Part shown: positions 1 through 64,000 of the stretch, piece by piece
Numbering within the stretch: the stretch's first letter is position 1
How the letters are laid out: each line of letters opens with the position of its first letter
Source: a virus
Reading direction: 5' to 3' (one strand)
DNA length: 64,000 bases
IMG/VR virus record: IMGVR_UViG_3300031251_000967
Span: 1-64,000 of that record
The notes under the pieces: model-generated
What the model was told of the DNA's origin: nothing
Database searches by the model: none
Seen by the model: only the letters and a program-made list of their open reading frames with translations
Program-made: the position numbers and the translations under genes

Positions 1-114
1 CTCCGCTAGGACCTTCGTGATCGCCGCCGTCAGCGACGTCTTCCCGTGATCCACGTGCCCGATCGTCCCGATGTTGCAGTGCGGTTTCGTCCGCGCAAAC
101 TTCGCCTTCGCCAT
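1..114 (-). CDS. tuf: Elongation factor Tu (5' part, cut by window edge)
   Basis: The first 38 codons read [20 protein letters not shown] and continue with [16 protein letters not shown], the invariant EF-Tu N-terminus with the G1/P-loop GHVDHGKT at about residues 19-26. EF-Tu delivers aminoacyl-tRNA to the ribosome as a GTPase in the cytoplasm. The gene runs leftward out of the window. The tRNA-Gly and tRNA-Tyr genes just upstream on the same strand suggest a shared tRNA-tuf transcript, as in many Proteobacteria. Confidence 0.97.
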
Positions 115-181
115 TTGTCCCGGCTTCCTGATCCCGAGTACGACGTTACATTCAACCTGTGCGCCGAAGCGGCGGCGTTGG

Positions 182-252
<71 letters not shown>

Positions 253-311
253 CCGTACAACCGCGCTTCTCCGCCCGTCGGGCTCCCGTCTACAGCCCTC
301 GAAAGGCCGCG

Positions 312-397
312 TGGTGGAGGGGGTAGGATTCGAACCTACGTAGACTTCCGTCGGCAGATTTACAGTCTGCTGCCATTGACCGCTCGGCCACCCCTCC
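312..397 (-). tRNA. tRNA-Tyr(GTA)
   Basis: The reverse complement has acceptor GGAGGGG, an anticodon stem GCAGA/TCTGC with loop CTGTAAA (anticodon GTA), a long class-II variable arm, a T-arm with GGTTCGAATCC and an encoded CCA end. It is co-oriented with tRNA-Gly and tuf. Confidence 0.96.
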
Positions 398-585
398 GCA
401 AGGCCGCATTGCCCGGCGCAGCGGAGACGCGCCAGATAAGGTTTTCGCGCTGCTTTGTCAACAGTGCGAACGCGCTACGGCTATTGTCGGCCGCACTGCG
501 GCGCGGCGTCGGCCAGCCGCGGGAAATCCCTTGCGGCGGCACCGCGATGCCGCGACCTTGTCGCGCCACAGAACGACGGACCGCG

Positions 586-1554
586 ATGCGCAAGCAGCAC
601 CCACCCGGCGGCGCCGGCCGCAGCAAGCCGAGGACGAACCGCCCCACCGCCGACCGCGGCGCCGCAGGCGGCACGGGCAGACCCCGCACGCCGCGCCCTC
701 CGGCCGACCGCGCCGCCTCCGCCGCCCCTGCACCCGTCGCGCACGGCCAGGACCGGCGCCCCGCCGCCGCGAGCGCGGCCGCCGACCGCGGCGGCTTCGA
801 CCGCAACGCCTGGATCTATGGACGACACGCGGTGGCCGCCGCGCTCGCCAACCCGGCGCGGCGCTGCCGGCGGCTCGCCGCGCTGCCGGAAACCGCGGCG
901 GAGCTTCAGGCGCTGCTCGCGGAAGCTGCGGCGAAGCTGACGCGCGACGCCGAGGTGCGGACGGTGACGCGCGAGGAGATGACGGCGCTGCTGCCGCCCG
1001 GCGCCGTCCACCAGGGTCTGGCGCTCGCCGCCGATCCGCTCCCGGCAGCCGACATCGAGGACGTGATCGACCGCGCGGCGGCCGGCGCGGCGCGGGCGCT
1101 CGTCGTCGTGCTCGACCAAGTAAGCGATCCGCACAATGTCGGCGCGGTGCTGCGCTCCGCCGCCGCCTTCGGCGCGCTCGCCGTCGTCGTGCCGGAGCAC
1201 GGCGCGCCGCCGGTCACCGGAGCGCTCGCCAAGGCGGCGTCGGGCGGGCTGGAGCACGTCGCGCTGGTCCGCGTCGTCAACCTCGCGCGCAGCCTCGACC
1301 GGCTGAAGGAAGCCGGGTTCTGGTGTATCGGCCTCGACGGCGCGGCCGAACGCAGCCTCGCCGAAGCGGCGCCGGACGACGGCCGGATCGTCCTGGTCCT
1401 CGGCTCCGAGGGCGCCGGACTGCGCCGGCTGACGCGCGAGCGGTGCGACCTGCTGGCGCGGCTGCCGACGCGCGGGCCGGTCGCGTCCCTCAACGTCTCG
1501 AACGCCGCCGCGGTGGCCCTCTACGAGATCGCCCGGCGGAGCGGCACGCCGTGA
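586..1554 (+). CDS. rlmB: 23S rRNA 2'-O-methyltransferase, TrmH/SpoU family (RlmB-like)
   Basis: A 322-residue protein whose C-terminal half is a SpoU/TrmH knotted methyltransferase. Motif 1 LDQVSDPHNVGAVLR is near residues 176-190, motif 2 LVLGSEGAGL near 270 and motif 3 NVSNAAAVALYE near 303. An RNA-substrate-binding domain (WIYGRHAVAAAL) precedes it from about residue 75. The family methylates 23S rRNA (G2251 in E. coli RlmB) using SAM. The first ~70 residues are basic, Pro/Arg-rich and low in complexity, as in other alphaproteobacterial RlmB proteins. The start is uncertain: ATG at 547 is also in frame, and neither has a strong Shine-Dalgarno. The next gene overlaps its stop by four bases. 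Confidence 0.92.
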   Translation: MRKQHPPGGAGRSKPRTNRPTADRGAAGGTGRPRTPRPPADRAASAAPAPVAHGQDRRPAAASAAADRGGFDRNAWIYGRHAVAAALANPARRCRRLAALPETAAELQALLAEAAAKLTRDAEVRTVTREEMTALLPPGAVHQGLALAADPLPAADIEDVIDRAAAGAARALVVVLDQVSDPHNVGAVLRSAAAFGALAVVVPEHGAPPVTGALAKAASGGLEHVALVRVVNLARSLDRLKEAGFWCIGLDGAAERSLAEAAPDDGRIVLVLGSEGAGLRRLTRERCDLLARLPTRGPVASLNVSNAAAVALYEIARRSGTP

Positions 1555-2021
1555 CCGCAAGCGACTCCGACGCGCCGCCGCCGGGCCGCCTTTGCGCCGC
1601 CGGCCTCCTTGTCACGCCGGACGGCCGCTACCTGATGCAGCTGCGCGACGACAAGCCGCGGATCTTCCTGCCGGGCCATTGGGGGCTGTTCGGCGGCAGC
1701 ATCGATCCCGGCGAGGACGCCGCGGCGGCAATGCGCCGCGAGTTGTCCGAGGAGCTGGAGTTCGCCGCCCGGTCGGTCCGTATCTTCACCGACATGACCA
1801 TCGGCCTGCCGCTCCCGGACGCGCCGCGCAATGACCGGCTGATCTTCTTCGAGGTGCCGGTCGAGGAGGCGGACATCGCGCGCATGGTGCTACACGAAGG
1901 CTCGGCGATGCGGCTGTTCCGCCCGGAGGCGCTGACGGCGGAGCCGCGGGTGGCGCCGTGGGATCTCGCCGCCGTGCTGATGCATGCGCGGCAGGCAACG
2001 CTGTTCCGGCGGAAGGAATGA
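1551..2021 (+). CDS. NUDIX hydrolase
   Basis: A 156-residue protein beginning at a GTG that overlaps the rlmB stop (GTGA), implying translational coupling. The Nudix box GX5EX7REUXEE is complete at residues 49-71: G, then SIDPGE, then RELSEEL. Nudix enzymes hydrolyse nucleoside diphosphates linked to another moiety; the substrate cannot be told from sequence. It is the last chromosomal protein gene before tRNA-Thr. Confidence 0.9.
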   Translation: MTASDSDAPPPGRLCAAGLLVTPDGRYLMQLRDDKPRIFLPGHWGLFGGSIDPGEDAAAAMRRELSEELEFAARSVRIFTDMTIGLPLPDAPRNDRLIFFEVPVEEADIARMVLHEGSAMRLFRPEALTAEPRVAPWDLAAVLMHARQATLFRRKE

Positions 2022-2025
2022 GTCG

Positions 2026-2087
2026 GCCGGCTTGAGCGCCGGCGGTGCGCCCTGTAGTCTCGGCGCGCCGGTCGCTCGCAGCGCCGA
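2026..2087 (+). terminator. Two GC-rich stem-loops after the NUDIX gene
   Basis: GCCGGC (2026-2031) pairs with GCCGGC (2038-2043), and TCGGCGC (2060-2066) pairs with GCGCCGA (2081-2087). There is no T-tract, so this is at best a weak or Rho-assisted terminator, or a processing site ahead of tRNA-Thr. Confidence 0.3.
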
Positions 2088-2097
2088 CACGCGGCTC

Positions 2098-2172
2098 GCC
2101 GGGTTAGCACAGTGGTAGTGCAGCGGTTTTGTAAACCGAAGGTCGGGGGTTCGAATCCCTCACCCGGCACCA
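2098..2172 (+). tRNA. tRNA-Thr(TGT), probable prophage attachment gene
   Basis: Acceptor GCCGGGT pairs with ACCCGGC, the anticodon loop TTTGTAA carries TGT, the T-arm holds GGTTCGAATCC, and CCA is encoded. The gene is intact. Phage-type sequence begins directly after it, the usual arrangement when integration uses a tRNA 3' end and restores the gene. Confidence 0.96.
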
Positions 2173-2333
2173 GCGAAAAGCGCTGAATTCCTAGGGTTTT
2201 CGGGGAATTTCGGACTGCGCAGAGCGCGCCATAACTGCGAAAGGGCACGTTTCAGGCGCGCACAAAAACAAGCACAGTTTGTTCCCAATTCGTTCGCGGC
2301 GGATCGGCTTGCGGAGATGCGGCGGGGTGTCGC
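2173..2333. other. Left prophage junction (attL arm), no gene
   Basis: This 161-bp stretch between tRNA-Thr and the first phage gene has no supportable ORF. It is relatively AT-rich in places and holds short imperfect repeats, consistent with an attachment-site arm. The core cannot be defined without the right junction. Confidence 0.5.
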
Positions 2334-2954
2334 ATGAGCGCGCTCCGGCATTCCTTTCCGCTGCGCTGGCCGATTGGCCGCGAGCGCACGCACCCCGCCA
2401 AGTGGGTGCGCCCGGTCTTCTCCGTCACGCCGGCCAAGGCGTTGGCCTCGCTGATCGAGGAATTGCGTCGGCTCCGGGTGAGCGAGGCCGAGTTGACGGC
2501 GAACATCCCCATCCGCAAGGACGGCACGTTCTATGCGTCGGCGGGAGAGCCGGACGACCCCGGTATCGCCGTCTACATAAAGCGGCGCGGCAAGGCGGGC
2601 GTCTTCGCGCTCGACCACTACGGCTCGTTCTATGGCAACGTCCGCGGGCTGGCACTGTCTATCGAGGCCATGCGCGCTATCGAGCGGCACGGCGGCGCGA
2701 TGATGATGGAGGCGGCGCTTGCGGGCGCGGCCGGGATGCTCCCGCCACCCGGCGCGTCTCCTGTCGCGGTCGAACGCGCTCCGGAGCCTTGGTTCACGGT
2801 TCTGGGCGTCTTCCCCGAAGCGCCGATCGAGGTTGCCGAGGCCGCTTACCGGGCGCTGGCAAAGAAGGCTCACCCCGACGCTGGCGGCTCGTCGGAGGCC
2901 ATGGGCCGCCTTTCCCGCGCGATCGAAGAAGCCCGCGCGCGCGGTGCCGCATGA
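2334..2954 (+). CDS. J-domain-containing phage protein
   Basis: A 206-residue protein. The last ~55 residues form a truncated DnaJ-like domain, with WFTVLGV starting helix I, a basic helix II and the HPD tripeptide at 180-182 followed by DAGGSSEAM. J-domains stimulate Hsp70 ATPase through HPD, so this may recruit host DnaK. The N-terminal ~140 residues are not recognised. It is the first gene after the left attachment site and heads a rightward run of small genes. A host-chaperone recruitment role is inference. Confidence 0.75.
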   Translation: MSALRHSFPLRWPIGRERTHPAKWVRPVFSVTPAKALASLIEELRRLRVSEAELTANIPIRKDGTFYASAGEPDDPGIAVYIKRRGKAGVFALDHYGSFYGNVRGLALSIEAMRAIERHGGAMMMEAALAGAAGMLPPPGASPVAVERAPEPWFTVLGVFPEAPIEVAEAAYRALAKKAHPDAGGSSEAMGRLSRAIEEARARGAA

Positions 2955-2994
2955 TGTCCCGCTCCCCCACCCCGTACGCGGCGGGGCGTTCGGC

Positions 2995-3252
2995 ATGAGC
3001 GCCACCCGTCTTACCCCCGCCATGAAGCGCGTCATGCGCAATCTGCACGAAGGCCGCAAAGCGGATCATGGCGTCAGCGGCATGTCGGCGCACGGCGGCT
3101 TGATGAGCACCGTATACGCGCTCATCCGGCGCGGATGGGTCGACGCGTACACCTGGGATTTCACGCCTGCCGGCAGGGACGCCGCAGCAGCGCTGTTTGC
3201 GCGAGCGCCCGAAACGACCGGCGCCTCGTCTCGGGGAGGGAAGGAACCATGA
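2995..3252 (+). CDS. Small phage protein, possibly winged-helix-like
   Basis: 85 residues, not recognised. The pattern AMKRVMRNLHEGRKADHG...MSTVYALIRRGWVD...FTPAGRDAAA resembles short phage proteins with a winged-helix-like fold, but no family is claimed. Its end overlaps the next gene's start. Confidence 0.65.
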   Translation: MSATRLTPAMKRVMRNLHEGRKADHGVSGMSAHGGLMSTVYALIRRGWVDAYTWDFTPAGRDAAAALFARAPETTGASSRGGKEP

Positions 3253-3479
3253 ACCAGCTATTCAGCCCCGACCAAGCGCCGCGTAGGCCCCGCCGGGTGA
3301 TGATGCACGTCGTCGACGCCGGGCAAGGCATGGTCGAGCTTCAATGTGCGGCATGCGGCCACAACACGGGCTGGGTTCAGTCGCGCACCGTCACTGAGGA
3401 GAGGCGCGGGCGGCCTTGCCCGAACTGCAACCCGGAAAGCATTCTCGCACCCCGCCCGGCTCGGGGAGGTGAGCGGTGA
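3249..3479 (+). CDS. Small zinc-ribbon-like protein
   Basis: 76 residues with two Cys pairs, CAACG near residue 33 and CPNC near residue 58, the layout of a small zinc ribbon. AAGGA lies just ahead of ATG 3249, and the start overlaps the preceding stop. Its end overlaps the GTG of the next gene. Function unknown. Confidence 0.7.
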   Translation: MNQLFSPDQAPRRPRRVMMHVVDAGQGMVELQCAACGHNTGWVQSRTVTEERRGRPCPNCNPESILAPRPARGGER

Positions 3480-3670
3480 ACCAGAAACCTGAAATCGACC
3501 GCGAGAGCTACCGCGCGATGCTCAGCGAGCTGGTGACCGAATTCAAGAAGACGTGCGACTTCATGGGCGTTGAGGAGGAGCACCGCGCACCCGAGTACAT
3601 CGGCGATATGACCGACGTATTCGGCGAGATTATCGAGCGCTATGTCGCCGTGCGAGGCACCCCATCATGA
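3476..3670 (+). CDS. Hypothetical acidic phage protein
   Basis: 64 residues from a GTG overlapping the upstream TGA by four bases. Predicted largely helical (SYRAMLSELVTEFKKTCDFM). No family recognised. Tight overlaps on both sides support it as a real gene of the rightward block. Confidence 0.65.
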   Translation: MNQKPEIDRESYRAMLSELVTEFKKTCDFMGVEEEHRAPEYIGDMTDVFGEIIERYVAVRGTPS

Positions 3671-3831
3671 CCGCGCCTCCCGGAGGGGACGAGACCCTGA
3701 CCGAACTGATGCGCCGCGTCACCGAGGAAGCGCGCAGAGAAATCAAAGCGGCGTTCAGGCGAGGAGCCGGACTGCCAGAGATCTCGGCCGGCCGCTCTGC
3801 GCTGGTCGCGACGACCGAAACGAAGGAGTAG
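3667..3831 (+). CDS. Hypothetical short phage protein
   Basis: 54 residues (MTAPPGGDETLTELMRRVTE...), starting at an ATG that overlaps the preceding stop as ATGA. The central stretch looks like one amphipathic helix. No family recognised. Included because of the coupled start and codon use like its neighbours. Confidence 0.55.
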   Translation: MTAPPGGDETLTELMRRVTEEARREIKAAFRRGAGLPEISAGRSALVATTETKE

Positions 3832-3837
3832 GACATC

Positions 3838-4089
3838 ATGTGCCAAGCAACCGAGACCTTCACGTGCGAGCACTGCGAGAAGGATCTCCCGATTGAGCAG
3901 CGGGTCGCGCACGTCGACGTGTACATGTGCGAGGGCTGCACCGCCGGGTGGCGGAAGGAATTTGAGGCGTGCCGGCACGATTGGGAGCCATACAGCGCCG
4001 ACGGCGAGGACGGACAGTACTGTCGGAACTGCCATCATTTCGTGGCGGATGACGTGTTCGCGGATCTGTTCCCGCAGACCACATCATGA
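3838..4089 (+). CDS. Double-CxxC zinc-binding-like protein
   Basis: 83 residues with CEHC near residue 10, CEGC near 31 and a third pair YCRNCHHF near 61, suggesting two small zinc sites. GAAGGAG lies a few bases before ATG 3838. Similar Cys-rich small proteins recur in this block. Function unknown; DNA or RNA contact is possible. Confidence 0.7.
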   Translation: MCQATETFTCEHCEKDLPIEQRVAHVDVYMCEGCTAGWRKEFEACRHDWEPYSADGEDGQYCRNCHHFVADDVFADLFPQTTS

Positions 4090-4562
4090 CCGCTCCCTCC
4101 GACACCGCCCGCCGCGCCGCCGACGATGAAACGACATGGCGCTTCGACGAGGAGCGGGAACCCTGCGGAGAGGCCGGCAAGCTGGAACCAGTGTTCTGGG
4201 GCGACATCCTGAGCAAGTCGGCGCCAGACCTGTCCGACTGCCTCGCCGTCCAGGTGCCGACGCACCCCTGGTTCCTGATCGTCTGGGAACCGCTGCCGAC
4301 CGACGCACCTGGACCGCATCTGGTACAGCCGTACTGCTGCTATGCCAGAACAGTGATCTTCTACGATCGCTCGTGGACGGTAGACCCGGCGCACGGCGGG
4401 TTCAAGGACTACGGGAAGATCGAAACCCGGCTGAGCTGCTGGACCGACGCTCTCCGGTTCAACGGTGAGGAGTTCACGAGCGGCGGCGGCCGTGTCGTCT
4501 GGCGGCAGAACCGCTGGTGGATGCTCCATTGGGCGCGGAGGAAATCCCGTGACGCAGCGTGA
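4086..4562 (+). CDS. Hypothetical phage protein
   Basis: 158 residues starting at ATG 4086, overlapping the upstream stop (ATGA). Rich in Trp (FWGDIL, WFLIVWEPL, RWWMLHW), suggesting a compact beta-rich fold. No family recognised. Its 3' end overlaps the next gene by 14 bases. Confidence 0.7.
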   Translation: MTAPSDTARRAADDETTWRFDEEREPCGEAGKLEPVFWGDILSKSAPDLSDCLAVQVPTHPWFLIVWEPLPTDAPGPHLVQPYCCYARTVIFYDRSWTVDPAHGGFKDYGKIETRLSCWTDALRFNGEEFTSGGGRVVWRQNRWWMLHWARRKSRDAA

Positions 4563-4941
4563 TCCCGTCGCCCGCCGCGCCGCCGAACGTGCCTATGCCG
4601 AGTACGCCAAGAAAGGCTATGGCCTGCTGATCGGCTACAGCCTACAGGATCTGCTCGGCGAGCTGGGACCGGCTGTAGCGGAAATCGTCGGGCGGTTCTG
4701 CGAAGGGCCGGGGAGCACAAAAGAGACGGGCGCCGATGTCCGCACCCTCGTCCTGACGATCCCGGCCGACGTCGCCGACGAACTAGACGTCGCGGTAGGG
4801 CGATCGGCTTGGCCCGACGCGACAGCGGAATCGATGGCGGCTGCGGTTCTCTGCGCTTGGGCACGGCGAGTGCGACGGGATCGTGAAGTATCCGGCGAAG
4901 GGCCGGGAGCGAGCGATCAGGATGAGGCCGAACGCTCTTGA
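4549..4941 (+). CDS. Hypothetical phage protein
   Basis: 130 residues from GTG 4549, preceded by GAGGAAATCCC, a good Shine-Dalgarno. The longer reading upstream in this frame is out of frame with the preceding gene's product and is rejected. The middle (TLVLTIPADVADELDVAV) resembles a short beta-strand/helix unit. Its 3' end overlaps by 25 bases the convergent regulator gene. Confidence 0.65.
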   Translation: MTQRDPVARRAAERAYAEYAKKGYGLLIGYSLQDLLGELGPAVAEIVGRFCEGPGSTKETGADVRTLVLTIPADVADELDVAVGRSAWPDATAESMAAAVLCAWARRVRRDREVSGEGPGASDQDEAERS

Positions 4942-5153
4942 CCCACCGCCGCGATCCACCTGTCCCGCTGCTCCGGGGTCATGATCTCCCAGGCGAGGAT
5001 CACGGCGATGTACGGCCCCGGCGCGTCGGCGGTTTGCCGCTCGCCAGCGAGGGAACGGCCGACCGAGTTCTCGTTCCGCCCCGTCAGTTTGGCGATGAGC
5101 TTCTGTGTGAGGCCGGCGGCGCGGGCACGGGCTTGCCAAGGTGCGTCCTTCAT
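4917..5153 (-). CDS. Small HTH regulator
   Basis: 78 residues. Residues ~14-37 (GLTQKLIAKLTGRNENSVGR) form a helix-turn-helix of XRE/phage-regulator type, and the C-terminal part ends in acidic and Trp-containing helices (TPEQRDRWIAAV). It is the only minus-strand gene in the 2.3-7.9 kb block and faces the gene at 5261 across an intergenic inverted repeat. It probably represses one or both divergent transcripts, like a second, local repressor. Confidence 0.7.
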   Translation of the reverse strand: MKDAPWQARARAAGLTQKLIAKLTGRNENSVGRSLAGERQTADAPGPYIAVILAWEIMTPEQRDRWIAAVGQERSASS

Positions 5154-5180
5154 GCCGCCAGCATCGCACGCGAGAAAAGT

Positions 5181-5228
5181 CTACGCAACGATGATTTTGC
5201 GCTTGCATCACTTATCGACGATGCGTAG
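5181..5228. promoter_or_regulatory. Inverted-repeat operator candidate between divergent genes
   Basis: CTACGCAACG (5181-5190) and its inverted partner CGATGCGTAG (5219-5228) flank an AT-richer core, TGATTTTGCGCTTGCATCA, that is itself a partial palindrome. The element sits between the minus-strand HTH gene and the plus-strand gene at 5261, where divergent promoters should lie. The regulator's own binding site is the obvious guess. Confidence 0.5.
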
Positions 5229-5260
5229 ATTAATCCCATCAGAGAGCGATGGAGACAGCG

Positions 5261-5431
5261 ATGACGGCGACCTTCGAGATGAACGGCAAAACCTACCAGA
5301 CCGATACCGAGACCTTGGCCGTGCTCCGCAGCGTCATCCCCTCGGCGAAGGCGGCGAACGACTTTAGCGCGGTCGCGGCGATCATGATCCTCGGACAGGA
5401 GACCGGCAGCATTGTCGAGGCGGGGGAGTGA
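5261..5431 (+). CDS. Hypothetical short phage protein
   Basis: 56 residues beginning MTATFEMNGKTYQTDTETL, a beta-hairpin followed by helices. ATG 5261 has GGAG seven bases upstream; an in-frame ATG at 5249 is an alternative. First gene right of the operator-like repeat. Its stop overlaps the next start. Confidence 0.6.
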   Translation: MTATFEMNGKTYQTDTETLAVLRSVIPSAKAANDFSAVAAIMILGQETGSIVEAGE

Positions 5432-5613
5432 GCCCCGCCGCCATCGAATGCGGCTTCTGCGGGCATAGGCCCGGCGATAAATGCCCCGAGGCGCACGCTT
5501 GGCGGGGCGGAGCCGTGGTCGCCGTCGACCGACCGGCGCCGTGCTTCCCGGAGCCGAGATGCGAAGGGCCGGGAGCGGATCAGGAAAGAGGAGAACGTGA
5601 TGGGAAACACTGA
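5428..5613 (+). CDS. Cys-containing short phage protein
   Basis: 61 residues from a GTG overlapping the previous stop (GTGA). CGFCGHRPGDKC near the N-terminus could bind zinc or a 2Fe-2S cluster. The C-terminal half is Pro/Arg-rich. No family recognised. Confidence 0.55.
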   Translation: MSPAAIECGFCGHRPGDKCPEAHAWRGGAVVAVDRPAPCFPEPRCEGPGADQERGERDGKH

Positions 5614-5800
5614 GGAATGGCTGCGCTTGCAGATCGACCGCGAAGAGCGCGTCGCCAAGCACTTCCGTGACGAGCTGGCCCGCAGGGTGGCTGTCCGTGA
5701 GCGGGCTATCGCCGTGGATCGCGAGGTTTTCACGAAGTGCGCACAGGAGGCGGACGAGCGGGCTGCTGAGTTGCGCAGCAGGCTCAACGGTGTCGCATGA
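5600..5800 (+). CDS. Coiled-coil short phage protein
   Basis: 66 residues, almost wholly charged helix (EEWLRLQIDREERVAKHF...). GAGGAG six bases before ATG 5600 decides the start over the GTG at 5597. It overlaps its upstream neighbour by 14 bases and ends in a stop overlapping the next ATG. Confidence 0.6.
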   Translation: MGNTEEWLRLQIDREERVAKHFRDELARRVAVRERAIAVDREVFTKCAQEADERAAELRSRLNGVA

Positions 5801-6048
5801 TGCCCTCTGATCTCCCCGCAGCGCCGGGGGAGCCGCACATCGACCCGTTCGTGAATTCGGTGTGGTGCCTGATTTTCTCGATGATCGAGCGCGGCGTCGA
5901 CGGGTCTGAACCGTGGTGGGGTCAGGACTTCCTCATGGTGAAGCGCGCCCTTGAGGAACTGGGGCTCAACTGTGATCCGAACGCCGTGACGCTCGATGTT
6001 GATGCCCCTCCCGATCTTCGCCGCACCGGCGAGAGCGACACACAGTGA
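5797..6048 (+). CDS. Hypothetical phage protein
   Basis: 83 residues starting at an ATG overlapping the upstream TGA. Contains a hydrophobic helix (FVNSVWCLIFSMIERG) and a helix-rich centre. No family recognised. Confidence 0.55.
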   Translation: MMPSDLPAAPGEPHIDPFVNSVWCLIFSMIERGVDGSEPWWGQDFLMVKRALEELGLNCDPNAVTLDVDAPPDLRRTGESDTQ

Positions 6049-6061
6049 CGAGGAGAACGTT

Positions 6062-6322
6062 ATGATAGAACCGCATGGCGTTATTCGCTACCGCCTTGGC
6101 GGTAAGCGGGCGGAGTTCCATCGGCTGGCGGTCCTTAGACCGCGGCTCGCGCGTGGCGGCCGTCTCGGACGCGGTAAGAAGCGCGGGCACACAGCGCTTG
6201 TCCGGTTGCGCCGTGGGGCAGTCACTTTCCGATGGACGCCGCTACCCCGTCCGCCCTTCCGCCGACGGCACATGAAGAGCCGCGAGCGCCAGTTCGACCG
6301 GATCTACTCGCGCCAGCGCTGA
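6062..6322 (+). CDS. Very basic short phage protein
   Basis: 86 residues, strongly Arg-rich in the second half (RRGAVTFRWTPLPRPPFRRR). GAGGAG six bases before ATG 6062 favours this frame over an overlapping ORF at 6075. Nucleic-acid binding is possible from charge alone. Confidence 0.5.
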   Translation: MIEPHGVIRYRLGGKRAEFHRLAVLRPRLARGGRLGRGKKRGHTALVRLRRGAVTFRWTPLPRPPFRRRHMKSRERQFDRIYSRQR

Positions 6323-6350
6323 CGGCGCCCGTCATGCTATCCTCTCCCGC

Positions 6351-6623
6351 ATGCCCCGGTGGAACGACATTCCGCCCTGGCCCGGCTACACCCTCGCCTC
6401 GTTAGCGGCCGTACATCACGATATCGCAGTACGGTGTGGTGCCTGCGGGAAGCATGGGAAGCCGATCCGGCCGGACGATCTCATTCCCCGCTTCGGTCCC
6501 GACTTCTGGTTGCGGGATCTCGTCAAGTATCTTGTGTGCGCAGGGTGCGGGGAACGATCGGCGGAGATCCAGATCGCGGTACGGCACGAGATGACGTACT
6601 CACGGCTGTTGAGGGACGATTAG
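6351..6623 (+). CDS. Zinc-ribbon-like phage protein
   Basis: 90 residues with CGAC near residue 29 and CAGC near residue 65, a four-Cys zinc-ribbon layout around a WLRDLVKYLV helix. A TGCTATCCT element lies only a few bases before the ATG, so the transcript may be almost leaderless. Function unknown. Confidence 0.65.
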   Translation: MPRWNDIPPWPGYTLASLAAVHHDIAVRCGACGKHGKPIRPDDLIPRFGPDFWLRDLVKYLVCAGCGERSAEIQIAVRHEMTYSRLLRDD

Positions 6624-6684
6624 CTGTTGCTTTGCTCGGCAGGATGGGGCAGTAGCGGAAGAAACCCGAAGCAGAGTCACTGCC

Positions 6685-6870
6685 ATGACTGAAGTTGTTT
6701 CATGCGTCTTGGCTATCTTGGTCCACCCGGCAGGCCCGATTGTTTTCACTTTCGGGCTGGTCGCGGCAGCATGCGCTTTGACGGTGATCCGCGTTGTGCT
6801 CCCGTGGAACCGGCTTACCGATCGAGAGCGCGAAGAGGTGATCCGCCGTCTCGGCGGACATCGTAAATAA
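6685..6870 (+). CDS. Small single-pass membrane protein
   Basis: 61 residues with two adjacent hydrophobic stretches (VVSCVLAILV and FTFGLVAAACALTVIRVV) followed by a charged cytosolic-type tail (TDREREEVIRRLGG). No family recognised. Confidence 0.55.
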   Translation: MTEVVSCVLAILVHPAGPIVFTFGLVAAACALTVIRVVLPWNRLTDREREEVIRRLGGHRK

Positions 6871-6938
6871 GGCGGGCGAGGCCCAGTACGTCACCCCCGA
6901 TCCGGCGAAAGCCCTGTCCGATATCCTGAGGTAAACTG

Positions 6939-7301
6939 ATGAGCACGTTGCAAGTTGGGCAGACGCTGTGGTTCGTGCCGTTCCGGAGCTACAACGGACA
7001 GCCGCGGGAACTTCCCGTGACGAAGATCGGCCGGAAGTGGGGAGAGTTGGAAAATGGCCGATATCGGTTCGATCTTCAGACGCTTCAGGTGGACTGCAAC
7101 GGGCACTCGCGCCCCGGCGTCCTGTACACTGACCGTGCAATATGGGAAGCGAAAGAGGCCGCCGACGGCGCGTGGCGATCGTTCACGACGCAGTTCGTTC
7201 GGTTGCGCCACCGCCCGCCACACCTGACCGCCGATCGCATCCGGGAAGCAGCCTCATTGCTGGGGTTCGATATCCACCTGAGGGACGGAGAGAAACAGTG
7301 A
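6939..7301 (+). CDS. Beta-barrel-like small phage protein
   Basis: 120 residues. The first ~70 alternate short strands (GQTLWFVPFRS, LPVTKIGRKWGEL, RYRFDLQTLQVDC), as in small SH3/beta-barrel domains; the rest is helical. Function unknown. Its end overlaps the next GTG. Confidence 0.65.
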   Translation: MSTLQVGQTLWFVPFRSYNGQPRELPVTKIGRKWGELENGRYRFDLQTLQVDCNGHSRPGVLYTDRAIWEAKEAADGAWRSFTTQFVRLRHRPPHLTADRIREAASLLGFDIHLRDGEKQ

Positions 7302-7636
7302 GCGACGCAACGGGGCCGATCACGCGCGAGGAGATGGTCGAGCTATTCGGCGCGGAGATGCCGATAGAGGCCGTCAACGCCGTGTGGAACGCTCCGCCGG
7401 ATTGGACGACCGGCGACGTCCGGGCCGAGTTGCGCCGTCTTGCCGAGCAAAAGAAAGCGGCAGTGCCAGAACGTAGCCCGGCCGGCATGGTCTGGATGGA
7501 CCTCTGCCGCAAATTCGCCGACGCTGCCGGGAAGGACGATCAGGAGCGAATGGACTTCCTTATGGCGACCATGAAAGCGCTGGAGGAAGAATACCCTGAG
7601 CAGATCGCGGCCGAGAAGGCTCTTTGGGGCGGCTGA
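7298..7636 (+). CDS. Hypothetical helical phage protein
   Basis: 112 residues from a GTG overlapping the upstream TGA (GTGA), with GGAGAG upstream. Mostly helical and acidic (ITREEMVELFGAEMP, KDDQERMDFLMATMKALEEE). No family recognised. Confidence 0.65.
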   Translation: MSDATGPITREEMVELFGAEMPIEAVNAVWNAPPDWTTGDVRAELRRLAEQKKAAVPERSPAGMVWMDLCRKFADAAGKDDQERMDFLMATMKALEEEYPEQIAAEKALWGG

Positions 7637-7638
7637 TC

Positions 7639-7740
7639 GTGCCCGTAAGCCCTCGTCAGCAGCGCCGCTCTCTCATACAGGGATGTATCGGTCTAGCGAT
7701 CGTGGCGCTGTACGGGATGTATCGGTGGATCATGGGGTGA
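7639..7740 (+). CDS. 33-residue membrane peptide
   Basis: GTG start directly after the preceding gene; the product has a basic N-terminus (SPRQQRRS) and one hydrophobic helix (LIQGCIGLAIVALYGMY). The placement between two closely spaced genes supports it, but the short length keeps confidence modest. Confidence 0.45.
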   Translation: MPVSPRQQRRSLIQGCIGLAIVALYGMYRWIMG

Positions 7741-7747
7741 GGATGAG

Positions 7748-7939
7748 ATGCTGAACCCGCGACCAACTCATATTCGCGCCGAATGGCTCTTGGCTGGCAT
7801 GTTCACCTATCGCATCGTCTACGAGAATGGCGCCGAATCACCCGAACTGACGGCCGGCCAAGCGGTCGACATCCTGTGCCAAGCTGGCGTTACTGATCCG
7901 ATCGGCAAGCTGAAACAAGCCCAAGGCGCAGGCCCCTAG
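7748..7939 (+). CDS. Hypothetical short phage protein
   Basis: 63 residues with GAGGATGAG upstream of ATG 7748. The sequence FTYRIVYENGAESPELTAGQ suggests a beta-hairpin followed by a helix. Last gene of the rightward block; its stop overlaps the convergent gene's stop. Confidence 0.6.
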   Translation: MLNPRPTHIRAEWLLAGMFTYRIVYENGAESPELTAGQAVDILCQAGVTDPIGKLKQAQGAGP

Positions 7940-8136
7940 GCCTCCCTCTTCTCCCTTCCCACCGGCTCACATCTCCACCCTGATAGCATCCACTTCGGGT
8001 GGTCCGCAAGGAACTGAGCGGCTTGTATCTGACCATGTATGGCGCAGGCCATCGGCAGGACAGCCTCGTAGGGTCTGTGCTCCTCGCAGCGGGACGGATC
8101 CGCTGCGAGGCACATCAGAATGACGAGCGTGGTCAC
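7936..8136 (-). CDS. Small exported-type phage protein
   Basis: 66 residues from a GTG overlapping the upstream stop (GTGA). It begins with a hydrophobic stretch (TTLVILMCLAA) resembling a signal, followed by a short Cys-containing domain. Last gene of the leftward lysis-region transcript. Function unknown. Confidence 0.55.
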   Translation of the reverse strand: MTTLVILMCLAADPSRCEEHRPYEAVLPMACAIHGQIQAAQFLADHPKWMLSGWRCEPVGREKREA

Positions 8137-8315
8137 GCCGGGGGAACCGGCTGGCGCAGCACCAGCGGTGCCACGGCCGCCCACAGGCGAAGGTTCTGTT
8201 CGTCGTTGATCTGACCGGTGGCGACGAGTTCACGGCTCACGGCGACGAACTGCGCCGCCTCTGGGATGGTTGCGAGGGTGAGCGCGATGCGGAGGGCGGA
8301 TGCGGGAGTGTCCAT
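8133..8315 (-). CDS. Hypothetical short phage protein
   Basis: 60 residues, helical, starting MDTPASALRIALTLATIPEA. It is coupled downstream by a GTGA overlap and lies 12 bases from the lipoprotein gene upstream. No family recognised. Confidence 0.55.
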   Translation of the reverse strand: MDTPASALRIALTLATIPEAAQFVAVSRELVATGQINDEQNLRLWAAVAPLVLRQPVPPA

Positions 8316-8327
8316 GATTGAAGTCTT

Positions 8328-8519
8328 TCAGCGCGGAGGAGTTGAAGTCGGTGCGGCGGCGGCCAGCTCGCACCCGTGGTTCCGATTGATGTCGACCGTG
8401 AACCAGATGCTCGTCGCCTTGATGCAGATCGCGTTCGGATCGCTCGCCAGCGCCTGGAGATCGGGCGCGCAGCCGGCGAGGCACAAGGCCACGACGGCTG
8501 CGGGCAGTACGCGAATCAC
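8328..8519 (-). CDS. Short lipoprotein (possible spanin component)
   Basis: 63 residues from GTG 8519, overlapping the upstream TGA. A basic N-terminus and hydrophobic core end in the lipobox LAGC at about residues 14-17, so the mature protein should be an inner- or outer-membrane lipoprotein. Position beside holin-like and hydrolase genes, and the Pro-containing C-terminus, allow an o-spanin role, but no spanin family was recognised. Confidence 0.6.
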   Translation of the reverse strand: MIRVLPAAVVALCLAGCAPDLQALASDPNAICIKATSIWFTVDINRNHGCELAAAAPTSTPPR

Positions 8520-8878
8520 GACCCTGCGGCCGGGGTGACAGCCTGCTTCTGCTTCGCCTCGGCGATCGCCAGCCCGACCTTCACGGCCGCGCCGTTGATC
8601 GCGATGATGGCGGACTTCAGGTCGACCGGCGCCGGCCCGGAGCACGCAGCGTCGGCGGCCTGCATCACCTGATAGAGGGTGCCGGTGGTATCGAGCGAGA
8701 GGCGGCCGGCAGCCACCTCCTGATCGAGTGTCGCCCGATCAGACAGGTAGACCCCGCAGGCAATGTCGATGGCGGTTGCTGCCTCCTGCTGCGGGGTAAC
8801 GGGCGTGCCGTCGGGATTGACGGTCGCACATGCGGAGAGAGCGGCGAGCGCCGCTACTGCGGCAAGGTACTTGCGCAT
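8516..8878 (-). CDS. Phage lipoprotein
   Basis: 120 residues with MRKYLAAVAALAALSAC, a signal ending in lipobox LSAC at residues 14-17. The mature part is helical (TAIDIACGVYLSDRATLDQEV). Coupled to the next short lipoprotein by a GTGA overlap. A role in lysis or in envelope modification of the lysogen is inferred from position only. Confidence 0.7.
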   Translation of the reverse strand: MRKYLAAVAALAALSACATVNPDGTPVTPQQEAATAIDIACGVYLSDRATLDQEVAAGRLSLDTTGTLYQVMQAADAACSGPAPVDLKSAIIAINGAAVKVGLAIAEAKQKQAVTPAAGS

Positions 8879-8896
8879 GATGATGATCCTCAGTGG

Positions 8897-9235
8897 TTAG
8901 GCTTGCGGAGACGCAGGCGGAGTGGCCGGCGTCGATGGAGCGGAAGGGGCGGGGATGGGATCGGCGGCAGGAGCGGGCGCGGCAGCCTGATTCGCCTGGA
9001 CGACGGCGTTGAACGCCTGCGCCAGCTTCAGCGCGAAGTCTTCAGCGGTCGCCGTGCCCTGCTTGTCGGGGACCGCGACGCCGAGCCCGCCGAGCGCCGC
9101 CAGCAGGACCGGGACGAACTTGAAGGGATCGTCCGGTGACAGTTTGAATCCGACGAACACGGCCACGAGCACGAGCACGAGGCCGAGCAGGGACGAAATC
9201 TCCTTCGTCCGGTCAAAGAGCTTGTAACCGTTCAT
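8897..9235 (-). CDS. Holin-like two-TM protein
   Basis: 112 residues: a short charged N-terminus, two hydrophobic segments (ISSLLGLVLVLVAVFVGF at ~13-30 and FKFVPVLLAALGGLGVAV at ~38-56), then a hydrophilic Ala/Pro-rich tail. Two TMs near an endolysin gene fit a class II holin, but the Pro-Ala tail is unusual and no holin family is claimed. Confidence 0.6.
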   Translation of the reverse strand: MNGYKLFDRTKEISSLLGLVLVLVAVFVGFKLSPDDPFKFVPVLLAALGGLGVAVPDKQGTATAEDFALKLAQAFNAVVQANQAAAPAPAADPIPAPSAPSTPATPPASPQA

Positions 9236-9451
9236 GATGTCTCTCTTGGTGGATTGCCCGATGACGCGTCGGGCGCGCGTGGTGTAGGATCGTTGCGATG
9301 CTGCGGCTGCTGGGACGAACCAGCCTGCGAATGAGGCCGCCCGTGCTTACCCGCCCCTCAAAAGGTGAGCCCTTGGTGGGTAGGTGCGATTCAGTGGGCC
9401 ACCACATCAGAGGCGGTGCCGGTATCCAATCCGGTCCGTAGCAGTTACCGG
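9236..9451. other. Gap between endolysin and holin-like gene
   Basis: 216 bp without a gene I can support. An open minus-strand frame crosses it, but its start and stop lie inside neighbouring genes and its codon use is poor. Confidence 0.4.
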
Positions 9452-9898
9452 TTAGGCAGACGGCCCGAGCTTGTAGAAGGAGTGGTGCCCGATGATGACG
9501 GGCTTCACCTTCGCGGCGGCCGAATCCCAAGAAGCTTTCGTGCCGGTCACTTTGTAATGGCTCGCGCCCCCGGTCGGGTCCGGCACCTCGCCGAGCATCA
9601 CCCGTTGGCCGATGTCGTAGAGCTTCTCGTAACCGGGAAGGGCGCTCGACGGCCCGCGGAGCTTCGGCGAGTTCGGATCGCTCTTGTTCCAGCATGAGAA
9701 TTGGGAGGGCTTCAGGCACACGTCGGCGACGGTATCGCCCCACCAGTCCTTTCCGGGATCTTCGGCGCGGTTGCGGATGACCCAGGCGACGGCGATCTGA
9801 CCGAGTTCGCTTTCGCCCCTCGCCTCCCCCCACAAGGTTCTGGCAAGCATGTCGAGGTCAACCGGGCGCAGCAATGACCCAACCGTCGTGGTTGTCAT
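9452..9898 (-). CDS. Cell-wall hydrolase, SleB/Hydrolase_2 type (endolysin)
   Basis: 148 residues. The sequence LARTLWGEARGESELGQIAV with VIRNR and later FSCWN and GASHY is the hallmark of the SleB-like Hydrolase_2 fold, with the catalytic Glu in WGEARGE near residue 25. These enzymes cleave peptidoglycan, probably as lytic transglycosylases. No signal peptide, so export would need the holin. ATG 9898 is preferred because AGGTG lies seven bases upstream; a GTG at 9907 is also in frame. Confidence 0.88.
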   Translation of the reverse strand: MTTTTVGSLLRPVDLDMLARTLWGEARGESELGQIAVAWVIRNRAEDPGKDWWGDTVADVCLKPSQFSCWNKSDPNSPKLRGPSSALPGYEKLYDIGQRVMLGEVPDPTGGASHYKVTGTKASWDSAAAKVKPVIIGHHSFYKLGPSA

Positions 9899-9929
9899 GG
9901 AGTTCACCTGTCGGTTGTGCTAAAAGGAA

Positions 9930-10158
9930 TGCGCTGCGGCAGCGCGGAAAGCAGACGCGCCGTTCCTGGTAAGAGCTTGGCAGAATTAGGGCGATGCCCT
10001 TAAGTTGCCGTGTGGCCTAGGTGGTTCGATTCCACCGCGCCGGTTCGAGAAGGACCGGAGCCGGAGTAGCGCCCGGCCCGCAGCAAACGCGACCAAGGGG
10101 ATTGCGCAGTTCCGTACCGCGCGTTGCGCCGCCAAGGCTTGGTTGTAGGCGGTGCTAC
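9930..10158. other. Structured non-coding segment with a tRNA T-arm-like hairpin
   Basis: No ORF is supportable here. Visible structures are GCGCTG/CAGCGC (9931-9945), AGGGC/GCCCT around 9988-10000, a perfect T-arm look-alike GGTGG-TTCGATT-CCACC (10020-10036), CCGGT/ACCGG (10040-10058), and GTAGC (10066-10070) pairing with GCTAC (10154-10158) around an inner GCAAACGCG/CGCGCGTTGC stem. The T-arm lacks a matching acceptor and a canonical anticodon arm, so it is a tRNA-like relic or an unrelated structured RNA rather than a working tRNA. Confidence 0.4.
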
Positions 10159-10457
10159 TCTCCCTCCCTCACCGCCTCTGCGCGACGCTCAGCGTTCCAT
10201 GCCTGCACCATCGCAAGGGTTCGGGCATAGCCTGCAATGTCCACGGCGCTGTCGACGTGGTTTGGCGTCGTCACCAGCCGAGCGACCTTGACGAGCACCA
10301 TGTAGAGGGCATGGCGGATGCGGGGATCGGCACAATCCTCGATCATCTGCGCCATATGCGCCACTCGAGCGAAATCATCCGCCGGATGGCCGTAAACCGC
10401 GCCGCGCTCCTGCGTTACCGTCTTTGTCGCGGCATCGAATTGCTCGAGTGGGCTCAT
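10155..10457 (-). CDS. DUF6378-like phage protein
   Basis: 100 residues. The pattern TVTQERGAVYGHPADDFARVA followed by YMVLVKVARLVTTPNHVDSAVDIAGYA matches the short DUF6378 proteins common in phages; I know of no assigned function. ATG 10457 has GGGAG six bases upstream, which decides it over the TTG at 10469. The stop lies in a large hairpin. Confidence 0.8.
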   Translation of the reverse strand: MSPLEQFDAATKTVTQERGAVYGHPADDFARVAHMAQMIEDCADPRIRHALYMVLVKVARLVTTPNHVDSAVDIAGYARTLAMVQAWNAERRAEAVREGE

Positions 10458-10467
10458 GCTTGCTCCC

Positions 10468-10496
10468 AAAAAATAAGGCCCGCTCGAGGCGGGCCT
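10468..10496 (-). terminator. Rho-independent terminator of the HNH gene
   Basis: On the minus strand GGCCCGC, loop CTCGA, GCGGGCC is followed by TTATTTTTT. It lies 21 bases after the HNH gene's stop and just ahead of the DUF6378-like gene's ribosome-binding site. Confidence 0.8.
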
Positions 10497-10516
10497 GCGC
10501 GGCGATGCCCAAGGCG

Positions 10517-11032
10517 TTACGGCGCTCGAGCGCGCTCGCGTCGCTGCCTCGCCTCAATCACCACGCGCCTGTTCTTCGATTGATCCGCCGCTGGGATCCA
10601 GCAGCAGTTGTCCGGCTCATAGTTCCCGTTCACGTCCTTGCGCTCGAGCGTGTAGCCCGGCGGGCACGGCCCCATGTCAGCAAGGAACGCCTCGAAAGAA
10701 GCTGACCACGCGTCGCACATCGTGATGCCTCGAGCGCCGTAGTGCACGCGGCTCTTGTCGTTCGGATTGAAGCAGCGGCCCTTAGCGGCCGACCATGCTA
10801 TGTATTCGCGCGTCCCGAACGCGCCGTGCTTCGTGTTGAGTTCGACCATACGTCGCCGTCGATGACAGCCACAGCTGACCGTCCCCCCGATAGTGAGGTC
10901 TTTCGTCCTCACTGTCTTTTCGGCCCCGCACTCGCACCGGACCATCCAGCCGCCGCTATTCGGCAACTTGACGCGATGCAGAACAGTGAGCTTCCCGAAC
11001 GTTTGACCGGATAGATTCAAAGCTCTTGGCAT
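10517..11032 (-). CDS. Free-standing HNH-type homing endonuclease-like protein
   Basis: 171 residues. An N-terminal zinc-binding part (RCECGAEKTV...SCGCHRRR) precedes a C-terminal block, WSAAKGRCFNPNDKS...YTLERKDVNGNYEPDNCCW, characteristic of phage HNH proteins whose motif runs N-G-N-Y-x-P-x-N-C-x-W. Such genes are mobile, self-propagating inserts. It has its own terminator and short flanking gaps, and interrupts no recognisable gene. Confidence 0.75.
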   Translation of the reverse strand: MPRALNLSGQTFGKLTVLHRVKLPNSGGWMVRCECGAEKTVRTKDLTIGGTVSCGCHRRRRMVELNTKHGAFGTREYIAWSAAKGRCFNPNDKSRVHYGARGITMCDAWSASFEAFLADMGPCPPGYTLERKDVNGNYEPDNCCWIPAADQSKNRRVVIEARQRRERARAP

Positions 11033-11069
11033 GTGCTAATTATAGCACGCCCAGTCGGACCAGGGAATG

Positions 11070-12314
11070 CTAAGCGACTTCTCTCGGCCAACTTACCCAG
11101 TCAACATGCGCTGTTGGCTTCGGCTCCTCAGCATATACTGGCCAGTGTGAGGTGATCCCGATCCTCTCATGCACGAACCAAAGGGCTTGCCGTGGCGCTT
11201 CGGGCGGCGCGCGCAATGCCAGCTTGGCGAATTCATCGTAACCTTTTAGGGATCCGTTCACTATTACTCTGTCGAGCGGGATGTATTGGTGCCAATGCCC
11301 GAGGAGCAAAGTATCATATGGCTGACCTACCGCGCTATTGCTTGATCTTATCTTCAAATCTCCGCGCAAAATCGGTCCTAGGCTCCCAATTATGCCATCG
11401 CCCCCTTTGACGCCGAGATTGTCTCCGTGCGTCAGGAGGAATCTGCGACCGGCAACGGTATAATAAGCGTCCGCTCCTGAAGGGATATGAAACTGAACTC
11501 GCCGGTCGCTCGCAAAATGCTTCTCGAGAAGGCAATAGAGAAGCCAGTCAAAGTTGGAGAAATTCCGGTTCTTGAAGATCGGCTTCACCGTGTTTCGGCC
11601 GTGATTCCCCGCCACACATGGCACGAAGACGCGTCCAAACTCATCGGCTAGCGCCGTCAACGCCCATATCAGCACGCCGAAAAGATCGAGGAGAACCGGC
11701 ATGGTCGGCATCTCGTTGGTTTCGCGCAGTTCCTGGTGCAAATCACCGCTGACAAGATCGCCGCCCAAGTTCACGACTATTCCGGGCATCGCCACGCCTG
11801 AGGCGTGCAGCCGCGCGAGATAGATCGTCTTCTCGATGACCTTGCGAAGCCGACGTTGCGCGATGGCGATGCTGTATTCGTTGACGCCGTTCAATTGCGC
11901 CCCATCTACGACCTCGCCCCAATGGAGGTCGGAGAGGAACAGGCAGGGCGTCCCCACGCCGTCTGCCGAATGATGCTCGAGCAGCCAGCCCGGCGGCTCC
12001 GGCGTCATCTCCTTCAGCCCGAGGATGTGCTTGCGGACCACGGCCGCCGTCAGGTTGTCGCGATGCACCGCGGCGAGTTGCGACCGCAGCTCGCGCACCT
12101 GATCGGAGAGTGATAGCTTGGTCTGCTGCCACTCGGCGTTTTCCTCGATCGCCCCGGCGGCGATGCCCTCTCGTTCGGCTCGCTTCAGCCAGCCCTCATA
12201 GGTCTGGCGCTTCACGCCGAGTTGGCTCGAGGCCACTTCGGTATTCGGCTCGATCGCAGCGAGGTTGACGGCGCGCTGCAATTCCGCTCGAGTGGCGGGA
12301 GAGCGGCGGGTCAC
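11070..12314 (-). CDS. Calcineurin-like metallophosphoesterase with N-terminal HTH
   Basis: 414 residues. The two-metal phosphoesterase signature is complete: SDLH (128-131), GGD (184-186), GNH (236-238), THGD with H296, and GHWH (339-342). The first ~50 residues (TEVASSQLGVKRQTYEGWLKR) form a helix-turn-helix, followed by a coiled coil at ~60-95. Family members cleave phosphomono- or diesters. The HTH suggests action on DNA or binding near it. It overlaps the upstream membrane-protein gene by four bases. Confidence 0.85.
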   Translation of the reverse strand: MTRRSPATRAELQRAVNLAAIEPNTEVASSQLGVKRQTYEGWLKRAEREGIAAGAIEENAEWQQTKLSLSDQVRELRSQLAAVHRDNLTAAVVRKHILGLKEMTPEPPGWLLEHHSADGVGTPCLFLSDLHWGEVVDGAQLNGVNEYSIAIAQRRLRKVIEKTIYLARLHASGVAMPGIVVNLGGDLVSGDLHQELRETNEMPTMPVLLDLFGVLIWALTALADEFGRVFVPCVAGNHGRNTVKPIFKNRNFSNFDWLLYCLLEKHFASDRRVQFHIPSGADAYYTVAGRRFLLTHGDNLGVKGGDGIIGSLGPILRGDLKIRSSNSAVGQPYDTLLLGHWHQYIPLDRVIVNGSLKGYDEFAKLALRAPPEAPRQALWFVHERIGITSHWPVYAEEPKPTAHVDWVSWPREVA

Positions 12315-12565
12315 TTGCTCGCCTCAATCTTCTTGGTCTGCGCCTCTACTTGCTTGAGTTGCGCTGCGATCAGCTTGTTATGGAGATACCGACCCCGAAT
12401 TAGGAGCCAGAGCGCGATGATGCCCCCTACCCCGGTCAAGGCATTCAGAGGCGAGCTTATGAACTGCTGCCACCAGGAGTAGGCGACCCCGCCGAGCGCT
12501 ACCGCGACTTGGGCGAAGAACACGCGAGGCTGCGACGAAGCGTAATGCACGAAGGTCTCAGCCAT
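12311..12565 (-). CDS. Small membrane protein (holin-like)
   Basis: 84 residues with two hydrophobic segments (VFFAQVAVALGGVAYSWW and ALTGVGGIIALWLLI) and a charged, helical C-terminal tail (AAQLKQVEAQTKKIEASK). Compatible with a holin or a small envelope protein. It heads the leftward transcript through the phosphoesterase gene. Confidence 0.6.
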   Translation of the reverse strand: MAETFVHYASSQPRVFFAQVAVALGGVAYSWWQQFISSPLNALTGVGGIIALWLLIRGRYLHNKLIAAQLKQVEAQTKKIEASK

Positions 12566-12754
12566 CGTTACCCACCCCTACGCGCGGGGTGGAGAAATCT
12601 GTTGCCTGTCGCATCGTTGCCACACCCATATCCGGGCATGGTGAGGTATATCCGCTCTCTGGCGGAGGGAACGTGCTTGCCATGATGTTGCGTTCCTGTT
12701 GTAGGCGGCATGGGGAGTGCCGCTTGCCCGCCCGATTCAGCGAGCGTTGGCCGG

Positions 12755-12783
12755 TTGCAGCTTTTGTGCTACCCTGTTGATCT
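12755..12783 (+). promoter_or_regulatory. Promoter/leader repeat, copy 1
   Basis: TTGCAGCTTTTGTGCTACCC and the following TGTTGATCT match, with one gap and five substitutions, the sequence at 13156-13183. Similarity continues through GGTCAGCAG to the start codon at 12807. TGCTACCCT could be an extended -10. Confidence 0.5.
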
Positions 12784-12806
12784 GATTTTATTTCTGGTCA
12801 GCAGCC

Positions 12807-13172
12807 ATGAAGATCGACGCGCAAGTCTACCCGGCGCTTTCCGCACCGGTTCACCTGAAGACCGTTATCGTGTCACAGGGCGATACAGCCTTCCCGCCGG
12901 GCGCCGAATGGTGCTACGCGAGCGCCCGAGACGTTTACGCTGACGAGCGTATCCCGCAGGGTAGCGAGCCGCAGCTTGGGCTTCTCGGCTATCTGTACCA
13001 CTCGCCGCTTACCGGCCCGTGCTTTCTTCTCGAACTCGGCCCCGGCACTCCCGCCGAGGGGCTGGCGTCTCTGAAAAGCCGAGCGGACTTCGGGAAGTGT
13101 GAATACTTCGCCCCGCAAAGATGGTTCGGAACGTACACGGCGGATGTTCATAACGTTGCGCTTCTATGCTAG
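12807..13172 (+). CDS. Hypothetical phage protein
   Basis: 121 residues, beta-rich (HLKTVIVSQGDTAFPPGAEW, CYASARDVYADERI). No family recognised. The next gene's promoter repeat overlaps its 3' end. Confidence 0.65.
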   Translation: MKIDAQVYPALSAPVHLKTVIVSQGDTAFPPGAEWCYASARDVYADERIPQGSEPQLGLLGYLYHSPLTGPCFLLELGPGTPAEGLASLKSRADFGKCEYFAPQRWFGTYTADVHNVALLC

Positions 13173-13183
13173 ACTGTTGATCT
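13156..13183 (+). promoter_or_regulatory. Promoter/leader repeat, copy 2
   Basis: TTGCGCTTCTATGCTAGACT followed by GTTGATCT repeats the element at 12755-12783. It overlaps the end of the upstream gene and lies ~30 bases before ATG 13212. TGCTAGACT would be an extended -10. A GGTCGGCAG block follows, as in copy 1. Confidence 0.5.
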
Positions 13184-13211
13184 TCTTGGATTGACAGGTC
13201 GGCAGGGCATA

Positions 13212-13550
13212 ATGAGCTTCGTAGCAACGCCAGAATTGCAAGAGCGGGTTTCTCGAATGATCGAGGGGCAAGCGGAAGCCAGTCCTCCGACGGCCAAATG
13301 GCTCGCGGAAGAAATCTTGAAGTTGGTCGAGAGCGTCGCCGCTTTTCAGGAATTGTTGGCCGACGACGATTTCCAGCAAACACGCGCCACGCTTCGATCG
13401 GCCACGATATTAGCTGGCGGCGAGATCCGCATCCCCGCCGATCACATGGCGCAAGCCCGCGCCGATGGTTGGGGAACCCGTATTGTCGTCAGCAAAGATC
13501 AAGGCACCGACGAAACAGTTGTGCGCGTTGAGCGGGCGGAGCAGCGGTAA
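13212..13550 (+). CDS. Hypothetical phage protein
   Basis: 112 residues: a helical N-terminal half (PELQERVSRMIEGQAEASPP) and a C-terminal beta-rich half (GGEIRIPADHMAQARADGWG). No family recognised. Its TAA overlaps the next ATG by one base (TAATG). Confidence 0.65.
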   Translation: MSFVATPELQERVSRMIEGQAEASPPTAKWLAEEILKLVESVAAFQELLADDDFQQTRATLRSATILAGGEIRIPADHMAQARADGWGTRIVVSKDQGTDETVVRVERAEQR

Positions 13551-13837
13551 TGGACGAGAGGGAACCGATGACGCCGGAAGAGTCGGCCGCTGTCGAAGCG
13601 GTTAGGGCGCAAATCGAACAGGCGATTTCGGATTGCTTGGCTCAAGGGCCGCTCACCGCTGAAGAGTTGGCGGCCTCAGCACAGAAGCGGCTCGACGAGA
13701 TTTTCCCGGTCAAATGGGAGGATCACATCGACGTGTCGCAAGAGGGCAGCACGCTTAAGCTGACCCCGAAGACCGACTTCGGCCGACAGATGATGGTCGA
13801 CGCTAGAATGCTGCCGCCGCCGCTGCCGATCGACTAG
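13550..13837 (+). CDS. Hypothetical phage protein
   Basis: 95 residues, coupled to the upstream gene by TAATG. Helical first half (PEESAAVEAVRAQIEQAISD), then a strand-rich end (DVSQEGSTLKLTPKTDFGRQ). No family recognised. Confidence 0.65.
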   Translation: MDEREPMTPEESAAVEAVRAQIEQAISDCLAQGPLTAEELAASAQKRLDEIFPVKWEDHIDVSQEGSTLKLTPKTDFGRQMMVDARMLPPPLPID

Positions 13838-13904
13838 ACGATTACGATTTAGAGGGATGGCCGCTGATTCCTCCCTCCTCCTCTCTTCCCAAGGACATTC
13901 ACCG

Positions 13905-14045
13905 ATGCAGACCGCGCTCGACGAAAGAGCGATACGACAGCGCGAGAAAAAGTGGTTCTTTCTCGGAATCCTTATGGGGCTCAATATCGCGAATTACGCA
14001 GTTATCGCCATCGTCGTCGTGAAATACGGGCTTTTAGCCGAGTAG
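13905..14045 (+). CDS. 46-residue membrane protein
   Basis: A charged N-terminus (DERAIRQREKK) precedes one transmembrane helix (WFFLGILMGLNIANYAVIAI). AAGGA lies nine bases before ATG 13905, favouring it over the longer reading from 13857. Last gene of this rightward cluster. Confidence 0.6.
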   Translation: MQTALDERAIRQREKKWFFLGILMGLNIANYAVIAIVVVKYGLLAE

Positions 14046-14065
14046 CACCGCCTCGTCATCCGCCG

Positions 14066-14548
14066 TCAGGGGATGGTGACGGAATCCGTCGGCCACGATC
14101 CTTGACCAGCCAGCGCAAGGCCGAGTTGGTACAGGTGATCGCGGACAGCCGAATACACGGCCTTGATCTGCGCTTCCGTGAACACCTTGGGCGCGCCGGT
14201 CGCGTCGGGGTACGCGAAGGTCGATCCGCCACCCGGAAAGCCAAGGCCGGCGCCGCAGTCCACCGCCAGTGCGCGGATCTGGTCGAGCGTCACCTTGTCC
14301 AGCGCATACGTTGCTGAGATGGACGGCGATCCCGTAGAGGTGATCTGGAGTCCTGCCGCTATTGCCGTATCGTACTGCTGCTGCGGTGTTGGTCCGGATG
14401 CGGCGACGATCTCCGCCCATGTCGGCTTGGCCCGCGTATCGAACCAGTCGAGCGCGTCGTAAGCCGCTTCTGTATTGTCCGTCACCGACCCGAAATACTG
14501 CGCTCCGGGAACGAGTTGGTCGAGGACCGATGCAACGTCAATGGTCAT
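14066..14548 (-). CDS. Tail-fibre-associated protein, DUF4376-like
   Basis: 160 residues. ALDWFDTRAKPTWAEIVAAS followed by an Ala-rich helical domain with strands resembles phage tail proteins of the XkdW/DUF4376 type found next to tail fibres. Likely a fibre-assembly or fibre-tip accessory protein. ATG 14548 overlaps the preceding short ORF's stop. Confidence 0.65.
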   Translation of the reverse strand: MTIDVASVLDQLVPGAQYFGSVTDNTEAAYDALDWFDTRAKPTWAEIVAASGPTPQQQYDTAIAAGLQITSTGSPSISATYALDKVTLDQIRALAVDCGAGLGFPGGGSTFAYPDATGAPKVFTEAQIKAVYSAVRDHLYQLGLALAGQGSWPTDSVTIP

Positions 14549-14670
14549 GACGATTTCCTCTGAACGACGGCGTAACTTCCTGCCGTCAGCGTCATCTGGT
14601 TGGAGCCAAGCAATTCCCCTTCGCGATCCGGAAGTTGCGGAACGCTTTTGAGATCACGGGTGCGCCACAT
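14545..14670 (-). CDS. 41-residue ORF resembling part of the tail-fibre tip
   Basis: Starts MWRTRDLKSVPQ and ends NQMTLTAGSYAVVQRKSS. The same two blocks, WRTRDLN and NQFTLPAGQYLV, occur in the tail fibre encoded immediately upstream, at about residues 94-130 of that protein. It may be a remnant of a duplicated or exchanged fibre tip, or a real small gene, since its TGA overlaps the next ATG. The start codon lies two bases after the fibre stop. Confidence 0.5.
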   Translation of the reverse strand: MWRTRDLKSVPQLPDREGELLGSNQMTLTAGSYAVVQRKSS

Positions 14671-14672
14671 GG

Positions 14673-15359
14673 CTATGCGATCTTCCTGATTCCGAGGTAG
14701 CTGTAGACTTCAGGGCCGAAGTTGCAGGCGAAGCCGAACCCGTTCCCGGTCTGCGAGGCCGTGCACTGGTGCTGGAGCTGGATCGTCTTGGTTCCGGTCA
14801 GTGTAAACGCCCCTTCGATCACGGATGACGTCTGAATGAAATCAGTCGCACCGCTGCCGGACGCGTTCTCCGATGATCCCGAAACAAGAAGTGCACCATC
14901 CGTGACGTTCCAGAGCCGCGCCTGATGTGGATCAACGTTTACCGCCGGAGCCCTGCCAGTTACCAGATATTGCCCTGCTGGCAGCGTGAATTGATTTGAA
15001 GACAGCGTGCAGATACTTGCGGTATCGAGCACCTTCGTGTTCAAGTCTCGGGTGCGCCATGCTCCGGAGGAGAACGTTCCGCCCGCCGTGTTCTGTGTCT
15101 TCTGGTCCTGAAGAATAACCAGCGGTCGCACGTAAAGCTGATTCAGCGCCGCGAGAAGCTGGGCGCGATTTGTCTTGTCGAGAGCAATGCCCGCTTGGGC
15201 GATGACTGCGACAATCTCCTCCTGCACGGCGTTCGCCCAATCGGCGGTAACGATCGTCGGCGTGACGCCCGTGCCGTCTTGGAAGTACCCGCTTGTGGCG
15301 CCGAGCGCGGCGGGCGTCGGAAGGGATGCGGACACCCCAGAGCTATCGATGCGGAACAA
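14673..15359 (-). CDS. Tail fibre protein
   Basis: 228 residues from TTG 15359, chosen because AAGGAG sits eight bases upstream and the gene would otherwise overlap the baseplate gene out of frame. The N-terminal part (TADWANAVQEEIVAVIAQAG, TNRAQLLAALNQLY) is the usual tail-fibre attachment pattern; the C-terminal ~130 residues form a beta-rich, C1q-like tip (GQYLVTGRAPAVN...TKTIQLQHQCTAS). It probably recognises the host surface. Confidence 0.8.
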   Translation of the reverse strand: MFRIDSSGVSASLPTPAALGATSGYFQDGTGVTPTIVTADWANAVQEEIVAVIAQAGIALDKTNRAQLLAALNQLYVRPLVILQDQKTQNTAGGTFSSGAWRTRDLNTKVLDTASICTLSSNQFTLPAGQYLVTGRAPAVNVDPHQARLWNVTDGALLVSGSSENASGSGATDFIQTSSVIEGAFTLTGTKTIQLQHQCTASQTGNGFGFACNFGPEVYSYLGIRKIA

Positions 15360-15370
15360 GGTTCTACTCC

Positions 15371-15967
15371 TTACGTGTAAGAGAATTTGACAGTGGTGTG
15401 CGCGGGAGCCCTGGCGTTGATCGAGCACTCCAGCGGAGCGTTGCCGAAGCTTGTGAGGGGATCGCCGACCGCTGAGACGCCGACGCGGAAAGACGTCACG
15501 GTCGTGAGCGGGGCATTGATCTGCCAGACGTGCGCCCAGCCCGCCCCATACAGGGGCTGACCAACGGCGAGCCGCCCGACTCTTGCCGGCGCGAACTGCG
15601 TGATCGTGATCGTGTAGCCGAGCTTCGCCGCTTGGGCGATGAACGATGCCGGCGTCGGAGAATCCGTCGCCGTCAGCCGGGCGACGACCTGTCCGCGCCG
15701 GCCTTGGAGAGTTTGCGCCGGCCCGGCACAGGGATCCGGAAGCCCGAGGGTCTTTTCCCACTCCGGCAGCAGTTCGTACGTCGTCGTCGGAAACGCGTCG
15801 ACCAGCAGATAGTTGGCCCGGTCGTTCACCCGTGCGAAGGTGGGCGCGAACCCAGACAGCGTCTCCGTCTGGATTGCGTCGCTGTCCCGTGGCCAGATGC
15901 GGCCGATTGGGAACAGCCGCTGGAGCAGCGCGAGGTAATCCGCCGCTGAGAAAGACGGTGCCAGCAT
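15371..15967 (-). CDS. Baseplate/tail protein, Mu gp48-like (DUF2313)
   Basis: 198 residues. FSAADYLALLQRLFPIGRIW at the N-terminus, a conserved LLPEWEKTLGLPDPC block near residue 75 and the QGRRGQVVARLTATDS block match the YmfQ/DUF2313 family of Mu-like phages. These proteins cap the baseplate wedge next to the J protein. ATG 15967 lies four bases after the upstream stop. Confidence 0.85.
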   Translation of the reverse strand: MLAPSFSAADYLALLQRLFPIGRIWPRDSDAIQTETLSGFAPTFARVNDRANYLLVDAFPTTTYELLPEWEKTLGLPDPCAGPAQTLQGRRGQVVARLTATDSPTPASFIAQAAKLGYTITITQFAPARVGRLAVGQPLYGAGWAHVWQINAPLTTVTSFRVGVSAVGDPLTSFGNAPLECSINARAPAHTTVKFSYT

Positions 15968-15971
15968 CAAA

Positions 15972-17096
15972 TCATGTCCAAGTGATCGTGCCGAGTACTG
16001 GCAGCGACCCAACAGGAATTGAGATGTTGGCGTTAGGCACCGAAATCACGAAGCCTGCGGATCCCGGAACGGCACCTATGGCGCTTTCGATATAGGACAG
16101 ATCGACGACACCGCCCTTGGCAGAGCCATATTGCAGGAGCACACCCGCTATGGCAGATGCCACCGCCGACTGAACCGCAGACCCAGCCGTCGAGAGTCCG
16201 CTGATCGTAAAGTTTATCGCCTGTGGCGTCGGTGCCGCCGCATAGACGAGCGCCGTGACCGGTTGCCGTGTGGGCGCAAAGAAATAGTTGGCGACGGTAA
16301 GTTGGTCCCCTGTGGCCGCCGTATCTCGCGTCTCGCCCGTCGCTACGCCGAATGTCCCTTGCGGGAAGCCGTTATGCGCCGCCTGAGCAACGTCCATCAT
16401 GAAGTACACGACGACCGTGCCCGGCCCCATGCCGTTGCGCACGCACCACGCGCGGGTGACGCCGGAGACCTCTAGCGCCCATTCCTCATAGTCGCTCGGC
16501 GCTCCACCCTGCGGCGGTTGCGCGTAAGCCTTCAGCGTGCGCGACCGCAGGCTGTCCATCGTCTCCAGATCGGCACCGCCGGTGAGTGCAGTCGTCGCGG
16601 TGCCGTTCGCCTGAATGCCCGCAATGGCCTGCGCCAGCGTCATCGCGGTTCCGGCGTTCGTGTTGCCGAGCGAACCCGCGGCGTCAGCAATGACGGAGAC
16701 CACTACCGTTCCGCCGACGGAAACCGTACCGTCGGCCGTCGTGGTGTAGCTCGCGCCGTCACCGCGGGCGATGGGGGTGCCGGCAGGAAGGACAGTCCCT
16801 GCTACGCCGTTGAAGGTCACGGCGTTTGTGCCGGACGCAGGGGTCGCCGGCTTCAGCGTAACGTTCTTAAGCGCTGCCCAGCCGAGCAGGTATTCGTCGG
16901 TAGCTGTCCAAGGAACCGCCTGCCGCGCGATCCAGTCGATGTAGCCGAACACGAGGTTGATGAGGTTCGCGAGAACCTTGCCGATGATGCCGAGGTTTGA
17001 GAACCGCAGCAGCGGATCAGAACCCGGCAGCGCGGCCGAAATGTCCTGTGCGGTCTGTTGCTTGAGAACCTTCAGCGTCGGGCGAGCGAAAGGCAT
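15972..17096 (-). CDS. Baseplate J-like protein (Mu gp47 type)
   Basis: 374 residues. ADLETMDSLRSRTLKAYAQP and PSDYEEWALEVSGVTRAWC are typical of Baseplate_J proteins, which form the wedges of contractile tails. The N-terminus (PTLKVLKQQTAQDISAALPG) also matches. Order gp46-gp47-gp48 is as in phage Mu. Confidence 0.92.
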   Translation of the reverse strand: MPFARPTLKVLKQQTAQDISAALPGSDPLLRFSNLGIIGKVLANLINLVFGYIDWIARQAVPWTATDEYLLGWAALKNVTLKPATPASGTNAVTFNGVAGTVLPAGTPIARGDGASYTTTADGTVSVGGTVVVSVIADAAGSLGNTNAGTAMTLAQAIAGIQANGTATTALTGGADLETMDSLRSRTLKAYAQPPQGGAPSDYEEWALEVSGVTRAWCVRNGMGPGTVVVYFMMDVAQAAHNGFPQGTFGVATGETRDTAATGDQLTVANYFFAPTRQPVTALVYAAAPTPQAINFTISGLSTAGSAVQSAVASAIAGVLLQYGSAKGGVVDLSYIESAIGAVPGSAGFVISVPNANISIPVGSLPVLGTITWT

Positions 17097-17097
17097 T

Positions 17098-17697
17098 TCA
17101 GCGGATCCCCTGCCAAGCCCAATCGAATTTCAGCGTGGATTGCGCGCCCTTTGCGGGCTGATACACGGTGATCCGCGCCCCGAGCATTCCGGGGCGCGTC
17201 CACTCGGCGTAGATGTCGATCGACCCGGCGACGCCGTCGTCGATCATCCATTGCAGCGCTTCGGCCATGTATTCCTTGGCCCGCGCCAGCGTTTCGTCAG
17301 TCTGCTTCGCCCGATCCAGCAACCAGAGCCGCGAGCCGATCGGGTAATCTTCGTCGAGATCGCCGAGCCAGCCGCGCCGGTCGTTGGTACCATCCGGAAT
17401 GACATCGTCTGGAAGGGCGGAACGGTCGGTAAAAAGCGAGATGAGAAGGGCGGTCGGCAGGTCGTTTCCGGCCGCCAGATCCGCTTCGTCCATCGCCCAA
17501 TCGCCGCGGCCGTTGGCAACGTCCCAGATCGTCGCGATGTCGCTCTGCCGCCCCACGATAGAGAAGGACGGCGACGATGTCGGAGAACCGCCGCCTCCCA
17601 CAACGACCGTGGTCGACGTGGTCGAAAAGTCGAGAATGAGGCGGTCGCCGCCCAGCGACAGGAAGTCGCCGGACGTGTCGAGAAGGTAATCCGCCAT
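17098..17697 (-). CDS. Baseplate wedge protein GP46 family
   Basis: 199 residues. RRGWLGDLDEDYPIGSRLWL and TLARAKEYMAEALQWMIDDG are GP46/W-like wedge features. The ~40-residue N-terminal hydrophobic/Gly segment (GGDRLILDFSTTSTTVVVGG) is an addition I do not recognise from Mu gp46. ATG 17697 overlaps the stop of the secreted hydrolase gene, so the cargo gene is translationally coupled into the baseplate operon. Confidence 0.85.
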   Translation of the reverse strand: MADYLLDTSGDFLSLGGDRLILDFSTTSTTVVVGGGGSPTSSPSFSIVGRQSDIATIWDVANGRGDWAMDEADLAAGNDLPTALLISLFTDRSALPDDVIPDGTNDRRGWLGDLDEDYPIGSRLWLLDRAKQTDETLARAKEYMAEALQWMIDDGVAGSIDIYAEWTRPGMLGARITVYQPAKGAQSTLKFDWAWQGIR

Positions 17698-19832
17698 CAG
17701 TGCCACACGCGGACGTAGTCAACGTCCATCGGCCAGTTCGTATCGGTGCCGAGGATCACCGGCATGTGGTGGGCATCGCCGACCGAGTAGGTTCCGCCCT
17801 GCGACCACGTCGTCGTGCCGATCAAGTTGCCGTCGAGGTAATACTTGACGTATCCCGAATTCGGCGTGGCCGTCGCCGGCTTCCACGCGGCGCCGAAGAC
17901 GTGCCAGTTGCCATCGGAAGCCCCTTCGGCTGTATGCAGGTCCTGCGTGCCGCCGGGCCAATCGTGAGTGGTCGCTCCATACGCGGTCGCCGACCCGCCG
18001 AAGTTCCACATAAGGAACTCCATGAAGTCGGACTCGAACCACCGCGTGCCGTTGCCCCCGAACAGGTGCTCCGCAGACATCGTCCAGAAGGACGGCCACC
18101 CTCCGGTGCTGCCGCGGGTCGAGGCGTTGAAGCGGATGCGCGCCTCGAAATACGCTCCTCCGCCTTGCGCGAAGCCCTGCCAGCTCGACCCGCTGGAGCC
18201 GACCGTCGCGATAGAGTAGTTCGGCCCCGTGCCATCGCATTTGATGGTGGCGTACCCGTTCTGAACGGAGACGCACGACCCGGAGAGCGCGGACCAGCCG
18301 AACGGCCGGTCGAAGTACCACTTGAAGCCAGCGGCGCGGGTGCCGTTGACATCGAAAGTGCTGATCGAATCCATCTCGTCGTCGAAGACGAGATTGGTGA
18401 AACCGGCCGCCACCGCAGCGGGCGGCGCGGTGATCGTCGAGGACGGCGGCGGGGACGTACTGCCACCGCCGCCGCTGCTCTTCAGCGCATTGCCGACGAC
18501 ACCGGCGATCTGGTCGCCGAGCCACGGATAACCCACCGTGTCGTTCGGGTGCAGGCCGTCCGCAAGGCCAGTTGACGACGGGAAGTTGCTGCTGTCGTCG
18601 ACCAGATAGACGTGATAACTGGACGAGGACCGCGCGGAGATGACTGAGCCGACGCCCGCGTTGAACCCGCTTTCGTCGACCGCCATGGATCCGGTGCGCG
18701 GCAGCAGGTTCGAGACGACGATGTACGCGTTCGGTACCTTGCCGTGGATGGCGTCGAGGAGGACGCCCATCCGTGTCAGAAGTGCCGACGTGCCGCCGCT
18801 CGTGTAGCTGGCATAGGCCGGCGCGTTCTTGGCCCCTGAGTACCCGGAGTTGTCGTTCGTGCCGATCTCGACCACGACGACGTTCGGGTTGGACGCCAGG
18901 ATGCTGGGAGAGGCGTTGACCTTGTCGATGAGGTCGTCGACGCCCTTGCCCGGATAGCCATCATGGCTGTAGGTGCCGTCGGATTGCGTCCCGACATACG
19001 TGACGGTGATGCCGGACTGCGCGAGCTTGGTCTTGAGTTCCGGGCGATAGCTCAGCCCCGCGCCGCCCTGCCCCGCGGTAATGCTGTCGCCAAGCCCGGC
19101 GACGGTAATCGAGGTTAGCGCGGGAGTCCCGGTGGCGTTGTTGGCGACGGTCAGGCTCAGCGGGGCGGACGCCGAATGCGTCGGCTGTTGGTCTGGCGAA
19201 GCGCCGCCGTTGATCCACGCCGCAACGTCCCACGCATTGACCGAGAGCGAGTTCGGGCCGTTCGGCAGACCGTTCGTGTCGTAGGAGAGCGTGACGAGGC
19301 CGCTCGTCCCGGCCGGCGCACCGCCCGCCAGCTTCTTGTTCGTCGAGTCCCATAGCTCGACGTTCAGCATCCCCGGCGCTTGCACCGAGAACTGCGTGAT
19401 GCCGGTGACGGTCGCCCCGGAAGCGGGGGAGAGAACGGAAACCGTGTACTGGGCCGGGGCAGGCGTTGCGAGCGCGGTTCCAATGGTCGCGATCGGCGCC
19501 CACAGCCCAGGCGTGCCGGCCTGAACGTTCACCCACCCGAGAGGCGCACCGGTGGCCGGGCTTGAGTTGTAGATGATCGTCCCGACCGAGTACGTCCCGA
19601 CCGACGGCGGCGCGGACATAGAGGGCGGAGCGAAATTTTGCCTGATCGACGAGAGCGGCGTCTGGACGAGCGTCTTGACGCCGCCGATCGTCTGCACCGT
19701 CAGAACGGTTTCCGTCCCCTGAAGCGCTGCGGCCTGATTCAGGTTCAGCACGGACGTGTCGGCGCGTGCCGTTACGTTCGCGCTCAGCGCGCACGCCAGC
19801 AGCGCCGCCAGACCAAGCAATCTGCGGATCAT
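17697..19832 (-). CDS. Secreted SGNH hydrolase-GH16 glycanase fusion
   Basis: 711 residues with a signal peptide (RRLLGLAALLACALSANVTA, cleavage near ARA). A linker and beta-sandwich region runs to ~235. An SGNH/GDSL esterase domain follows, with GDS (248-250), GTND (324-327) and D425-x-x-H428. After a Pro/Ser linker (~455-475), residues ~480-711 form a GH16 beta-jelly-roll with the catalytic motif ESDFMEF (E600, D602, E605). SGNH enzymes often deacetylate sugars; GH16 enzymes cleave beta-1,3/1,4-glucans or galactans. It lies between baseplate genes gp45 and gp46, so it could be a virion depolymerase, but a cleavable signal is odd for one. ATG 19832 (GAGG upstream) is preferred to TTG 19844. 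Confidence 0.85.
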   Translation of the reverse strand: MIRRLLGLAALLACALSANVTARADTSVLNLNQAAALQGTETVLTVQTIGGVKTLVQTPLSSIRQNFAPPSMSAPPSVGTYSVGTIIYNSSPATGAPLGWVNVQAGTPGLWAPIATIGTALATPAPAQYTVSVLSPASGATVTGITQFSVQAPGMLNVELWDSTNKKLAGGAPAGTSGLVTLSYDTNGLPNGPNSLSVNAWDVAAWINGGASPDQQPTHSASAPLSLTVANNATGTPALTSITVAGLGDSITAGQGGAGLSYRPELKTKLAQSGITVTYVGTQSDGTYSHDGYPGKGVDDLIDKVNASPSILASNPNVVVVEIGTNDNSGYSGAKNAPAYASYTSGGTSALLTRMGVLLDAIHGKVPNAYIVVSNLLPRTGSMAVDESGFNAGVGSVISARSSSSYHVYLVDDSSNFPSSTGLADGLHPNDTVGYPWLGDQIAGVVGNALKSSGGGGSTSPPPSSTITAPPAAVAAGFTNLVFDDEMDSISTFDVNGTRAAGFKWYFDRPFGWSALSGSCVSVQNGYATIKCDGTGPNYSIATVGSSGSSWQGFAQGGGAYFEARIRFNASTRGSTGGWPSFWTMSAEHLFGGNGTRWFESDFMEFLMWNFGGSATAYGATTHDWPGGTQDLHTAEGASDGNWHVFGAAWKPATATPNSGYVKYYLDGNLIGTTTWSQGGTYSVGDAHHMPVILGTDTNWPMDVDYVRVWH

Positions 19833-19856
19833 CGGTAGCCTCAAGGTTCGGTAGGG

Positions 19857-20417
19857 TTATTCTTGCTCGTTCGGCACTTCGGTATTGATCGTGCTGGAGC
19901 CGGTCTGGACGTTCTTCACCTGATGGTGGTGCCCGTCGTAGATCGTCCTCATGCTCTGCATGCTGCGCGGCGTGGCCGCATCGCAGCGGTCGGTAATGTC
20001 GCCGGTGACGAACAGGTTCGCGGTCTCCATCCGGACACTCGGCGTATCCGTGATCTTGATCGGCAGGCCGCCCCCGTCGATTACGATGCCCGACCGCGTC
20101 AGGTGAACCTTTTGACCAAGGTCGTCATGGACTGCCGCCTCACCGTCGGCGAGGTGTAGCCGGTAGCGCTGGTCGCCGGTAGCGATGACGACGCCGCTCG
20201 ACCGGTCTCCAGAGATGAATAGGGCGACGGCATCCGCGCCGGGGTGCGGGCGGGAGGTGAACCCGTACTCGGCAAGCCGCGGTGTGCCGTCCCGCACCTC
20301 GTCGGCACCAAGCCGAATCTGCACGATCTGCACCGCGCCGGAATCGTCGGTCGTGGTGATCCGCCCGCGGCCGATCGCCATCATCAACCTTCGATAGATC
20401 CGGTCGACAATGTCCAT
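19857..20417 (-). CDS. Baseplate spike/assembly protein V, Mu gp45 type
   Basis: 186 residues. IYRRLMMAIGRGRITTTDDS, ADEVRDGTPRLAEYGFTSRP with a histidine-rich C-terminus (DGHHHQVKNV) fits the Gp45/baseplate V family, whose beta-helix forms the membrane-piercing spike. The His cluster may bind metal at the tip. Confidence 0.9.
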   Translation of the reverse strand: MDIVDRIYRRLMMAIGRGRITTTDDSGAVQIVQIRLGADEVRDGTPRLAEYGFTSRPHPGADAVALFISGDRSSGVVIATGDQRYRLHLADGEAAVHDDLGQKVHLTRSGIVIDGGGLPIKITDTPSVRMETANLFVTGDITDRCDAATPRSMQSMRTIYDGHHHQVKNVQTGSSTINTEVPNEQE

Positions 20418-20457
20418 TAATCTTCGCCTTCTCAGTTCACTCGGTCAGGGGTTCCCG

Positions 20458-21156
20458 ATGCCGTCGAAACTCATCATCACCCTCGCAGCGGTGCTGGTCT
20501 GTGCGGGATGCGCGCCCGACCGTGAGGCGGCACGAGCGCAATACTTCGCGCAGCGTCAGGCCGAGGAGCGCGCCCGCGAAGAAGCCGGAGCAGCGCGGCG
20601 ACATGCAGAAGAACAAGCTCGGCAGGATGCTCTTGCTGCTAACGAGCGGGCGGCGGCCGAGGAACGCGCGCGGCGCGTTATCCAAGACCAGCGCGAACAG
20701 GAGCAGCGCGAAGCCGATCAGCGGGCAACCGCCGAACAAAAGCTGGTCGCCGCCCGCGTGGAAAAAGAACGCGGTTACAAGCGGATGTCGCTTGGCGATT
20801 TTCTTGTCGACTGGCGCGACATGCCGACTGGCACCCACGTTTCCGTCACTGCCCTACACACCTTTGCCGGATCAGTGAGCGTTCTATCCACGGGCGTGCT
20901 AGGGAACCCGATTGTCGTCTTGCTTACCGATGGACTCCCGCGCCAGAGCCGAAAGATGCTTTTGGACTGCCACGCCTACAATACGTGGTGTCGCATTCGC
21001 ATCCGCGGTCGAACCGGATGTGCCGCGACCAGGGACGGTATTCCTTCAGGCGAGGCGTGCCTTATCGCTGAATCTGTTGCCGATAACGACGAGCCAAGCC
21101 CATATGCCCCGGCCCGGGTCCACTACGATCTGCCGGACGGCAGGAGGAATCCTTAA
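20458..21156 (+). CDS. Lipoprotein opposed to the tail operon, C-terminus like the tape measure
   Basis: 232 residues. A signal ends in lipobox CAGC (~residues 15-18); residues ~20-105 are a long charged coiled coil (EEARAREEAG-type), and the C-terminal ~120 residues form a Cys-containing domain. It is the only plus-strand gene inside the late minus-strand tail block, which suggests expression in the lysogen. Its last 18 residues share 11 identities with the tape-measure protein's C-terminus and both end in NP-stop. A superinfection-exclusion role is inference. Confidence 0.8.
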   Translation: MPSKLIITLAAVLVCAGCAPDREAARAQYFAQRQAEERAREEAGAARRHAEEQARQDALAANERAAAEERARRVIQDQREQEQREADQRATAEQKLVAARVEKERGYKRMSLGDFLVDWRDMPTGTHVSVTALHTFAGSVSVLSTGVLGNPIVVLLTDGLPRQSRKMLLDCHAYNTWCRIRIRGRTGCAATRDGIPSGEACLIAESVADNDEPSPYAPARVHYDLPDGRRNP

Positions 21157-22538
21157 CTCGCGAGGGCGCGGAACGACGTCGGCATGAAGCCCGGATGCAC
21201 CACGTCCGCTTCGGCAATCAGCTCATCCGCCCGCGAGGCGTCCTGATAGAGCTTCATGGCGATGAGCGGCGCCGGCAGCGGCGCGGCGAAAGAAACCGTG
21301 ATGACGCGTGGAAGCCCGGCCCCGCGGGCATTCATGTCGGCGACCACCGCCGCCTTCAGCGCCCGGAAGGCTGAGAACACCGAGTCCTCTCCCTGATCGC
21401 CCGCCGTATCGATCTCGGCATCAAGGAGCGTCACCACCGCATCTCGTACCGTTGCCGCGTCATCCTGGCTTGCCGGCTGATAGGCTGCTGTCGCGCGTGC
21501 CAGCGCAGACACCGCCGCGCGCCGCCACAGGTCGGAAGTCGCGGATTGCGCGGTCGCGACCGATGCCGACCCCTGAGACACGAGCGGAACGAAGGTCGCG
21601 AGAACTTGAAAGATCCGAACCCGGTCGGCGGGATCCGATGTGGCGCTTCCGAGCGTCGCCATCACCGCCTGAGCCTTGGCCCCCAGATCGGCAGTCGTGC
21701 TGGCACTCAGCGACGCTGCCGAGGACTGCGCCGCTGATACAGCCGCCGTCGCATTCGCCCGCGACTGCGCGCCTGACGCGATCAGGTCGGATACCGTTTT
21801 CGGTGGCTTGCTTGTGGCGGAACTATCCCCGGTCACGCCCAGAAGCGTCGCGGACGCACCATCGAAGAACCGCCCGAACTCTCCTGGAAGCGCCTGGACA
21901 GTCCGAAAGAGAGACGTGGCGTCCGCAACCAGCGAAAACGCCTGCCCGCCATATTGCTGAACCGTGCCTACCACGGACTGCACGACGGCAGCCCCTTGCT
22001 GAAGCGCTGCCGCTATGCGGCTGCCGAAGCTGTCTGCGGCTGCGCTATCGGCATCGTCGGCGGCGGCAAGCGTCTCCTGCGGGGTTGCGGTGATGGAAAC
22101 CGGGTAGATGCGAGGCGTCGAGTTGACGAACGAGAATTCCAACTCGGCGAACCGGCCCTCGATCGTATGCGTGATCGCAAAATCAAGAAGTGAAAACCGG
22201 TTGCGGCCGAATTGAGGGTGGACCAGTTCTCCGCCCTGGTCATCCGAATCCCGCTGCTGACATACCGCCGCCATGCGCTTCGACTGCGCAATGACGTCGT
22301 CGCCGAGCAGGAACCCGACGATGTGGATGACCTGCCGTCCACGGCCGAGGTCTTCGACCCATGGCGCGTCGCGGTTCGGATAGTCGTGAACCACGTTCCG
22401 CCGGCCGAAGCGCGCCCGCGAGGTCGTGACGCCGAACGGCACGCCCTTCCATAACGCAGACTGAAGCTGCCCACGGTAGGACAGCCCAGCGGCGCCGAGA
22501 AGCGCGCTGACGTCGTTGATGAAGCTGCCGATCGTCAT
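21153..22538 (-). CDS. DNA circularisation/tail protein N, Mu gp43 type
   Basis: 461 residues. The N-terminal ~130 (GSFINDVSALLGAAGLSYRG, VEDLGRGRQVIHIVGFLLGD) match DNA_circ_N proteins; the rest is Ala/Ser-rich helix. In Mu-like tails this protein lies between tape measure and hub. Its stop meets the opposing lipoprotein gene's stop with a four-base overlap. Confidence 0.88.
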   Translation of the reverse strand: MTIGSFINDVSALLGAAGLSYRGQLQSALWKGVPFGVTTSRARFGRRNVVHDYPNRDAPWVEDLGRGRQVIHIVGFLLGDDVIAQSKRMAAVCQQRDSDDQGGELVHPQFGRNRFSLLDFAITHTIEGRFAELEFSFVNSTPRIYPVSITATPQETLAAADDADSAAADSFGSRIAAALQQGAAVVQSVVGTVQQYGGQAFSLVADATSLFRTVQALPGEFGRFFDGASATLLGVTGDSSATSKPPKTVSDLIASGAQSRANATAAVSAAQSSAASLSASTTADLGAKAQAVMATLGSATSDPADRVRIFQVLATFVPLVSQGSASVATAQSATSDLWRRAAVSALARATAAYQPASQDDAATVRDAVVTLLDAEIDTAGDQGEDSVFSAFRALKAAVVADMNARGAGLPRVITVSFAAPLPAPLIAMKLYQDASRADELIAEADVVHPGFMPTSFRALAS

Positions 22539-22539
22539 C

Positions 22540-23664
22540 TCAGTACGGCCCCGCGTTCAGGAGAGGCGTAATCGGCACGGGCAGCACATCGAACGCCGCC
22601 GCCGGCATAACGGTCAGCTCGGCCGCCGTTCCGCGCTCGTCACGGCGGAACATCACGGAGCCGATGACCCATTCCGTCTGGCTCGCCGCCGCGGCGTTGA
22701 CCTTGAGCGTCGGGATCCGGATCGGGATGATGGTGTTAGGCGTCCAGAGGTTTCCGGAGCCGTCCCGCCAGCTATCTACCGTGACGTGTATCTGCGTCGA
22801 CCGGCCGAACCGCCGGCTCGCTTCCCACTCTCCGCGCGCCCGCGCGTAATCGTCACCCATGCCGGCCGGTGTTTCGGCAATGATGTATTTCGGTCGGAAC
22901 CGTGGCACGCCGCCGTCTTGAATCGTCGCGACGATGTCGCCTTCGGGGTTCGCCCCGCCGTCCGCGAACGGCGAGAACGTAAGCCGGCGCACCCGATATT
23001 GGCTGTAGCGGTCGTGCATGCTGTACTGCACGCTCGCTTGCTGGATGTTCGCGCCCTCGACGACACCCGTCGACATGCTCCCGTTTCCGACGCGAGACAG
23101 GACGAGGTTGCCGTTCGCGTCCTCATAGACGAGGAGAGCCGCAAACCGGGCAATGCGCTCGATCAGTTCATAGGGCGTCTCGCCCCACATGATGACGAGC
23201 TGCGGAACCACCCGCTCCTCTCCGCTCAATTGTGAGACGGAGATTCCGAAGGGCTTGGCGAGGCTCTGCGCGATCGTCAGAACCGACTGGTTGTTGAACT
23301 GCCCCGTGGACCAGACAGCGGAGCAATCAACGAGGTCCTGCCCCCTGCCCCGGCCGACGATGCGCAACGAGTGCTGTGACGCGCTCAACCCCGGCGTAAC
23401 GCTATCGATGTAACCGGACACGACAAGATCGCGGCCGAGCCCACGGGTGATGAACACTTGGCACGGATCGCCAGGGCGCACCGGAACGTCGATGGTCGCG
23501 CTCGGATACCGCTCCGTAGCCACGATCTCGAAGACGGACGGGAAGAACTCGCACGACCGCTGAATGCGGACGCTCTCCCACCCGCCTAAGTCGTAGATAC
23601 TTGACCGGTTGAGCGGGGTTTCCGTCTGGTACGGGCCCACCCGGATAACGACATCATCATCCAT
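22540..23664 (-). CDS. Baseplate hub protein, Mu gp44/P type
   Basis: 374 residues, with the Mu P/late-control-D pattern: VRIQRSCEFFPSVFEIVATE, SGYIDSVTP, NNQSVLTIAQSLAKPFGISV, ETPYELIERIARFAALLVYE. It forms the trimeric hub on which the spike sits. Confidence 0.9.
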   Translation of the reverse strand: MDDDVVIRVGPYQTETPLNRSSIYDLGGWESVRIQRSCEFFPSVFEIVATERYPSATIDVPVRPGDPCQVFITRGLGRDLVVSGYIDSVTPGLSASQHSLRIVGRGRGQDLVDCSAVWSTGQFNNQSVLTIAQSLAKPFGISVSQLSGEERVVPQLVIMWGETPYELIERIARFAALLVYEDANGNLVLSRVGNGSMSTGVVEGANIQQASVQYSMHDRYSQYRVRRLTFSPFADGGANPEGDIVATIQDGGVPRFRPKYIIAETPAGMGDDYARARGEWEASRRFGRSTQIHVTVDSWRDGSGNLWTPNTIIPIRIPTLKVNAAAASQTEWVIGSVMFRRDERGTAAELTVMPAAAFDVLPVPITPLLNAGPY

Positions 23665-23673
23665 GATGGGCGC

Positions 23674-25236
23674 TTACGGGTTAACCGCGCCGGTCGGCAT
23701 GCTGTAGTGAACGCGCACCGGAGCGAAGGGAGAACTGCTGTTCGCAGAGACCGAGGAACCGGCCGGGGTCGTCACATGCACGTCGACCCGCGCGTTCTGC
23801 CCCTGGCCGCCCGATCCACCCTCGGCCATCGCCGCCTTGATGGCCTGCGCATACTGCTCTGGCGTGAACGGCTGCTTTCCCTGCTCCTGCTTGACGATCG
23901 CCGAAAGGATCGAAGCGTTCGTTTCCTCGCTGCCGTCGATCGGCGCGTTCGGCAGGATGCCGGTTCGCTCGGAGACCTTGCGGATGTAGGCTTCGGTGTC
24001 GTTCTCGTTGGCGGGAGCCCATCGGCCGACGATTCCCGAAACCGTGTTGATGCCGTGCTTCCGCTCGTAGGCGATCAGATTCCGCGCTGCCGCGTTCAGG
24101 CCGTCTTCCGGGCTGGCGTAGGTCTGGAACGCATTCTGCCCCGGCACGCGGAGATTGCCGGGGTTGTTCCGCTTGATCCCGCTCGCGCCGAGCAGATCGA
24201 CGCTGGCGGCCGTTGCCGCGCCGGTGACACCGCCGACGATCGCGCCGCCGAGCGCACCCGGCCCGGCACCGATGCCGCCGAACAAAGCGCCGATGCCGGC
24301 CCCCGTAGCCGCGCCGGCCGCCGCGCCGCCAGCCGCACCACTGAGGATCACGCCAAGGTGAGCGAGTGGCCCAAGCGACTGCGTCGCCTTGTTCGCCCTC
24401 TCCGCCAGATCGCCGAGCCAGTCGACGATCTTCTTGAGACCGGGCGCTAGGATCAGTTCCGCGTTCTCCGCCGCGCCGGTCATGTTCTCGCCGAGCTTGG
24501 AGAGCGACTTGCCGAGAGATGATCCGGCATCCGCCGCAGCCCCTGCGTTCGGGCGGAACTGCGCAGCCGAGTTCGTGAGCTGGTCCATATTCTCGACGAG
24601 CCGCCGGATATCCTCCGGCTGGCCAAGGGCGTTCAGGATGGCGTTCTTGCCCTGCACCGTCGGAGCGCGCTCAAGAGCCCGCGCCAGGTCGCGGTAAGCC
24701 GACGCCACGTCCGCTTGGCCGTTGGCGTCGTACTTGGCGCGGATGCCGAGCTGGGCGAAGTAGCCGGCCATCTGAGGATTGCGGCCCGACAGCACGTCGC
24801 CGATGTTCTTCGCCATCGCGGACGCGCCCTGCGTCGCCGTCTCACCCGACAAGCCGCCAAGGCGAGCCGCCGACTGGAAGCGGGCAAGCTGGTCCGCGCC
24901 GATCCCGATCCGGTATGCTGTGTTCGTCGCCTGCAAGCCCATGTCCGCCCACTGCCGCGTGAGCGCGGCGAGACCAGACACGGTGCCGATACCGGCCAGC
25001 GATCCGGCAGCGCCGCTGACAGATCCGAGCTTGTCCAACATCGCGTTTGCAGCGGTGCCGGCCGAACTCAGCGACTTCGCAACCTTATCGAGCCCGGTAT
25101 CCTTGCCGATCTTGGACAGCACGTCCTGCGTGTTGCGGATCGGCTTCGTGAACTTCTCAACCGCCGCGGTGACCTTGTTGATGATCGCCGACGCGTTGTC
25201 GGCGGCGGTGATGTTGATTGCAAAAGCGTTCGCCAT
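23674..25236 (-). CDS. Tape measure protein with embedded lysozyme-like domain
   Basis: 520 residues, short for a tape measure. Residues 1-290 are helical; 294-345 form a Gly-zipper membrane-active stretch; residues 353-427 (IKRNNPGNLRVPGQ, FQTYASPEDGLNAAARNLIA, IVGRWAPANENDTEAYIRKV) are a virion-associated peptidoglycan-processing domain. The end reads SPFAPVRVHYSMPTGAVNP. ATG 25236 overlaps the stop of the frameshift ORF (TGATG). Confidence 0.9.
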   Translation of the reverse strand: MANAFAINITAADNASAIINKVTAAVEKFTKPIRNTQDVLSKIGKDTGLDKVAKSLSSAGTAANAMLDKLGSVSGAAGSLAGIGTVSGLAALTRQWADMGLQATNTAYRIGIGADQLARFQSAARLGGLSGETATQGASAMAKNIGDVLSGRNPQMAGYFAQLGIRAKYDANGQADVASAYRDLARALERAPTVQGKNAILNALGQPEDIRRLVENMDQLTNSAAQFRPNAGAAADAGSSLGKSLSKLGENMTGAAENAELILAPGLKKIVDWLGDLAERANKATQSLGPLAHLGVILSGAAGGAAAGAATGAGIGALFGGIGAGPGALGGAIVGGVTGAATAASVDLLGASGIKRNNPGNLRVPGQNAFQTYASPEDGLNAAARNLIAYERKHGINTVSGIVGRWAPANENDTEAYIRKVSERTGILPNAPIDGSEETNASILSAIVKQEQGKQPFTPEQYAQAIKAAMAEGGSGGQGQNARVDVHVTTPAGSSVSANSSSPFAPVRVHYSMPTGAVNP

Positions 25237-25375
25237 CACGCGCCGTCCTTACCGTTCATCCGCACCGCTTGAGCGGTCCACCACTGGATTTCCGACCACG
25301 TCAGAGACCAAGCGTCCTTTGGCCCCCACCCGTAGAACTTCGTCAGGTCTGCGACGGAGTCTCGCCAGTCTCGGG
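25236..25375 (-). CDS. Tail-assembly chaperone extension, reached by -1 frameshift
   Basis: In the -1 frame relative to the chaperone gene an ORF continues past its stop: PRDWRDSVADLTKFYGWGPK, then DAWSLTWSEIQWWTAQAVRM, ending at the TGA that overlaps the tape-measure ATG. It has no good start codon of its own. A C-run (CCCCC at 25377-25373) and a TTTTA further upstream are possible slip sites. Long-tailed phages commonly make a chaperone fusion this way (known mechanism); the exact slip point here is inference. Confidence 0.65.
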
Positions 25376-25639
25376 GGAGGCGTTCATAAAAGCCCCGAGA
25401 TATTCCGACGCCGCGTTGAAGTCGCGCGCGCCGAGCTTTTCCAAGAAAGGCTTGTCGATGCCGGTGATGAGGTTGATCAGCAGCAGCGTCGCGGAGACGC
25501 CGCCGTCCCGCGCAATGGCTCGGGTGAACTTGTCCAGTTCGCCGGCCGTAGGCTCGCGGAGAGCGAGGCTCTGCACCTCGCCCTTTGCTGTCACCAGCGG
25601 CTTGCGGAGGGCGATCGTCAGTTCGTCCTTTAGGTCCAC
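25343..25639 (-). CDS. Tail assembly chaperone, Mu gp41-like (Phage_TAC)
   Basis: 98 residues. LTIALRKPLVTAKGEVQSLA, LREPTAGELDKF and a C-terminal DFNAASEYLGAF are typical of the small TAC family between tail tube and tape measure. It would coat the tape measure during assembly. Confidence 0.88.
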   Translation of the reverse strand: MDLKDELTIALRKPLVTAKGEVQSLALREPTAGELDKFTRAIARDGGVSATLLLINLITGIDKPFLEKLGARDFNAASEYLGAFMNASPETGETPSQT

Positions 25640-25640
25640 G

Positions 25641-26018
25641 TCAGATCTCCGTCACGCGAGGCGCTTCCCACTTCACGTCAAGGGTCGCTTCGGCTGAATC
25701 CACGTCCTGCGCGTCGACGGTCCAGGCGCCGGAAGCCATTACCGTCTTGCCGTTCGCGAGTTGCAGCACGACAGTTTCATCGGTCATAGCATTCAGGGCC
25801 GCAACACTGAGTCCGCCCCCATCACGCAGTGACGCCACGATGTTTCCAGGGACCGGCGTCTCCTTGAATCCATGGACGCCGTCCATGCCGACGACGGTCT
25901 CGCGCGTGACGGTCGAGACCCTGTACCCCGCCTTTCCGGCCACCTGATACGGCGTCCCATTAATCGACAGGTATGCGATGCCGGCGAGAAAGTTCGGCGT
26001 GCCGACTTGGCTGGTCAT
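25641..26018 (-). CDS. Tail tube protein, Mu gpM type
   Basis: 125 residues, about the family length. AGIAYLSINGTPYQVAGKAG, TVVGMDGVHGFKETPVPGNI and ASGAWTVDAQDVDSAEATLD identify the contractile-tail tube subunit. It sits between sheath and chaperone genes, as expected. Confidence 0.92.
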   Translation of the reverse strand: MTSQVGTPNFLAGIAYLSINGTPYQVAGKAGYRVSTVTRETVVGMDGVHGFKETPVPGNIVASLRDGGGLSVAALNAMTDETVVLQLANGKTVMASGAWTVDAQDVDSAEATLDVKWEAPRVTEI

Positions 26019-26037
26019 GGCGAATTATCCTTCCGGC

Positions 26038-27843
26038 TTACGAGAGGCGGAACTGCGCGAGCAGGGCGAAGATATCAAGCTGCTCGATCAAGGTCGGTGG
26101 GAAGAGCACGTCCACGCGGTTCGGATTGGACGGGTTGATCTGCACGATCAGTGCCTGAGCAAATTCCTTGCTCTTCTGGACCTGCCCTTCCGCTTCGAGC
26201 TTCTGATACTCGGAGATGATGTCCGCCTTGATGATCTTCGGCGTGACGATGTTCGAGCCGGCCGCAAACTGCGTCCCATCTGCGGCCAGCTTCACCCGCG
26301 CATATTTGGTCGTGACCACGGAGGCGAGGCGCCGCAGGATGTACATCAACTGGTACATCGTGTTGACGCGCAAATAGCTGTCGTCCGGCTGCCCGAAGCT
26401 ATTCTGCTGGTACGTGGTGATGAGCCGCTGAATGAGCACGTTCCCGGCGGCATCGACCTTGTATGTGGAAACGCCGCTGTAAAGGAGACTGTTCTCGCTT
26501 GACAGATTGAACCGCGACTGAACGGGCGGTGCGAGAACGTCCTGAAGGACAACATCACGGATCGGGATGCCAGGGTCGGCGCGAACGCTGATCGCAGTCT
26601 GCGCAGCGATGGCCGAAGCCCACTTCCATGAAGGTGTCGGCGAGTCATGGAAACCCATGTTCGACCCGTGCTGGTCGTTCCGGGTCGGGCCAAACGCCAT
26701 CTGATTGGCGAGATTGCCGCGATAGGCGTAGAAGAAACCGCCGTAGATTTGCGACGCCCACGACCACCGTCCCGACGTGTCGTTGAGGAACGCCTGGAGC
26801 GCATTCAGCGTGGTCGCATCGGTGTACGGGCATGCGATGAAGTCGAACGGCATGTCGCCGAGGTTCGCCAGCAGCGCCGCGATGCTCGGCGTGCCGGTGC
26901 CGCCCGACATCGGCACGATCGCAACCTGCATGCCGGTCGGAAGGGACTGCCCGCCGGCCGTTCCGAGGTAGTTCACCCGAAGGTCGATTTCGTTGCCAAC
27001 CACGCCGCCGTTCTTGGCGGTGAGGGTGACGACGGCGCTTGCGGCCGAAGCGGTCACGGCCAGATCGTTGTTCGCGTTCACCGCTGCGGCAATGGCGCTC
27101 GCCACCTGAGACGTGGTCGCGCTCGCCGCGACGGTCACCGGGACGTAGATACCGCCCACGTACAGCGCCAGCGTCCCATTGGCGGTCGGCGGGTTGGTCA
27201 CGGTAATCGTACCGGTCGCCTGAATAGCCGTCACGCCTCCCGAGAGCGTCGCGCCGGAAAGCGTGATCGCGGTCGATGACTTGGCGAGCGACAGACCGTT
27301 GCCGGCGCTGCCGCGCGTAACGGAAGTGATGTTCAACACCGAGCCGACGACGGCATAGGTGCACTTGACGATGTTCGTATCGGCCGAGGTCTGGAGGAAG
27401 CCCAGCAGGTTCGCCAGCGTCTGCGCCAGCGTGGATCCGATGAGAACCTGAAGTCCGCTCGGAGCGGACGAGACGAAGGTGACGGCCGTTCCAGCGATCG
27501 TCAGCGTGTCGTTGGCGGCCGGGTTCGCCGAGAAGGTCGCGGAGCCGGTGGCGGCAGTATTGTCGGACAGCGGGCCGTACCAGAACTCGCCGAACGTGTC
27601 GTTCCGGCGGTAGGCATAGGCCATCTGCGCCAGGACGGATCCCTGACCGCACACGCTTTTGGCATCGGTCACGCCAGCGGAGATTACCGGGATATCCGGC
27701 GCCAGGGTTCCGGCGCTCGTGATTTGCCCGATCAGCAAGGCGCGCTGATTGATCGTCGCCGTGTTCGCCTGACTCGGGTCGACTTCGGCGTAAAACAGGG
27801 GCACCCGGATGCCGGCCGGGATGTTCTTGAATGCTAGCGTCAC
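26038..27843 (-). CDS. Tail sheath protein, Mu gpL type with inserted domain
   Basis: 601 residues, about 100 longer than Mu gpL. The start ([20 protein letters not shown]) and end ([39 protein letters not shown]) match the Mu sheath. Residues ~98-205 ([20 protein letters not shown]...[19 protein letters not shown]) are an additional beta domain that recurs in other phage structural proteins. It would face outward on the sheath. Confidence 0.92.
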
Positions 27844-27846
27844 GGG

Positions 27847-28491
27847 TCAGCCTCCGGTGAGGGGGATCTTCAAAAAGCCTTCGTCGCGTCCGTCCGGGCC
27901 GGCGGTGCGCGGTGCTGGCGTCGGCGTGCAGGCAGGATCGGTCGGCGCCGGATAAGTGCCTGTCCGATCAAAGACGTTCGTTGCGTCGACATGCGCGTCG
28001 ACTTCGGTGAGTGGCGTGCCGAGAGGATTGCCGGCCGCATCTACGTTCGGCTCGAACACCTGATAGACTTCGATGCCGAAGGTGATCGCGACGACGCCGA
28101 TATGCCCCTCTCCGGGGCTTTCGACCTTGATGTCGACGTCGGCCATCGACACGTTCTGAACTTGGTTCTCGTAGAGGAACCGGCCGTTGCGGAGGATCGC
28201 GCCCTCGATCTGCTGGCCGAGCGCTTCCGCTGCCTCTTCGGCGTCCTCTTCAGTGTTCCGCTCGATCTCGCCGACCACAGAGAGCATGATCGTGGAATTG
28301 AACTGCGGCGGCCCCATCAGAGCCGCGCCAAGCGGGGAGCGCTTCTCCTGCCGCGTCCGGACCACGATGAGCGGGGTTTTCGCTCCGGTGACAGGCCAAT
28401 CTCGGGGCGAGAACACCCGGTCATTCGCAAGCGTCTTGGCCTGCTTCAGAGCGTCCACCGCCGCCGCTCGGATTGCGACGCGGTTGATCAT
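27847..28491 (-). CDS. Tail terminator/completion-like protein
   Basis: 214 residues. MINRVAIRAAAVDALKQAKT, VVRTRQEKRSPLGAALMGPP and EALGQQIEGAIL fit a gpU/gp37-like neck protein; position between head-tail adaptor and sheath agrees. Pro/Thr-rich C-terminal 60 residues look disordered. ATG 28491 overlaps the upstream stop. Confidence 0.75.
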   Translation of the reverse strand: MINRVAIRAAAVDALKQAKTLANDRVFSPRDWPVTGAKTPLIVVRTRQEKRSPLGAALMGPPQFNSTIMLSVVGEIERNTEEDAEEAAEALGQQIEGAILRNGRFLYENQVQNVSMADVDIKVESPGEGHIGVVAITFGIEVYQVFEPNVDAAGNPLGTPLTEVDAHVDATNVFDRTGTYPAPTDPACTPTPAPRTAGPDGRDEGFLKIPLTGG

Positions 28492-28817
28492 TCGTCCGCG
28501 CTCCGGAGGCGGTTCAGCATCAGCTTTGCTGCGCCGTGGCCGTCCGGGCGCACGTCCTTGACGACGTACACCCCGCCTTGGACGGTGAGTTGATCGCCCT
28601 GCTTAGGACCGATGGGGAACTGAGAAAGCCGGACGCCGAGAACGGGGAGCGTCGTATTGATCTGCGTTCCGTCCTCGGCGATATCGACTTCCGTGTATGC
28701 CCGGTCGAAGATGCCCGTCGTCTGGAACGGGCCATCATCGGCCGGCGCGTACGTGACGGGTTCGCCGAACACGCGCTGCGTCGGCCCGAGGACGAGCCTG
28801 TCCCAATCGACGGCCAT
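28488..28817 (-). CDS. Head-tail adaptor, lambda gpFII/Gifsy type
   Basis: 109 residues. VFGEPVTYAPADDGPFQTTG, IFDRAYTEVD and GDQLTVQGGVYVVKDVRPDG match the small phage head-tail joining family. Couples the lambda-type head to the Mu-type tail. Confidence 0.82.
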   Translation of the reverse strand: MAVDWDRLVLGPTQRVFGEPVTYAPADDGPFQTTGIFDRAYTEVDIAEDGTQINTTLPVLGVRLSQFPIGPKQGDQLTVQGGVYVVKDVRPDGHGAAKLMLNRLRSADE

Positions 28818-28822
28818 ATACC

Positions 28823-29098
28823 TCAGCCTCCGACCGAGATGCGGTTCGCCACCCCGTTGACGGTGACGCCCTCGTTGACCGGTTCGCCGGTCGGGAGGGC
28901 CGGCGCGATCTCGCCTTCCGCGACGACGAGGAAGCCGAGCGCCTTGAGGCGCGTGACTTCCTCCGCCGGGAGGTCGACGAGTGAGCCGGGACCGAACGAC
29001 TTGTCTTCGACGGTGATGGTGCGACCGCGCGCCACCACCGCCTTGACGAGCGCCACGGGCTCCGGCGCTGCCGCAGCAGACTTAGGAGCCGGAGGCAT
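28823..29098 (-). CDS. Small head/neck protein (Mu gp35/36-like position)
   Basis: 91 residues. A Pro/Ala-rich start, a beta core (VARGRTITVEDKSFGPGSLV) and AEEVTRLKALGFLV are typical of short neck proteins after the major capsid gene. Its ATG overlaps the capsid gene's stop region. Confidence 0.65.
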   Translation of the reverse strand: MPPAPKSAAAAPEPVALVKAVVARGRTITVEDKSFGPGSLVDLPAEEVTRLKALGFLVVAEGEIAPALPTGEPVNEGVTVNGVANRISVGG

Positions 29099-30177
29099 CA
29101 GCTAAGCACCGCAGCGCAGACCGTCGCCGCAAAGCAGGCGTTAACCCGCGAAGGAATGACGATCGGCGAGGACTGCATCATGATATACCGCTGCGCCGGA
29201 TCCTTTTGGACCCAGGTCTTCGGCGCGAACGGCAGGTTCGCATAGCTGAACTCCGGATCCAGGATCTGGCCGAAGGCGCGGGTGCCCATCATGTCCGGGC
29301 CGCACAGGATGACGGTGCCGTCCGGGAGCATCGGCTTCTCGGTATTGTCGGCGTCGTCGACGTACCACTCGTTGTACAGCCAGAGCCGATACTGGCCCCA
29401 AATGCCCTTGAAAACCGCGCCCTTCTCGATCTGCGGGCCGGGGTTGATGACGTTGCTCGCCTCGCCGAGCCGCGGATAGTAGATCGCGCCCTGAACGCCG
29501 ACGGCGTTGAGGAACAGCGTCCACGGGGTAGTGGTGAACACGATGTCCGTCGTACGGGCGCCGGACTTCTTGAGGATGATGTTCTGCCACGTTTCCAGGT
29601 TCTTCGTCGGAACCGGGTCATGACCAGCAGGGGTGAGGTTGCCGGAAACACCCCACTGATTGCTGCCGGACAGCGCGACCGTCAGCGCGGCGTCGCGGCC
29701 GAAATCAACGACCTGCGTCGGGAAGCCCTCGCCGGAGATCGTGACCGCGCCCGATTGGAGGACCTGCGCCGCCATCCATTCGAGCCGGCGGGTCAGCATG
29801 TCGATCTGATCCGTCATCTCGAATTCGAGGTTGGCCATCTCGCGCTCGGCCGGCGTCATGTCTCCGCCGATCCGCTCGCCGATCATGCGGCGCACGGGGC
29901 GGCGCAGGTCGGGAACGCGCTTGTCCTTGATGTAAGCCGGCTTGAAGGTGTTGGTCTGGACCTTCCGGGCCTCGACCAGTTTGCCCTCGACGAGCGGGCT
30001 GACGAACGGCGACATCCGGCGCTTACCGACATCCACGTCGATCGAGACGTACTCGCTGTCCGACATGACGATGTTCGGGAAGAAGTTGTCCAGGAGGAAC
30101 GACGACGCCGTCTTGAGGTTCGGCACCACCTGGATCAGGGTATTCGTATCGTAAATGAACGCGTTCTGTGCGACCAT
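29098..30177 (-). CDS. Major capsid protein, lambda gpE type (HK97 fold)
   Basis: 359 residues. FFPNIVMSDSEYVSIDVDVG, SPFVSPLVEGKLVEARKVQT, FKPAYIKDKR and LEWMAAQVLQSGAVTISGEG match Phage_cap_E. Decoration and protease/scaffold genes precede it in the correct lambda order. Confidence 0.95.
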   Translation of the reverse strand: MVAQNAFIYDTNTLIQVVPNLKTASSFLLDNFFPNIVMSDSEYVSIDVDVGKRRMSPFVSPLVEGKLVEARKVQTNTFKPAYIKDKRVPDLRRPVRRMIGERIGGDMTPAEREMANLEFEMTDQIDMLTRRLEWMAAQVLQSGAVTISGEGFPTQVVDFGRDAALTVALSGSNQWGVSGNLTPAGHDPVPTKNLETWQNIILKKSGARTTDIVFTTTPWTLFLNAVGVQGAIYYPRLGEASNVINPGPQIEKGAVFKGIWGQYRLWLYNEWYVDDADNTEKPMLPDGTVILCGPDMMGTRAFGQILDPEFSYANLPFAPKTWVQKDPAQRYIMMQSSPIVIPSRVNACFAATVCAAVLS

Positions 30178-30240
30178 TTGCGGTCTCCAAAGAGAAGCCG
30201 CGCACTAGGCGGGGCTCTTGTCGGTTGCGTGAGGTGCCGA

Positions 30241-30918
30241 TTAGCTCGGGTCGGCGGCCGAAACAGAGGTCTTCAGGAAGATGCTGGACGACCGCAGTGC
30301 GGCCTTCGCCGCTGCCGCAGTGATGCCGGCCCCGAAGGTGAGCGCGTTCGTGTTGAACTCTCCGGTCAAGTAGATGCCGCCGACCACGTCGCCGCCGGAT
30401 GCATCGACGTCGTCAGCCAAGATCGCCGCCGGAGTCTGGCTGCCGTCTGTCGCAGCGGCTGCGGCAAGCTTGTAGCTATTGCTCCCCGCCGCAACGGCGA
30501 TCGTGATGCTGTCACCGGCCACCATGGCGGTGCCGCCGGTCGCGAAGGTGAAGCTGATTTCGGCGTCCGAGTAGGCGCCGGCAGCCGTTCCGGCGACGAG
30601 TTCGACGCCGTTCGGATTGATCACGTCGTAGGTCGTTGCCGACTTGAACTTGATCGTGTAGTTGCCGACCTTCGCCTTGCTGCCGAGAGCGACGCTTGAA
30701 ACGGTGCCGTTGCCGGTGTTGCCGCCCGTGGCGGTCGGCGTGCCGGCCGCGCCGACGGTGACCTGACCGAGAACCGCTCCACGCTTCAGGGCGGCCCCGC
30801 CGGTGATCGTCACGGAGTCGGTGACGAGCTGGAACGGACCGGCAATGAGCTGGTCGGGAAGATAGACCTGAGAGGCAACGCCCGGAACCTGGGGATTGTC
30901 GGAAATGCTGAGAGCCAT
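30241..30918 (-). CDS. Head decoration protein, lambda gpD/HDPD type with extra domain
   Basis: 225 residues, longer than lambda gpD (~110). The N-terminal (GPFQLVTDSVTITGGAALKR, GAVLGQVTVG) and C-terminal (AAILADDVDASGGDVVGGIY, LTGEFNTNALTFG) parts make one decoration domain, split by a beta-rich insert at ~72-150 (VGNYTIKFKSATTYDVINPN). It would stabilise the expanded capsid. Confidence 0.85.
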   Translation of the reverse strand: MALSISDNPQVPGVASQVYLPDQLIAGPFQLVTDSVTITGGAALKRGAVLGQVTVGAAGTPTATGGNTGNGTVSSVALGSKAKVGNYTIKFKSATTYDVINPNGVELVAGTAAGAYSDAEISFTFATGGTAMVAGDSITIAVAAGSNSYKLAAAAATDGSQTPAAILADDVDASGGDVVGGIYLTGEFNTNALTFGAGITAAAAKAALRSSSIFLKTSVSAADPS

Positions 30919-30949
30919 TTGGTGAATTCCTTATGAGGATCAGGACGGA

Positions 30950-31582
30950 TCAGGCTTCGCCGCGGCGCTTCTTGCCGGCCGCGACGATCGCGGCGGCAAC
31001 GGCCACCGGGTCGGTCGGGTCAAGCTTTGCGGTCGGCGCATCGGAGCCGGGGTTCGGGACGTTGACCGAAGCCATGCGGTCGGCGACGCCGCCGGTTGCC
31101 CGCTTGTCGCCGGCAACTGCGGCGCTGAAGAAGCGGACCGCTTCGTCAGCGCTCATGCTGGTGCCGAAAGCGAGTTCGGCGGCAAGGTCCGGACGCTTCC
31201 CGGCAGCCGGGCAACCGAAGATGGCAGCGCCACGTGCGCGCTCCATCTCACGACCGGCCTTGATGCCGCGAGCTTCCGCCTTCTTGGCATCGTCCTTCTT
31301 CTTATCCTCGTCTTCTTCCTCCGCGCGCTTGGCGTCTTCTTCCTTTTTCTTCTCTTCCTCCGCGCGCTTCGCGTCCTCTTCTTTCTTCTTTTCTTCTTCG
31401 GCGCGCCTCGCCTCTTCCTCCTGCTCCTGCTCTTCGGCCTTGCGGGCCTGCTCTTCCTCGTCCTCGCGCTTCTTGCGCTCCTCATCGGTCTCCTCCGCAC
31501 GGGCGGCGGCGACGGTCGAAGCATTGGGGCGGCGCAGCAGATGGGCGAACGGCGCCGCGCCCGCGATTGCTCGCAGAGTCAT
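30950..31582 (-). CDS. Scaffold-like protein with charged coiled-coil repeats
   Basis: 210 residues. Residues ~30-110 are an extreme charged coiled coil with tandem AEEEKKKEEDAKR repeats; the C-terminal part (LAFGTSMSADEAVRFFSAAV) is typical of the region following S49 head proteases. In lambda the scaffold Nu3 is the C-terminal part of the protease gene; here it is a separate gene 22 bases downstream of it. ATG 31582 is preferred to the longer frame entering the protease gene. Confidence 0.75.
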   Translation of the reverse strand: MTLRAIAGAAPFAHLLRRPNASTVAAARAEETDEERKKREDEEEQARKAEEQEQEEEARRAEEEKKKEEDAKRAEEEKKKEEDAKRAEEEDEDKKKDDAKKAEARGIKAGREMERARGAAIFGCPAAGKRPDLAAELAFGTSMSADEAVRFFSAAVAGDKRATGGVADRMASVNVPNPGSDAPTAKLDPTDPVAVAAAIVAAGKKRRGEA

Positions 31583-31604
31583 AGTTTCTCCTGTCGTTAC
31601 GAGA

Positions 31605-32486
31605 TCAGCCGAGCTTGTCGAGCAGGGCTGCAAAGGCGGCGTCTGGCGCCATCACCGCATCCGCAAGGCCAAGGGAAACCCCCTGTGCCCCGAGGAACGT
31701 TGCGGCTTCTGTGTCGCGGACCTTTTGGGCCGCGAGATTCCGGTTTCGGGCGACGGTCTCGACGAACAGTTCGCCCATGGTGTCGATATCCGCTTGGAAG
31801 CGCTTCAGCGCCTCCTTTTCGAGCGGTTTGTAGGGTTGGCCGTCAGCCTTACGGTCGCCGTACTGAATGACGGTGACCTTGATGCCGTCGGCGTCGAGCG
31901 CCTTGGACAGGTCGACGTGCATGCAGATGACGCCGATCGAGCCCGTGCCGCCGGTGCGTGGCACGGTGAGGAAGTCAGCGGCGGAGGCGATGGCGTAGGC
32001 GGCCGAGTAGGCGCACTCGTTCAGGATCGCCCACACCGGCTTTTCGCCGCGCGCCTCATAGATCGTGTCAACCAAATCGAAGCAGCCCGCCACCTCTCCG
32101 CCCGGCGAGTCCACGTCGAGAACGATCGCCTTCACTTCGGGGTCGGACAGCGCAACGAGAAAGTTCTGACGGATGCCGTCGTAACCCATCATCCCCGAGT
32201 AAGGGCGAAGCGTGCCGAGCTTCTGCACCAGGGTTCCCGAAACCGGGATTACCGCGACGCCCGCGACGAGGTCGTATCCGACGTCAGGCCGATCATTCCG
32301 ACGCGCCGGCCTGTCGTAATCCTCATCGAACGCCATCGGTTGAAGCACGACCATGTCGCCGTTCGGCCGGAACAGCTTGGCGATGCCGAGCCGATCGGCG
32401 AGCGCCGCCATGATGACCTCTGCCTTGTGCTCCGTGATGGCGATTGGCGTATTGAAAAGCCGCTGGGCCAAGTGAGGGAAATTCAT
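31605..32486 (-). CDS. Head maturation protease, S49 family (lambda gpC type)
   Basis: 293 residues. Catalytic Ser161 lies in ECAYSAAYAIAS and the dyad Lys is probably K213 (YGDRKADGQPYKPL), with IVLDVDSPGGEV supplying the oxyanion region. It would process scaffold and portal during head assembly. ATG 32486 overlaps the portal stop (TGATG). Confidence 0.93.
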   Translation of the reverse strand: MNFPHLAQRLFNTPIAITEHKAEVIMAALADRLGIAKLFRPNGDMVVLQPMAFDEDYDRPARRNDRPDVGYDLVAGVAVIPVSGTLVQKLGTLRPYSGMMGYDGIRQNFLVALSDPEVKAIVLDVDSPGGEVAGCFDLVDTIYEARGEKPVWAILNECAYSAAYAIASAADFLTVPRTGGTGSIGVICMHVDLSKALDADGIKVTVIQYGDRKADGQPYKPLEKEALKRFQADIDTMGELFVETVARNRNLAAQKVRDTEAATFLGAQGVSLGLADAVMAPDAAFAALLDKLG

Positions 32487-34138
32487 CACGTCGGCTCCGG
32501 GTTCTGCGGTTTCTTCGCGGCTTCACGGGCGGGAACGGCATCTTGCGCCCAGCTCGGCAGGGCAATTCCGCGATCTTCGAACATCTTGATTTCGCGCGCC
32601 CGCTGATCGAGGACTTCTTCCAGCTCAAGCCCCTGCTCGGCGCACTCCATCTCCAGCGTCGACAACCCGGCGTCGATACCGAGGATCGCACCCGCCTTCT
32701 CGTCCACGGGGTCGATCCACCCGCGGCCCGGCCCCATCCATTTCACGCGACAGTATTCGGTGCGGCATTCGAGGTAGTCCGGAACCTGACCGCTCGGCAT
32801 CGGGAGGTCGTCGACCTCCATCACCTCTTCGAGGAATGCCCCATAGATCGGCGAGGCGAAATTCACGGCGAAGTCATTCCGGCGGCGCGCGAGCGTCTTC
32901 CAAGCCTCCAAGAGGGCCGCGCGAGCCGAAGAGTAGTTCGTGCGAGACCAGTCCTGGCTAAGCTGCTCCGCCGAGATGCCGAGAGCCGCGCTGACATTCC
33001 GAAGCGCTGCGTGCTCAAACTCGGCAAAATTGCTCGTCGGCCGCGCCGCGCTGACGGAGGTGATCCGCTCGCCCGGATACAGGATCGGCATTTTCGCGCC
33101 GCCCAGTACCGTCCGGTGCTCCTTGTGGAATGCCGCCCGGTCGGTTTGGTACTGCGGCAAGTTGCCGTCGTCGCCAAGCGCTTCGGCTACGAGGTTGTGA
33201 TCGAACGGGCTCTCGATGTATGCGCCGAACACCGCGTTCAGGATCGCCGCGTCCAGTTCGACGGCGTCGTACTTGACCAGCATCTTGAGCCGCTGAAGAA
33301 CGGGCGTCAGAACGCCGCCGGCTCCGCGGTGTTGCGGTGTGCGGTCCCGCTCGAAGTCATGGACGACGATCGGACGGCCCCACGACGTTTCGCGCTGGAT
33401 GCGCTCCCACGTGACGCTTTGCGCTGCGCTGAACCAGTCGCCCTGGTGCGCCTTGCGGATCCAGTACGCGACCGCGACATCAAAGCGCGGATCGACCTCA
33501 ACGCCGCCGCGCATCGTCTGCTGATCGAAGCGGAGTTGCGGGTTGGAGAGCCGGTCAGGGTCGATCAACTGGATGGACGTGCAATAGCGCGCACGGCCCA
33601 TCCCAACCCGCTCCGGCAGCCAATGCAGGACCGCCAGGGCATCGCCGTCAATGACCTTGTGCCGGTAGGCAAGGCGCAGCATCTGCGGAACGGTGAGTGA
33701 CCGCTGCGCGTCGCAATACTTGGCCGGATCATCCGCCCAACGCCGCCAGCTCGCCTCGACCGCCCGGCCGAACTCGTCCGCCCAATCGGCGTCGAAACCC
33801 TTGTTCCCCGAGTAGAGGGCGAGCGAGCGATAGTCCGGCTTCGCCACCGGCCGGAACGTCGCACCGATGACGTTGTCGACGATCCGGGTAATACCGCCCG
33901 ACGCCCACCCGTCGTTCCGCTCGATATCCCGGATCCGGGAGACGATGCGATCACGATAGATGTTCTTTTCGCCGTCGACCGACCAGAGATACGGCTGCCA
34001 CGCCGCCATGTGGTCGCCGTAGTTGTCGGCCGCGTCGTACGGAACGTTGCTGTTGTTCGCCAGCGCCTTCGCCTTGCCCGGCTGAACCGGTGGGAACGGC
34101 GTCCCGTCCGGCTTCAGGATAGCCACGTCGCGCGACAT
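32486..34138 (-). CDS. Portal protein, lambda gpB type
   Basis: 550 residues. RSRIRDIERNDGWASGGITR-like N-terminal block, VIDGDALAVLHWLP, GGVEVDPRFDVAVAYWIRKA and ISAEQLSQDWSRTNYSSARA are hallmarks of the lambda-type portal, the 12-mer DNA gate. Lies between gpW-like and protease genes. Confidence 0.94.
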   Translation of the reverse strand: MSRDVAILKPDGTPFPPVQPGKAKALANNSNVPYDAADNYGDHMAAWQPYLWSVDGEKNIYRDRIVSRIRDIERNDGWASGGITRIVDNVIGATFRPVAKPDYRSLALYSGNKGFDADWADEFGRAVEASWRRWADDPAKYCDAQRSLTVPQMLRLAYRHKVIDGDALAVLHWLPERVGMGRARYCTSIQLIDPDRLSNPQLRFDQQTMRGGVEVDPRFDVAVAYWIRKAHQGDWFSAAQSVTWERIQRETSWGRPIVVHDFERDRTPQHRGAGGVLTPVLQRLKMLVKYDAVELDAAILNAVFGAYIESPFDHNLVAEALGDDGNLPQYQTDRAAFHKEHRTVLGGAKMPILYPGERITSVSAARPTSNFAEFEHAALRNVSAALGISAEQLSQDWSRTNYSSARAALLEAWKTLARRRNDFAVNFASPIYGAFLEEVMEVDDLPMPSGQVPDYLECRTEYCRVKWMGPGRGWIDPVDEKAGAILGIDAGLSTLEMECAEQGLELEEVLDQRAREIKMFEDRGIALPSWAQDAVPAREAAKKPQNPEPT

Positions 34139-34401
34139 CAGCGGTACAGGAACCGGAGGGGGCGGCGGGCGCGGCAGACGATGCCGAGTTGCTGCTGAAG
34201 CTGACGGATCAGGGTCGTCAGCTTGGCAACGTCAGTCTGCGTGAAGGTTACCGAGCGCGCGCCGTCGCCCTGCGTGTATGACGCGGTAACTTCCTTTTCG
34301 CCGCTCGATAGAGCGATGTACGCCTGCTGAGCTGAGGAGAGCGCCGCCTGTAGGGCAGCCCTGTCCATTCCAGCGAAGAGGCTGGTCGAAGGATCGAACA
34401 A
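34138..34401 (-). CDS. Head-tail joining protein, gpW-like
   Basis: 87 residues. AALSSAQQAYIALSSGEKEV, VTFTQTDVAKLTTLIRQLQQ is the gpW pattern. The Arg-rich end RARRPLRFLYR is also usual. Sits between terminase and portal, as in lambda. Confidence 0.85.
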   Translation of the reverse strand: MFDPSTSLFAGMDRAALQAALSSAQQAYIALSSGEKEVTASYTQGDGARSVTFTQTDVAKLTTLIRQLQQQLGIVCRARRPLRFLYR

Positions 34402-34412
34402 GGGCGTTTCTC

Positions 34413-36515
34413 CTAGTGTGCCAGAAGGCTGGCGAGCGATCGGCGCGGCGTGGGCGGTGCCGGCGGTACAGCCGACGTCATCTCAGGCGCCGTCACGATC
34501 CGCTCCGGCTGCGCCTCCGAGGCTCCGACCTCGTCAGCACGCTTGTTCAGTTTCAACCCGAAGTGCAGCAGGCCGCAGAGCGCTGCGTAGGCGTAGACAC
34601 GACAGTCAAGGGCCTCGTTGGCCTTGCCGGCAGGGCATTCCCAGACCCGGAACCGCTGACCCGCGACTTCCTTGATCACGATCCGCTCGGCCGTAAGCTG
34701 CGCGTACCAGTTGATGTCCCGAGCGTCCGGGAAGTGCATGTATCCGGCACCCGGCCGCTCGATGTGCAGCCGCGCTCTGATCGTGTCCTTCGCCGCGTTG
34801 ACGCCGATGATCACCGGCCGGAACGACTGCTTCGTGCGGGATGTCGGGCGCTTGGTCGGCCACACCGGAGAGCGTTGCCCCGATCGCGCCGACTCACCCT
34901 TGATCGCCCACACCCGCCGCGCCAGCCGCGCCTTGGCGAATTCGTAGACCTTTTGGGTGTGATGGCCGCCTGAGTCGATGCACGCCGACATCACCTCGAA
35001 CTCGCGTCCGTCCGCGCGCTTCCACTTCCGTTTCAGGAAGGCGTCGACCCGGTCCCAGAGCGCTGCGGTCTCCGGATCGCCCTCGAACACCTCTTGGGCG
35101 ATCGACCAGCTTTCCTCGTTGCGGCCCCAGCCAACAACCTCAGCCTCTAGGCGATCGTCCTGCACGTCGATCCCGACAGTGACTACGGCGACGCCGTCAG
35201 GAACCTCGCCAGCCCAGACCTCTCCGCGGGCGGCGAGCGCTTCGAGGCGAAGTTCTTTGCCGGCATGCGGGCGATAGGGAAGACCCTGTTGCGTATTCCA
35301 CCACGCCTGCTTCTTTTCCTCGTCGTCCTTCGCGGCCAGCCATTTTGTGGCTTGATCGGACGGCTTGTCCTTTTGCCACGGGCTGAACAGTTTCGACGCT
35401 TGGAAGCCAGCGTGTTCGTTATCAACGGCCCACTTACCGCAGTCCGGGCACTTCGCCCGGTAGACGGCCCAGCGGTCGCCAGCCCACCAGTCCCACACCT
35501 TCGCGACCGGGTCGCCAGCCTCGTCCTCAGCGTCGCGCCACGCGCGCCCGTGGTCATCCAACGGGACGTGACGCTTGCCGCAGCACTCGAACGGCCGCGT
35601 CTGATGCCAGCGCACCGTCTTCAGCGACCGGAGGCGTTCGCCCTCCGACCAGCCGACCCCGCACGCCTCGCAGTAGATCCGCGCCGTCTTCGGCCTATGC
35701 TCGTTCCCCGTCTTCTCCCACTGCACGTGGGCGAAGAAATCGGGGAACTGCCTATGGAGACAGTGCGGGCACTCGACGGACGCCCGGCGCTGGTCCGACG
35801 CGGCATAGCTCGCTGCGATCCGGCTTTCGTCCTCCACCGTGGGAGAACACGCCCGAACCGACAGCCAGTTGACGCCGAAGGTAGCGGTGCGCTCCTCAGC
35901 GAGCGTGATCGGGTCGCCCTCTCGGGTGACCGGGTACTTGTCGACCTCGTCCGCCAGCAGAACGCGTATCGGCCGACGGGCGAGGTTGTCGGGGCTGCCG
36001 GCGCCGGCCAAGGCCAAGAACCCGCCGGGGAACGCCTTGTACAACAGCGTCTCGTCGGCGTTTCGCGTCTTGCTCGTTCCCACCAGCTTCCGCAGGACCG
36101 GCGTCACCTTGACCAGCGGCGCGATCCGCTCCTTCGAGAACTGCTGCGCCGCGTCTTCCTTCGGCTGCAATAGAAGCATTGGGCACGGATCGAGGTGCGC
36201 GAAGTAGCCGAAAACGTTTTCCAGCAAAGCCGTCTTCATGAGCTGCGTCGAGCACATGACCGTGATCACGTGAACGCCCGGCTCGGTGACCGCGAGCATC
36301 GGCCCGCGCGCTACCTCTACCGTCTCGGTGCGCCAGCGTCCGGAAGTTGACCCCGCTTCTGGCGCAAGCCTCCGATATCGATCCGCCCAAGCCGGGACGC
36401 TGATCCGCGGCGGCGGCGTCCATCCCCGCTTCGCCGCGAGGCGGAGCCGGTCACGCTTCTCGGTCGGTGAACTCGACTTCGGGTTCGCCAAGCTCCTCAA
36501 GGTGCTTGTGGACAT
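34413..36515 (-). CDS. Terminase large subunit, GpA family
   Basis: 700 residues, typical length. N-terminal ATPase: the modified Walker A region CSTQLMKT (88-95), Walker B-like IRVLLADEVDKYP. Zinc-ribbon pairs CPHCLHRQ, CEACGVGW and CPDCGKW occur mid-protein. The C-terminal nuclease carries VTVGIDVQDDRLEAEVVGWG and ACIDSGGHHTQKVYEFAK. It packages DNA at the portal and cuts cos ends. It overlaps the small subunit gene by 65 bases. Confidence 0.95.
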   Translation of the reverse strand: MSTSTLRSLANPKSSSPTEKRDRLRLAAKRGWTPPPRISVPAWADRYRRLAPEAGSTSGRWRTETVEVARGPMLAVTEPGVHVITVMCSTQLMKTALLENVFGYFAHLDPCPMLLLQPKEDAAQQFSKERIAPLVKVTPVLRKLVGTSKTRNADETLLYKAFPGGFLALAGAGSPDNLARRPIRVLLADEVDKYPVTREGDPITLAEERTATFGVNWLSVRACSPTVEDESRIAASYAASDQRRASVECPHCLHRQFPDFFAHVQWEKTGNEHRPKTARIYCEACGVGWSEGERLRSLKTVRWHQTRPFECCGKRHVPLDDHGRAWRDAEDEAGDPVAKVWDWWAGDRWAVYRAKCPDCGKWAVDNEHAGFQASKLFSPWQKDKPSDQATKWLAAKDDEEKKQAWWNTQQGLPYRPHAGKELRLEALAARGEVWAGEVPDGVAVVTVGIDVQDDRLEAEVVGWGRNEESWSIAQEVFEGDPETAALWDRVDAFLKRKWKRADGREFEVMSACIDSGGHHTQKVYEFAKARLARRVWAIKGESARSGQRSPVWPTKRPTSRTKQSFRPVIIGVNAAKDTIRARLHIERPGAGYMHFPDARDINWYAQLTAERIVIKEVAGQRFRVWECPAGKANEALDCRVYAYAALCGLLHFGLKLNKRADEVGASEAQPERIVTAPEMTSAVPPAPPTPRRSLASLLAH

Positions 36516-37059
36516 GCGTGGTCAGGGCCTCGGTCACCTTGTCGGCTTCTAGGCCGAGATCGGCCGCCAGCAGTGGACCCACCCGCGCCGGCCAGTTGAG
36601 CCACGAATCACGCGCGGCCCGGCTTACTTCGAACAACACCGTCGTTGCGGTCTCAATGTCGACCAGCGCTCCAGCCTTCTGCCGCGCGTCGAGCACGTGC
36701 TTCAGGGCAAGGGCGTTTTCCTTGACCCGCTCCGCTTCGAGGAGCGTTGCGAAGTCGCCGGCCAGAACCTTACCGATGAACTCGTCGAGACTTGCGACAA
36801 CCGCGTCCGGGTCGGCATCAGCCGACGGAGTTACGGGCAGCGCGTTACCGCCCTTGTTACCAGCGGGTAACGGTACTGCGGCGGCCCCGGTAACATCCTT
36901 GAACCGCCCGACGCGCTTCTCTCGGAGCCGGGCGTCCGACGCCTCGACGTCGACCTTGTCCCCTGAGAAAACAAGGAGACCAGACTGTTTCCAGATCGTC
37001 GCCGTCTTCCGCGACACGCCGTGCAGCGCGGCGAACTCAGCCTGCGAAGCCAGCGCCAT
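36451..37059 (-). CDS. Terminase small subunit, Nu1-like
   Basis: 202 residues. The N-terminal HTH (ASQAEFAALHGVSRKTATIW) recognises DNA as in Nu1; a helical middle and C-terminal (WPARVGPLLAADLGLEADKV) contact the large subunit. A cos site is expected near this gene; the 138-bp gap 37060-37197, with GC-rich repeats, is a candidate but no cos sequence can be assigned. Confidence 0.85.
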   Translation of the reverse strand: MALASQAEFAALHGVSRKTATIWKQSGLLVFSGDKVDVEASDARLREKRVGRFKDVTGAAAVPLPAGNKGGNALPVTPSADADPDAVVASLDEFIGKVLAGDFATLLEAERVKENALALKHVLDARQKAGALVDIETATTVLFEVSRAARDSWLNWPARVGPLLAADLGLEADKVTEALTTHVHKHLEELGEPEVEFTDREA

Positions 37060-37197
37060 CTCAACTCCAGATCAAGCCGGTGTTACCCGGTTTTCAGACC
37101 CCATAGCTGGGCAAATACCGGGGCGCGCAATGCCCCCGATGCAGGAGGGGCCAGGAAGGACCCACGACCCCACCCCGTCGGCCCCCGCGCGCGACGG

Positions 37198-37881
37198 TCA
37201 CCGTGCCGTCTTCATCGCCGCGGCGAGCGCCTTGCTCATCTCGGCTTGGAACGTGTCCCTGACGATCTTCTCGGCGCGTTGGCGATAGTTCAGGTGCTGC
37301 TTCACCGGGAGGGCGTCGCCGAAGCGGATGAGGAGCTTAAGCCCGCCCTTCTGCTGCGGCTGCGCTCCTTTGCGTGGAGCGCCCTTGCGCGTTGCCTTCG
37401 CCACTCGTGGGCGCTGCCACACGCCGTTGATCGCCTGCCCCTTCTTGGTGACGATCGTGCCGATGAAGATATCAGGGCGTCCTTTGAGCGATTGCAGCTT
37501 GCGGGCGGTCAGGTTGCCGTACTGGTTGAGCCTGACGTTCTTCGGGTTAAGGAGCGTGCCGCCGCGCTTGCTCGGGTTCAGGTAGTGCTTGCCGCCCGTC
37601 TCGTAGGGTTCGAGGTACTTGGCGGCGATATCCTTGACGAAGACGGTTGCCGTGAGGTTGGACTTGCGAGCGCCCTTCACGCCGATGGACTTGAGGGTGA
37701 ATGGCGTCGGGTTCTCGAAGGTCTCGGCGAGCGCCTTCGTCTCGGCTTCCTGCACCTTCATCGCTACCGCTGTCAGAGCCTGCGCCGTGGCGAACGGCAC
37801 CTGACGCTTGGCGAAGTCGTCGAGAGAGCGGGTGAGCTTCTTGACGTCAGCCCTTACGTTGATGGAGATGAGACCGGCCAC
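37198..37881 (-). CDS. Phage tail-completion/virion morphogenesis-like protein
   Basis: 227 residues. The N-terminus (VRADVKKLTRSLDDFAKRQV, FATAQALTAVAMKVQEAETK) resembles gp10/gpG-like minor tail-completion proteins; the C-terminal part is very basic. It lies upstream of terminase, away from the tail cluster. Assignment is tentative. Confidence 0.6.
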   Translation of the reverse strand: MAGLISINVRADVKKLTRSLDDFAKRQVPFATAQALTAVAMKVQEAETKALAETFENPTPFTLKSIGVKGARKSNLTATVFVKDIAAKYLEPYETGGKHYLNPSKRGGTLLNPKNVRLNQYGNLTARKLQSLKGRPDIFIGTIVTKKGQAINGVWQRPRVAKATRKGAPRKGAQPQQKGGLKLLIRFGDALPVKQHLNYRQRAEKIVRDTFQAEMSKALAAAMKTAR

Positions 37882-37890
37882 GCTGCCGAC

Positions 37891-38058
37891 CTACATCCAT
37901 CCGCAAAAATAGAACACCGCTCCCAGCGCGCCGCCTATGCACCATGCGGCGATGATAACCGTTCCGAACCGATCCGCGTCCTCTTGCGGCGTCCTGATGC
38001 GATCTTCCGGATTGGCTGAGGAAGCCTGTTCGCCGTGTGCTTGGGTTTGTTCGCTCAT
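37891..38058 (-). CDS. 55-residue membrane protein
   Basis: A hydrophilic N-terminal half (EQTQAHGEQASSANPEDRIR) and one C-terminal transmembrane helix (TVIIAAWCIGGALGAVFYF). Small gene in the late operon between structural genes. Function unknown. Confidence 0.6.
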   Translation of the reverse strand: MSEQTQAHGEQASSANPEDRIRTPQEDADRFGTVIIAAWCIGGALGAVFYFCGWM

Positions 38059-38072
38059 GGTCGCCTTTTAGC

Positions 38073-39344
38073 TCACTCCGGCTGACTGCACCACACGTGA
38101 CCGTACCCGGAGATGGTGCGGCCGTCGGAGGTGTGATAGGTCGCTTCGAGCAGATACTTGTTCCCGACAACCGGATTGTTTCCGATTCGCTGGTTCGTGA
38201 ATGTCGTAGGCTTGCCGGTCACCGGGTTGAAACCCGTCGTGACGTTCGGCAGGCCAATGATGCGAGCCGATGGGTTCGTGTCGAGCGTCGCCCCACCGCG
38301 TATCTTGGAGACGGTGCACGCCCAGGTGACGGATAGGACGGTGACGCCCTCGGGAACGTCGACCGTCAGCTCCAGCGTGAAGGTGTCGTCTTCCTCCGGC
38401 TCGATGTCGTCCCACTGCGCGTCGAATCTGCGCGGACGCTCCAGTGTGACGGTGCGCGCCGGGTTCGCGCTGAGCGGCGGTATCGTGGAGAGCGCGACCA
38501 CATCGCCGTGCGTGTCGCTCGCCGCGTCGAACAGATCGGCGGAGTCAGACGCGACGTTGAAGGTGAGGAGAGCGAAATCTCCGGTCGTGTCCGATGCGGC
38601 ATCGTTCGGCACGACGCGAGAGCCGGACGGGTCGTAAGCCGTCAGAATCGAGAGACCGCCGGTCGTGCTCGATGCCGCGTCGCCGATCGGCAGAGACAGG
38701 CGCGGATGATAGGTGAGGCCAGCGGCATCGGCGGCCGTCGCCGAAGACACGCCGGTTACGCTGAGGCTCGGCGGGATGTTGTAGGTAAGACTCGCGACAT
38801 CTCCCGTCGGCTGGGAACTCGCGTTGTTGATGCCGAGCACCAGCGCGCCAGGGGCGTGCGGGGTGAGAGTAGCTACGTCGGTGACCGCATCGGACTCGGT
38901 GTCGTGCACCACCAGCGGAGTCGATGCAACCAGCGAGGCGACATCGGTTGCCGGCTGCGAGGATGCGTCGCTTACCGTTGCCGCGGGAGGACCATGCGGC
39001 GTCAATGCAACTATGTCCGTCGCCGGCTGAGACGAGGCGTCCGAGACGGTGGCCGAAACGTGCGTGGTTAGCGCGGCGACATCGCTGGTCGGCTGCGACG
39101 ATGCCGAAACGACAGTCAGGTACGGCGCGTACGGCTTTCCGGCAAAGGACGTCGTGCGCCGCGTGCCGTAACCAGCCGGGCCAAGCCGCGTTTTCGGCCC
39201 CGTCGCCGGAAGCGAGAGAGTGGCTACATCACCCGTCGGTGCAGACGACGCATCGACAACGGTGAGCAGCGGAACCTTGCCCGCAAAGCTCCCGGCTCTG
39301 CGGACGCCGTATCCGCCTAAACCAAGCCGGGAAACAGCGGTCAT
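38073..39344 (-). CDS. Repeat-containing structural protein with ten DASSQPTGDVAxL units
   Basis: 423 residues. Two copies of GYGxRRxxSFAGK (about 11-23 and 58-70) start the protein. Ten units of consensus DASSQPTGDVAxLT lie at about residues 31, 80, 102, 126, 148, 174, 199, 222, 248 and 273; most are 22-26 residues apart. A C-terminal beta-sandwich (~300-423: VDVPEGVTVLSVTWACTV, GNKYLLEATYHTSDGRTISG) follows. I know no named family for the repeats. Position upstream of terminase, beside other beta-rich proteins, suggests a fibrous virion protein. Confidence 0.75.
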   Translation of the reverse strand: MTAVSRLGLGGYGVRRAGSFAGKVPLLTVVDASSAPTGDVATLSLPATGPKTRLGPAGYGTRRTTSFAGKPYAPYLTVVSASSQPTSDVAALTTHVSATVSDASSQPATDIVALTPHGPPAATVSDASSQPATDVASLVASTPLVVHDTESDAVTDVATLTPHAPGALVLGINNASSQPTGDVASLTYNIPPSLSVTGVSSATAADAAGLTYHPRLSLPIGDAASSTTGGLSILTAYDPSGSRVVPNDAASDTTGDFALLTFNVASDSADLFDAASDTHGDVVALSTIPPLSANPARTVTLERPRRFDAQWDDIEPEEDDTFTLELTVDVPEGVTVLSVTWACTVSKIRGGATLDTNPSARIIGLPNVTTGFNPVTGKPTTFTNQRIGNNPVVGNKYLLEATYHTSDGRTISGYGHVWCSQPE

Positions 39345-39358
39345 CTATCGCTGTCCGT

Positions 39359-40120
39359 TCAGGTGATTGAGAACGTGTCCCCGGAGGCCGGGGCGGTGGT
39401 CAGAGCGGTAACCGTGAGCGTACCGGAACCATTGGTCGCCGTGATGTCCGTCGACTGTGAGCGGAGCGCGGGCGTCGTGGTGTCCGCGTCGAACGTGATG
39501 ATTTTCCCCTTGAACTGCGAGGCGACGCTGTCAGAGGGGGTAAGCGCGCTGGTCGGGATTGAGGTCGTTGTCGCACTCGCGCCGACCGTGCCGCGGCCGA
39601 TGGCCCTGGTCGTCTTGGCGAGGTTCGCCGCTGCGGTCGCGTCACCGTTGACGGCACTTAGGTTGGACGCCACGCGGAGGTTGGAGTCGAGCGCGGGCAA
39701 CCCGCCGTTCGCGCCGGCAGCCGCATTCGGGAGAGCGGTCGGGGCGCCGACACCCCGAATGGCATCGCTCAGCAGGACGAGGATCTTCTGAGGGGCGACA
39801 TTGTTCGAGCCTGCGTCCTGAACGCTGAACTCAACCCAATCCGCGCCCGCCGCCAGCGCGGCATTGGGCACGCCGAATTCGTAGAGCCCCTTGTCGTTGG
39901 TGGAGTCTTTCTCCGCGAAGCCGCCGGAGGACCACGTGCCGCGAGTACCGGACGAAAGCGTCACGGCCGTCGCGCCCGCATTCCCCTGATCGGGCCGCGA
40001 ATAGGCGATGGTCACTGACCCGTTGGTCAGGCCGGTCTTGTACGCACCCGTGGTCGAGGACGTGTCCTTGATCGCGACGGGCAGGATGAAGGACGTTTTG
40101 CCCTGCGGGACAATAAACAT
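39359..40120 (-). CDS. Beta-rich phage structural protein (fibre-base-like)
   Basis: 253 residues. The N-terminal ~115 residues look like a BppU-type fibre domain (FIVPQGKTSFILPVAIKDTS, GLYEFGVPNAALAAGADWVE); the rest is a Ser/Thr/Ala-rich repeat-like region. Late operon, likely part of a receptor-binding apparatus. Confidence 0.65.
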   Translation of the reverse strand: MFIVPQGKTSFILPVAIKDTSSTTGAYKTGLTNGSVTIAYSRPDQGNAGATAVTLSSGTRGTWSSGGFAEKDSTNDKGLYEFGVPNAALAAGADWVEFSVQDAGSNNVAPQKILVLLSDAIRGVGAPTALPNAAAGANGGLPALDSNLRVASNLSAVNGDATAAANLAKTTRAIGRGTVGASATTTSIPTSALTPSDSVASQFKGKIITFDADTTTPALRSQSTDITATNGSGTLTVTALTTAPASGDTFSIT

Positions 40121-41295
40121 TAGCTGAGACCCCCAATGTAGCCCGTCGGGGCAAAGAGACGTGCGGTCGAGCCGCCAGAACCGTCATCGAGCGCGGAAAG
40201 ACGCACGCCGCCCCAGTACCGGCGCGTACTTGTCGTCACCGGCACAGCCGACGAACTGGTGCGGCTGGCGGCCACGAAATCACCGCCGCCGGGCAGAACG
40301 GTTGCGTGGGATGCGCTCGCGATATCGGTATAGATCGCCGTGCAACCGGTGGTCGTGCCGTTCGTCGCGCGGAGCCCGACGTAATAGGCCGTGCCGGCCG
40401 CAAGTGTCTGCTCTGAGGGGAGCGGAACCACCCACGGCTTGGCCGAGTTCTGCGTATTGAAGTTGTTGCCGAGCGTAACCGAGGTGATTACCGCTCCAGT
40501 AGAGGCGTTGACCAACTCCGCTACGGCGGTGGCGCCCGAGTTCATCGCCCAATTGCCCCAGAGCGCGTCGCACTTTGCCGTATACGGAAGCGTGAACTGC
40601 GCTCCGAAGCTGACCGGTGAGGACGTAGCCCCGTATGCCGTCGAGCCGTTAGCAGACAAAACGAAACCGCCGTCCAACGTCCCAAACGTGCCGTCCGAGA
40701 ACTCAATGACGACGTTCGGAAGGCCGAGGTTGGTCCATGTCGTGCCGTCTGGCGTGCTCTGCGTCGCGTTGAAGTGACCGGCGACCGTGCCCGTGATGAC
40801 GTTCTCATAGCTGAGCGTCAGCACGGCGCCGGTGCCAGCCGTGCTCCAATCCCACACCAGCGACAACAGATCGCCGAAATTGAACGTAGGCTGCGTACCG
40901 AAGCTCGTCCCCGACGGCGTCGTGAACCACCCGCTCGCCGTGACGCCGCTGTCCGTCATGTTGAACGTGTAGGTTGCGCCGCCGCTGCCGGCGATGTTGC
41001 CGTCCGGCGTCGCTGCTGAACCGCCCGCGACGCCCTGCACGGATACGCGGACCACCGCACCAGAGCCGGCCGTTATGGTCGACCCGAAGCGCCAATGTAT
41101 CTTGGCGATCGTCTTCGATCCGCTTTTCGCGTCGAACCACAGACGGCCAAACATGGCGTGCTTAGCGCTCGCGTTCGCCGATACCATGGTAGTATTGCCC
41201 GAGTTGCCGGGCGTAAAACTCCCCGTGGTGACGTTCAACTCCCACGGCTCGCCCGGAACGTATAGATGCGCGCCTTTCGTGCTCTGAAACGCCAT
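40120..41295 (-). CDS. Beta-rich phage structural protein
   Basis: 391 residues, nearly all beta strands with Gly/Ser/Thr turns (TIAKIHWRFGSTITAGSGAV, RVSVQGVAGGSAAT). No family recognised. One-base stop/start overlaps on both sides of the 39.4-41.3 kb pair imply coupling. Confidence 0.65.
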   Translation of the reverse strand: MAFQSTKGAHLYVPGEPWELNVTTGSFTPGNSGNTTMVSANASAKHAMFGRLWFDAKSGSKTIAKIHWRFGSTITAGSGAVVRVSVQGVAGGSAATPDGNIAGSGGATYTFNMTDSGVTASGWFTTPSGTSFGTQPTFNFGDLLSLVWDWSTAGTGAVLTLSYENVITGTVAGHFNATQSTPDGTTWTNLGLPNVVIEFSDGTFGTLDGGFVLSANGSTAYGATSSPVSFGAQFTLPYTAKCDALWGNWAMNSGATAVAELVNASTGAVITSVTLGNNFNTQNSAKPWVVPLPSEQTLAAGTAYYVGLRATNGTTTGCTAIYTDIASASHATVLPGGGDFVAASRTSSSAVPVTTSTRRYWGGVRLSALDDGSGGSTARLFAPTGYIGGLS

Positions 41296-41301
41296 CTTTC
41301 G

Positions 41302-44300
41302 TTACCTCGGCTTGCAGGAATGCATCATGAAAGTCAGGTTGTTGGTGGCGATGATGTTGTCCGCATCGCACCAACTCTTGATCGTGCTGTAAGCCGCCTT
41401 GCAGGCCGAATAGCGGGCGGGAAGCGCCGACAGAGCCGCGATCCCCCACCGCCACGTCAGCGAGTATTCCGGGATCACCCCGCCGTTGTTCAGCCCGCCA
41501 TGCGGCCACATGTGCACGACCTGCTGAGGACTGGTGACGGTCGCTGGACCGGAGAGGATCCAGTTCGTTCCCGTCCCCTGCGTATTCGCCGGCAGCGGAT
41601 TGTTGTTCGGAAACGGAGCGATGATCGTGGCCGTCACGGTATCCGTGATGCTCGATCCGCTCGCATTCGTCGCCGTGATCCGCGCCTCGCCCGCATAGAT
41701 CCGCAGGCTGCTCGTCGATGAGAACGTGACGTTCGTCGTCATCGCCGCCGACGTGAACAACTGAAGCGTGTTTACGTCGACAACGTGTGCATAGTAGGTC
41801 GTCCGCGGGGCGAGGCTCGTCGGGAACGCGCCGTTGCTGCTGCTGACCCGAACCGGCTGGCCCTCGCTGTACCCGTGAGCCGTCAGCGTAACCGTTCCGG
41901 CTGAGGCATTGAGGACGGTGATGTTCCGCTGCGTCCCGGCGATAAAGCCGGTGACGTGATCGGCGTAGAATACCGGCGTGTTGGCCTGGAACGTCACGGT
42001 GTTCCCGACCACCGTTGCGTCACCACTCGCGATCGACAAAGAGGCAATCGGGCCGGGCGCGGTATAGGTCGCTTGGTTGGTGTCGGTGTTCCCGTTCGAC
42101 GGGAAGTATTCGAGGAATGCCGACCAGAGATCGGCCATCGACGTGACATAGCCGTAGCTGGCGCCGCCCTTGTGCACGAAGGGGAAGTTCGTCACGTACC
42201 CGAGGTAGCGGGCCTGAACGCCTGGATTCGCGAACGCCTGATAGAGAAGATCACCCAACCAGTCGAACAGCGCCTGCCCGTTCGTGTCGAGGAGTTCGTT
42301 CTCGTACAGGTTGCAGAACTGCTCGGCGTTGTAGGTGACCTGCCACATCACCGTGTTGTGGTTCGATCCCCACCAGTGGCAATCGCCCTTCTGAGCGGCC
42401 GTGATCCCGTATCCATCCGGCCCGGTGACGAGCGCGCTATACCCTTGCGACAGCCAGTTCGAAAGCAGCGTCCGCAGGCTCCCGCTCGGAGACGTGTCCA
42501 TGACGATGCCCGAGGTGTACGGGCTGTCGGGAGCGTGGATGGTGGCGTGGATGAGATCGCGGAAGAACCAGGACACCTGCCGCGGCTGCGCCGTCGCATT
42601 GGCGCTCGGGCCCCAGCAGGATCTGTTCAGGCCGTTCCCGTTGTTGTTCAGCAGAAGCCATCGCGCGGTGACGTTATGCTGAAGCGCCTCAAGGAATTTC
42701 AGGTCTCCAGTCAAAAGATATGTCAGCCGGCACTTCGCGTTGCTGTGCGCGATGTCGGTGTTCCACCAGGAGAAGTTGCCGTAGTAGTTGTCGACGCCGA
42801 CAGCGCGCTGAGCATAGAACTGCGGGCTGAACGTCGGCTGCGGCCCGGTCGAACCGTTGGCGGCATAGTTCGTGCGGATGGCCGGATCCAGCGGCAGCCC
42901 GGTGTTCTCGTCCCTATGGAAGATCGGCGAGGCGAAGATGGAATGCGCGCGATCGTGCGCGCTCCGCCACGCGTCCCATGTCCCGCTGATCAGCCAATAG
43001 AGTTCGAACGAGCTGTCGCTCCCGATGCCTGCATCGACACCCGACGTAGACTCGAACAGGAAGTACCCGAAGTGATTCCCATCCGGCCCGGTATAATAGA
43101 ACGGGCTGTAATCGCGGCCGTCAGGACAAGTCGTCGGTGCGGAGATGCCCGGCAACCCATCGAGGGTGCCGCGCTGCGTCGTCGCGGTGCTCGCCGCAGT
43201 CGCCGCCGACGGTTCGTCGATCGCGTAGTTCTGGATAACCCTTGTCGAGACGAGATAGTAGTTGTCGAACGCCACGTAGTGCCGGGGCACCACGTTGTGC
43301 CACGTCCGCAGCGCCGGCAGAGTGAGCCGGGTTCGGTTCGGGATCACCAGCCCGAGGATCTTCCAGCCCGTCGAGGGAACGGTGATGCCGTAGGTGACGT
43401 CGATCAACGAGCTGAGCGCGCCCGACGGCCCTGCCTGCCCGCCATGGCCGACTTGGATGTTGGCCGGGTTCGATCCCGTGTAATTGATCGAGGAGATCGT
43501 TTCCCACTGATATGCAGAGTAGCTGTGCGCGTGCGCCGTCGGGCCGACGATCCCGGTTTCCGTGAACGATGCCCCGGTGTCCGTCCGGACGCCGTTGATC
43601 GTGAACGTCGCCCCGCTGTTGTCGCTCGCCGAGTAGAAGCGGACGGTTCGCCCGCCTTCCATGCGGACGTAGGCCACGCCTCCCGATACGCACTGCCCGT
43701 TCAGCGTCAGCGAACCGCCGGTCGGGCTCTGCGTCTTGCAGATGCTGGACAGTGTCTGCGGGCAGAACCCCGTGATGCCGGTGATGCCGGGCGAGACGTG
43801 CGCCAGAACCTGGGCGCCCGTTCCACCGCCGCCCGTGATCGACGGGGCGCCGCCGAGCTGGGTCGGCAGCGTCGGATAGACCGCGACGACCGACCCACCG
43901 CCGATCACCGCCGCAGCATTGCTGTTGCTGTTGGCGACCGTCGGGTTCGAGGTGAACCCGCTGCCGGCCGCCGTGACGACATAGCCGTCAGGGTTCTTGA
44001 CGACGGCCGCCGCGCCGGTCCCGCCGCCCCCCGAGAACGAGATCGTGCCGACGGTCCCAGCCGCAGTCACCGTGACCGACTGGACACCGCCGCTCGCGAC
44101 CGTTGCTGCGAGAACCGCCGTACCGCCACTGTTTACCGTCGGTGCCGACGTGTAGCCGCTGCCCTTCGCGGTAACGACGATGGTCGGCTGATTGGCATCG
44201 CGAATGTAGATCAACTGCCCGTTGGCGTTGATCACCCTCCCCGCATGAGAGGGATCGAACGTGAACGTGCCACCCGTGACATAGGCCGAACAGAACTGCG

Positions 44301-45663
44301 TCGCCCAAGACGAACCGCTGAATGCGCCGTAGGCGATGTTCAGCGCCGCATCCGATGTTACCGCCGTGCGGCTCCAGACGACCGCATTGCCCTGCTTGAG
44401 CGTGATGCTTTCGATCGGCACGCAGCCGTTTCCGACCGAGGCGACGTTGCCGTTCTCGATGTACGGATCCGTGCGGACGTCCTGGATCGTCCCGCCGGGA
44501 TGGTAGACGCGGACGTGGAAGCCGGCGAGGAGGATGCGGTGCGGGGCGTGGCCCGACGTGGTCCACACCGGCATCGTTGCCACGAACTCGGTGCAGAGCG
44601 GGTTCTTCGTCCAGATGCCGCGGAAGCTGGGAGCGGTGTTGCTCCAGGTCGACGAGCCCGCAAGGGCCGTATTGGCGTCCGCCGTGTAGGCGACGCCGTC
44701 GATCGTCAGCGACCACGTGACGTTCCATCCATTGGCGGATGCCCAGGACTGGAACGCCGCTAGGGTGATACCGGTGTGCGTCTCCGATCCCGATACCGCC
44801 TTGACATCGAACAGCGCCGACGTGGGGTTGCCCATCGGATCGGTGAGCGAGGCCGTTCCGGGTAGGCTCGGAACCTGATAGTGCAGCGTCGCGTACTTCA
44901 GCGAACCGTCGGACCAGAACTTTTCGTGGTCGATCCCCTGCGCCGAAAGCTGCGAACCGCCGTGGGCAAAGACGCGCGGGACGAATCCCGCCGGGATATC
45001 GCCCTTCTTGAACGGCATCCCGTGGCTGACGAGCACGTTGCTCAAGGCCCCGCCGGAACCGGGATTGGACGGCGTCGAGAGGATGCCGAGCGACGTGACG
45101 GCGGTGAGGTTGTGGTCGTTGACGCTGATCGTAACGGGCTGGTCGACCGACGTTCCGTTCTGCGTCGCGTGGATCGTGATCGACGGCGTGGACGCTCCTG
45201 CGGGAAGTGCCGCAGCAACTGTGACGTGTCCGGCTGCGTCGATCGCGAACTCGCTATTCGGGTTGATGGTCAAGGACAGCGTGCCAGCGAAGGGGCTTCC
45301 ATCCGACATCGTGACAGTAGCAGTCCCGACGAGCGTTCCAACCGGCGCATTGTCGAGGACCGAGCCGCCTGAGAACGAGATCCCGGTCGGGACGGTCCCC
45401 GTGCCCGTCGCTGCGGCTAGCCCTTCCTGGACAAGGAAGTCACCGAGCGGATTCGGGATGGTGTAATTCGCGCCCGTCAGATACCGCGTCGTGCCTTCCA
45501 GCCAGTCCTGGCTCATCGTCAGGGCTGTCGACCCAGCCGGCGTTCCGGAGGCCCATCCCCGCTTGATCAGCCGATCGGCGATGGCGTCCGCGACCGTGTA
45601 CGACTGGCCCGACGTGTACGTCGTCGCGCCGAGCCGGAACGTGCGTGTCGCGGTAATGAGCAT
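41302..45663 (-). CDS. Giant 1453-residue adhesin/depolymerase-like virion protein
   Basis: 1453 residues. Residues 1-40 (TRTFRLGATTYTSGQSYTV) match the fold pattern of the small protein encoded just upstream. ~90-185 is a cadherin-like Ig domain (SVLDNAPVGTLVGTATVTMS). A long Gly-rich beta region follows, with repeated TVTAAG-type units. Residues ~880-1240 look like an alpha/alpha-barrel (VDNYYGNFSWWNTDIAHSNA, DCHWWGSNHNTVMWQVTYNA), as in polysaccharide lyases and glycoside hydrolases. Then another beta domain and a Trp/Cys end. I infer a receptor-binding depolymerase; the catalytic class is not certain. Confidence 0.75.
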   Translation of the reverse strand: MLITATRTFRLGATTYTSGQSYTVADAIADRLIKRGWASGTPAGSTALTMSQDWLEGTTRYLTGANYTIPNPLGDFLVQEGLAAATGTGTVPTGISFSGGSVLDNAPVGTLVGTATVTMSDGSPFAGTLSLTINPNSEFAIDAAGHVTVAAALPAGASTPSITIHATQNGTSVDQPVTISVNDHNLTAVTSLGILSTPSNPGSGGALSNVLVSHGMPFKKGDIPAGFVPRVFAHGGSQLSAQGIDHEKFWSDGSLKYATLHYQVPSLPGTASLTDPMGNPTSALFDVKAVSGSETHTGITLAAFQSWASANGWNVTWSLTIDGVAYTADANTALAGSSTWSNTAPSFRGIWTKNPLCTEFVATMPVWTTSGHAPHRILLAGFHVRVYHPGGTIQDVRTDPYIENGNVASVGNGCVPIESITLKQGNAVVWSRTAVTSDAALNIAYGAFSGSSWATQFCSAYVTGGTFTFDPSHAGRVINANGQLIYIRDANQPTIVVTAKGSGYTSAPTVNSGGTAVLAATVASGGVQSVTVTAAGTVGTISFSGGGGTGAAAVVKNPDGYVVTAAGSGFTSNPTVANSNSNAAAVIGGGSVVAVYPTLPTQLGGAPSITGGGGTGAQVLAHVSPGITGITGFCPQTLSSICKTQSPTGGSLTLNGQCVSGGVAYVRMEGGRTVRFYSASDNSGATFTINGVRTDTGASFTETGIVGPTAHAHSYSAYQWETISSINYTGSNPANIQVGHGGQAGPSGALSSLIDVTYGITVPSTGWKILGLVIPNRTRLTLPALRTWHNVVPRHYVAFDNYYLVSTRVIQNYAIDEPSAATAASTATTQRGTLDGLPGISAPTTCPDGRDYSPFYYTGPDGNHFGYFLFESTSGVDAGIGSDSSFELYWLISGTWDAWRSAHDRAHSIFASPIFHRDENTGLPLDPAIRTNYAANGSTGPQPTFSPQFYAQRAVGVDNYYGNFSWWNTDIAHSNAKCRLTYLLTGDLKFLEALQHNVTARWLLLNNNGNGLNRSCWGPSANATAQPRQVSWFFRDLIHATIHAPDSPYTSGIVMDTSPSGSLRTLLSNWLSQGYSALVTGPDGYGITAAQKGDCHWWGSNHNTVMWQVTYNAEQFCNLYENELLDTNGQALFDWLGDLLYQAFANPGVQARYLGYVTNFPFVHKGGASYGYVTSMADLWSAFLEYFPSNGNTDTNQATYTAPGPIASLSIASGDATVVGNTVTFQANTPVFYADHVTGFIAGTQRNITVLNASAGTVTLTAHGYSEGQPVRVSSSNGAFPTSLAPRTTYYAHVVDVNTLQLFTSAAMTTNVTFSSTSSLRIYAGEARITATNASGSSITDTVTATIIAPFPNNNPLPANTQGTGTNWILSGPATVTSPQQVVHMWPHGGLNNGGVIPEYSLTWRWGIAALSALPARYSACKAAYSTIKSWCDADNIIATNNLTFMMHSCKPR

Positions 45664-45672
45664 GGAAAGTGC

Positions 45673-45960
45673 TTAGGCAGCCGAGGACAGAACGCCGGTC
45701 GTGCTGTCGTCGAACTGGATCACTTCGCCCTCTTTCGGCGGATGGAACGTGAGGACGGCGATTTCCGCCTCCGCGCCCTGGCTCGCATCGGCCGTGACCG
45801 TAGAGAGGTCGCGCGCCCAGCCGGCCGCCACGAAATACGCCAACTCGTCGGTGTGGCGATGGCGGTACTCGGCCGGCGCGTCCGCCTCGTCTGTGAGGAG
45901 TGCCCCGGCTTCGAACCGCTCGGCCCCGTGCAGGAAGGTCGAGACGACCTGAACTCGCAT
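45673..45960 (-). CDS. Small virion-associated protein
   Basis: 95 residues. The first ~50 residues (VVSTFLHGAERFEAGALLTD ... AYFVAAGWA) align by pattern with the N-terminus of the giant protein downstream, suggesting a shared head/neck-type beta module. The C-terminal end FDDSTTGVLSSAA is flexible. Confidence 0.6.
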   Translation of the reverse strand: MRVQVVSTFLHGAERFEAGALLTDEADAPAEYRHRHTDELAYFVAAGWARDLSTVTADASQGAEAEIAVLTFHPPKEGEVIQFDDSTTGVLSSAA

Positions 45961-46340
45961 CAGACCGGGTCCTTGATCTGATACTTCGCCGAGGCCACAT
46001 CGACCGTGCCGCCGGAGGTCAGGGCAGTGGACGAGGTCGCCAGCTCGTAGACGTAGGTCGAGGAGCCCGGCGCGCTGAACACGAGAACCGCGGCGGTGCC
46101 CGAGGTGCTGACGGGAATGCCGGTCTTGCCGTTGAAGGTCAGCTTGCGCCCGCCGCCGGACGAGGCGTCGGCAGCCGGGCCAGTGAAAAACGTGCTGTCG
46201 ATCGTCGCGTGAGCGAGGCTCAAACCGGCGATGTTGCCGAAGTTCTTACCCGGCGAAGCCGAGCACACGTCGATCTGCGTCGGCGTGGTCTTGCAATAGG
46301 TCAAACCGCCGTCGAAGCCGGCGTCGGACATAGCAGGCAT
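45960..46340 (-). CDS. Beta-rich phage structural protein, first gene of the late operon
   Basis: 126 residues with strands typical of small virion proteins (TFNGKTGIPVSTSGTAAVLV, YVYELATSSTALTSGG). AAGGGG lies before ATG 46340. It faces the acyltransferase gene across 158 bp that should hold divergent promoters. Confidence 0.65.
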   Translation of the reverse strand: MPAMSDAGFDGGLTYCKTTPTQIDVCSASPGKNFGNIAGLSLAHATIDSTFFTGPAADASSGGGRKLTFNGKTGIPVSTSGTAAVLVFSAPGSSTYVYELATSSTALTSGGTVDVASAKYQIKDPV

Positions 46341-46498
46341 GGCCTACCCCTTTCAGGTGCGTACTGGTCGTTTGGGAGTGTCCGATTGCTTTACAGAGCG
46401 TCGGATCAGCGCTTGCCCGCGAGCCTGAAAGCCGCGGAATTCTTGCTATGGCACGTAGTTTGCGGCAGGCTTGGCATAGCCCAACTACCGGTTGGAAC

Positions 46499-47464
46499 AT
46501 GCGGAGCGCACGAGCCTTGATCCCTGCCCTGACCGGAATCCGCGGTGCCGCCGCGCTATGGGTGTTCCTGTTTCATCTGCCGCTCACCGCGAGCCTGCCG
46601 CTGATCCGCGACGGGTTCCTCGGTGTCGACGTGTTCTTTGTGCTGAGCGGCTTCGTCCTATCGCTGGCGTATGCGGGAAAACCGCCGTCCGGGCTTGATG
46701 GTTACTGGCGTTTCCTGGTGACGAGAGCGGCCCGGATCTGGCCGCTCCATGCCGTCGCTCTGCTCGTCCTCGCCTGCCTCGTCTTCGCCCTTCCGGGCTT
46801 CGCCGACCGCTACAGCTCCGACAAGTTCGCGTGGGGCGATCTGCCGGCGCATATCTCGCTGACGTACCTTTGGTCTGGCCACCACATCGCGTGGAACGTC
46901 CCGTCGTGGTCGCTCAGTGCAGAGGCGTTCGCCTACCTGCTGTTTCCGTTCTTGCTCTCCGGCATCACGCGATTGGTCCGCTCGCCTCGCCTCGCTCTGA
47001 TTGGGGCGGTGCTGGCCTTGTCAGCGTGGCTTGCAGTCTTTGCCGTCATCGGATTCGACAAGATGGAGCGCCCGTCGCTCTGGATTCTCAGGCTAGCGCC
47101 GGAGTTCGTTGCCGGGTGCCTGCTCTACCGGGCCTATGCGCTCGGCGGCCTTGATCGCGTAGTGCGGCCTGCACCGCTCGTCGCTGCCGATCGATTCCTA
47201 TCGTGGCGTCCGGTGTTCCTGCTCGGCGAGTATTCGTTCTCGCTGTACATGACGCACTGGACCGTGATCCAGGTCATGAACTGGCTGGCGCTTCCAAACG
47301 TCGCCGCTGAAGCCAGCATAACGATTGCCGCCACAGCAGCCTTGACCCTCGCCGGATACCGCTTCATCGAGCAGCCCGGTCGGAAATTGGGGCGCCGCAT
47401 CGCTCGGCGGGATACCCTTTCGTCTCCGTCAGGGAGTAAGCTCCGCGCCACTGTGGTCAGCTAG
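46499..47464 (+). CDS. O-acyltransferase, acyltransferase_3 family (OafA-like)
   Basis: 321 residues with ~9 hydrophobic segments. ALTGIRGAAALWVFLFHLPL carries the conserved R-x10-H pattern; FLGVDVFFVLSGFVLSLAYA, WRFLVTRAARIWPLHAV and GEYSFSLYMTHWTVIQV match the family, which transfers acetyl groups to surface sugars in the inner membrane. On the plus strand between minus-strand late genes, it is a probable lysogenic-conversion gene. ATG 46448 is an in-frame alternative with no Shine-Dalgarno. Confidence 0.88.
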   Translation: MRSARALIPALTGIRGAAALWVFLFHLPLTASLPLIRDGFLGVDVFFVLSGFVLSLAYAGKPPSGLDGYWRFLVTRAARIWPLHAVALLVLACLVFALPGFADRYSSDKFAWGDLPAHISLTYLWSGHHIAWNVPSWSLSAEAFAYLLFPFLLSGITRLVRSPRLALIGAVLALSAWLAVFAVIGFDKMERPSLWILRLAPEFVAGCLLYRAYALGGLDRVVRPAPLVAADRFLSWRPVFLLGEYSFSLYMTHWTVIQVMNWLALPNVAAEASITIAATAALTLAGYRFIEQPGRKLGRRIARRDTLSSPSGSKLRATVVS

Positions 47465-47480
47465 CGCGAGTAGCACCCCT

Positions 47481-47633
47481 ATGCTTAATGACGTGAGCGC
47501 CGGATCCCTACTCATCCTCGTCGCGTCGCACGCTGCAGCTTTCGCAGCTGGATTCGGCATCCGTCACGCTATGTCGGTATCGAGACGACGCCGAGCACAG
47601 CGGCGGTACAGCGTGTTCCCGCACGCCGATTAG
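47481..47633 (+). CDS. 50-residue membrane protein
   Basis: One hydrophobic helix (SLLILVASHAAAFAAGFGI) followed by an Arg-rich tail (SRRRRAQRRYS). Follows the acyltransferase gene by 16 bases in the same direction and ends overlapping the convergent small gene. Could be co-expressed with the acyltransferase. Confidence 0.5.
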   Translation: MLNDVSAGSLLILVASHAAAFAAGFGIRHAMSVSRRRRAQRRYSVFPHAD

Positions 47634-47797
47634 GCTGCGATTCTAGGAACCCTACTTGCCCGCACGATCGCCGCCGCGTCCTGCTGCACCTTCTCCACGG
47701 CGATGCACTCCCAGTGTGAGGAGACATCCTCGTGGGAATAGGTGCGCCAGACGGCGTACATGTCGTCGTAGGAGCGCTGGCGGATCTCGGTTCGCAT
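47630..47797 (-). CDS. Hypothetical short phage protein
   Basis: 55 residues (MRTEIRQRSYDDMYAVWRTY...). ATG overlaps the upstream stop (ATGA). Last of a five-gene chain of tiny coupled ORFs. No family recognised. Confidence 0.6.
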   Translation of the reverse strand: MRTEIRQRSYDDMYAVWRTYSHEDVSSHWECIAVEKVQQDAAAIVRASRVPRIAA

Positions 47798-48030
47798 CAG
47801 TCGGGTTCGACGCCGAGTTCGCGGAGACGGGCGTCGAGCACCTGAATGGCCTTCGCATTGAACTCGCGGTTCAGTGCGTTCAGCGCCTCCAGGTGCGCTT
47901 CGTACAGCGCAATGTACTCGTCGCCGCCCTGCCGAAGCCACCCGCGCGAGACCGTCTGATCCTTCTCCTGGAGATGGACATCCCGCAGGTTCTTGACGGT
48001 GCCGATCAGTTCGAGGTCGGACAGCTTCAC
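47797..48030 (-). CDS. Helical short phage protein
   Basis: 77 residues, long amphipathic helices (YEAHLEALNALNREFNAKAI). Coupled on its 3' side by ATGA. No family recognised. Confidence 0.65.
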   Translation of the reverse strand: MKLSDLELIGTVKNLRDVHLQEKDQTVSRGWLRQGGDEYIALYEAHLEALNALNREFNAKAIQVLDARLRELGVEPD

Positions 48031-48033
48031 GGA

Positions 48034-48231
48034 TCAGGGCTCCGGTTCGGGTGTAGGTAACGGCGGTTCGGCCTGGAGCGCGCGTGTGGTAGCGGAATCA
48101 GATGATTGCTGACCGCGCCGGCCAGGAACCGCCGTATGGGATGAAACAACGTCGAAGTCGTACCTGAATCCGAGGCAACCTGAACGACGACACGCGCTAT
48201 TTCCGCATGCCTTGATGTCGCCGGTGCACAT
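48034..48231 (-). CDS. Cys-containing short phage protein
   Basis: 65 residues. MCTGDIKACGNSACRRSGCL holds four Cys in 19 residues, a possible metal site, followed by a Pro-rich C-terminus. Start overlaps the upstream TAA (TAATG). Confidence 0.55.
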   Translation of the reverse strand: MCTGDIKACGNSACRRSGCLGFRYDFDVVSSHTAVPGRRGQQSSDSATTRALQAEPPLPTPEPEP

Positions 48232-48440
48232 TAGCGAACAGCGTTCAGTGAGCGCCGGTAGGAGTAACCGTTGCGGATCATCTCGCACGGCCGCGACCAC
48301 GTGGAAGGCAGTCCGCGCCGCTTCCCTTCGGCAGTTGCGCGCAGTCGGCGCTTCCAGCGGGCCAGATACACCGAGTATTTCTTGCGGGGTGGCGGATGCG
48401 GAAACTCACGCAACGCCCCGTTTCGATCGAAACGGCGCAT
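48231..48440 (-). CDS. Basic short phage protein
   Basis: 69 residues, strongly Arg/Lys-rich (PPRKKYSVYLARWKRRLRAT). Coupled on both sides by TAATG overlaps. No family recognised; nucleic-acid binding is possible. Confidence 0.55.
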   Translation of the reverse strand: MRRFDRNGALREFPHPPPRKKYSVYLARWKRRLRATAEGKRRGLPSTWSRPCEMIRNGYSYRRSLNAVR

Positions 48441-48571
48441 TATCGGTGATGCTTTCCGGTGATCGCCGTCTTGTAGCCACGGTTCTTTCCGTGACGGCCT
48501 GGACGACGTACCTTCACCTTGACGCGACGACCGGCGCCGATGCCGCCACCGGTTGCTTTCGGCTTGGCCAT
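48440..48571 (-). CDS. 43-residue ultra-basic protein
   Basis: MAKPKATGGGIGAGRRVKVK followed by VRRPGRHGKNRGYKTAITGK; about one third Lys/Arg/His and no acidic residues. It resembles small ribosomal or DNA-condensing proteins in composition only. First of a five-gene chain, with TAATG coupling downstream. Confidence 0.5.
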   Translation of the reverse strand: MAKPKATGGGIGAGRRVKVKVRRPGRHGKNRGYKTAITGKHHR

Positions 48572-48697
48572 GTCGATGATCTCTTGATGTGCCGATCGGC
48601 TGATGGTGCGGCGCGGAGAGGTCGGCTACTCCGGGCGAGGGGTGTCGAGGTTAGGCTCGACAGGTCGTTCGTATAGGTATTGTCGGAATGACAATCC

Positions 48698-48901
48698 CTA
48701 CGCGGCCTCCGTTCCTATGCGGAACTGTCCGGTGATCTTCCGCCCGGTGATGGGCTGCGGCTCGGTCCCGATGTGGCCGTGGCTCATCCAGAGGAGTTGC
48801 CGGGTCACGCGCTGCCCGGTATCGGCCCGTATTCCCTGTATGACCGTCGCGCCGAAGATGCTCAGCAAGCGCCAGTCGTGGAGGAGAGGGGGACGGGACA
48901 T
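48698..48901 (-). CDS. Hypothetical short phage protein
   Basis: 67 residues (RPPLLHDWRLLSIFGATVIQ ... PITGRKITGQFRIGTEAA). No family recognised; other frames here look worse. No strong Shine-Dalgarno. Confidence 0.45.
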   Translation of the reverse strand: MSRPPLLHDWRLLSIFGATVIQGIRADTGQRVTRQLLWMSHGHIGTEPQPITGRKITGQFRIGTEAA

Positions 48902-49012
48902 AAAACGGCGGATTTCCTAGCGATTCGGGATCGGCCGCGAAGCGCGGTTTTCGCCGCTTTCGTTTGCCCGGGAACCGCAGAAAACCGCCATTCTGCCGTA
49001 CGATTCGGGCTA

Positions 49013-49147
49013 CCGGGTGGATGAAGCTGCGGGCCGCCAAGCGGCTAAGCTGTTCGCCAGACTTCTTCGGCGCTGGCTGCGCCATGGTCGGGAGAGCTGA
49101 TCCCGCGCGTGTCACTCATCCACGCCGCCGCAGCTTCATCCACCCGG
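49013..49147. repeat. 20-bp perfect inverted repeat, 95-bp spacer
   Basis: CCGGGTGGATGAAGCTGCGG at 49013-49032 is exactly inverted at 49128-49147. The spacer holds a smaller GCCGCCAAGCGGC hairpin next to the left arm. No transposase gene is nearby. Confidence 0.8.
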
Positions 49148-49242
49148 AATCGCCATCGCCCGTCCTCGGAGAGATCCGGGGACGAGCGGAGAATGTTCTG
49201 TGGTCGTATTTCGTCGAGGGTCCGTGCGGACGCACCTCTACT

Positions 49243-49289
49243 GACACCTTAAGCCCGACCTCGCGGGGAGGTAACGGGCTTACGGTGTC
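49243..49289 (-). terminator. Long hairpin after the early operon (possible terminator)
   Basis: GACACCTTAAGCCCG (49243-49257) pairs with CGGGCTTACGGTGTC (49275-49289) with one mismatch, and the loop itself forms ACCTC/GAGGT. It is 39 bases beyond the last early gene. No U-tract follows, so termination is inferred from position only. Confidence 0.4.
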
Positions 49290-49327
49290 CGTATTACCTC
49301 AGGTTGATGCGGGGCGCAAGCGGATTT

Positions 49328-49468
49328 TCATGCTAACGCACAGAAAAACCCCACGAATACGAAGAGGCACACCGCCCCTATCGCGCCCAACACGCTCGGA
49401 GCCCATACCGCGAGCGCCACAAAGGTTGCAAGAAGCGCGGTGATAACGAAAGCGGTCGGCCAGCCCAT
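49328..49468 (-). CDS. 46-residue membrane protein
   Basis: Two nearly continuous hydrophobic helices (AFVITALLATFVALAVWA, GAIGAVCLFVFVGFFCAL). ATG overlaps the upstream stop (ATGA). Last gene of the leftward early operon. Function unknown. Confidence 0.6.
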   Translation of the reverse strand: MGWPTAFVITALLATFVALAVWAPSVLGAIGAVCLFVFVGFFCALA

Positions 49469-50022
49469 CACTCGATCCCCCGATGCTTGGCAAGCGTGTC
49501 CAGGCCAGCTCGCAGCGTCTGAAGCCATTGCCCCGGCGACTTGTCGAAGCACACTACGCCCTGAACGAGTCCGCCGACCGGCCCCATGGCGCGCATCGCC
49601 TTCAGGTAGCGGTTCATGGCTGCGTCCTCATAGTCGTCCATGGCGTAGCTGGCGTTGCTGTCCCCGCCGCCTCCCGATCGCGGGCCGAAATTGCACGTTC
49701 CGCTGTCCTGAAGCCCCGCGTCGTTAAAGGTCTCCCAGAGCCACGCCGCCGCCGTGTAGCGTCGGTCGGCTTCGTCCTCGCCTTCCTGTGCCGTTCGGAG
49801 CATCCCCTTCACGTACAGGCTGTCGATGAGCTTCTGTTCCGTCTCCCGCGCCCGGATGACACGCTGGCCGTCAGGATCAACGGTGAGGATTTCCTTGCCG
49901 TCTCGGGTGTAGCTGCGCTGCCGGCCCTCGATCACCACGCGGCCGTGGCGGTGCCGCATGGCTGAGCCCAGGTCGATGGCTGGGTCGATGCTCTGAACGT
50001 TCTTGCGCTTTGCTTTGGCCAT
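49468..50022 (-). CDS. DUF6456-like phage protein
   Basis: 184 residues. The C-terminal half (YTAAAWLWETFNDAGL ... VGGLVQGVVCFDKSPGQWLQ, TLRAGLDTLAKHRGIE) follows the DUF6456 pattern of a helical DNA-associated domain seen in alphaproteobacterial phages. The N-terminus is basic (MAKAKRKNVQ). I infer a regulatory role, perhaps late-gene control, from its place at the end of the early operon. Confidence 0.65.
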   Translation of the reverse strand: MAKAKRKNVQSIDPAIDLGSAMRHRHGRVVIEGRQRSYTRDGKEILTVDPDGQRVIRARETEQKLIDSLYVKGMLRTAQEGEDEADRRYTAAAWLWETFNDAGLQDSGTCNFGPRSGGGGDSNASYAMDDYEDAAMNRYLKAMRAMGPVGGLVQGVVCFDKSPGQWLQTLRAGLDTLAKHRGIE

Positions 50023-50063
50023 TTGGGGGACTGGCTCCGGTTGGCAGAAAGTGCGGGAGGGGA

Positions 50064-50411
50064 TTATTCTTCGCGCACGTGCACGAGAGCACGAGCGTCG
50101 AAAGTCGCGGTCCATGTCGGCGAGCCCTTGCGGCGGGCGTCGAATTCGACCTTCGCCATAAGCGATGCGCGGCGACCCATGGGGGTGAAGGTGTGCTTCA
50201 CCGTGCCCACGCGGTGTCGCACCTTATCGCGGACGACGGCAACGTAGTCTTCGGGCTCCTTCACGCGCACCCGATCGCCGACCTTGATGGCTTCGTCTGT
50301 CATTGGCGTTCTCTTCTCAGCAGGGGCCCGGCACCAGCACGGGAGATTGTGGGGACCGGAGCGACCTTTGCCGCCGCAGGACCAGCAGGGAGAGGACTTG
50401 GCAGGATTCAT
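50064..50411 (-). CDS. Zinc-knuckle plus KOW-like small protein
   Basis: 115 residues. CWSCGGKGRSGPHNLPCWC near the N-terminus is a compact four-Cys site; the C-terminal ~75 residues (VGDRVRVKEPEDYVAVVRDK, VGTVKHTFTPMGRRASLMAK) look like a KOW/SH3-type barrel. ATG 50411 overlaps the upstream TGA, favouring it over an internal ATG at 50303. Confidence 0.6.
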   Translation of the reverse strand: MNPAKSSPCWSCGGKGRSGPHNLPCWCRAPAEKRTPMTDEAIKVGDRVRVKEPEDYVAVVRDKVRHRVGTVKHTFTPMGRRASLMAKVEFDARRKGSPTWTATFDARALVHVREE

Positions 50412-50929
50412 TGTGGCGCCTGCCCTCCGGGCACCCGGCTCTCGTGCTCCGCGCTCAGCCCCGCCTGCGGCGTGTCTTCGCCCTTCGGGCTTCGATCCGA
50501 TGGCGCAAGGGCGTAACCCTCTGGCGGAGTCCAAGAGCCTTGGCCCCAGACGCCGCGCATGTCGGGAAATCGCGCGTAGACGGCATTCTCGGCAGACCGG
50601 CGGGCGGCTATCGCCGCGTCTACCGCTACGGTCTTTTCTTCTCGCAGCGGGCGCAGCACGGCCATAAGCCTTTCGTTTTCTCGCTCGCGCAGGCTCTGCA
50701 ACTCGCGAATCTGCCGGTCGATGTCTTCGATGGCGCGGCTCTTGGCGTCCCACGCTTCCTCACAAGCCTTCACGGCGTCATCGCGCGCCCGCTCAGCATC
50801 AACGACATCTGCCGCGCCCGTCGCCGCCTCCATAGCGGCGGTAAATTCCTTGCGCCTCTGATCGTAGAGCTTCTGCTTGGCCTTCTTGGCTTCGCGGCGC
50901 TGCGCCTTTTGTTCCTCTGTCAGCCGCAT
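50408..50929 (-). CDS. Coiled-coil phage protein
   Basis: 173 residues. Highly charged helix from ~1-120 (TEEQKAQRREAKKAKQKLYD, RERENERLMAVLRPLREEKT), then a Pro/Gly tail. No family recognised. Coupled to the next gene by ATGA. Confidence 0.65.
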   Translation of the reverse strand: MRLTEEQKAQRREAKKAKQKLYDQRRKEFTAAMEAATGAADVVDAERARDDAVKACEEAWDAKSRAIEDIDRQIRELQSLRERENERLMAVLRPLREEKTVAVDAAIAARRSAENAVYARFPDMRGVWGQGSWTPPEGYALAPSDRSPKGEDTPQAGLSAEHESRVPGGQAPQ

Positions 50930-51041
50930 GTGCGTGTCTCCTGCGATATGCGATCGTTACCGAAGGCCGAGACCGCTTGCGGGCTCGGGGAGCGCCGAAG
51001 GCGCGAGTAGAGCGCGGTGCGCGGTAGCGCAATCGCCATAA

Positions 51042-51326
51042 TCAACCATCAGTTGTCTCTCCTCGTGCGGGTGCAGGCGCGGGACAGGCGGGAGGATCGA
51101 TACGGACGATTTTGAGCCCAGCCGATTTGAGGTAATCCATCAATGCGGCGGTTAGCTGTTTCGGCATTCGGCCGTTCTGCCGGAGGTCGGCGCAGATGCC
51201 CTCAAGGTACTGATCAATGACCGTGTCCACGATCCGTGGCATGGCAGCGTCGAGCCCCGTCTTGACGCCGCTCGCGACGCCTTCGCCGATAGCGCTGTCC
51301 ATGTCCTTGCGAAACAGTCCGAACAT
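51042..51326 (-). CDS. Hypothetical phage protein
   Basis: 94 residues, helical (AMPRIVDTVIDQYLEGICAD, LTAALMDYLKSAGLKIVRI) with a Pro-rich end. It is overlapped over its first 175 bases by the C-terminal frame of the upstream gene. Confidence 0.6.
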   Translation of the reverse strand: MFGLFRKDMDSAIGEGVASGVKTGLDAAMPRIVDTVIDQYLEGICADLRQNGRMPKQLTAALMDYLKSAGLKIVRIDPPACPAPAPARGETTDG

Positions 51327-51733
51327 TGTTGCTCTACCCCCCTCTCCCCTGACGCGCTGCGGAACCCGTTCGGAGTACTGTTTGACGCTTTTCGGAGGAG
51401 CGGCCAGTGGTCGCGGAAAAGCGCTTTCAGCCCTTCCGGTGCCGGCGGTGGGTTGTCGATGATTTCCATGAAGCGGTCGAAAGCGTCTGGCGAGGCGCAG
51501 AACGTCGTTTGATCCTCGGAACCATCTCGCGCCCGTTCCGAACCCTTCCCTGCATCACAGCCCCGTGAAACAGGCGTTTCACGCGATCCTGGCGGCAGGA
51601 GGTCAGCCGGCAGTGCAACTCCGAGCGCGAGAAGCCCGTTCAGCACGACGTCCACTCGTTCCAGCGATCCATGGATGGCCGGGAACCCGTCGTGGTCGGC
51701 CAGTTGCTTGGCGAGGTGATGGCGGCGGGTCAT
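51152..51733 (-). CDS. Hypothetical phage protein with antitoxin-like segment
   Basis: 193 residues from ATG 51733, which is coupled to the upstream gene. Around residues 90-125, SPDAFDRFMEIIDNPPPAPE and GLKALFRDHWPLL look like the tail of a DUF1778-type antitoxin, without its ribbon-helix-helix. The last ~58 residues lie in the out-of-frame overlap with the gene at 51042 and look like non-native sequence, so a frameshift after about residue 135, near the C-run at ~51336-51350, is possible. Confidence 0.5.
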   Translation of the reverse strand: MTRRHHLAKQLADHDGFPAIHGSLERVDVVLNGLLALGVALPADLLPPGSRETPVSRGCDAGKGSERARDGSEDQTTFCASPDAFDRFMEIIDNPPPAPEGLKALFRDHWPLLRKASNSTPNGFRSASGERGVEQQCSDCFARTWTALSAKASRAASRRGSTLPCHGSWTRSLISTLRASAPTSGRTAECRNS

Positions 51734-52131
51734 GAGGGAGCACGCCCAGCGAATTCGATGCGGATGACCCACGGCGGAGAGCGCGTCTCGTCGCGCTCAA
51801 TCGCGACCGACTTAACCTTGCGGCCGTTCCACTTCCTGCCGGGCCTCGCGATCGGCCGGACCCGATACCAGCAATCGGGTTCCTCCCCTTCGACGTAGTC
51901 GTCGGGATGCTCCCACTGCACGCGAAGGTGAAGATCGAAAGGGGCTTCTTTGCCGAACAGGTATTCCAGCACCGAGGCGCGGTCGCGGACCTCCTCCTTG
52001 CCGTTCCAGCGCAATCCGGTCCACGCCGGGCTGTCCGGCGTCACGCGATAGCCGAGCACCGTGCATGTCGTCGGATCGACGGGGAACAATTCGCGATAGG
52101 GATCGCGTTGGATGCGCGGGTCAATGGTCAT
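51730..52131 (-). CDS. Hypothetical phage protein
   Basis: 133 residues (TIDPRIQRDPYRELFPVDPT, GYRVTPDSPAWTGLRWNGKE), mixed alpha/beta. ATG 52131 overlaps the upstream stop. No family recognised. Confidence 0.65.
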   Translation of the reverse strand: MTIDPRIQRDPYRELFPVDPTTCTVLGYRVTPDSPAWTGLRWNGKEEVRDRASVLEYLFGKEAPFDLHLRVQWEHPDDYVEGEEPDCWYRVRPIARPGRKWNGRKVKSVAIERDETRSPPWVIRIEFAGRAPS

Positions 52132-52346
52132 GAGGGGACATCCGAGATGAGGCGATAGTGCTTGCTGCGGAACAAATGCGTTCCGAGCGGCAGGCGCGCT
52201 CCGATCAGCCGCGGCACTGGATGCATGAGCACGTCGCACATCGCGACACCTGGGCGAAGGTCCGCGATCCTGTAACGAGAGACGGCGTTGCGCCGCCGAT
52301 CGTCCATCTCCCACACCTGCCCCACCCGTACCTCTGGGGCGATCAC
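52128..52346 (-). CDS. Small beta-barrel-like phage protein
   Basis: 72 residues. VRVGQVWEMDDRRRNAVSRY, RIADLRPGVAMC suggests an SH3-like barrel seen in small phage proteins (VGQVWxxxDxR). Coupled on both sides by four-base overlaps. Confidence 0.6.
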   Translation of the reverse strand: MIAPEVRVGQVWEMDDRRRNAVSRYRIADLRPGVAMCDVLMHPVPRLIGARLPLGTHLFRSKHYRLISDVPS

Positions 52347-52795
52347 GAGGCACCGCCGACGACAGAGGAAGGGTTTAGCGCATCGGCGTTGCCGACCGGG
52401 CTCTCGTCTCCGACCGAGCCCCTATGGGTCTCGGCCCTCCGGGCTTCGATCCCTTGCGCGTCCAGCGCTTCCAGCCCGTTCGCGAACACGTAGCAGAGCA
52501 CCGCGAATGATCCGGTGGCGTCGTTCGGCGGCTGCTGAAAGATGCTCATGACGCCGTCGGCGTAGCAGCGTTCCAGCGCCATCATGTCCGGAGCTTCCGG
52601 GTCGGTTATCAGGCGCAAGATCGCCATCGCCCGCGCGGCGGCGTCGTTGACGTGGCCGTTGAACACCGCCATGTGCACGTCGGGGAACGCGATAGGGATC
52701 GCAGCCGAATGGCCAAGACCCGAAGGGGCTTGGTGCGGAGCACAAGAGCCCGGGCCGAAGGCATCGCCGTTATCTAAGTTGTTGGTTTCGTTCAC
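52343..52795 (-). CDS. Hypothetical phage protein
   Basis: 150 residues from GTG 52795, with GAGGACA just upstream. The middle (AAARAMAILRLITDPEAPDM, ALERCYADGVMSIFQ) is helical; both ends look disordered. No family recognised. Confidence 0.55.
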   Translation of the reverse strand: MNETNNLDNGDAFGPGSCAPHQAPSGLGHSAAIPIAFPDVHMAVFNGHVNDAAARAMAILRLITDPEAPDMMALERCYADGVMSIFQQPPNDATGSFAVLCYVFANGLEALDAQGIEARRAETHRGSVGDESPVGNADALNPSSVVGGAS

Positions 52796-52826
52796 TGTCC
52801 TCGTCTCCCCTGTTTCCTCAGGCCGA

Positions 52827-53339
52827 TCACTCTGCCGCCATCTTCCGGTCGTACTTGTCGCCGTCGATGCGCTCGGCAGCGGGAGGCGCCCATCCTCGCG
52901 GCGAGAGGGCCTTCGCCTTTTCGGCCATCTCCCCGACGGCGGCATGGAACCGGCTGACGAGAATCTTGCGCTCGCGCTCGGCGATGGCCCGCTCCGCGTC
53001 GGTCAAGTCATTGGCCCGGATCTGCCGCCAGTTCGGGCGCACCATGTCGCGCGGCGCCCACGGCGGCTGCACGTACTGCTCACGCTTCGGCCGGCCGTGC
53101 ATGGCGAAAATGACGCGCTCGGCCTCGCGGTCGTAATCCGCGTCGAGCCATTCCTGCATCGGGTCGGCGGGGCTCGGAAGCTGAAGCCCCATGCTCCGCC
53201 GCCATGCGCGATCGTAAGCGTGCCAGCGCCACGTCTGCGGGGTGTCAAGCCTCTGACCTGATCCACGTTTTTGGCGGAGGTGCAGAAGGTCGTTCGCGCT
53301 GAACGGGGAGTGATAGGATGTCGGCGGGTTGTCTTGCAT
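52827..53339 (-). CDS. Hypothetical phage protein
   Basis: 170 residues. WRWHAYDRAWRRSMGLQLPS and EWLDADYDREAERVIFAMHG are helical; the rest is charged. GAGGCG precedes ATG 53339. The first 95 bases overlap the upstream replication gene, so an internal start such as ATG 53192 is possible. Confidence 0.55.
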   Translation of the reverse strand: MQDNPPTSYHSPFSANDLLHLRQKRGSGQRLDTPQTWRWHAYDRAWRRSMGLQLPSPADPMQEWLDADYDREAERVIFAMHGRPKREQYVQPPWAPRDMVRPNWRQIRANDLTDAERAIAERERKILVSRFHAAVGEMAEKAKALSPRGWAPPAAERIDGDKYDRKMAAE

Positions 53340-54024
53340 TTGGTTCGCCTCGGGCGTTCAGAGCCCAATTAATCCAGGTACGATGCCAATCGGCTTTTCG
53401 GCCCTTCGCCGCGGACTGCGAGAGCCAGTGGTTCGTGAACTTGATGACCTCAGCCTCCAAGTTCGCCCTCGGCAGCGAGACTTTCTCCCGCGCCTTGCGG
53501 GCGTCCTCGATCCACTCCTCTGGCATGACGAAATCCGAAGGCAATCGAGAACCGCGTTCTTCGCTCCCCCGCTTGCGGGGGGGCTTAAGGGGGGATTCTT
53601 CTTCTTGGTTATGGGGATGGGGATGGGTAGGTTCTTTCTGGGTTGCCTGGAAAGAACCTACCGGGTTTTCTGTTTCGTTTGTTTTCTGAGACTTAGGCCG
53701 CCCACCTTGTGCGCCGTTCGCGCGGCTGTTCGCTGCGCGTTCTTCGACAAATTTCCACTCTTTTTCGAGCCTTTCGTTCCGCCATGTGCCGGCGGACAGG
53801 TCGAAGAACTCGGCAATCACCGGTCGCAGCTTGTCGGTCCAGCGCGCCACGGTGACGCCGAGCATGCGGGCAATGCGCTTGTCATCGTCCGGAAGCGCTT
53901 GCCCGGCGTTCCGCCACGTGATCATCAGCAGCTTGAGGTACGCGCCATGCTCCTCAAGCGACAAATGCATGGTGTCGCCGAGATAGTCGCCGCAGAATAG
54001 GGGCATGGCAGGGGCTTGGCTCAC
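53245..54024 (-). CDS. DUF1376 replication-type protein
   Basis: 259 residues. PLFCGDYLGDTMHLSLEEHG with AYLKLLMITWRNAGQALPDD is the DUF1376/YdaU domain found in phage replication initiators. A disordered linker (~110-160) leads to a helical C-terminus (WIEDARKAREKVSLPRANLE ... WHRTWINWALN). GTG 54024 overlaps the upstream stop. No helicase gene is seen nearby, so a host helicase may be recruited. Confidence 0.82.
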   Translation of the reverse strand: MSQAPAMPLFCGDYLGDTMHLSLEEHGAYLKLLMITWRNAGQALPDDDKRIARMLGVTVARWTDKLRPVIAEFFDLSAGTWRNERLEKEWKFVEERAANSRANGAQGGRPKSQKTNETENPVGSFQATQKEPTHPHPHNQEEESPLKPPRKRGSEERGSRLPSDFVMPEEWIEDARKAREKVSLPRANLEAEVIKFTNHWLSQSAAKGRKADWHRTWINWALNARGEPNARQPADILSLPVQRERPSAPPPKTWIRSEA

Positions 54025-54248
54025 CGCTTCACCTTCACCGCGAGATACCAGCGGGCGTAGTTCTCAGGCGTCGGCCGGCGGCTCCCCGCCTCCCAGCAGG
54101 ACAGGGCTTGTGGACTGACGCCGATCTGCCGGGCTACCGTCTTCGCGAGAACGCCGCGCTCCTCACGCAGCCGCCGCAGTTCGGCCGCGCTGACGACGTA
54201 CTCGGCAAGCGGGTTCTCGCAGCCGCAATGACGGCACCTACCGGTCAT
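54021..54248 (-). CDS. XRE-type HTH protein with zinc knuckle
   Basis: 75 residues. CRHCGCENPLAEYVV at the N-terminus could bind a metal; residues ~20-65 (AAELRRLREERGVLAKTVAR, QIGVSPQALSCWEAGSRRP) are a canonical XRE HTH. Coupled to the DUF1376 gene, so it may control replication-gene expression. Confidence 0.75.
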   Translation of the reverse strand: MTGRCRHCGCENPLAEYVVSAAELRRLREERGVLAKTVARQIGVSPQALSCWEAGSRRPTPENYARWYLAVKVKR

Positions 54249-54299
54249 TCCGGTCTCCCTGGATAGGAGATAGACAGGGGGAGAGGAGAGGAGGTCACG

Positions 54300-55130
54300 C
54301 TAGACACCGCAGAATCCTCCGCAAGCGTTGTTGAACATGCTGAGCTGGTCGCGCTTCAGGTGCGGCGGCTTGGGGACGAACTTCACTTCGCTCAACGGCT
54401 TGCGGCTTTCGTGCAGGTACGGCACGGCGCGGAACTCCGTCGATTGGGCGTATGCGGCTTGGAGTTCGAGTTCCTTGGCGGCGGCGTCGGCACGCTCGGC
54501 CGGCGTAAGCTCAAGCCACGCGTCGTCGTCCTTGAAGGGGCAGAAGGTGCAGGCAGATCGCGGCGGCTCCGGATAGCCCCGCTTCTGCATCCAGGCGAAG
54601 CAGTCGGCGCGCGTCATGTCCTGCTCGATCAGCGGCCACCGAGTTTCAATCCAGTCCTTCCTACTAGGAGCCATACGAGATGCTTCGTCGGTGCTGATGC
54701 CGATCCACATCTCGACAAGCGCACCGTGCCTCTTCGTCACCCGCTTCATGCCAAGCAGTTCACGGCACTTGCGCGTGACTGGATCGATCTTAAAATCCTG
54801 CGTGCACTGGCGCTTGCCCAAGCCCTTCGCGAGGCCGTCAAGCGTATAAACGGGAATAGCTGTCTGGACGTATGTCCGTTGGCCGTCCCGTGTGCGTCGT
54901 ACGCGCGTTGCCGACTGCCAGAGATTGCCGCGCGATACCCGATATACCGGGAACGAAAGGACGCTCTCCAGCCAATCCAGATGGCGATACACCTTCTCCG
55001 GCTCGCCCTCAGTGTCTGAGAAGATGGCGCAATCCGGTTTCGGCCCGACCTCGCCATGTTCGGCCATCAAAGCGAGCGTCGTGCTTTGCACGCCCGCCCC
55101 GAGCGATATCGCCCGCAGCCTGACGCTCAT
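54300..55130 (-). CDS. PAPS-reductase-like PP-loop protein
   Basis: 276 residues. PP-loop SLGAGVQSTTLA at residues 9-20; later KRQCTQDFKIDPVTRKCREL, EMWIGISTDEASRMAPSRKD and a CTFCPF pair typical of phage phosphoadenosine-phosphosulfate reductase-like proteins. Such ATP-pyrophosphatase-fold proteins can act in sulfur or base modification. Adjacent to the methyltransferase gene; a joint DNA-modification role is possible but unproven. Confidence 0.8.
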   Translation of the reverse strand: MSVRLRAISLGAGVQSTTLALMAEHGEVGPKPDCAIFSDTEGEPEKVYRHLDWLESVLSFPVYRVSRGNLWQSATRVRRTRDGQRTYVQTAIPVYTLDGLAKGLGKRQCTQDFKIDPVTRKCRELLGMKRVTKRHGALVEMWIGISTDEASRMAPSRKDWIETRWPLIEQDMTRADCFAWMQKRGYPEPPRSACTFCPFKDDDAWLELTPAERADAAAKELELQAAYAQSTEFRAVPYLHESRKPLSEVKFVPKPPHLKRDQLSMFNNACGGFCGV

Positions 55131-55185
55131 GCCGTCCCCCGTCTTTTGCGATCGACGAGGACAAGGGTTTTCCTGGCAGGGGCCA

Positions 55186-56844
55186 TCAGAGCAAAGCCTC
55201 TTGCTGATCGCTGGAGAGCGATTGGAACAGGGGGGAGTCGAGACCTTGCATGCGGTCGAGACGGCGCTTGATATCGGCTACGTACTCGGCTTCCCGCTCG
55301 ATCAGGATCGCGTCGAAACCTTCCCGCATGCAGGCCGCGCCCGTGGTACCGGAGCCGGCGAAGGGATCAAGCACGGTGCCACCCGGCGGGGTGACGAGGC
55401 GCACGAGCCAGCGCATGAGCGCGATCGGCTTTACGGTCGGGTGCTTGCTGTCGCAGCGATCGTCGGCGTCGGCCTTGGCGGAGAAGAAGAAACGGGCGGC
55501 AGAGCCTGTTTCACTCTCAATGGCACCGATGGGCGATCCGGCCGCCGTACTGCCATAACCCGGCGCGCGCACCGTGCCGCCGCGGGTCCCGTGCGTCTGT
55601 CGCTCTCCGAACTGCGCGAAGGCTTCCAGCACCTCGTCAGAGCCGTCGTGGACGAGGTTAGCGGGCCAGCGGCCGAGCGCTTCGCCCGGTCGCTGCTCGG
55701 CAAAGCGTTCGGGAGTCGTGCGATCGGTAATCGTGTGACCGTATTCACCGGGCGTGCCCGAAGGCGCGTAGCCGCGGCGTGCGACGCTCGGGTTCTCGCC
55801 CGCCACCCGGCACGCATCGACGTTCAACGCCCCGGTGCCGTGCAACAGCACGTTCGCAGCAACGGTGCCGTCGAGAGGCTTACGGGCAAGGACGATCGGC
55901 TCCCAGGCGGGCTTTAGGGCGGTTCCTATTCCGTCAGGAACAATCGGTTTGCCGCACCTTCCGCAATCCGGCCATGCTCCGCCATCTTGTGGCTCCGGTT
56001 GTCCGGCCACAGTTCCAGATTGCTCGGATCGTTGTTCAGCGGCTTGTGATCCCCGTGGTGAACCACTTCCACCCGCAGCAACGGACGGCCGATCCGCTTC
56101 GCCATTACTAACCGATGTTCCATCACATAGCCGTCCGCACGCGCCATGCTGATGAACTCCGGCGGGCATCTGACATACCGAACCGAGACATAGTTTCCGT
56201 GTCTCTTCCGGTAGGTTACGCCGCCCTTCCAAGCCCAGTTGGCAGCACCCTTCGGCGGGGGCGGCGCATTGCAGTGCTTCAGCGGATGCGCCTTGTTCCG
56301 GCAGGCACGGGAACAATACCTGCCGCTGCCCGCTCGCAACTGATGAGGCCGCCGATACATCGGCGTCGTGCACAACACGCAAGTTGTATTCGGGCGACGG
56401 TTCGGGGTGCTCACAGTCGCAGATTTTACCATCTAACGCCTTGTTTATGCTATGACTTTTCGGAAATCCGGCACCATAGCACCAAGCCAATTGGTCACGG
56501 ATCTCGAAACCGGCATCCTCGATAGCGCAGGCGAGCCGGTGATAGGTGCGCGTGCCGCTGAAGGCGATCAGATGCGCGCCCGGCTTCAAGACGCGGTAGA
56601 CTTCACGCCACCAGTCAGGATCGAACGCGGTCTCCCCAGTGTCCCATTGCTGGCCCATGAATCCAGCCGATGCCCGCTTGTAGAGGCCGTCCCGGTCCTT
56701 GGCTGGCGCGCTGCCGGGCTTGCCGAAACGCTTCTGGATGCTGACGAGCGAGTACGGCGGATCTGTCACGCATGCGTCTATGCTGCCGTCTGCGAAAGTG
56801 CGCGCGACGTCGCGGCAATCGCCGTGCTCGACGCGAATGTTCAT
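55186..56844 (-). CDS. DNA methyltransferase with HNH gene nested in another frame
   Basis: 552 residues. The catalytic DPPY is at 28-31 (VTDPPYSLV) and the SAM-binding DPFAGSGTTG at about 493-502, an order fitting class-beta adenine/cytosine-N methyltransferases. SKHPTVKPIALMRWLVRL is also diagnostic. Residues ~141-303 are a Cys/Gly/Ser-rich stretch with no methyltransferase similarity, encoded where the out-of-frame HNH ORF lies. The frame stays open through it, joining SINKALDG to GTALKPAWEPIVLARKPLDG, normally a short step in this family. It probably protects phage DNA or regulates the cycle. Confidence 0.88.
   Translation of the reverse strand: MNIRVEHGDCRDVARTFADGSIDACVTDPPYSLVSIQKRFGKPGSAPAKDRDGLYKRASAGFMGQQWDTGETAFDPDWWREVYRVLKPGAHLIAFSGTRTYHRLACAIEDAGFEIRDQLAWCYGAGFPKSHSINKALDGKICDCEHPEPSPEYNLRVVHDADVSAASSVASGQRQVLFPCLPEQGASAEALQCAAPAEGCCQLGLEGRRNLPEETRKLCLGSVCQMPAGVHQHGACGRLCDGTSVSNGEADRPSVAAGGSGSPRGSQAAEQRSEQSGTVAGQPEPQDGGAWPDCGRCGKPIVPDGIGTALKPAWEPIVLARKPLDGTVAANVLLHGTGALNVDACRVAGENPSVARRGYAPSGTPGEYGHTITDRTTPERFAEQRPGEALGRWPANLVHDGSDEVLEAFAQFGERQTHGTRGGTVRAPGYGSTAAGSPIGAIESETGSAARFFFSAKADADDRCDSKHPTVKPIALMRWLVRLVTPPGGTVLDPFAGSGTTGAACMREGFDAILIEREAEYVADIKRRLDRMQGLDSPLFQSLSSDQQEALL
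55926..56432 (-). CDS. HNH homing endonuclease nested inside the methyltransferase gene
   Basis: 168 residues, same strand but another frame. An N-terminal zinc site (C18, C21, C40, C44: TTCVLCTTPM and GRYCSRACRNKAHP) precedes GAANWAWKGG, DGYVMEHRLVMAKRIGRPLL and the HNH core VVHHGDHKPLNNDPSNLELW (H125, H126, N133-N134), a classic phage homing endonuclease. Its ATG lies in the methyltransferase's GK codons and its TAG in the GIG codons, leaving no room for a group I intron. Expression would need internal initiation. Confidence 0.85.
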   Translation of the reverse strand: MVKSATVSTPNRRPNTTCVLCTTPMYRRPHQLRAGSGRYCSRACRNKAHPLKHCNAPPPPKGAANWAWKGGVTYRKRHGNYVSVRYVRCPPEFISMARADGYVMEHRLVMAKRIGRPLLRVEVVHHGDHKPLNNDPSNLELWPDNRSHKMAEHGRIAEGAANRLFLTE

Positions 56845-57317
56845 GTGAGCACCTGCGGCCCTGACATACGGATCTCAAATCCGTAAATTGCTTCGACGAC
56901 GGCGCGACGGAGACGAGACACTGAGTCGTCTATCCCCTTGTGCTCCTCGACCACGAACCGGCCGTTCTTTTCGCGGTAGGTGAAGTCGGCGGTGTAGACG
57001 GCCGTGCGACCGTTCGGATACCGCTCGGAGCGGATGACGACTTGGCGTTCGCCGATCTTCAGGACGAACCGGACTTGGCGGCTGAGGTGGGTGATCTGCC
57101 CTGCCCGCTCCATCAGCTTCAGTTCGCACCAGCGGTCGTACTCGGACTGGCTGTCGAAGCGCACGCCGTCCACGATGACGGGCTTGGCCTTCCACTTCGA
57201 GGGCAAGGGATCGCGCGCCGGCTTCTGTTGCGCGATCTGCTCCGCAAGCAGTTTGGCTGCTACCTGTTCGCGCGCGGCCGGGCCGAGGGAGAGGATGGAG
57301 AATGTGCGCTTCGACAC
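56841..57317 (-). CDS. DUF1064 nuclease-like protein
   Basis: 158 residues from GTG 57317. VIVDGVRFDSQSEYDRWCEL, ITHLSRQVRFVLKI, YTADFTYREKNGRFVVEEHK match DUF1064, which has the PD-(D/E)xK layout (D...E-x-K: ADFTY, VEEHKG). Likely a phage Holliday-junction or repair nuclease. ATG of the methyltransferase overlaps its stop. Confidence 0.78.
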   Translation of the reverse strand: MSKRTFSILSLGPAAREQVAAKLLAEQIAQQKPARDPLPSKWKAKPVIVDGVRFDSQSEYDRWCELKLMERAGQITHLSRQVRFVLKIGERQVVIRSERYPNGRTAVYTADFTYREKNGRFVVEEHKGIDDSVSRLRRAVVEAIYGFEIRMSGPQVLT

Positions 57318-57328
57318 GATGGATCGCC

Positions 57329-57565
57329 CTACTCCGCGGCCTCGCGCAGGGGCGCCCCGAAATACTGGCGGCGTCGGCGGGCTTTCTCTCGCCCGCCTTG
57401 GTGCGGCATGTATCTTGACGAACCGCGTACCGCGCGAAGCTTGCGGTCGCATGTGCCTGGATGGACCAGCGTCGGCCGCAAGCGCCAGTTCTCCCTGATG
57501 ATCGCGAAGGTGATGTGGCGATTGGTGGTGGCGAAGCCGCGGGCGAAAGGATTGCTCTTCCGCAT
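57329..57565 (-). CDS. Basic hypothetical phage protein
   Basis: 78 residues, Arg-rich (RKSNPFARGFATTNRHITFA, GGREKARRRRQYFGAP). ATG 57565 overlaps the GapR gene's stop. No family recognised. Confidence 0.55.
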   Translation of the reverse strand: MRKSNPFARGFATTNRHITFAIIRENWRLRPTLVHPGTCDRKLRAVRGSSRYMPHQGGREKARRRRQYFGAPLREAAE

Positions 57566-57870
57566 CACGCATCCTCCTGCTCATCGGAGGACAGATCCGG
57601 GATCATCCCCAGAGCCCGCTTGTAGACATCAAGAAGCGCTTCTTCTTCGTCGATTTCGTCGGGATCTTTGCCGCGAAGTGCTATAATGCGCTTCAGGATC
57701 TTGGTATCGAACCCGGAGCCTTTGGCCTCCGAGTAGACTTCCTTGATATCCTCGCTGAGCGCCTTCTTTTCCGCTTCAAGGCGTTCGATCCTCTCCACAA
57801 AGGAGCGGAGTTGATTTGCAGCGACGCCGTCCACGTCATTGCTCGGCAGGGAATCGCTTTGTTCGCTCAT
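57565..57870 (-). CDS. Phage-encoded GapR (DUF2312) homologue
   Basis: 101 residues. [60 protein letters not shown] and DVYKRALGM match the alphaproteobacterial nucleoid protein GapR almost end to end. Chromosomal GapR binds overtwisted AT-rich DNA and helps topoisomerases during replication. A phage copy may assist phage replication or alter host chromosome handling. Confidence 0.92.
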
Positions 57871-57900
57871 GGTAATGTGCTCCTGAAGGTAAGGTTCGGA

Positions 57901-58026
57901 TCAGTTCTGTTCCTGCCGCCACTCGCGGATGTGTTGGTGGCATTGGTCGGTGCAGTGGAAATACCGGGCCGCGTAGCCCATCAGAAAGCAGGCGAGACAC
58001 GCACCAAACCACGCGAGGTATTCCAT
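57901..58026 (-). CDS. 41-residue membrane protein
   Basis: An N-terminal hydrophobic helix (EYLAWFGACLACFLMGYAA) followed by a His/Cys-containing tail (RYFHCTDQCHQHIREW). The tail could coordinate a metal. No family recognised. Confidence 0.5.
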   Translation of the reverse strand: MEYLAWFGACLACFLMGYAARYFHCTDQCHQHIREWRQEQN

Positions 58027-58048
58027 GCTGTCCTCCTGTAAGGGGCGA

Positions 58049-58837
58049 TCAGACCCGACCGTCTTTGCCGGTGCGGGGGCGAACGGGAGTCGGTCCCAAG
58101 GCGTCGTTCTTCACGGTGTAGTGAGGGGCGCGGGCTCGAACGGCATCGACGCCGCCGGCCGCGGCAAGCCACTCCTCGATGCTGTCCGTGACGATCGCGG
58201 GGCGGGTGAACTCAGCGGGCGGAAGACCTATCTTCTCATCCTCACGGGCGCGCTGAAGCCGCTGAGTGGGCGCGCCGTGACGCGATGCTGTTACCCTTGC
58301 CCCCGCCCTTCCGCCGTCGGCACAGCGAGACCGCCGGCACTTCATGGCGCCGCACGTCCGGCCGGTGTGGGTGTAGGTCGCCTCGCAGACCGGGCAGATA
58401 CGCTTGGCATTCTCCCGCATCGCCCGCGCAGCCATCTGGCAGGCGGCATCCCGGCAGTAATGGCGTCTCTCGAATGTCTTCTGGCTTTCGCGGGACTTAT
58501 CGCGGACGAGGACTTCGTTGCAGGCGAGGCAGCGGCGCGCGTTGGCGGCGATGTGCGCCTGCCGGCACGCCTCGTTGCAGTACTTCCGCTTCTCCCACTG
58601 AGCGCGGCTGAGAGCACCCTTCACCAAGGGCTTTCCGCACCCGGGAAAGGCGCAGATCTTCACATCCGAAGAAGCCGGCGCTCCGCACCCGTTCATATCA
58701 GCCGGCGAGGCGGATTGATGCGGAGCGCCGCAGGTAGCGGTGGGCGAGACCGCTCGGGAGGGAAGCCCGCGGGGACTCTCCCCGCCTTCGGACGCCGCAA
58801 CACTCAACAGCGCCGGAAGAGATGAACCGGAGAGCAT
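58049..58837 (-). CDS. Multi-zinc-finger phage protein
   Basis: 262 residues. Several treble-clef-like units recur: ICAFPGCGKPLVKG...RKYCNEACRQAH, RCLACNEVL...RRHYCRDAACQMA, ICPVCEATYTHTGRTCGAMK. Such arrays resemble HNH-associated zinc domains, but no nuclease motif follows. A helical C-terminus (TDSIEEWLAAAGGVDAVRA) ends the protein. ATG 58837 overlaps the upstream TAA, arguing against an ATG further upstream. Confidence 0.65.
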   Translation of the reverse strand: MLSGSSLPALLSVAASEGGESPRGLPSRAVSPTATCGAPHQSASPADMNGCGAPASSDVKICAFPGCGKPLVKGALSRAQWEKRKYCNEACRQAHIAANARRCLACNEVLVRDKSRESQKTFERRHYCRDAACQMAARAMRENAKRICPVCEATYTHTGRTCGAMKCRRSRCADGGRAGARVTASRHGAPTQRLQRAREDEKIGLPPAEFTRPAIVTDSIEEWLAAAGGVDAVRARAPHYTVKNDALGPTPVRPRTGKDGRV

Positions 58838-58965
58838 TACTTGCACCCTCCGGCGATCCACAAACTCCCGACGGTAATCGCGTGGGAGATGATCAGCGGA
58901 TAGAGATACGGGAGCATGAGTGCGGTGAATGCCGCGCGGTAGGGGGCGAAGGGATCGAGGATCAT
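58837..58965 (-). CDS. 42-residue membrane protein
   Basis: Two short hydrophobic helices (AAFTALMLPYLYPLIISHA and TVGSLWIAGG). Four-base overlap with the preceding gene and TAATG with the next. No family recognised. Confidence 0.5.
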   Translation of the reverse strand: MILDPFAPYRAAFTALMLPYLYPLIISHAITVGSLWIAGGCK

Positions 58966-59240
58966 GACTGAATGCCCAGCCGCGTCATCAGCGCTTCGAC
59001 GCCGTCCTTCGCGTCCTTGAGCGAAAGGCCCGCAAGGGAGCGCGCCAACTTGATCGCCTCGATTTTGGAGATGCCGGCCCGAAGCTGGCGCTCCACTTGG
59101 TCGGCCCAGCACACGCCGCGAAAGGTCTCGACGAGGGTTCGCGGGTCGCGCCGTGCGATGGCGTAGACGAGCGCGCGATAATCGAGTTCGCCGGCAAGAA
59201 CGGCGATGGCCTCTGCGTGCCAGTTGACTTGGTCGCTCAC
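58962..59240 (-). CDS. Protein with ribosomal L7/L12-like C-terminus
   Basis: 92 residues from GTG 59240. The last ~30 residues (GISKIEAIKLARSLAGLSLK followed by DAKDGVEALM) match the KIxVIKxVRxxTGLGLKEAK signature of the L7/L12 C-terminal domain, which binds translation factors. The N-terminal 60 residues are a different helical domain. Function unknown. Confidence 0.65.
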   Translation of the reverse strand: MSDQVNWHAEAIAVLAGELDYRALVYAIARRDPRTLVETFRGVCWADQVERQLRAGISKIEAIKLARSLAGLSLKDAKDGVEALMTRLGIQS

Positions 59241-60046
59241 GCCGTCACCTCGTCCACCGGGACAGCGGAACGACGGCGCTTGGGGAACTGGAGGACGCCT
59301 TGCCCTCCGACGACGCCATTGTGTTCGAGCACCCATTCGTTGCCGAACTCGACCATGCAGGCGTTCGCGAAGTCGATCGGGAACAGCCATTTGGCGGAGT
59401 GCGGGCAGCGGCGGAGCGCCACGCCCTTCAACAAGGCTCTCTCGCGCATCGCGTAGTAGAGCCGGGCCTGGAGGCTGCGGCGCTTGCGAGATACGGCCTT
59501 GGCGCGGTCAAGGATGGCGCGCACGGAGATGTATTCGGCGACGGCGATACGGGCGTCCGCCGCCAGCATCAGCGCATCGACCCTGTTCCTAAGCTCCGTA
59601 ACGGTGTCTCGCAGGGCGGCAACGTCTTCGTGAACACCCTCGAAACGCGGGCTGACGACGCTCTTGACGATGCCGCCGAACTGACCGGCCGGGAACTCGT
59701 ACGCCGGCTGAGGCTTGCCGACCATCCGCTCGCGGACAACCTCGTTTACCCAGGCATGGAACTCGGGCGACAGGTACTTCGCATAGGCAAGTCCAACCTG
59801 CCAATGCGCCCACGTCGAGCCATTACGGCCGCGCTCACCCACGATAATGTCGCCCTGGCGGACATTTTGCGCCGAGGCGACGTATTCAACGAATTCGCGC
59901 GTCGCGTCGATTTCCAGCCATTTCGACGGCCGCCGGCTGTCGTCGGCACCGGCTGCGCGCCACATATCCGTGAGGTTCAGCCGCTCGCCGCGATCGCGGA
60001 CAATCTCGCCATTGAAGGAGAGCGCCGGAAGGTTCTTGTCATTCAT
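59237..60046 (-). CDS. KilA-N domain protein (antirepressor-like)
   Basis: 269 residues. Residues ~20-112 (LNLTDMWRAAGADDSRRPSK ... WAHWQVGLAYAKYLSPEFHA) form a KilA-N DNA-binding domain, known from phage antirepressors. A coiled coil (~135-165) and a C-terminal basic domain follow. Near the start of the early operon; it may antagonise the repressor. Confidence 0.88.
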   Translation of the reverse strand: MNDKNLPALSFNGEIVRDRGERLNLTDMWRAAGADDSRRPSKWLEIDATREFVEYVASAQNVRQGDIIVGERGRNGSTWAHWQVGLAYAKYLSPEFHAWVNEVVRERMVGKPQPAYEFPAGQFGGIVKSVVSPRFEGVHEDVAALRDTVTELRNRVDALMLAADARIAVAEYISVRAILDRAKAVSRKRRSLQARLYYAMRERALLKGVALRRCPHSAKWLFPIDFANACMVEFGNEWVLEHNGVVGGQGVLQFPKRRRSAVPVDEVTA

Positions 60047-60312
60047 AATGAACTAGTCCTGGTGAAATTAGCCTCGCCGTACATCTTGATCGCGCCGACT
60101 AACCGGCCGCTGATCTCATGCATGGCGTCGAGCATCCCTGGCGTGCCGGGCTTGCCCATCTCGATCTCACCGATTTCGACGGTGAGTTCATGCATCATTT
60201 CGTGCGCGAGGTCGTACAGACGCTTGGTTCGCGCTGCGGTAGCGGAACCCTTGGAATGTTCAGGACGTTGTTCCCCGTTGAGGGCGGAATGTGCGTGCGA
60301 CCCGTCCGGCAT
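60043..60312 (-). CDS. Hypothetical helical phage protein
   Basis: 89 residues. A disordered start then helices (RTKRLYDLAHEMMHELTVEI, GMLDAMHEISGRLVGAIKMY). No family recognised. Its stop overlaps the KilA-N start. Confidence 0.6.
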   Translation of the reverse strand: MPDGSHAHSALNGEQRPEHSKGSATAARTKRLYDLAHEMMHELTVEIGEIEMGKPGTPGMLDAMHEISGRLVGAIKMYGEANFTRTSSL

Positions 60313-60314
60313 GA

Positions 60315-60470
60315 TTACCCCCGTCTGTCCTGGTTGCTGTTGCCGCCGCTTCCGCTGCGCCCCCATCGGACCAGCGCGACACCGAGGCGAGCGACGGCGG
60401 CACCGGCATCGCCAAAGGTTCGTCCAAGGGCGACCAGCGCCCGACCCGCATAGACCGCGAGGGTTTTCAT
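60315..60470 (-). CDS. 51-residue amphipathic protein
   Basis: One long Ala/Val/Arg helix (LAVYAGRALVALGRTFGDAG) followed by a Gly/Ser tail. ATG 60470 overlaps the upstream stop (ATGA). No family recognised. Confidence 0.5.
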   Translation of the reverse strand: MKTLAVYAGRALVALGRTFGDAGAAVARLGVALVRWGRSGSGGNSNQDRRG

Positions 60471-60715
60471 CCGTTGTCGTCTTCCAGTTCCCCGCGGATC
60501 AGGGCGATCTCGCGCCGACGCAATTCCAACTCTCTCAGCCCAACGTCGATCGTGCGGGCGAGTTCTTCGCGGCGGCTCTGCGGCACGCCTTCGATGAGCC
60601 AATTACGCGCCGTGGCCCAAGCGATCCCAAACTGTCGCGCTGTCCACTTCGCAGTGTCGCGCGGGGCGAGCTTGTAGAGGATCGCGGGCGATATCCGTTC
60701 GACGCGCGCGGTCAT
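60467..60715 (-). CDS. Small HTH-like phage protein
   Basis: 82 residues. DTAKWTARQFGIAWATARNW followed by LIEGVPQSRREELARTI looks like a helix-turn-helix of the kind used to recognise DNA, with a charged C-terminal helix. Coupled on both sides by four-base overlaps. Confidence 0.6.
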   Translation of the reverse strand: MTARVERISPAILYKLAPRDTAKWTARQFGIAWATARNWLIEGVPQSRREELARTIDVGLRELELRRREIALIRGELEDDNG

Positions 60716-61281
60716 TCGTCTACCCCTTTTGGGTAGATGCATCTTGCTTCTGTGCATTGAGGGCTTCCCACGGCAATGTCTTGTCCGTGATGACCAGCAA
60801 GCACGTTCATACCATCCGGGAAATTGAGGCGCGCGAACTCGCCGAACCATTGCTTGGCGGCGCGGTCGTAGGCGGTAGCGGCCTCGATCTCGGTGTCGTA
60901 AATACCGATGAATACGCGGTTCGCCCCACATTTCAGTGCGGCGTGGTACTTCCTATAAACCTTGCTCACGCCCTTGAAGCCGGTGCGAGCGGAGCGTCTG
61001 TTCCGATTGTTTTCAGTTTTCGAGCAGAGACGGAGATTGGCGCGGCGGTTATCAAGACCGTCGCCATTAATGTGATCAACCAACAAGCCCGGCGGCGCGT
61101 CGAGGATGAAGCGATGCATCCATACGTGGGTGATCCGCTTACCGTCCCGCACGCCACGGCTCGCATATCTGCGGTCACTCGGGTAAAGGCGCGCCTGCCA
61201 CCGGAACGCCAGAACGCGGTCTGCGTCGGCGTCGTCGACGATCGCTTCCAGCCCTTTTGTCAAAGGAACGCGCGCAACCAT
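60712..61281 (-). CDS. HNH-AP2 homing endonuclease-like protein
   Basis: 189 residues. HRFILDAPPGLLVDHINGDG, LDNRRANLRLCSKTENNRN is the HNH_3 core (D-H...N-G...N-x8-N); residues ~95-150 (GFKGVSKVYRKYHAALKCGA, RVFIGIYDTEIEAATAYDRA) are an AP2 DNA-binding domain. This domain pair is typical of mobile phage endonucleases. It opens the leftward early operon. Confidence 0.88.
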   Translation of the reverse strand: MVARVPLTKGLEAIVDDADADRVLAFRWQARLYPSDRRYASRGVRDGKRITHVWMHRFILDAPPGLLVDHINGDGLDNRRANLRLCSKTENNRNRRSARTGFKGVSKVYRKYHAALKCGANRVFIGIYDTEIEAATAYDRAAKQWFGEFARLNFPDGMNVLAGHHGQDIAVGSPQCTEARCIYPKGVDE

Positions 61282-61432
61282 GTCACGCACTCCTGACCGG
61301 CAAGCGCTCGCCAAGGGCGGCGGCGGTGAGAAGAGAGTTTTGCTCCGGGAGGCGGGAGCGGAGAGCGGCCGGGACCAGCGCGGGGGTGCTGGACCGGCCG
61401 TTTCCTCGTGCACGTGCACGAGCGGACGGCTG

Positions 61433-61570
61433 ATGACGGCCGAGAGCTATCTCGAAGCCGCCGCCAAGCTGAGACGGGAAGCGGATAGCCTGCCCGACAA
61501 TATGCGGCAGGCATGGCTGCGCGGGGCCGAGCGCTTCGAAGCCATCGCGGCCGAAATCGACACCGATTAA
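61433..61570 (+). CDS. 45-residue helical protein
   Basis: MTAESYLEAAAKLRREADSL... is one charged helical hairpin. On the plus strand between the early operon and the cro-like gene. An 18-bp perfect palindrome, CTCGTGCACGTGCACGAG, at 61405-61422 lies just upstream and may regulate it. Confidence 0.5.
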   Translation: MTAESYLEAAAKLRREADSLPDNMRQAWLRGAERFEAIAAEIDTD

Positions 61571-61854
61571 CCGAAAATCAACTTCTCGTCCGGCAGCGCA
61601 GTCCGTTAGGCACCCTAAGATTGAGGGTCCGAACGGACTGATTTCTTTGCTGGCAGGGCCGAGCGGCATGGGGGTGCCTGAGTGGGGTTTAGGTCGGGGG
61701 AAGGCGCAGGCGTGCTAGGCGGTTACGATCGGCCTACGCGTGTACGTGCATGTGCGGGAGCCGGCGGGCCCCTGGTGGAAGGGGCCAATCCGCCCGCCGG
61801 GCCGCTCCACGGCGCTCTCCGAACGGCCGAAGGAAAGAGCGCTGCGGAAGAGGG
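61571..61854. other. Gap before the cro-like gene, no gene seen
   Basis: 284 bp. A plus-strand open frame runs through it but has poor codon use and crosses the end of the cro-like gene. The stretch holds several GC-rich inverted repeats (e.g. GCCGGCGGGCCCC near 61760) of the sort found in leader or terminator regions. Confidence 0.4.
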
Positions 61855-62100
61855 TCATCGCGTGATGGCGTCCTTAGAGTCTTTCGCGCACGCTTCCGTG
61901 TGCGCGGATAGCCATGCTTGATTGAAGTCGTTCGCCGTGACGTGGCCGTCCGTAACCGCTTCGATCTTCGCTATGATTTCAGGACGAGGCCGCCGGATGC
62001 CGCGCTCGTAGCGGCTCATGGAGACCTCGGTTACGCCAACCCTCGCGGCGATTTCCGCTAGGGTAACGTTCGCGCTGTTTCGATATTCACTGAGCTGCAT
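61855..62100 (-). CDS. Cro-like XRE regulator
   Basis: 81 residues. VTLAEIAARVGVTEVSMSRY, ERGIRRPRPEIIAKIEAVTD is a compact XRE HTH, and the DGHVTANDFNQ end is usual in Cro-type proteins. Read leftward from the immunity region from a promoter with an exact TTGACA. Expected to act against the repressor at the same operators. Confidence 0.85.
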   Translation of the reverse strand: MQLSEYRNSANVTLAEIAARVGVTEVSMSRYERGIRRPRPEIIAKIEAVTDGHVTANDFNQAWLSAHTEACAKDSKDAITR

Positions 62101-62106
62101 GCGCCC

Positions 62107-62173
62107 ACACTAACCGCACCGGTAAGAGATGTCAACCGAAACGGAAAGTGACTTACCTTACCAAAACGGTAAG
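62107..62173. promoter_or_regulatory. Operator cluster (three 17-bp sites) and cro promoter
   Basis: Sites: CTAACCGCACCGGTAAG (62110-62126), weaker TCAACCGAAACGGAAAG (62132-62148) and CTTACCAAAACGGTAAG (62157-62173), with centres 22 and 25 bp apart. On the minus strand TTGACA (62135-62130), 17 bp, TAGTGT (62112-62107) forms a strong promoter for the cro-like gene. Site 1 lies between its -35 and -10, so repressor binding should block it. Confidence 0.85.
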
Positions 62174-62215
62174 ACTCCTGGCATATGGACTTTTGGTCAG
62201 AGAGGCGAGCGGCGC

Positions 62216-62881
62216 ATGAACAATTTGCGCGCAATTAGAGAGATGCGGGGCCTTACACAAAAAGAATTGGCCGATCGCATAAATACGACCGATGTATCGG
62301 TTTCGCGGTATGAGAGCCAAGATAGCAGACTGAACCTGCCACTTCTCCGCCAATTGGCGAACGTCCTTAATGTATCGGTCGGGCAGATCGTGGGCGAAAG
62401 GCCCTTGCCTTCCGAAGTGGAGAAAGTAAGGATACCTACCGGTCAGAAGATAAGGGTGGATGATACCAATCCGGTCCCCCTTCTCCGCTGGGAGGAAATC
62501 GAACCTTGGTTGGGCTTGACACCGTCCGAGCGTCGCGCGAAACAAAGCGAGAACATTTGGACGGACCAGTCCGTGGATGAAAACACCTTCGCTATCCGGC
62601 TCGTCGATACCAGCAACGCGCCAGAGTTTAATCCTGAGGAAGTAATTATCTTCAAGGTTATGACACCACGTCCCGGCGACATGGTCTTGGCGAAGCGCAA
62701 GGGCGCAATTGATTGCGTTTTCCGCAAATATCGCCCGCTTGGCCCGTGCTCTGCCACTGGACCTGTCGTATGCGATCTCGTCCCCCTTAATCCGGACTGG
62801 CCGACTATCCGGCTTGACGGCGAGCATCTTGGCGTCATCCACGCGGTGATGATTGAGCATCGCCGCTACAGGAAGCCGTGA
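62216..62881 (+). CDS. CI-like repressor with S24 (LexA-type) C-terminal domain
   Basis: 221 residues. XRE HTH at ~14-34 (TQKELADRINTTDVSVSRYE) and an S24-type C-terminal fold: Ser133 in VDTSNAPEF, PRPGDMVLAKRKG, and probable Lys171 (CVFRKY). That pair suggests RecA-stimulated self-cleavage, so the prophage is probably DNA-damage inducible. ATG 62216 with AGAGG upstream is chosen over the longer reading, which would overlap the operators. Confidence 0.9.
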   Translation: MNNLRAIREMRGLTQKELADRINTTDVSVSRYESQDSRLNLPLLRQLANVLNVSVGQIVGERPLPSEVEKVRIPTGQKIRVDDTNPVPLLRWEEIEPWLGLTPSERRAKQSENIWTDQSVDENTFAIRLVDTSNAPEFNPEEVIIFKVMTPRPGDMVLAKRKGAIDCVFRKYRPLGPCSATGPVVCDLVPLNPDWPTIRLDGEHLGVIHAVMIEHRRYRKP

Positions 62882-62911
62882 ACCGCACCGCTCCCACTTA
62901 ATACGGCATCG

Positions 62912-62963
62912 CCTACCGTTACGGTAATTTCTGCTGGACACTGACTTACCGATACGGTAGATA
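62912..62963 (+). promoter_or_regulatory. Rightward operator pair and promoter
   Basis: Operators CCTACCGTTACGGTAAT (62912-62928) and CTTACCGATACGGTAGA (62945-62961) match the cluster upstream of the repressor. Promoter: TGGACA (62935-62940), 17 bp, TAGATA (62958-62963), with the second operator between the boxes. It drives the rightward operon starting at 63013. Confidence 0.8.
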
Positions 62964-63012
62964 TGATCTCCATCAGCGCCGCTCACCCGGCGAGACGCGA
63001 TGGAGCCAGACA

Positions 63013-63363
63013 GTGTCAGCAGACGGACAGAACAAGCCCCAGACGCCCTGGTCCGCTGGTAAGTACCTCATCGGTCCGAACGTCGAGCAGATCCGGGCGC
63101 AAGCGACGCGAGTGATCCGCGGGCGCATCCCGCAGCAGGTGCGCCGCGAATTGATGGCAGCCGTAAAAGCGGGCGCGCTCGGTCACCTCAAGAAGGACGG
63201 CTTGAAGCCGGAAATCTTCTTCCACCCCGACCACGAGAACGGCGCGATTGAGCGGCAGAAGCGCGAGGCCGCCTACTCCATCGAGTGCATCGCCACGGTG
63301 ATTGCGCCGACTCCGGTGTCGGAGCGCATCGACGCCGCTCTCTCCAAGGCAGGTGTCTCGTGA
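63013..63363 (+). CDS. Hypothetical early phage protein
   Basis: 116 residues from GTG 63013, first gene behind the rightward operator-controlled promoter. LIGPNVEQIRAQATRVIRGR and helical middle; the C-terminal third (RQKREAAYSIECIATVIAPT) is mixed. No family recognised. GTG of the next gene overlaps its stop. Confidence 0.65.
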   Translation: MSADGQNKPQTPWSAGKYLIGPNVEQIRAQATRVIRGRIPQQVRRELMAAVKAGALGHLKKDGLKPEIFFHPDHENGAIERQKREAAYSIECIATVIAPTPVSERIDAALSKAGVS

Positions 63364-63755
63364 CGGCGCAGCGGGAGAGCGAGGCGATGACGCCGGCAGA
63401 GATCCTGCGGGAGGCGATGGAGAACATGACTTCTCCGACGCCATGGTCGACTTGGATGCAGGATGATCTTGTCGTCATCACCGACGCGGACGGCGAGTTG
63501 GTCTGCGATCTCGGTAGCGACAATCTCGACGCTGAAGACCCGGAAGAGGCGCCGATCAAGGCCCGCCTTCACGCCGACGCTGACCTGATCGTCACCGCAG
63601 TCAACAGCCACATCTCCTTGCTGGCGGCAGCAAAAGCGTCGCTTGAAGAACTCGAATGCTTCAACCGCATGCCAATGGCGAGCGGAACGCTTGATGACGT
63701 GATCTCCCGGCTACGTGCCGCCATTTCCCTCGCCGAGCAGGGAGACGCACCGTGA
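63360..63755 (+). CDS. Hypothetical early phage protein
   Basis: 131 residues from GTG 63360 (GTGA overlap). PTPWSTWMQDDLVVITDADG and ARLHADADLIVTAVNSHISL are typical of short phage proteins with a beta-hairpin plus helices (ead/Ea22-like style). Function unknown. Confidence 0.65.
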   Translation: MTAQRESEAMTPAEILREAMENMTSPTPWSTWMQDDLVVITDADGELVCDLGSDNLDAEDPEEAPIKARLHADADLIVTAVNSHISLLAAAKASLEELECFNRMPMASGTLDDVISRLRAAISLAEQGDAP

Positions 63756-63949
63756 GCGACACCTATCGGTACCGCAACTCATGGATTTACCTCCGCCCTG
63801 GCCACTCCGGCTGGTGGCTCTGGACGGTGGAATTTCCTGAAGGAACGCCGGAGCCGGAGTCCCTGCCAGACAACCGAGCAGCATCGAAGAGCAATGCGCA
63901 CGCTGCCGCCCTCCAGTTCATCGACGCTACTCTCGGAGCCGCACCGTGA
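63752..63949 (+). CDS. Hypothetical early phage protein
   Basis: 65 residues from a GTG overlapping the upstream stop. SWIYLRPGHSGWWLWTVEFP indicates a small beta-sheet domain. No family recognised. Confidence 0.6.
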   Translation: MSDTYRYRNSWIYLRPGHSGWWLWTVEFPEGTPEPESLPDNRAASKSNAHAAALQFIDATLGAAP

Positions 63950-64000
63950 GCACGGCATCAGTCATCACGATCGACGACATCGAGCGCCGCCGCCGGGAGA
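63946..64000 (+). CDS. Start of next rightward gene (partial)
   Basis: A GTG overlapping the previous stop (GTGA) opens a frame reading STASVITIDDIERRRRE to the window edge. Too short to identify. Confidence 0.5.
   Translation, partial: MSTASVITIDDIERRRRE

Follow-up and report, generated by a model that had tools for sequence, protein, structure and literature searches.

A prophage lipoprotein gene with a mimic of its own phage's tape-measure terminus, a candidate for superinfection exclusion

The C-terminus of the phage tape-measure protein (TMP) is where several known exclusion systems converge, without a clear mechanism. Ltp of Streptococcus thermophilus phage TP-J34 (PMC3952083), HK97 gp15 and P22 SieA (PMC10883804), SNIPE (PMC13190303) and Tab (PMC10884400) act on TMPs or ejection proteins, several of them on C-terminal regions, and the specificity of Ltp has been linked to the C-terminal region of the TMP (PMC3952083). 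In phage Mu, the only modelled part of the TMP (gp42, 690 residues) is its last 17 residues, 674-690, which form an ordered trimer (PMC11915804; PDB 9ki1). Together with the hub gp44 and the spike gp45, this trimer seals the distal tail channel (PMC11915804). In these papers, none of Ltp, HK97 gp15, P22 SieA, SNIPE and Tab is described as copying a TMP end, and full-text searches of the open-access literature brought up no case of an accessory phage protein reported to mimic a TMP.

In this report, we describe a predicted lipoprotein encoded among the tail genes of a Mu-like phage, the end of which resembles that of the phage's own TMP. The stretch of DNA that was analysed, 64,000 nucleotides in length, is called the window.

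The lipoprotein gene and the end of the tape-measure protein

The features under discussion are listed in Table 1. The lipoprotein has 232 amino acids, and a second in-frame ATG lies upstream of its start, at 20410. The gene is convergent with gene 43 on the opposite strand, and the two stop codons overlap at TTAA (21153-21156). A preliminary description of this DNA had called it the only plus-strand gene of the tail block; it is indeed the only convincing one within 15972-27843, and the phage has other plus-strand genes elsewhere. The lipobox mentioned there is present in an imperfect form (VCAGC, with Cys at -3), and the long coiled coil corresponds to a helix that is the only part of the protein for which AF2 gave a confident structure.

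Table 1. Coordinates of the features discussed, as positions in the window
Feature	Position	Strand	Basis
Lipoprotein gene, with TMP-end-like C-terminus	20458..21156	+	ORF list, own-record search, C-terminus pair comparison
Predicted signal peptide and lipobox, MPSKLIITLAAVLVCAG followed by C18	20458..20511	+	Sequence, hydrophobicity score
Long helix, residues 22-106	20521..20775	+	AF2 pLDDT >90
Cys-containing C-terminal region, without family match, low-confidence model	20776..21096	+	Profile searches, AF2
TMP-end mimic, SPYAPARVHYDLPDGRRNP	21097..21153	+	Own-record search, C-terminus pairs, covariation, codon-position count
Spike gp45 homologue, probable partner of the TMP end	19857..20417	-	Profile search, alignment to Mu
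gp43 homologue (DNA_circ_N, tube initiator)	21153..22538	-	Profile searches
Hub gp44 homologue, probable partner of the TMP end	22540..23664	-	Profile searches, alignment to Mu
TMP with phage endolysin/transglycosylase-like domain (about 350-470)	23674..25239	-	Profile searches
C-terminal plug segment of the TMP, SPFAPVRVHYSMPTGAVNP, the mimicked stretch	23677..23733	-	TMP alignments/profile, pair comparison; Mu structure PMC11915804
CI-like repressor	62129..62881	+	Searches

Over their last 18 residues, the lipoprotein and the TMP share 11 identities (12 of 19 once the preceding Ser is counted), and both terminate in NP-stop. The DNA of the two ends is identical at 33 of 54 positions over the last 18 codons. 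Both the likeness of the termini and the divergence of their DNA had been noted in the preliminary description, and both hold. Searched against the 75.5-kb record of its phage, the lipoprotein matched nothing but itself and the end of the TMP (27 aa, 58%, E 9.2e-4). We also compared C-terminal 30-mers of all window ORFs of at least 80 aa, using ordinary sequence scores for these short tails. The lipoprotein/TMP pair ranks first of 89,676 pairs (score 74; next, 53), and none of 20,000 shuffles scored as high. Against 30 related TMP ends, the lipoprotein end scores 12-46, with its own TMP ranking first of the 31. Judged from these comparisons, the lipoprotein mimics the end of the TMP.

A C-terminal module, which close to the end reads approximately V-x-V-x(4)-N-A-P-P-G-T ... 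P-x-R-V-x-Y-x-M-P, is conserved in Mu-like TMPs of bacterial genome loci and of several viral contigs; the lipoprotein carries the last part of this module alone. Since copying is restricted to the last 18-19 residues, the lipoprotein gave no significant match (E 0.06-0.8) to a profile of the 48-residue TMP end. The hub and spike of this phage align with Mu gp44 and gp45, and the Mu TMP end is too divergent for sequence alignment with that of the window. By position, not by sequence, the mimicked segment appears equivalent to the plug of Mu that binds hub and spike.

Searches of Pfam and PHROG gave no match to an Ltp-family domain in the lipoprotein, and other family assignments from these searches were rejected. 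No homologues were found in viral contigs, phages, plasmids or 395 Acetobacterales genomes, and relatives are absent from all other Mu-like loci examined (loci bear L numbers below); weak candidates in L115-L118 were rejected as shadow frames. An identity as an Rz/Rz1-like spanin was likewise rejected, since the match (E 0.04) is composition-driven and covers residues 6-71 only. This weak match is what could be said for an ordinary lysogenic-conversion or lysis (spanin-like) lipoprotein whose similarity to the TMP is coincidental. However, the match is confined to the N-terminal and coiled-coil stretch, and the similarity to the TMP is far above chance and is replicated at the same site in other phages (see below). 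We therefore strongly disfavor this explanation and find it very hard to credit.

Codon usage in the lipoprotein frame is the best of six frames yet low, as for an acquired gene, and is ambiguous. A scan limited to the sigma-70 consensus recognized no promoter for the gene, and terminator-like matches fall within the ORF.

Other genes of the phage include one for a 715-aa protein (17697-19844, minus strand), located between the spike gene and the next tail genes. It has a signal-peptide-like start and a GDSL lipase domain (Pfam E 4.6e-13), no Pfam match covers its C-terminal half, and it is possibly a tail-associated esterase. An Acyl_transf_3 acyltransferase (46448-47464, plus strand; E 4.2e-21) may represent a lysogenic-conversion gene that modifies the surface, with a possible effect on phage adsorption as well. 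A 1453-aa protein (41302-45663, minus strand) has a marginal PHROG match only (E 6.6e-4).

The insertion site beside gene 43 and matches to the own tape measure

Among 235 relatives with both genes, the junction of genes 43 and 44 is a recurrent insertion site at which the inserts vary among loci. The window has the gene order TMP-44-43-45, which is swapped in comparison with Mu and the relatives examined (TMP-43-44-45); despite this swap, the lipoprotein gene still adjoins the 3' end of gene 43. As an insert between conserved genes that is absent in relatives, the gene is a moron, or accessory prophage gene.

Predicted exported proteins are encoded on the opposite strand at this site in L036, L040, L056, L064, L083, L243, L256, L272, L279 and L138, and membrane proteins in L139/L244, L224, L205 and L267. 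Signal peptides, which were assessed with a simple hydrophobicity score and by eye, are found in the window lipoprotein, in L040 and in L064/L243/L309. Around the site, four prophages of Azospirillum cavernae share 97-99.7% identity, and L040 alone has the gene, as a clean 535-bp insert (46% GC in surroundings of about 70%) that is absent from its three sister prophages. Toxin-antitoxin-like pairs, so named by sequence inspection only, lie on the opposite strand between 43 and 44 in L147, L149 and L153. A family of predicted exported proteins ending in KPLN (L056 9502-9948, L256 6104-6595, L272 1525-2070, L068 9398-9973 on the minus strand) is also encoded on the opposite strand and adjoins gene 44; three of these genes lie at the 43/44 junction.

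To survey such matches broadly, each TMP end was compared with all other C-termini of the same locus, for a total of 95,313 comparisons covering 54,832 ORFs in 278 loci. The highest scores belong to the window lipoprotein (72) and the L040 gene (58; SYLPTPQNYTAPEFKRP against its own TMP end VFAPTRVNYSTPDFARP), followed by an L287 gene (52). The last has the same score as an Arg-rich noise pair in L218, so the raw score would not single it out, and its case rests on nine of nine identical terminal residues (YPMPEMVTP in both proteins) and on the location of the gene at the site. The convincing matches in this screen lie at the gene 43 site, and the motif is thus not scattered among unrelated proteins.

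The preliminary description had proposed looking for covariation with TMP ends among relatives. We found it among 15 genes assigned to the site by their position. Of the 15 TMP ends, that of the own phage scores highest for the window, L040, L287, L064 and L243, although the matches of L243/L064 are weaker, and it is also top, at noise level, for L219 and L224. Permutation of TMP ends among the 15 genes gives p 5e-6; p is 1e-5 when the window is left out and 6e-4 when the three strongest cases are removed.

A further scan found homologues of the L287 gene, the DGYxGG family, that are likewise located at the site. L299 (...THSIQTLPAG; TMP, ...SHAMPTLAAG) and L304 (...VHEMKTLPAG; TMP, ...NHSMNTLSAG) match their own TMPs at 5-6 of the last 10 residues, the match of L303 is weaker, and L298, L219 and L283 show little or no terminal mimicry; permutation inside the family gives p 0.002, and permutation with each family represented by a single member gives p 1e-5. 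No TMP mimicry was seen in the KPLN family, L083, L279, L036 or the membrane families. About half of the same-site genes, in what is a modest gene set, lack it. The ends of site genes do not match their own gp43 and gp44 ends. Taken together, these alignments show unrelated gene families at one site (the window lipoprotein, L040, the L287 family and L243/L064) whose termini match the TMP end of their own phage.

The tails are also constrained as protein. In three pairs of tail and TMP end, the matches by codon position number 33, 33 and 20 of 48. In L287, the DNA of the tail agrees with that of the TMP end at 23 of 27 positions, and all four differences are synonymous (P about 0.002 for random single changes). 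Divergence at third codon positions and the synonymous differences of L287 imply that the tail is maintained as protein. A functionless by-product of recombination, in which insertions copied the 3' end of the TMP gene onto incoming genes, might have been suspected from the close DNA match of L287. This explanation is highly unlikely in our estimation, given that third positions diverged while the protein was kept, that the L040 tail has 50% DNA identity with its TMP end in a gene of 46% GC, and that the phenomenon recurs at one site only, in unrelated families. DNA-level duplication as the sole explanation is similarly disfavored by the L040 insert, the codon-position matches and the synonymous changes in L287.

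A proposed decoy of the tail plug

Because a CI-like repressor is present, the phage is probably temperate. We propose that the lipoprotein gene is a prophage superinfection-exclusion gene whose product presents a copy of the TMP plug peptide as a decoy, probably directed at the hub or spike of related incoming phages; we give this proposal an even chance of being correct. The accessory gene, inserted beside gene 43, lies opposite the late operon, and this orientation would make it expressible in a lysogen and opposed during late transcription. The product would be exported and probably lipid-anchored, with the helical stalk holding the plug-peptide copy in the periplasm. Export would separate the lipoprotein from the assembling tails of its own phage. 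Once a related phage has pushed its tail tip into the periplasm and released its TMP and spike from the hub, the peptide on display would rebind the TMP-binding site of gp44 or gp45, or block release. DNA delivery would then stop, which would amount to homotypic superinfection exclusion.

The preliminary description suggested that the lipoprotein could imitate the TMP tip at a membrane receptor, as a possible means of excluding superinfecting phages. The imitation and the likely purpose of exclusion are supported, the receptor less so. Since the corresponding 17 residues of Mu bind hub and spike (PMC11915804), these two proteins appear to be the better-grounded target. The displayed tail might alternatively occupy a factor in the inner membrane or periplasm of the host on which the TMP end depends for DNA entry; mimicry and covariation are compatible with any partner of the TMP end. 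The HK97 TMP with PtsG/FkpA and the lambda TMP with ManYZ provide analogues of such a host factor. In lambda, labelling during injection places the TMP beside ManZ (PMC13190303). However, the mimicked residues already have an identified partner in Mu, and the wide variation of TMP ends between phages better suits a phage-encoded partner than a conserved host one. We consider a host factor unlikely.

A different possibility is that the protein disturbs a rival's tail assembly in the cytoplasm by competing with the TMP for hub and spike, with a Tab- or Tai-like outcome. The DGYxGG family is modelled as a small globular domain, its hydrophobic N-terminus forming a strand and there being no clear signal peptide, and this family may act in the cytoplasm; fold searches with the model returned nothing significant. 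The prophage gene for Tab, too, lies on the minus strand in a late region, and the specificity of Tab has been mapped to the TMP C-terminus (PMC10884400). By contrast, the signal peptides of the window lipoprotein, L040 and L064/L243/L309 would remove these proteins from assembling tails, and interference with assembly strikes us as distinctly unlikely.

Residues of about 350-470 of the TMP match phage endolysin and tail injection transglycosylase families, and in some phages the exported site genes could instead target such an activity.

Beyond the window, unrelated proteins that independently acquired a copy of their own TMP plug, and that re-plug or lock the hub and spike of same-type phages, could constitute an undescribed immunity class, for which we suggest the name "tail-plug decoys". 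We offer this generalization tentatively, at a little short of an even chance. If it is true, repeated mimicry tuned to the own sequence would mark contacts of the TMP end as a target in competition between phages, what the plug does in DNA delivery would become testable, and a sequence-based route would open to exclusion genes that have no homologues.

Comparison with known systems

Ltp is a prophage-encoded lipoprotein outside the cytoplasmic membrane (PMC3952083), a location predicted, with an imperfect lipobox, for the window protein as well, and the TMP C-terminus is involved in both cases. The parallel in mechanism that the preliminary description drew does not extend further. Ltp acts on the TMP C-terminus, interacting with the TMP via repeat domains, and its gene is in the lysogeny module, whereas the window protein copies that C-terminus and is encoded in the tail block. 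HK97 gp15 is a prophage moron for superinfection exclusion at the envelope, and sensitivity to it is set by tail tube/TMP genes (PMC10883804). It differs in being a predicted inner-membrane protein, with no TMP mimicry described for it in the papers cited here. Tab of phage JBD26 is the product of an accessory gene that a temperate phage carries on the minus strand of its late region, and sensitivity to it maps to the TMP C-terminus (PMC10884400). However, Tab is a tail-assembly blocker that requires anti-Tab, and a copy of the TMP end is not described for it. The C-terminal plug of Mu gp42 (PDB 9ki1), which binds hub and spike (PMC11915804), corresponds to the mimicked stretch, but it is the structural protein itself and is divergent in sequence from the TMP end of the window. 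Conditional on activity, the lipoprotein would represent a variant of TMP-directed superinfection exclusion.

Follow-up and report, generated by a model that had tools for sequence, protein, structure and literature searches.

An HNH endonuclease gene nested out of frame in a phage DNA methyltransferase gene as a probable splice-free homing element

Out-of-frame "hidden" HNH genes in the DNA methylases of mycobacteriophages have been described as the ShiLan domain (Gosselin 2023, PMC9957025; Arsenault 2025, PMC11855218). Neither a test of stop-codon avoidance nor an antisense or intein-housed case was found in the available part of PMC11855218. An out-of-frame HNH of the Applejack phage was noted in a 2025 announcement, and the annotated overlaps of Applejack (gp54/55), Molly (gp60/61), StellaBean (gp97/98), and Lamina13 (gp61/62) were taken for comparison (PMC12613952). 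A different arrangement, the genes-in-pieces of nrdA/mobE, is known from the Aeh1 phage (Friedrich 2007, as cited in PMC2988022).

The locus described here is located in a window of 64,000 nucleotides, which comprises positions 1 to 64,000 of the 75.5-kb IMG/VR virus record IMGVR_UViG_3300031251_000967; the host of this virus is likely an alphaproteobacterium. The features of the locus are listed in Table 1. The sequence-only reading had claimed that an HNH gene lies wholly inside a DNA methyltransferase (MTase) gene in another frame, and this is indeed the case: the HNH ORF is offset by 412 nt from the start of the MTase ORF and is thus read in +1 on the same strand. The MTase frame contains no stops throughout, as had also been claimed. 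The motifs on both sides of the insert, DPPY and DPFAGSGTT, are intact. The HNH start corresponds to MTase residue 138 and the HNH stop to residue 306, which abuts the first GTALKP codon (307). The HNH ORF fills the insert from just 5' of CxC to this codon, and its ends were correctly said to fall close to conserved MTase codons.

Table 1. Positions of the features of the nested gene pair in the window
Feature	Position	Strand	Description
MTase ORF, host gene	55186-56844	(-)	beta-class DNA methyltransferase (N6_N4_Mtase), 552 aa, open through the insert
Nested HNH endonuclease ORF	55926-56432	(-)	168 aa, read in +1 with respect to the MTase
MTase catalytic motif IV DPPY	56752-56763	(-)	residues 28-31; (nearly) invariant in alignment A4
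MTase motif GFPKS, conserved	56455-56469	(-)	residues 126-130; bounds the hypervariable loop upstream
Possible Shine-Dalgarno AAGG, weak	56439-56442	(-)	6 nt 5' of the HNH ATG
MTase-frame CxC	56413-56421	(-)	residues 142-144; invariant among 31 nested homologues; shares its DNA with the HNH N-terminus
MTase residues 147-289	55978-56406	(-)	predicted to be disordered in the MTase frame, pLDDT ~30
HNH-frame zinc site C18, C21, C40, C44	56301-56381	(-)	4/4 invariant in 33 members
HNH core VVHHGDHKPLNND...SNLELWPDNRSH	55989-56066	(-)	HNH residues 123-148
MTase-frame CxxCG	55951-55965	(-)	residues 294-298; invariant among 31 nested homologues; shares its DNA with the HNH C-terminal tail
MTase motif GTALKP, invariant	55909-55926	(-)	residues 307-312; bounds the insert downstream
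MTase AdoMet-binding motif I DPFAGSGTT	55342-55368	(-)	residues 493-501

Beside the MTase gene, the ORFs at 57565-57870 (-) and 56841-57584 (-) encode a GapR-like DNA-binding protein (PF10073, 5e-34) and a DUF1064 protein. The MTase itself matches Pfam N6_N4_Mtase (E=3.6e-28) and the PHROG "DNA methyltransferase" (5e-72). The order of its motifs, with DPPY ahead of DPFAGSGTT (FxGxG), is that of the beta class, and the AdoMet MTase fold is present. The core of the structure predicted with AF2 matches CcrM, RsrI, and M.BceJIV with a Foldseek probability of 1.00, and its pLDDT exceeds 90, as opposed to the disordered stretch in the middle of the protein.

When the same DNA is read in the HNH frame, the AF2 model has a mean pLDDT of 82, and that of the core is 91-97. 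The similarity of the window HNH to Pfam HNH_3 is a little under the curated cut-off (E=4e-5), and this profile matches 22 of the 33 members of the HNH family; among the PHROGs, HNH matches down to 1e-16 were found (phrog_20891, "HNH endonuclease"). A PDB sequence search with the HNH gave no match, and the top-ranked Foldseek match of its model, I-HmuI, is non-significant (E=1.6). The core residues V124, H126, N134, N138, L139, and H148 are invariant in the 33 members, and the window HNH possesses both the core and the zinc residues of an HNH homing endonuclease. Judging by these residues, the inner ORF encodes an HNH endonuclease that is presumably capable of cleavage.

The insert sits in a loop bounded by GFPKS and GTALKP; this loop is hypervariable even in MTases without an HNH, where it is mostly 7 to ~70 residues and sometimes ~140 residues long in frame. 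Such uninvaded alleles are common among the MTase homologues. None of the homologues fetched by MTase patterns carried the window HNH, and they served only as empty alleles. It was also considered that CxC and CxxCG might form a required zinc staple, or clasp, and both pairs are retained in split and antisense forms of the MTase described below. This proposal was rejected, as a class of naked-loop loci lacks both of them (L120, L222, L201, L238, L212).

A search with the window HNH only yielded seven loci, all of which (7/7) are nested in an MTase in the same register. A second search with a 13-member HNH alignment, which used no MTase information, resulted in 80 loci; among those re-scored with the HMM at E<1e-40, 44 of 44 are nested in the sense +1 register, each within an MTase ORF longer than 400 codons, so that nesting is the rule in this family. 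When the loci from the HNH searches and from the MTase-motif DNA patterns are taken together, the distinct nested cases comprise 44 in +1 and two (ShiLan and Mantra) in +2. The common +1 register was probably inherited rather than established in dozens of separate events. Two findings would have contradicted the dual coding, namely relatives with an MTase frame freely broken by stops and relatives keeping the 160-residue segment without an open HNH frame; neither was found within the window HNH family. Most of the sequences are metagenomic contigs. Among the nested cases are jumbo-phage contigs and one replicon of Cupriavidus necator UYPR2.512 (L143); the latter is the single real case in a pattern scan of genome contigs, in which the other 45 of 46 matches were not this MTase. 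A conserved Shine-Dalgarno sequence for the HNH was rejected, since only 39 of 86 relatives have its core 5' of a plausible start codon for the HNH.

In the +1 register, a stop in the host frame arises only when an HNH codon NNT is followed by AA, AG, or GA. The number of such stops was compared with a null model in which synonymous codons are shuffled inside each HNH gene, preserving the protein and the codon usage. In the window alone, 6.4 host stops are expected and none is seen (P(0)=1.8e-4, 50,000 shuffles): T is the last base of 30 of the 168 HNH codons, yet of none of the 39 that precede AA, AG, or GA. The 66 non-redundant nested genes, which were classed as nested by virtue of their open frame, contain 0 host stops in 10,740 codons versus 455 expected. 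This way of classification cannot alone produce the absence of stops, because all 44 close relatives from the HNH-only search qualified. The control set of 13 free-standing HNH relatives, which are more distant HNHs, has 147 stops versus 155 expected.

The same avoidance was found in the Molly-type HNH at the same site (0 host stops versus 5.8 expected, P=3e-4) and in HNHs read from the opposite strand of the same loop (0 versus 7.0 in L246, 0 versus 2.7 in L092, and 0 versus 2.5 in L109). The antisense cases had been predicted to lie in the codon-aligned register, the sole antisense register without forced stops; this proved wrong for all those tested except L067. The avoidance is absent from two loci with a split MTase (12 stops versus 10.8 expected and 10 versus 11.4). 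Thus, stops are purged only where the host gene needs to be read through.

The amino acid sequence of the insert in the MTase frame appears to be a different matter. The pairwise host-frame identity is 0.387 versus 0.334 after the synonymous shuffle, and a dummy frame in the MTase flank, used as a control, gives 0.263 versus 0.236. Selection on the host-frame sequence of the insert was therefore rejected as an explanation, the excess over the shuffle being merely small, and little amino acid selection can be assumed in this frame, with which the predicted disorder agrees. The host frame is selected for openness and hardly for sequence. Accordingly, the sequence-only reading stands in its claim that selection keeps both frames open, given the invariant catalytic and zinc residues of the HNH and the missing host stops. 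Its 160-residue Cys/Gly/Ser-rich stretch does exist, but most of it shows no clear amino acid selection; robust conservation is limited to the CxC and CxxCG edges.

Several other arrangements of HNH genes in this MTase can be noted. In the L083 (=L072; 3734-4312) and L122 (2869-3453) loci, a Molly-like HNH splits the MTase into two ORFs. The N part ends right after CxC and overlaps the HNH start. The C part, whose ATG start overlaps the HNH stop, comes with a Shine-Dalgarno-like AAAGGA or AAAGGGG. One Cys pair is retained in each of the MTase fragments. In the L067, L092, L109/L130, and L246 loci, the HNH is located on the opposite strand of the same loop, the MTase is open, and the CxC...CxxC borders are kept. 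Two MTases contain a second HNH: in L220 (3298-4008), it is nested in +1 in a later loop, and in L246, a second HNH-like reading lies antisense in the loop downstream of GTALKP.

At least 14 window-type HNHs are housed in a mini-intein of the same MTase, in +1 relative to the intein frame (L183, which is LR756508, a 484-kb uncultured phage; L224, L226-L237, L240, and L241). The intein site of these relatives, N^SGFPKS, is at the GFPKS motif; real MTase inteins show the pattern C[LI]..DTE...GN^SGFPKS and lie 15-20 codons upstream of the window insert. More distant HNHs (L243, L245, L247, L248, L250, L252-L261, L273, and L276) are antisense within the open frame of apparent inteins in terminase large subunit genes, where the inteins interrupt what reads as the Walker A region. 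The antisense set taken together has 5 host stops versus 40.7 expected. No account of out-of-frame or antisense intein endonucleases was found in the literature searched, which did not include the preprint on actinobacteriophage intein architecture (doi 10.1101/2025.01.02.630785).

Signs of mobility are also present. The HNH DNA of L124 and L131 is ~93% identical, whereas the identity of their flanks is well below this level, and L120 and L222 show a similar mosaic. On the HNH tree, naked-loop and intein-housed members are intermixed, although many forks are without resolution. In Oogway (L194) and L125, the Molly-type HNH was lost via two different in-frame deletions, and in L116, most of a window-type HNH is gone in the same manner; the MTase is open in all three. 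These deletions differ from one another, and scars of the HNH gene remain. Homing is suggested by the patchy presence, the mosaic identity, and the intact catalytic residues. At the level of sequence comparison, all this fits a selfish element whose loss is tolerated only when the MTase is still readable.

We consider it highly likely that the window insert is a splice-free, dual-coding homing element in a hypervariable MTase loop. An HNH homing gene of the free-standing type would have entered a phage beta-class MTase gene at a hypervariable surface loop of the protein. The MTase would be translated straight through, as the comparative evidence and the structural model suggest, and the insert would form a long disordered loop in the protein; translation of the HNH would presumably begin at an internal start codon in +1. 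Because each NNT codon has a synonymous NNC, the host frame can stay open through silent changes of the HNH, and selection for a working MTase drives these changes, as the stop statistics show. The HNH may cut uninvaded MTase alleles and spread via repair; where it was lost, this happened by in-frame deletion, leaving the MTase open. With common empty alleles, no Rfam match, no intein motif in the window insert, and no host stops, the earlier proposal of a homing gene that arrived without an intron or intein, its host gene thereby becoming dual-coding, is borne out, homing itself being the inferred part.

Among other explanations, the HNH might have been domesticated, the nesting ensuring co-expression; its service to the phage might lie in modification, packaging, or the exclusion of rivals, for instance. 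The near-universal conservation of the catalytic residues and the tight linkage with the MTase are compatible with this. However, the patchy presence, mosaic identity, viable deletion derivatives, and exchange among naked-loop, intein-housed, and antisense contexts fit a mobile element, so domestication seems unlikely.

Much less probable is the removal of the insert at the RNA level, by a group I/II intron or otherwise, with the MTase frame open by accident. It is generally known that HNH genes are often intron-borne, and this is also discussed in PMC11855218. An Rfam scan over 55000-57000 gave no match at E<=1 and no group I/II ribozyme core, and the HNH ORF nearly fills the insert. Moreover, host stops would be neutral in a spliced insert, and the absence of all 455 expected is a strong argument against it. 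A cryptic intein, in which the MTase-frame insert excises itself as protein, can be considered scarcely probable. Relatives of the window HNH do reside in real inteins of the same MTase, a short distance upstream; however, the window insert has no N- or C-terminal intein motif and no Asn before Ser, Thr, or Cys at its end, it is predicted to be disordered, and its sequence is almost unconstrained. The remark from the sequence alone that the flanks have no room for ribozyme or intein motifs agrees with this.

Translational bypassing or frameshifting across the insert would also be conceivable, since phage genes with an endonuclease close by are known to use it, as in T4 gene 60 and mobile bypassing elements. 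For the window, we assign it very little probability, since stops in the skipped host frame would again be neutral and free to gather, yet none have gathered. In addition, the broken-frame loci, with stops at the chance level and with the N-part stop overlapping the HNH start and the HNH stop overlapping the C-part start, point to restart rather than to a hop. Finally, chance, whereby GC-rich DNA (~61% GC at the locus, and hence long spurious ORFs nearby) has left a long alternative ORF and the open MTase frame has no meaning, is refuted by the avoidance of stops in the window alone and family-wide.

It seems fairly probable that such splice-free dual coding is a general lifestyle of a large clade of phage HNH homing endonucleases. 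Its members would be located out of frame in a host-protein loop or a mini-intein, and distant relatives antisense in terminase inteins or methylase loops, sometimes two per host gene, with synonymous codons keeping the host frame open each time. If this is true, homing genes would comprise a third class in addition to the intron-borne and intein-borne ones, in which the endonuclease moves between naked loops and inteins. The locus shows how a selfish gene may be housed in a protein gene without splicing machinery, by silent codon choice and a tolerated disordered loop. Annotation software usually discards long gene overlaps in DNA phages. The HNH family offers dozens of statistically testable overlaps, natural controls in the form of split genes and deletion scars, and a link to inteins, which makes the survival of homing genes without splicing directly testable.

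When comparing the window with known systems, the closest similarity is with ShiLan. Both have an out-of-frame HNH in a homologous phage MTase, an open host frame, and a patchy distribution, and in neither has an intron or intein been found. However, the ShiLan insert is located just downstream of GTALKP in the +2 register, whereas the window insert is upstream of it in +1, so the window element is of the ShiLan kind but is not the ShiLan element. The ShiLan HNH, described in mycobacteriophages, also falls outside the 64-row clade of the window HNH. Molly, StellaBean, and Lamina13 share with the window the GFPKS-GTALKP loop, the +1 register, the CxC...CxxCG borders, and the open MTase; Applejack was compared by its annotation and the paper. 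The HNHs of these Actinobacteria phages are of another type and align poorly with the window HNH.

According to PMC2988022, mobE of Aeh1 is, like the window gene, an HNH homing gene in a critical phage gene that functions without splicing; nrdA is split into two polypeptides, whereas the window MTase is a single open frame. The split MTases of L083 and L122 are a direct parallel of these genes-in-pieces. Inteins with homing endonuclease domains resemble the window in that the endonuclease is nested in a host protein and, for the window presumably, spread by homing. Canonical intein endonucleases, however, are in frame and are removed by protein splicing, while the window insert has no intein, and the HNH of the intein-housed relatives is read in a different frame from the mini-intein. 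Thus, an out-of-frame hidden HNH in a phage methylase is an already published kind of element (PMC11855218). What is new is another site, frame, HNH clade, and phage group, nesting as a family-wide rule, the wide environmental spread, and the statistics for host-frame selection with natural controls, as well as the in-frame deletion scars, split-gene alternatives, antisense nested HNHs, double-HNH MTases, and relatives located out of frame inside inteins.
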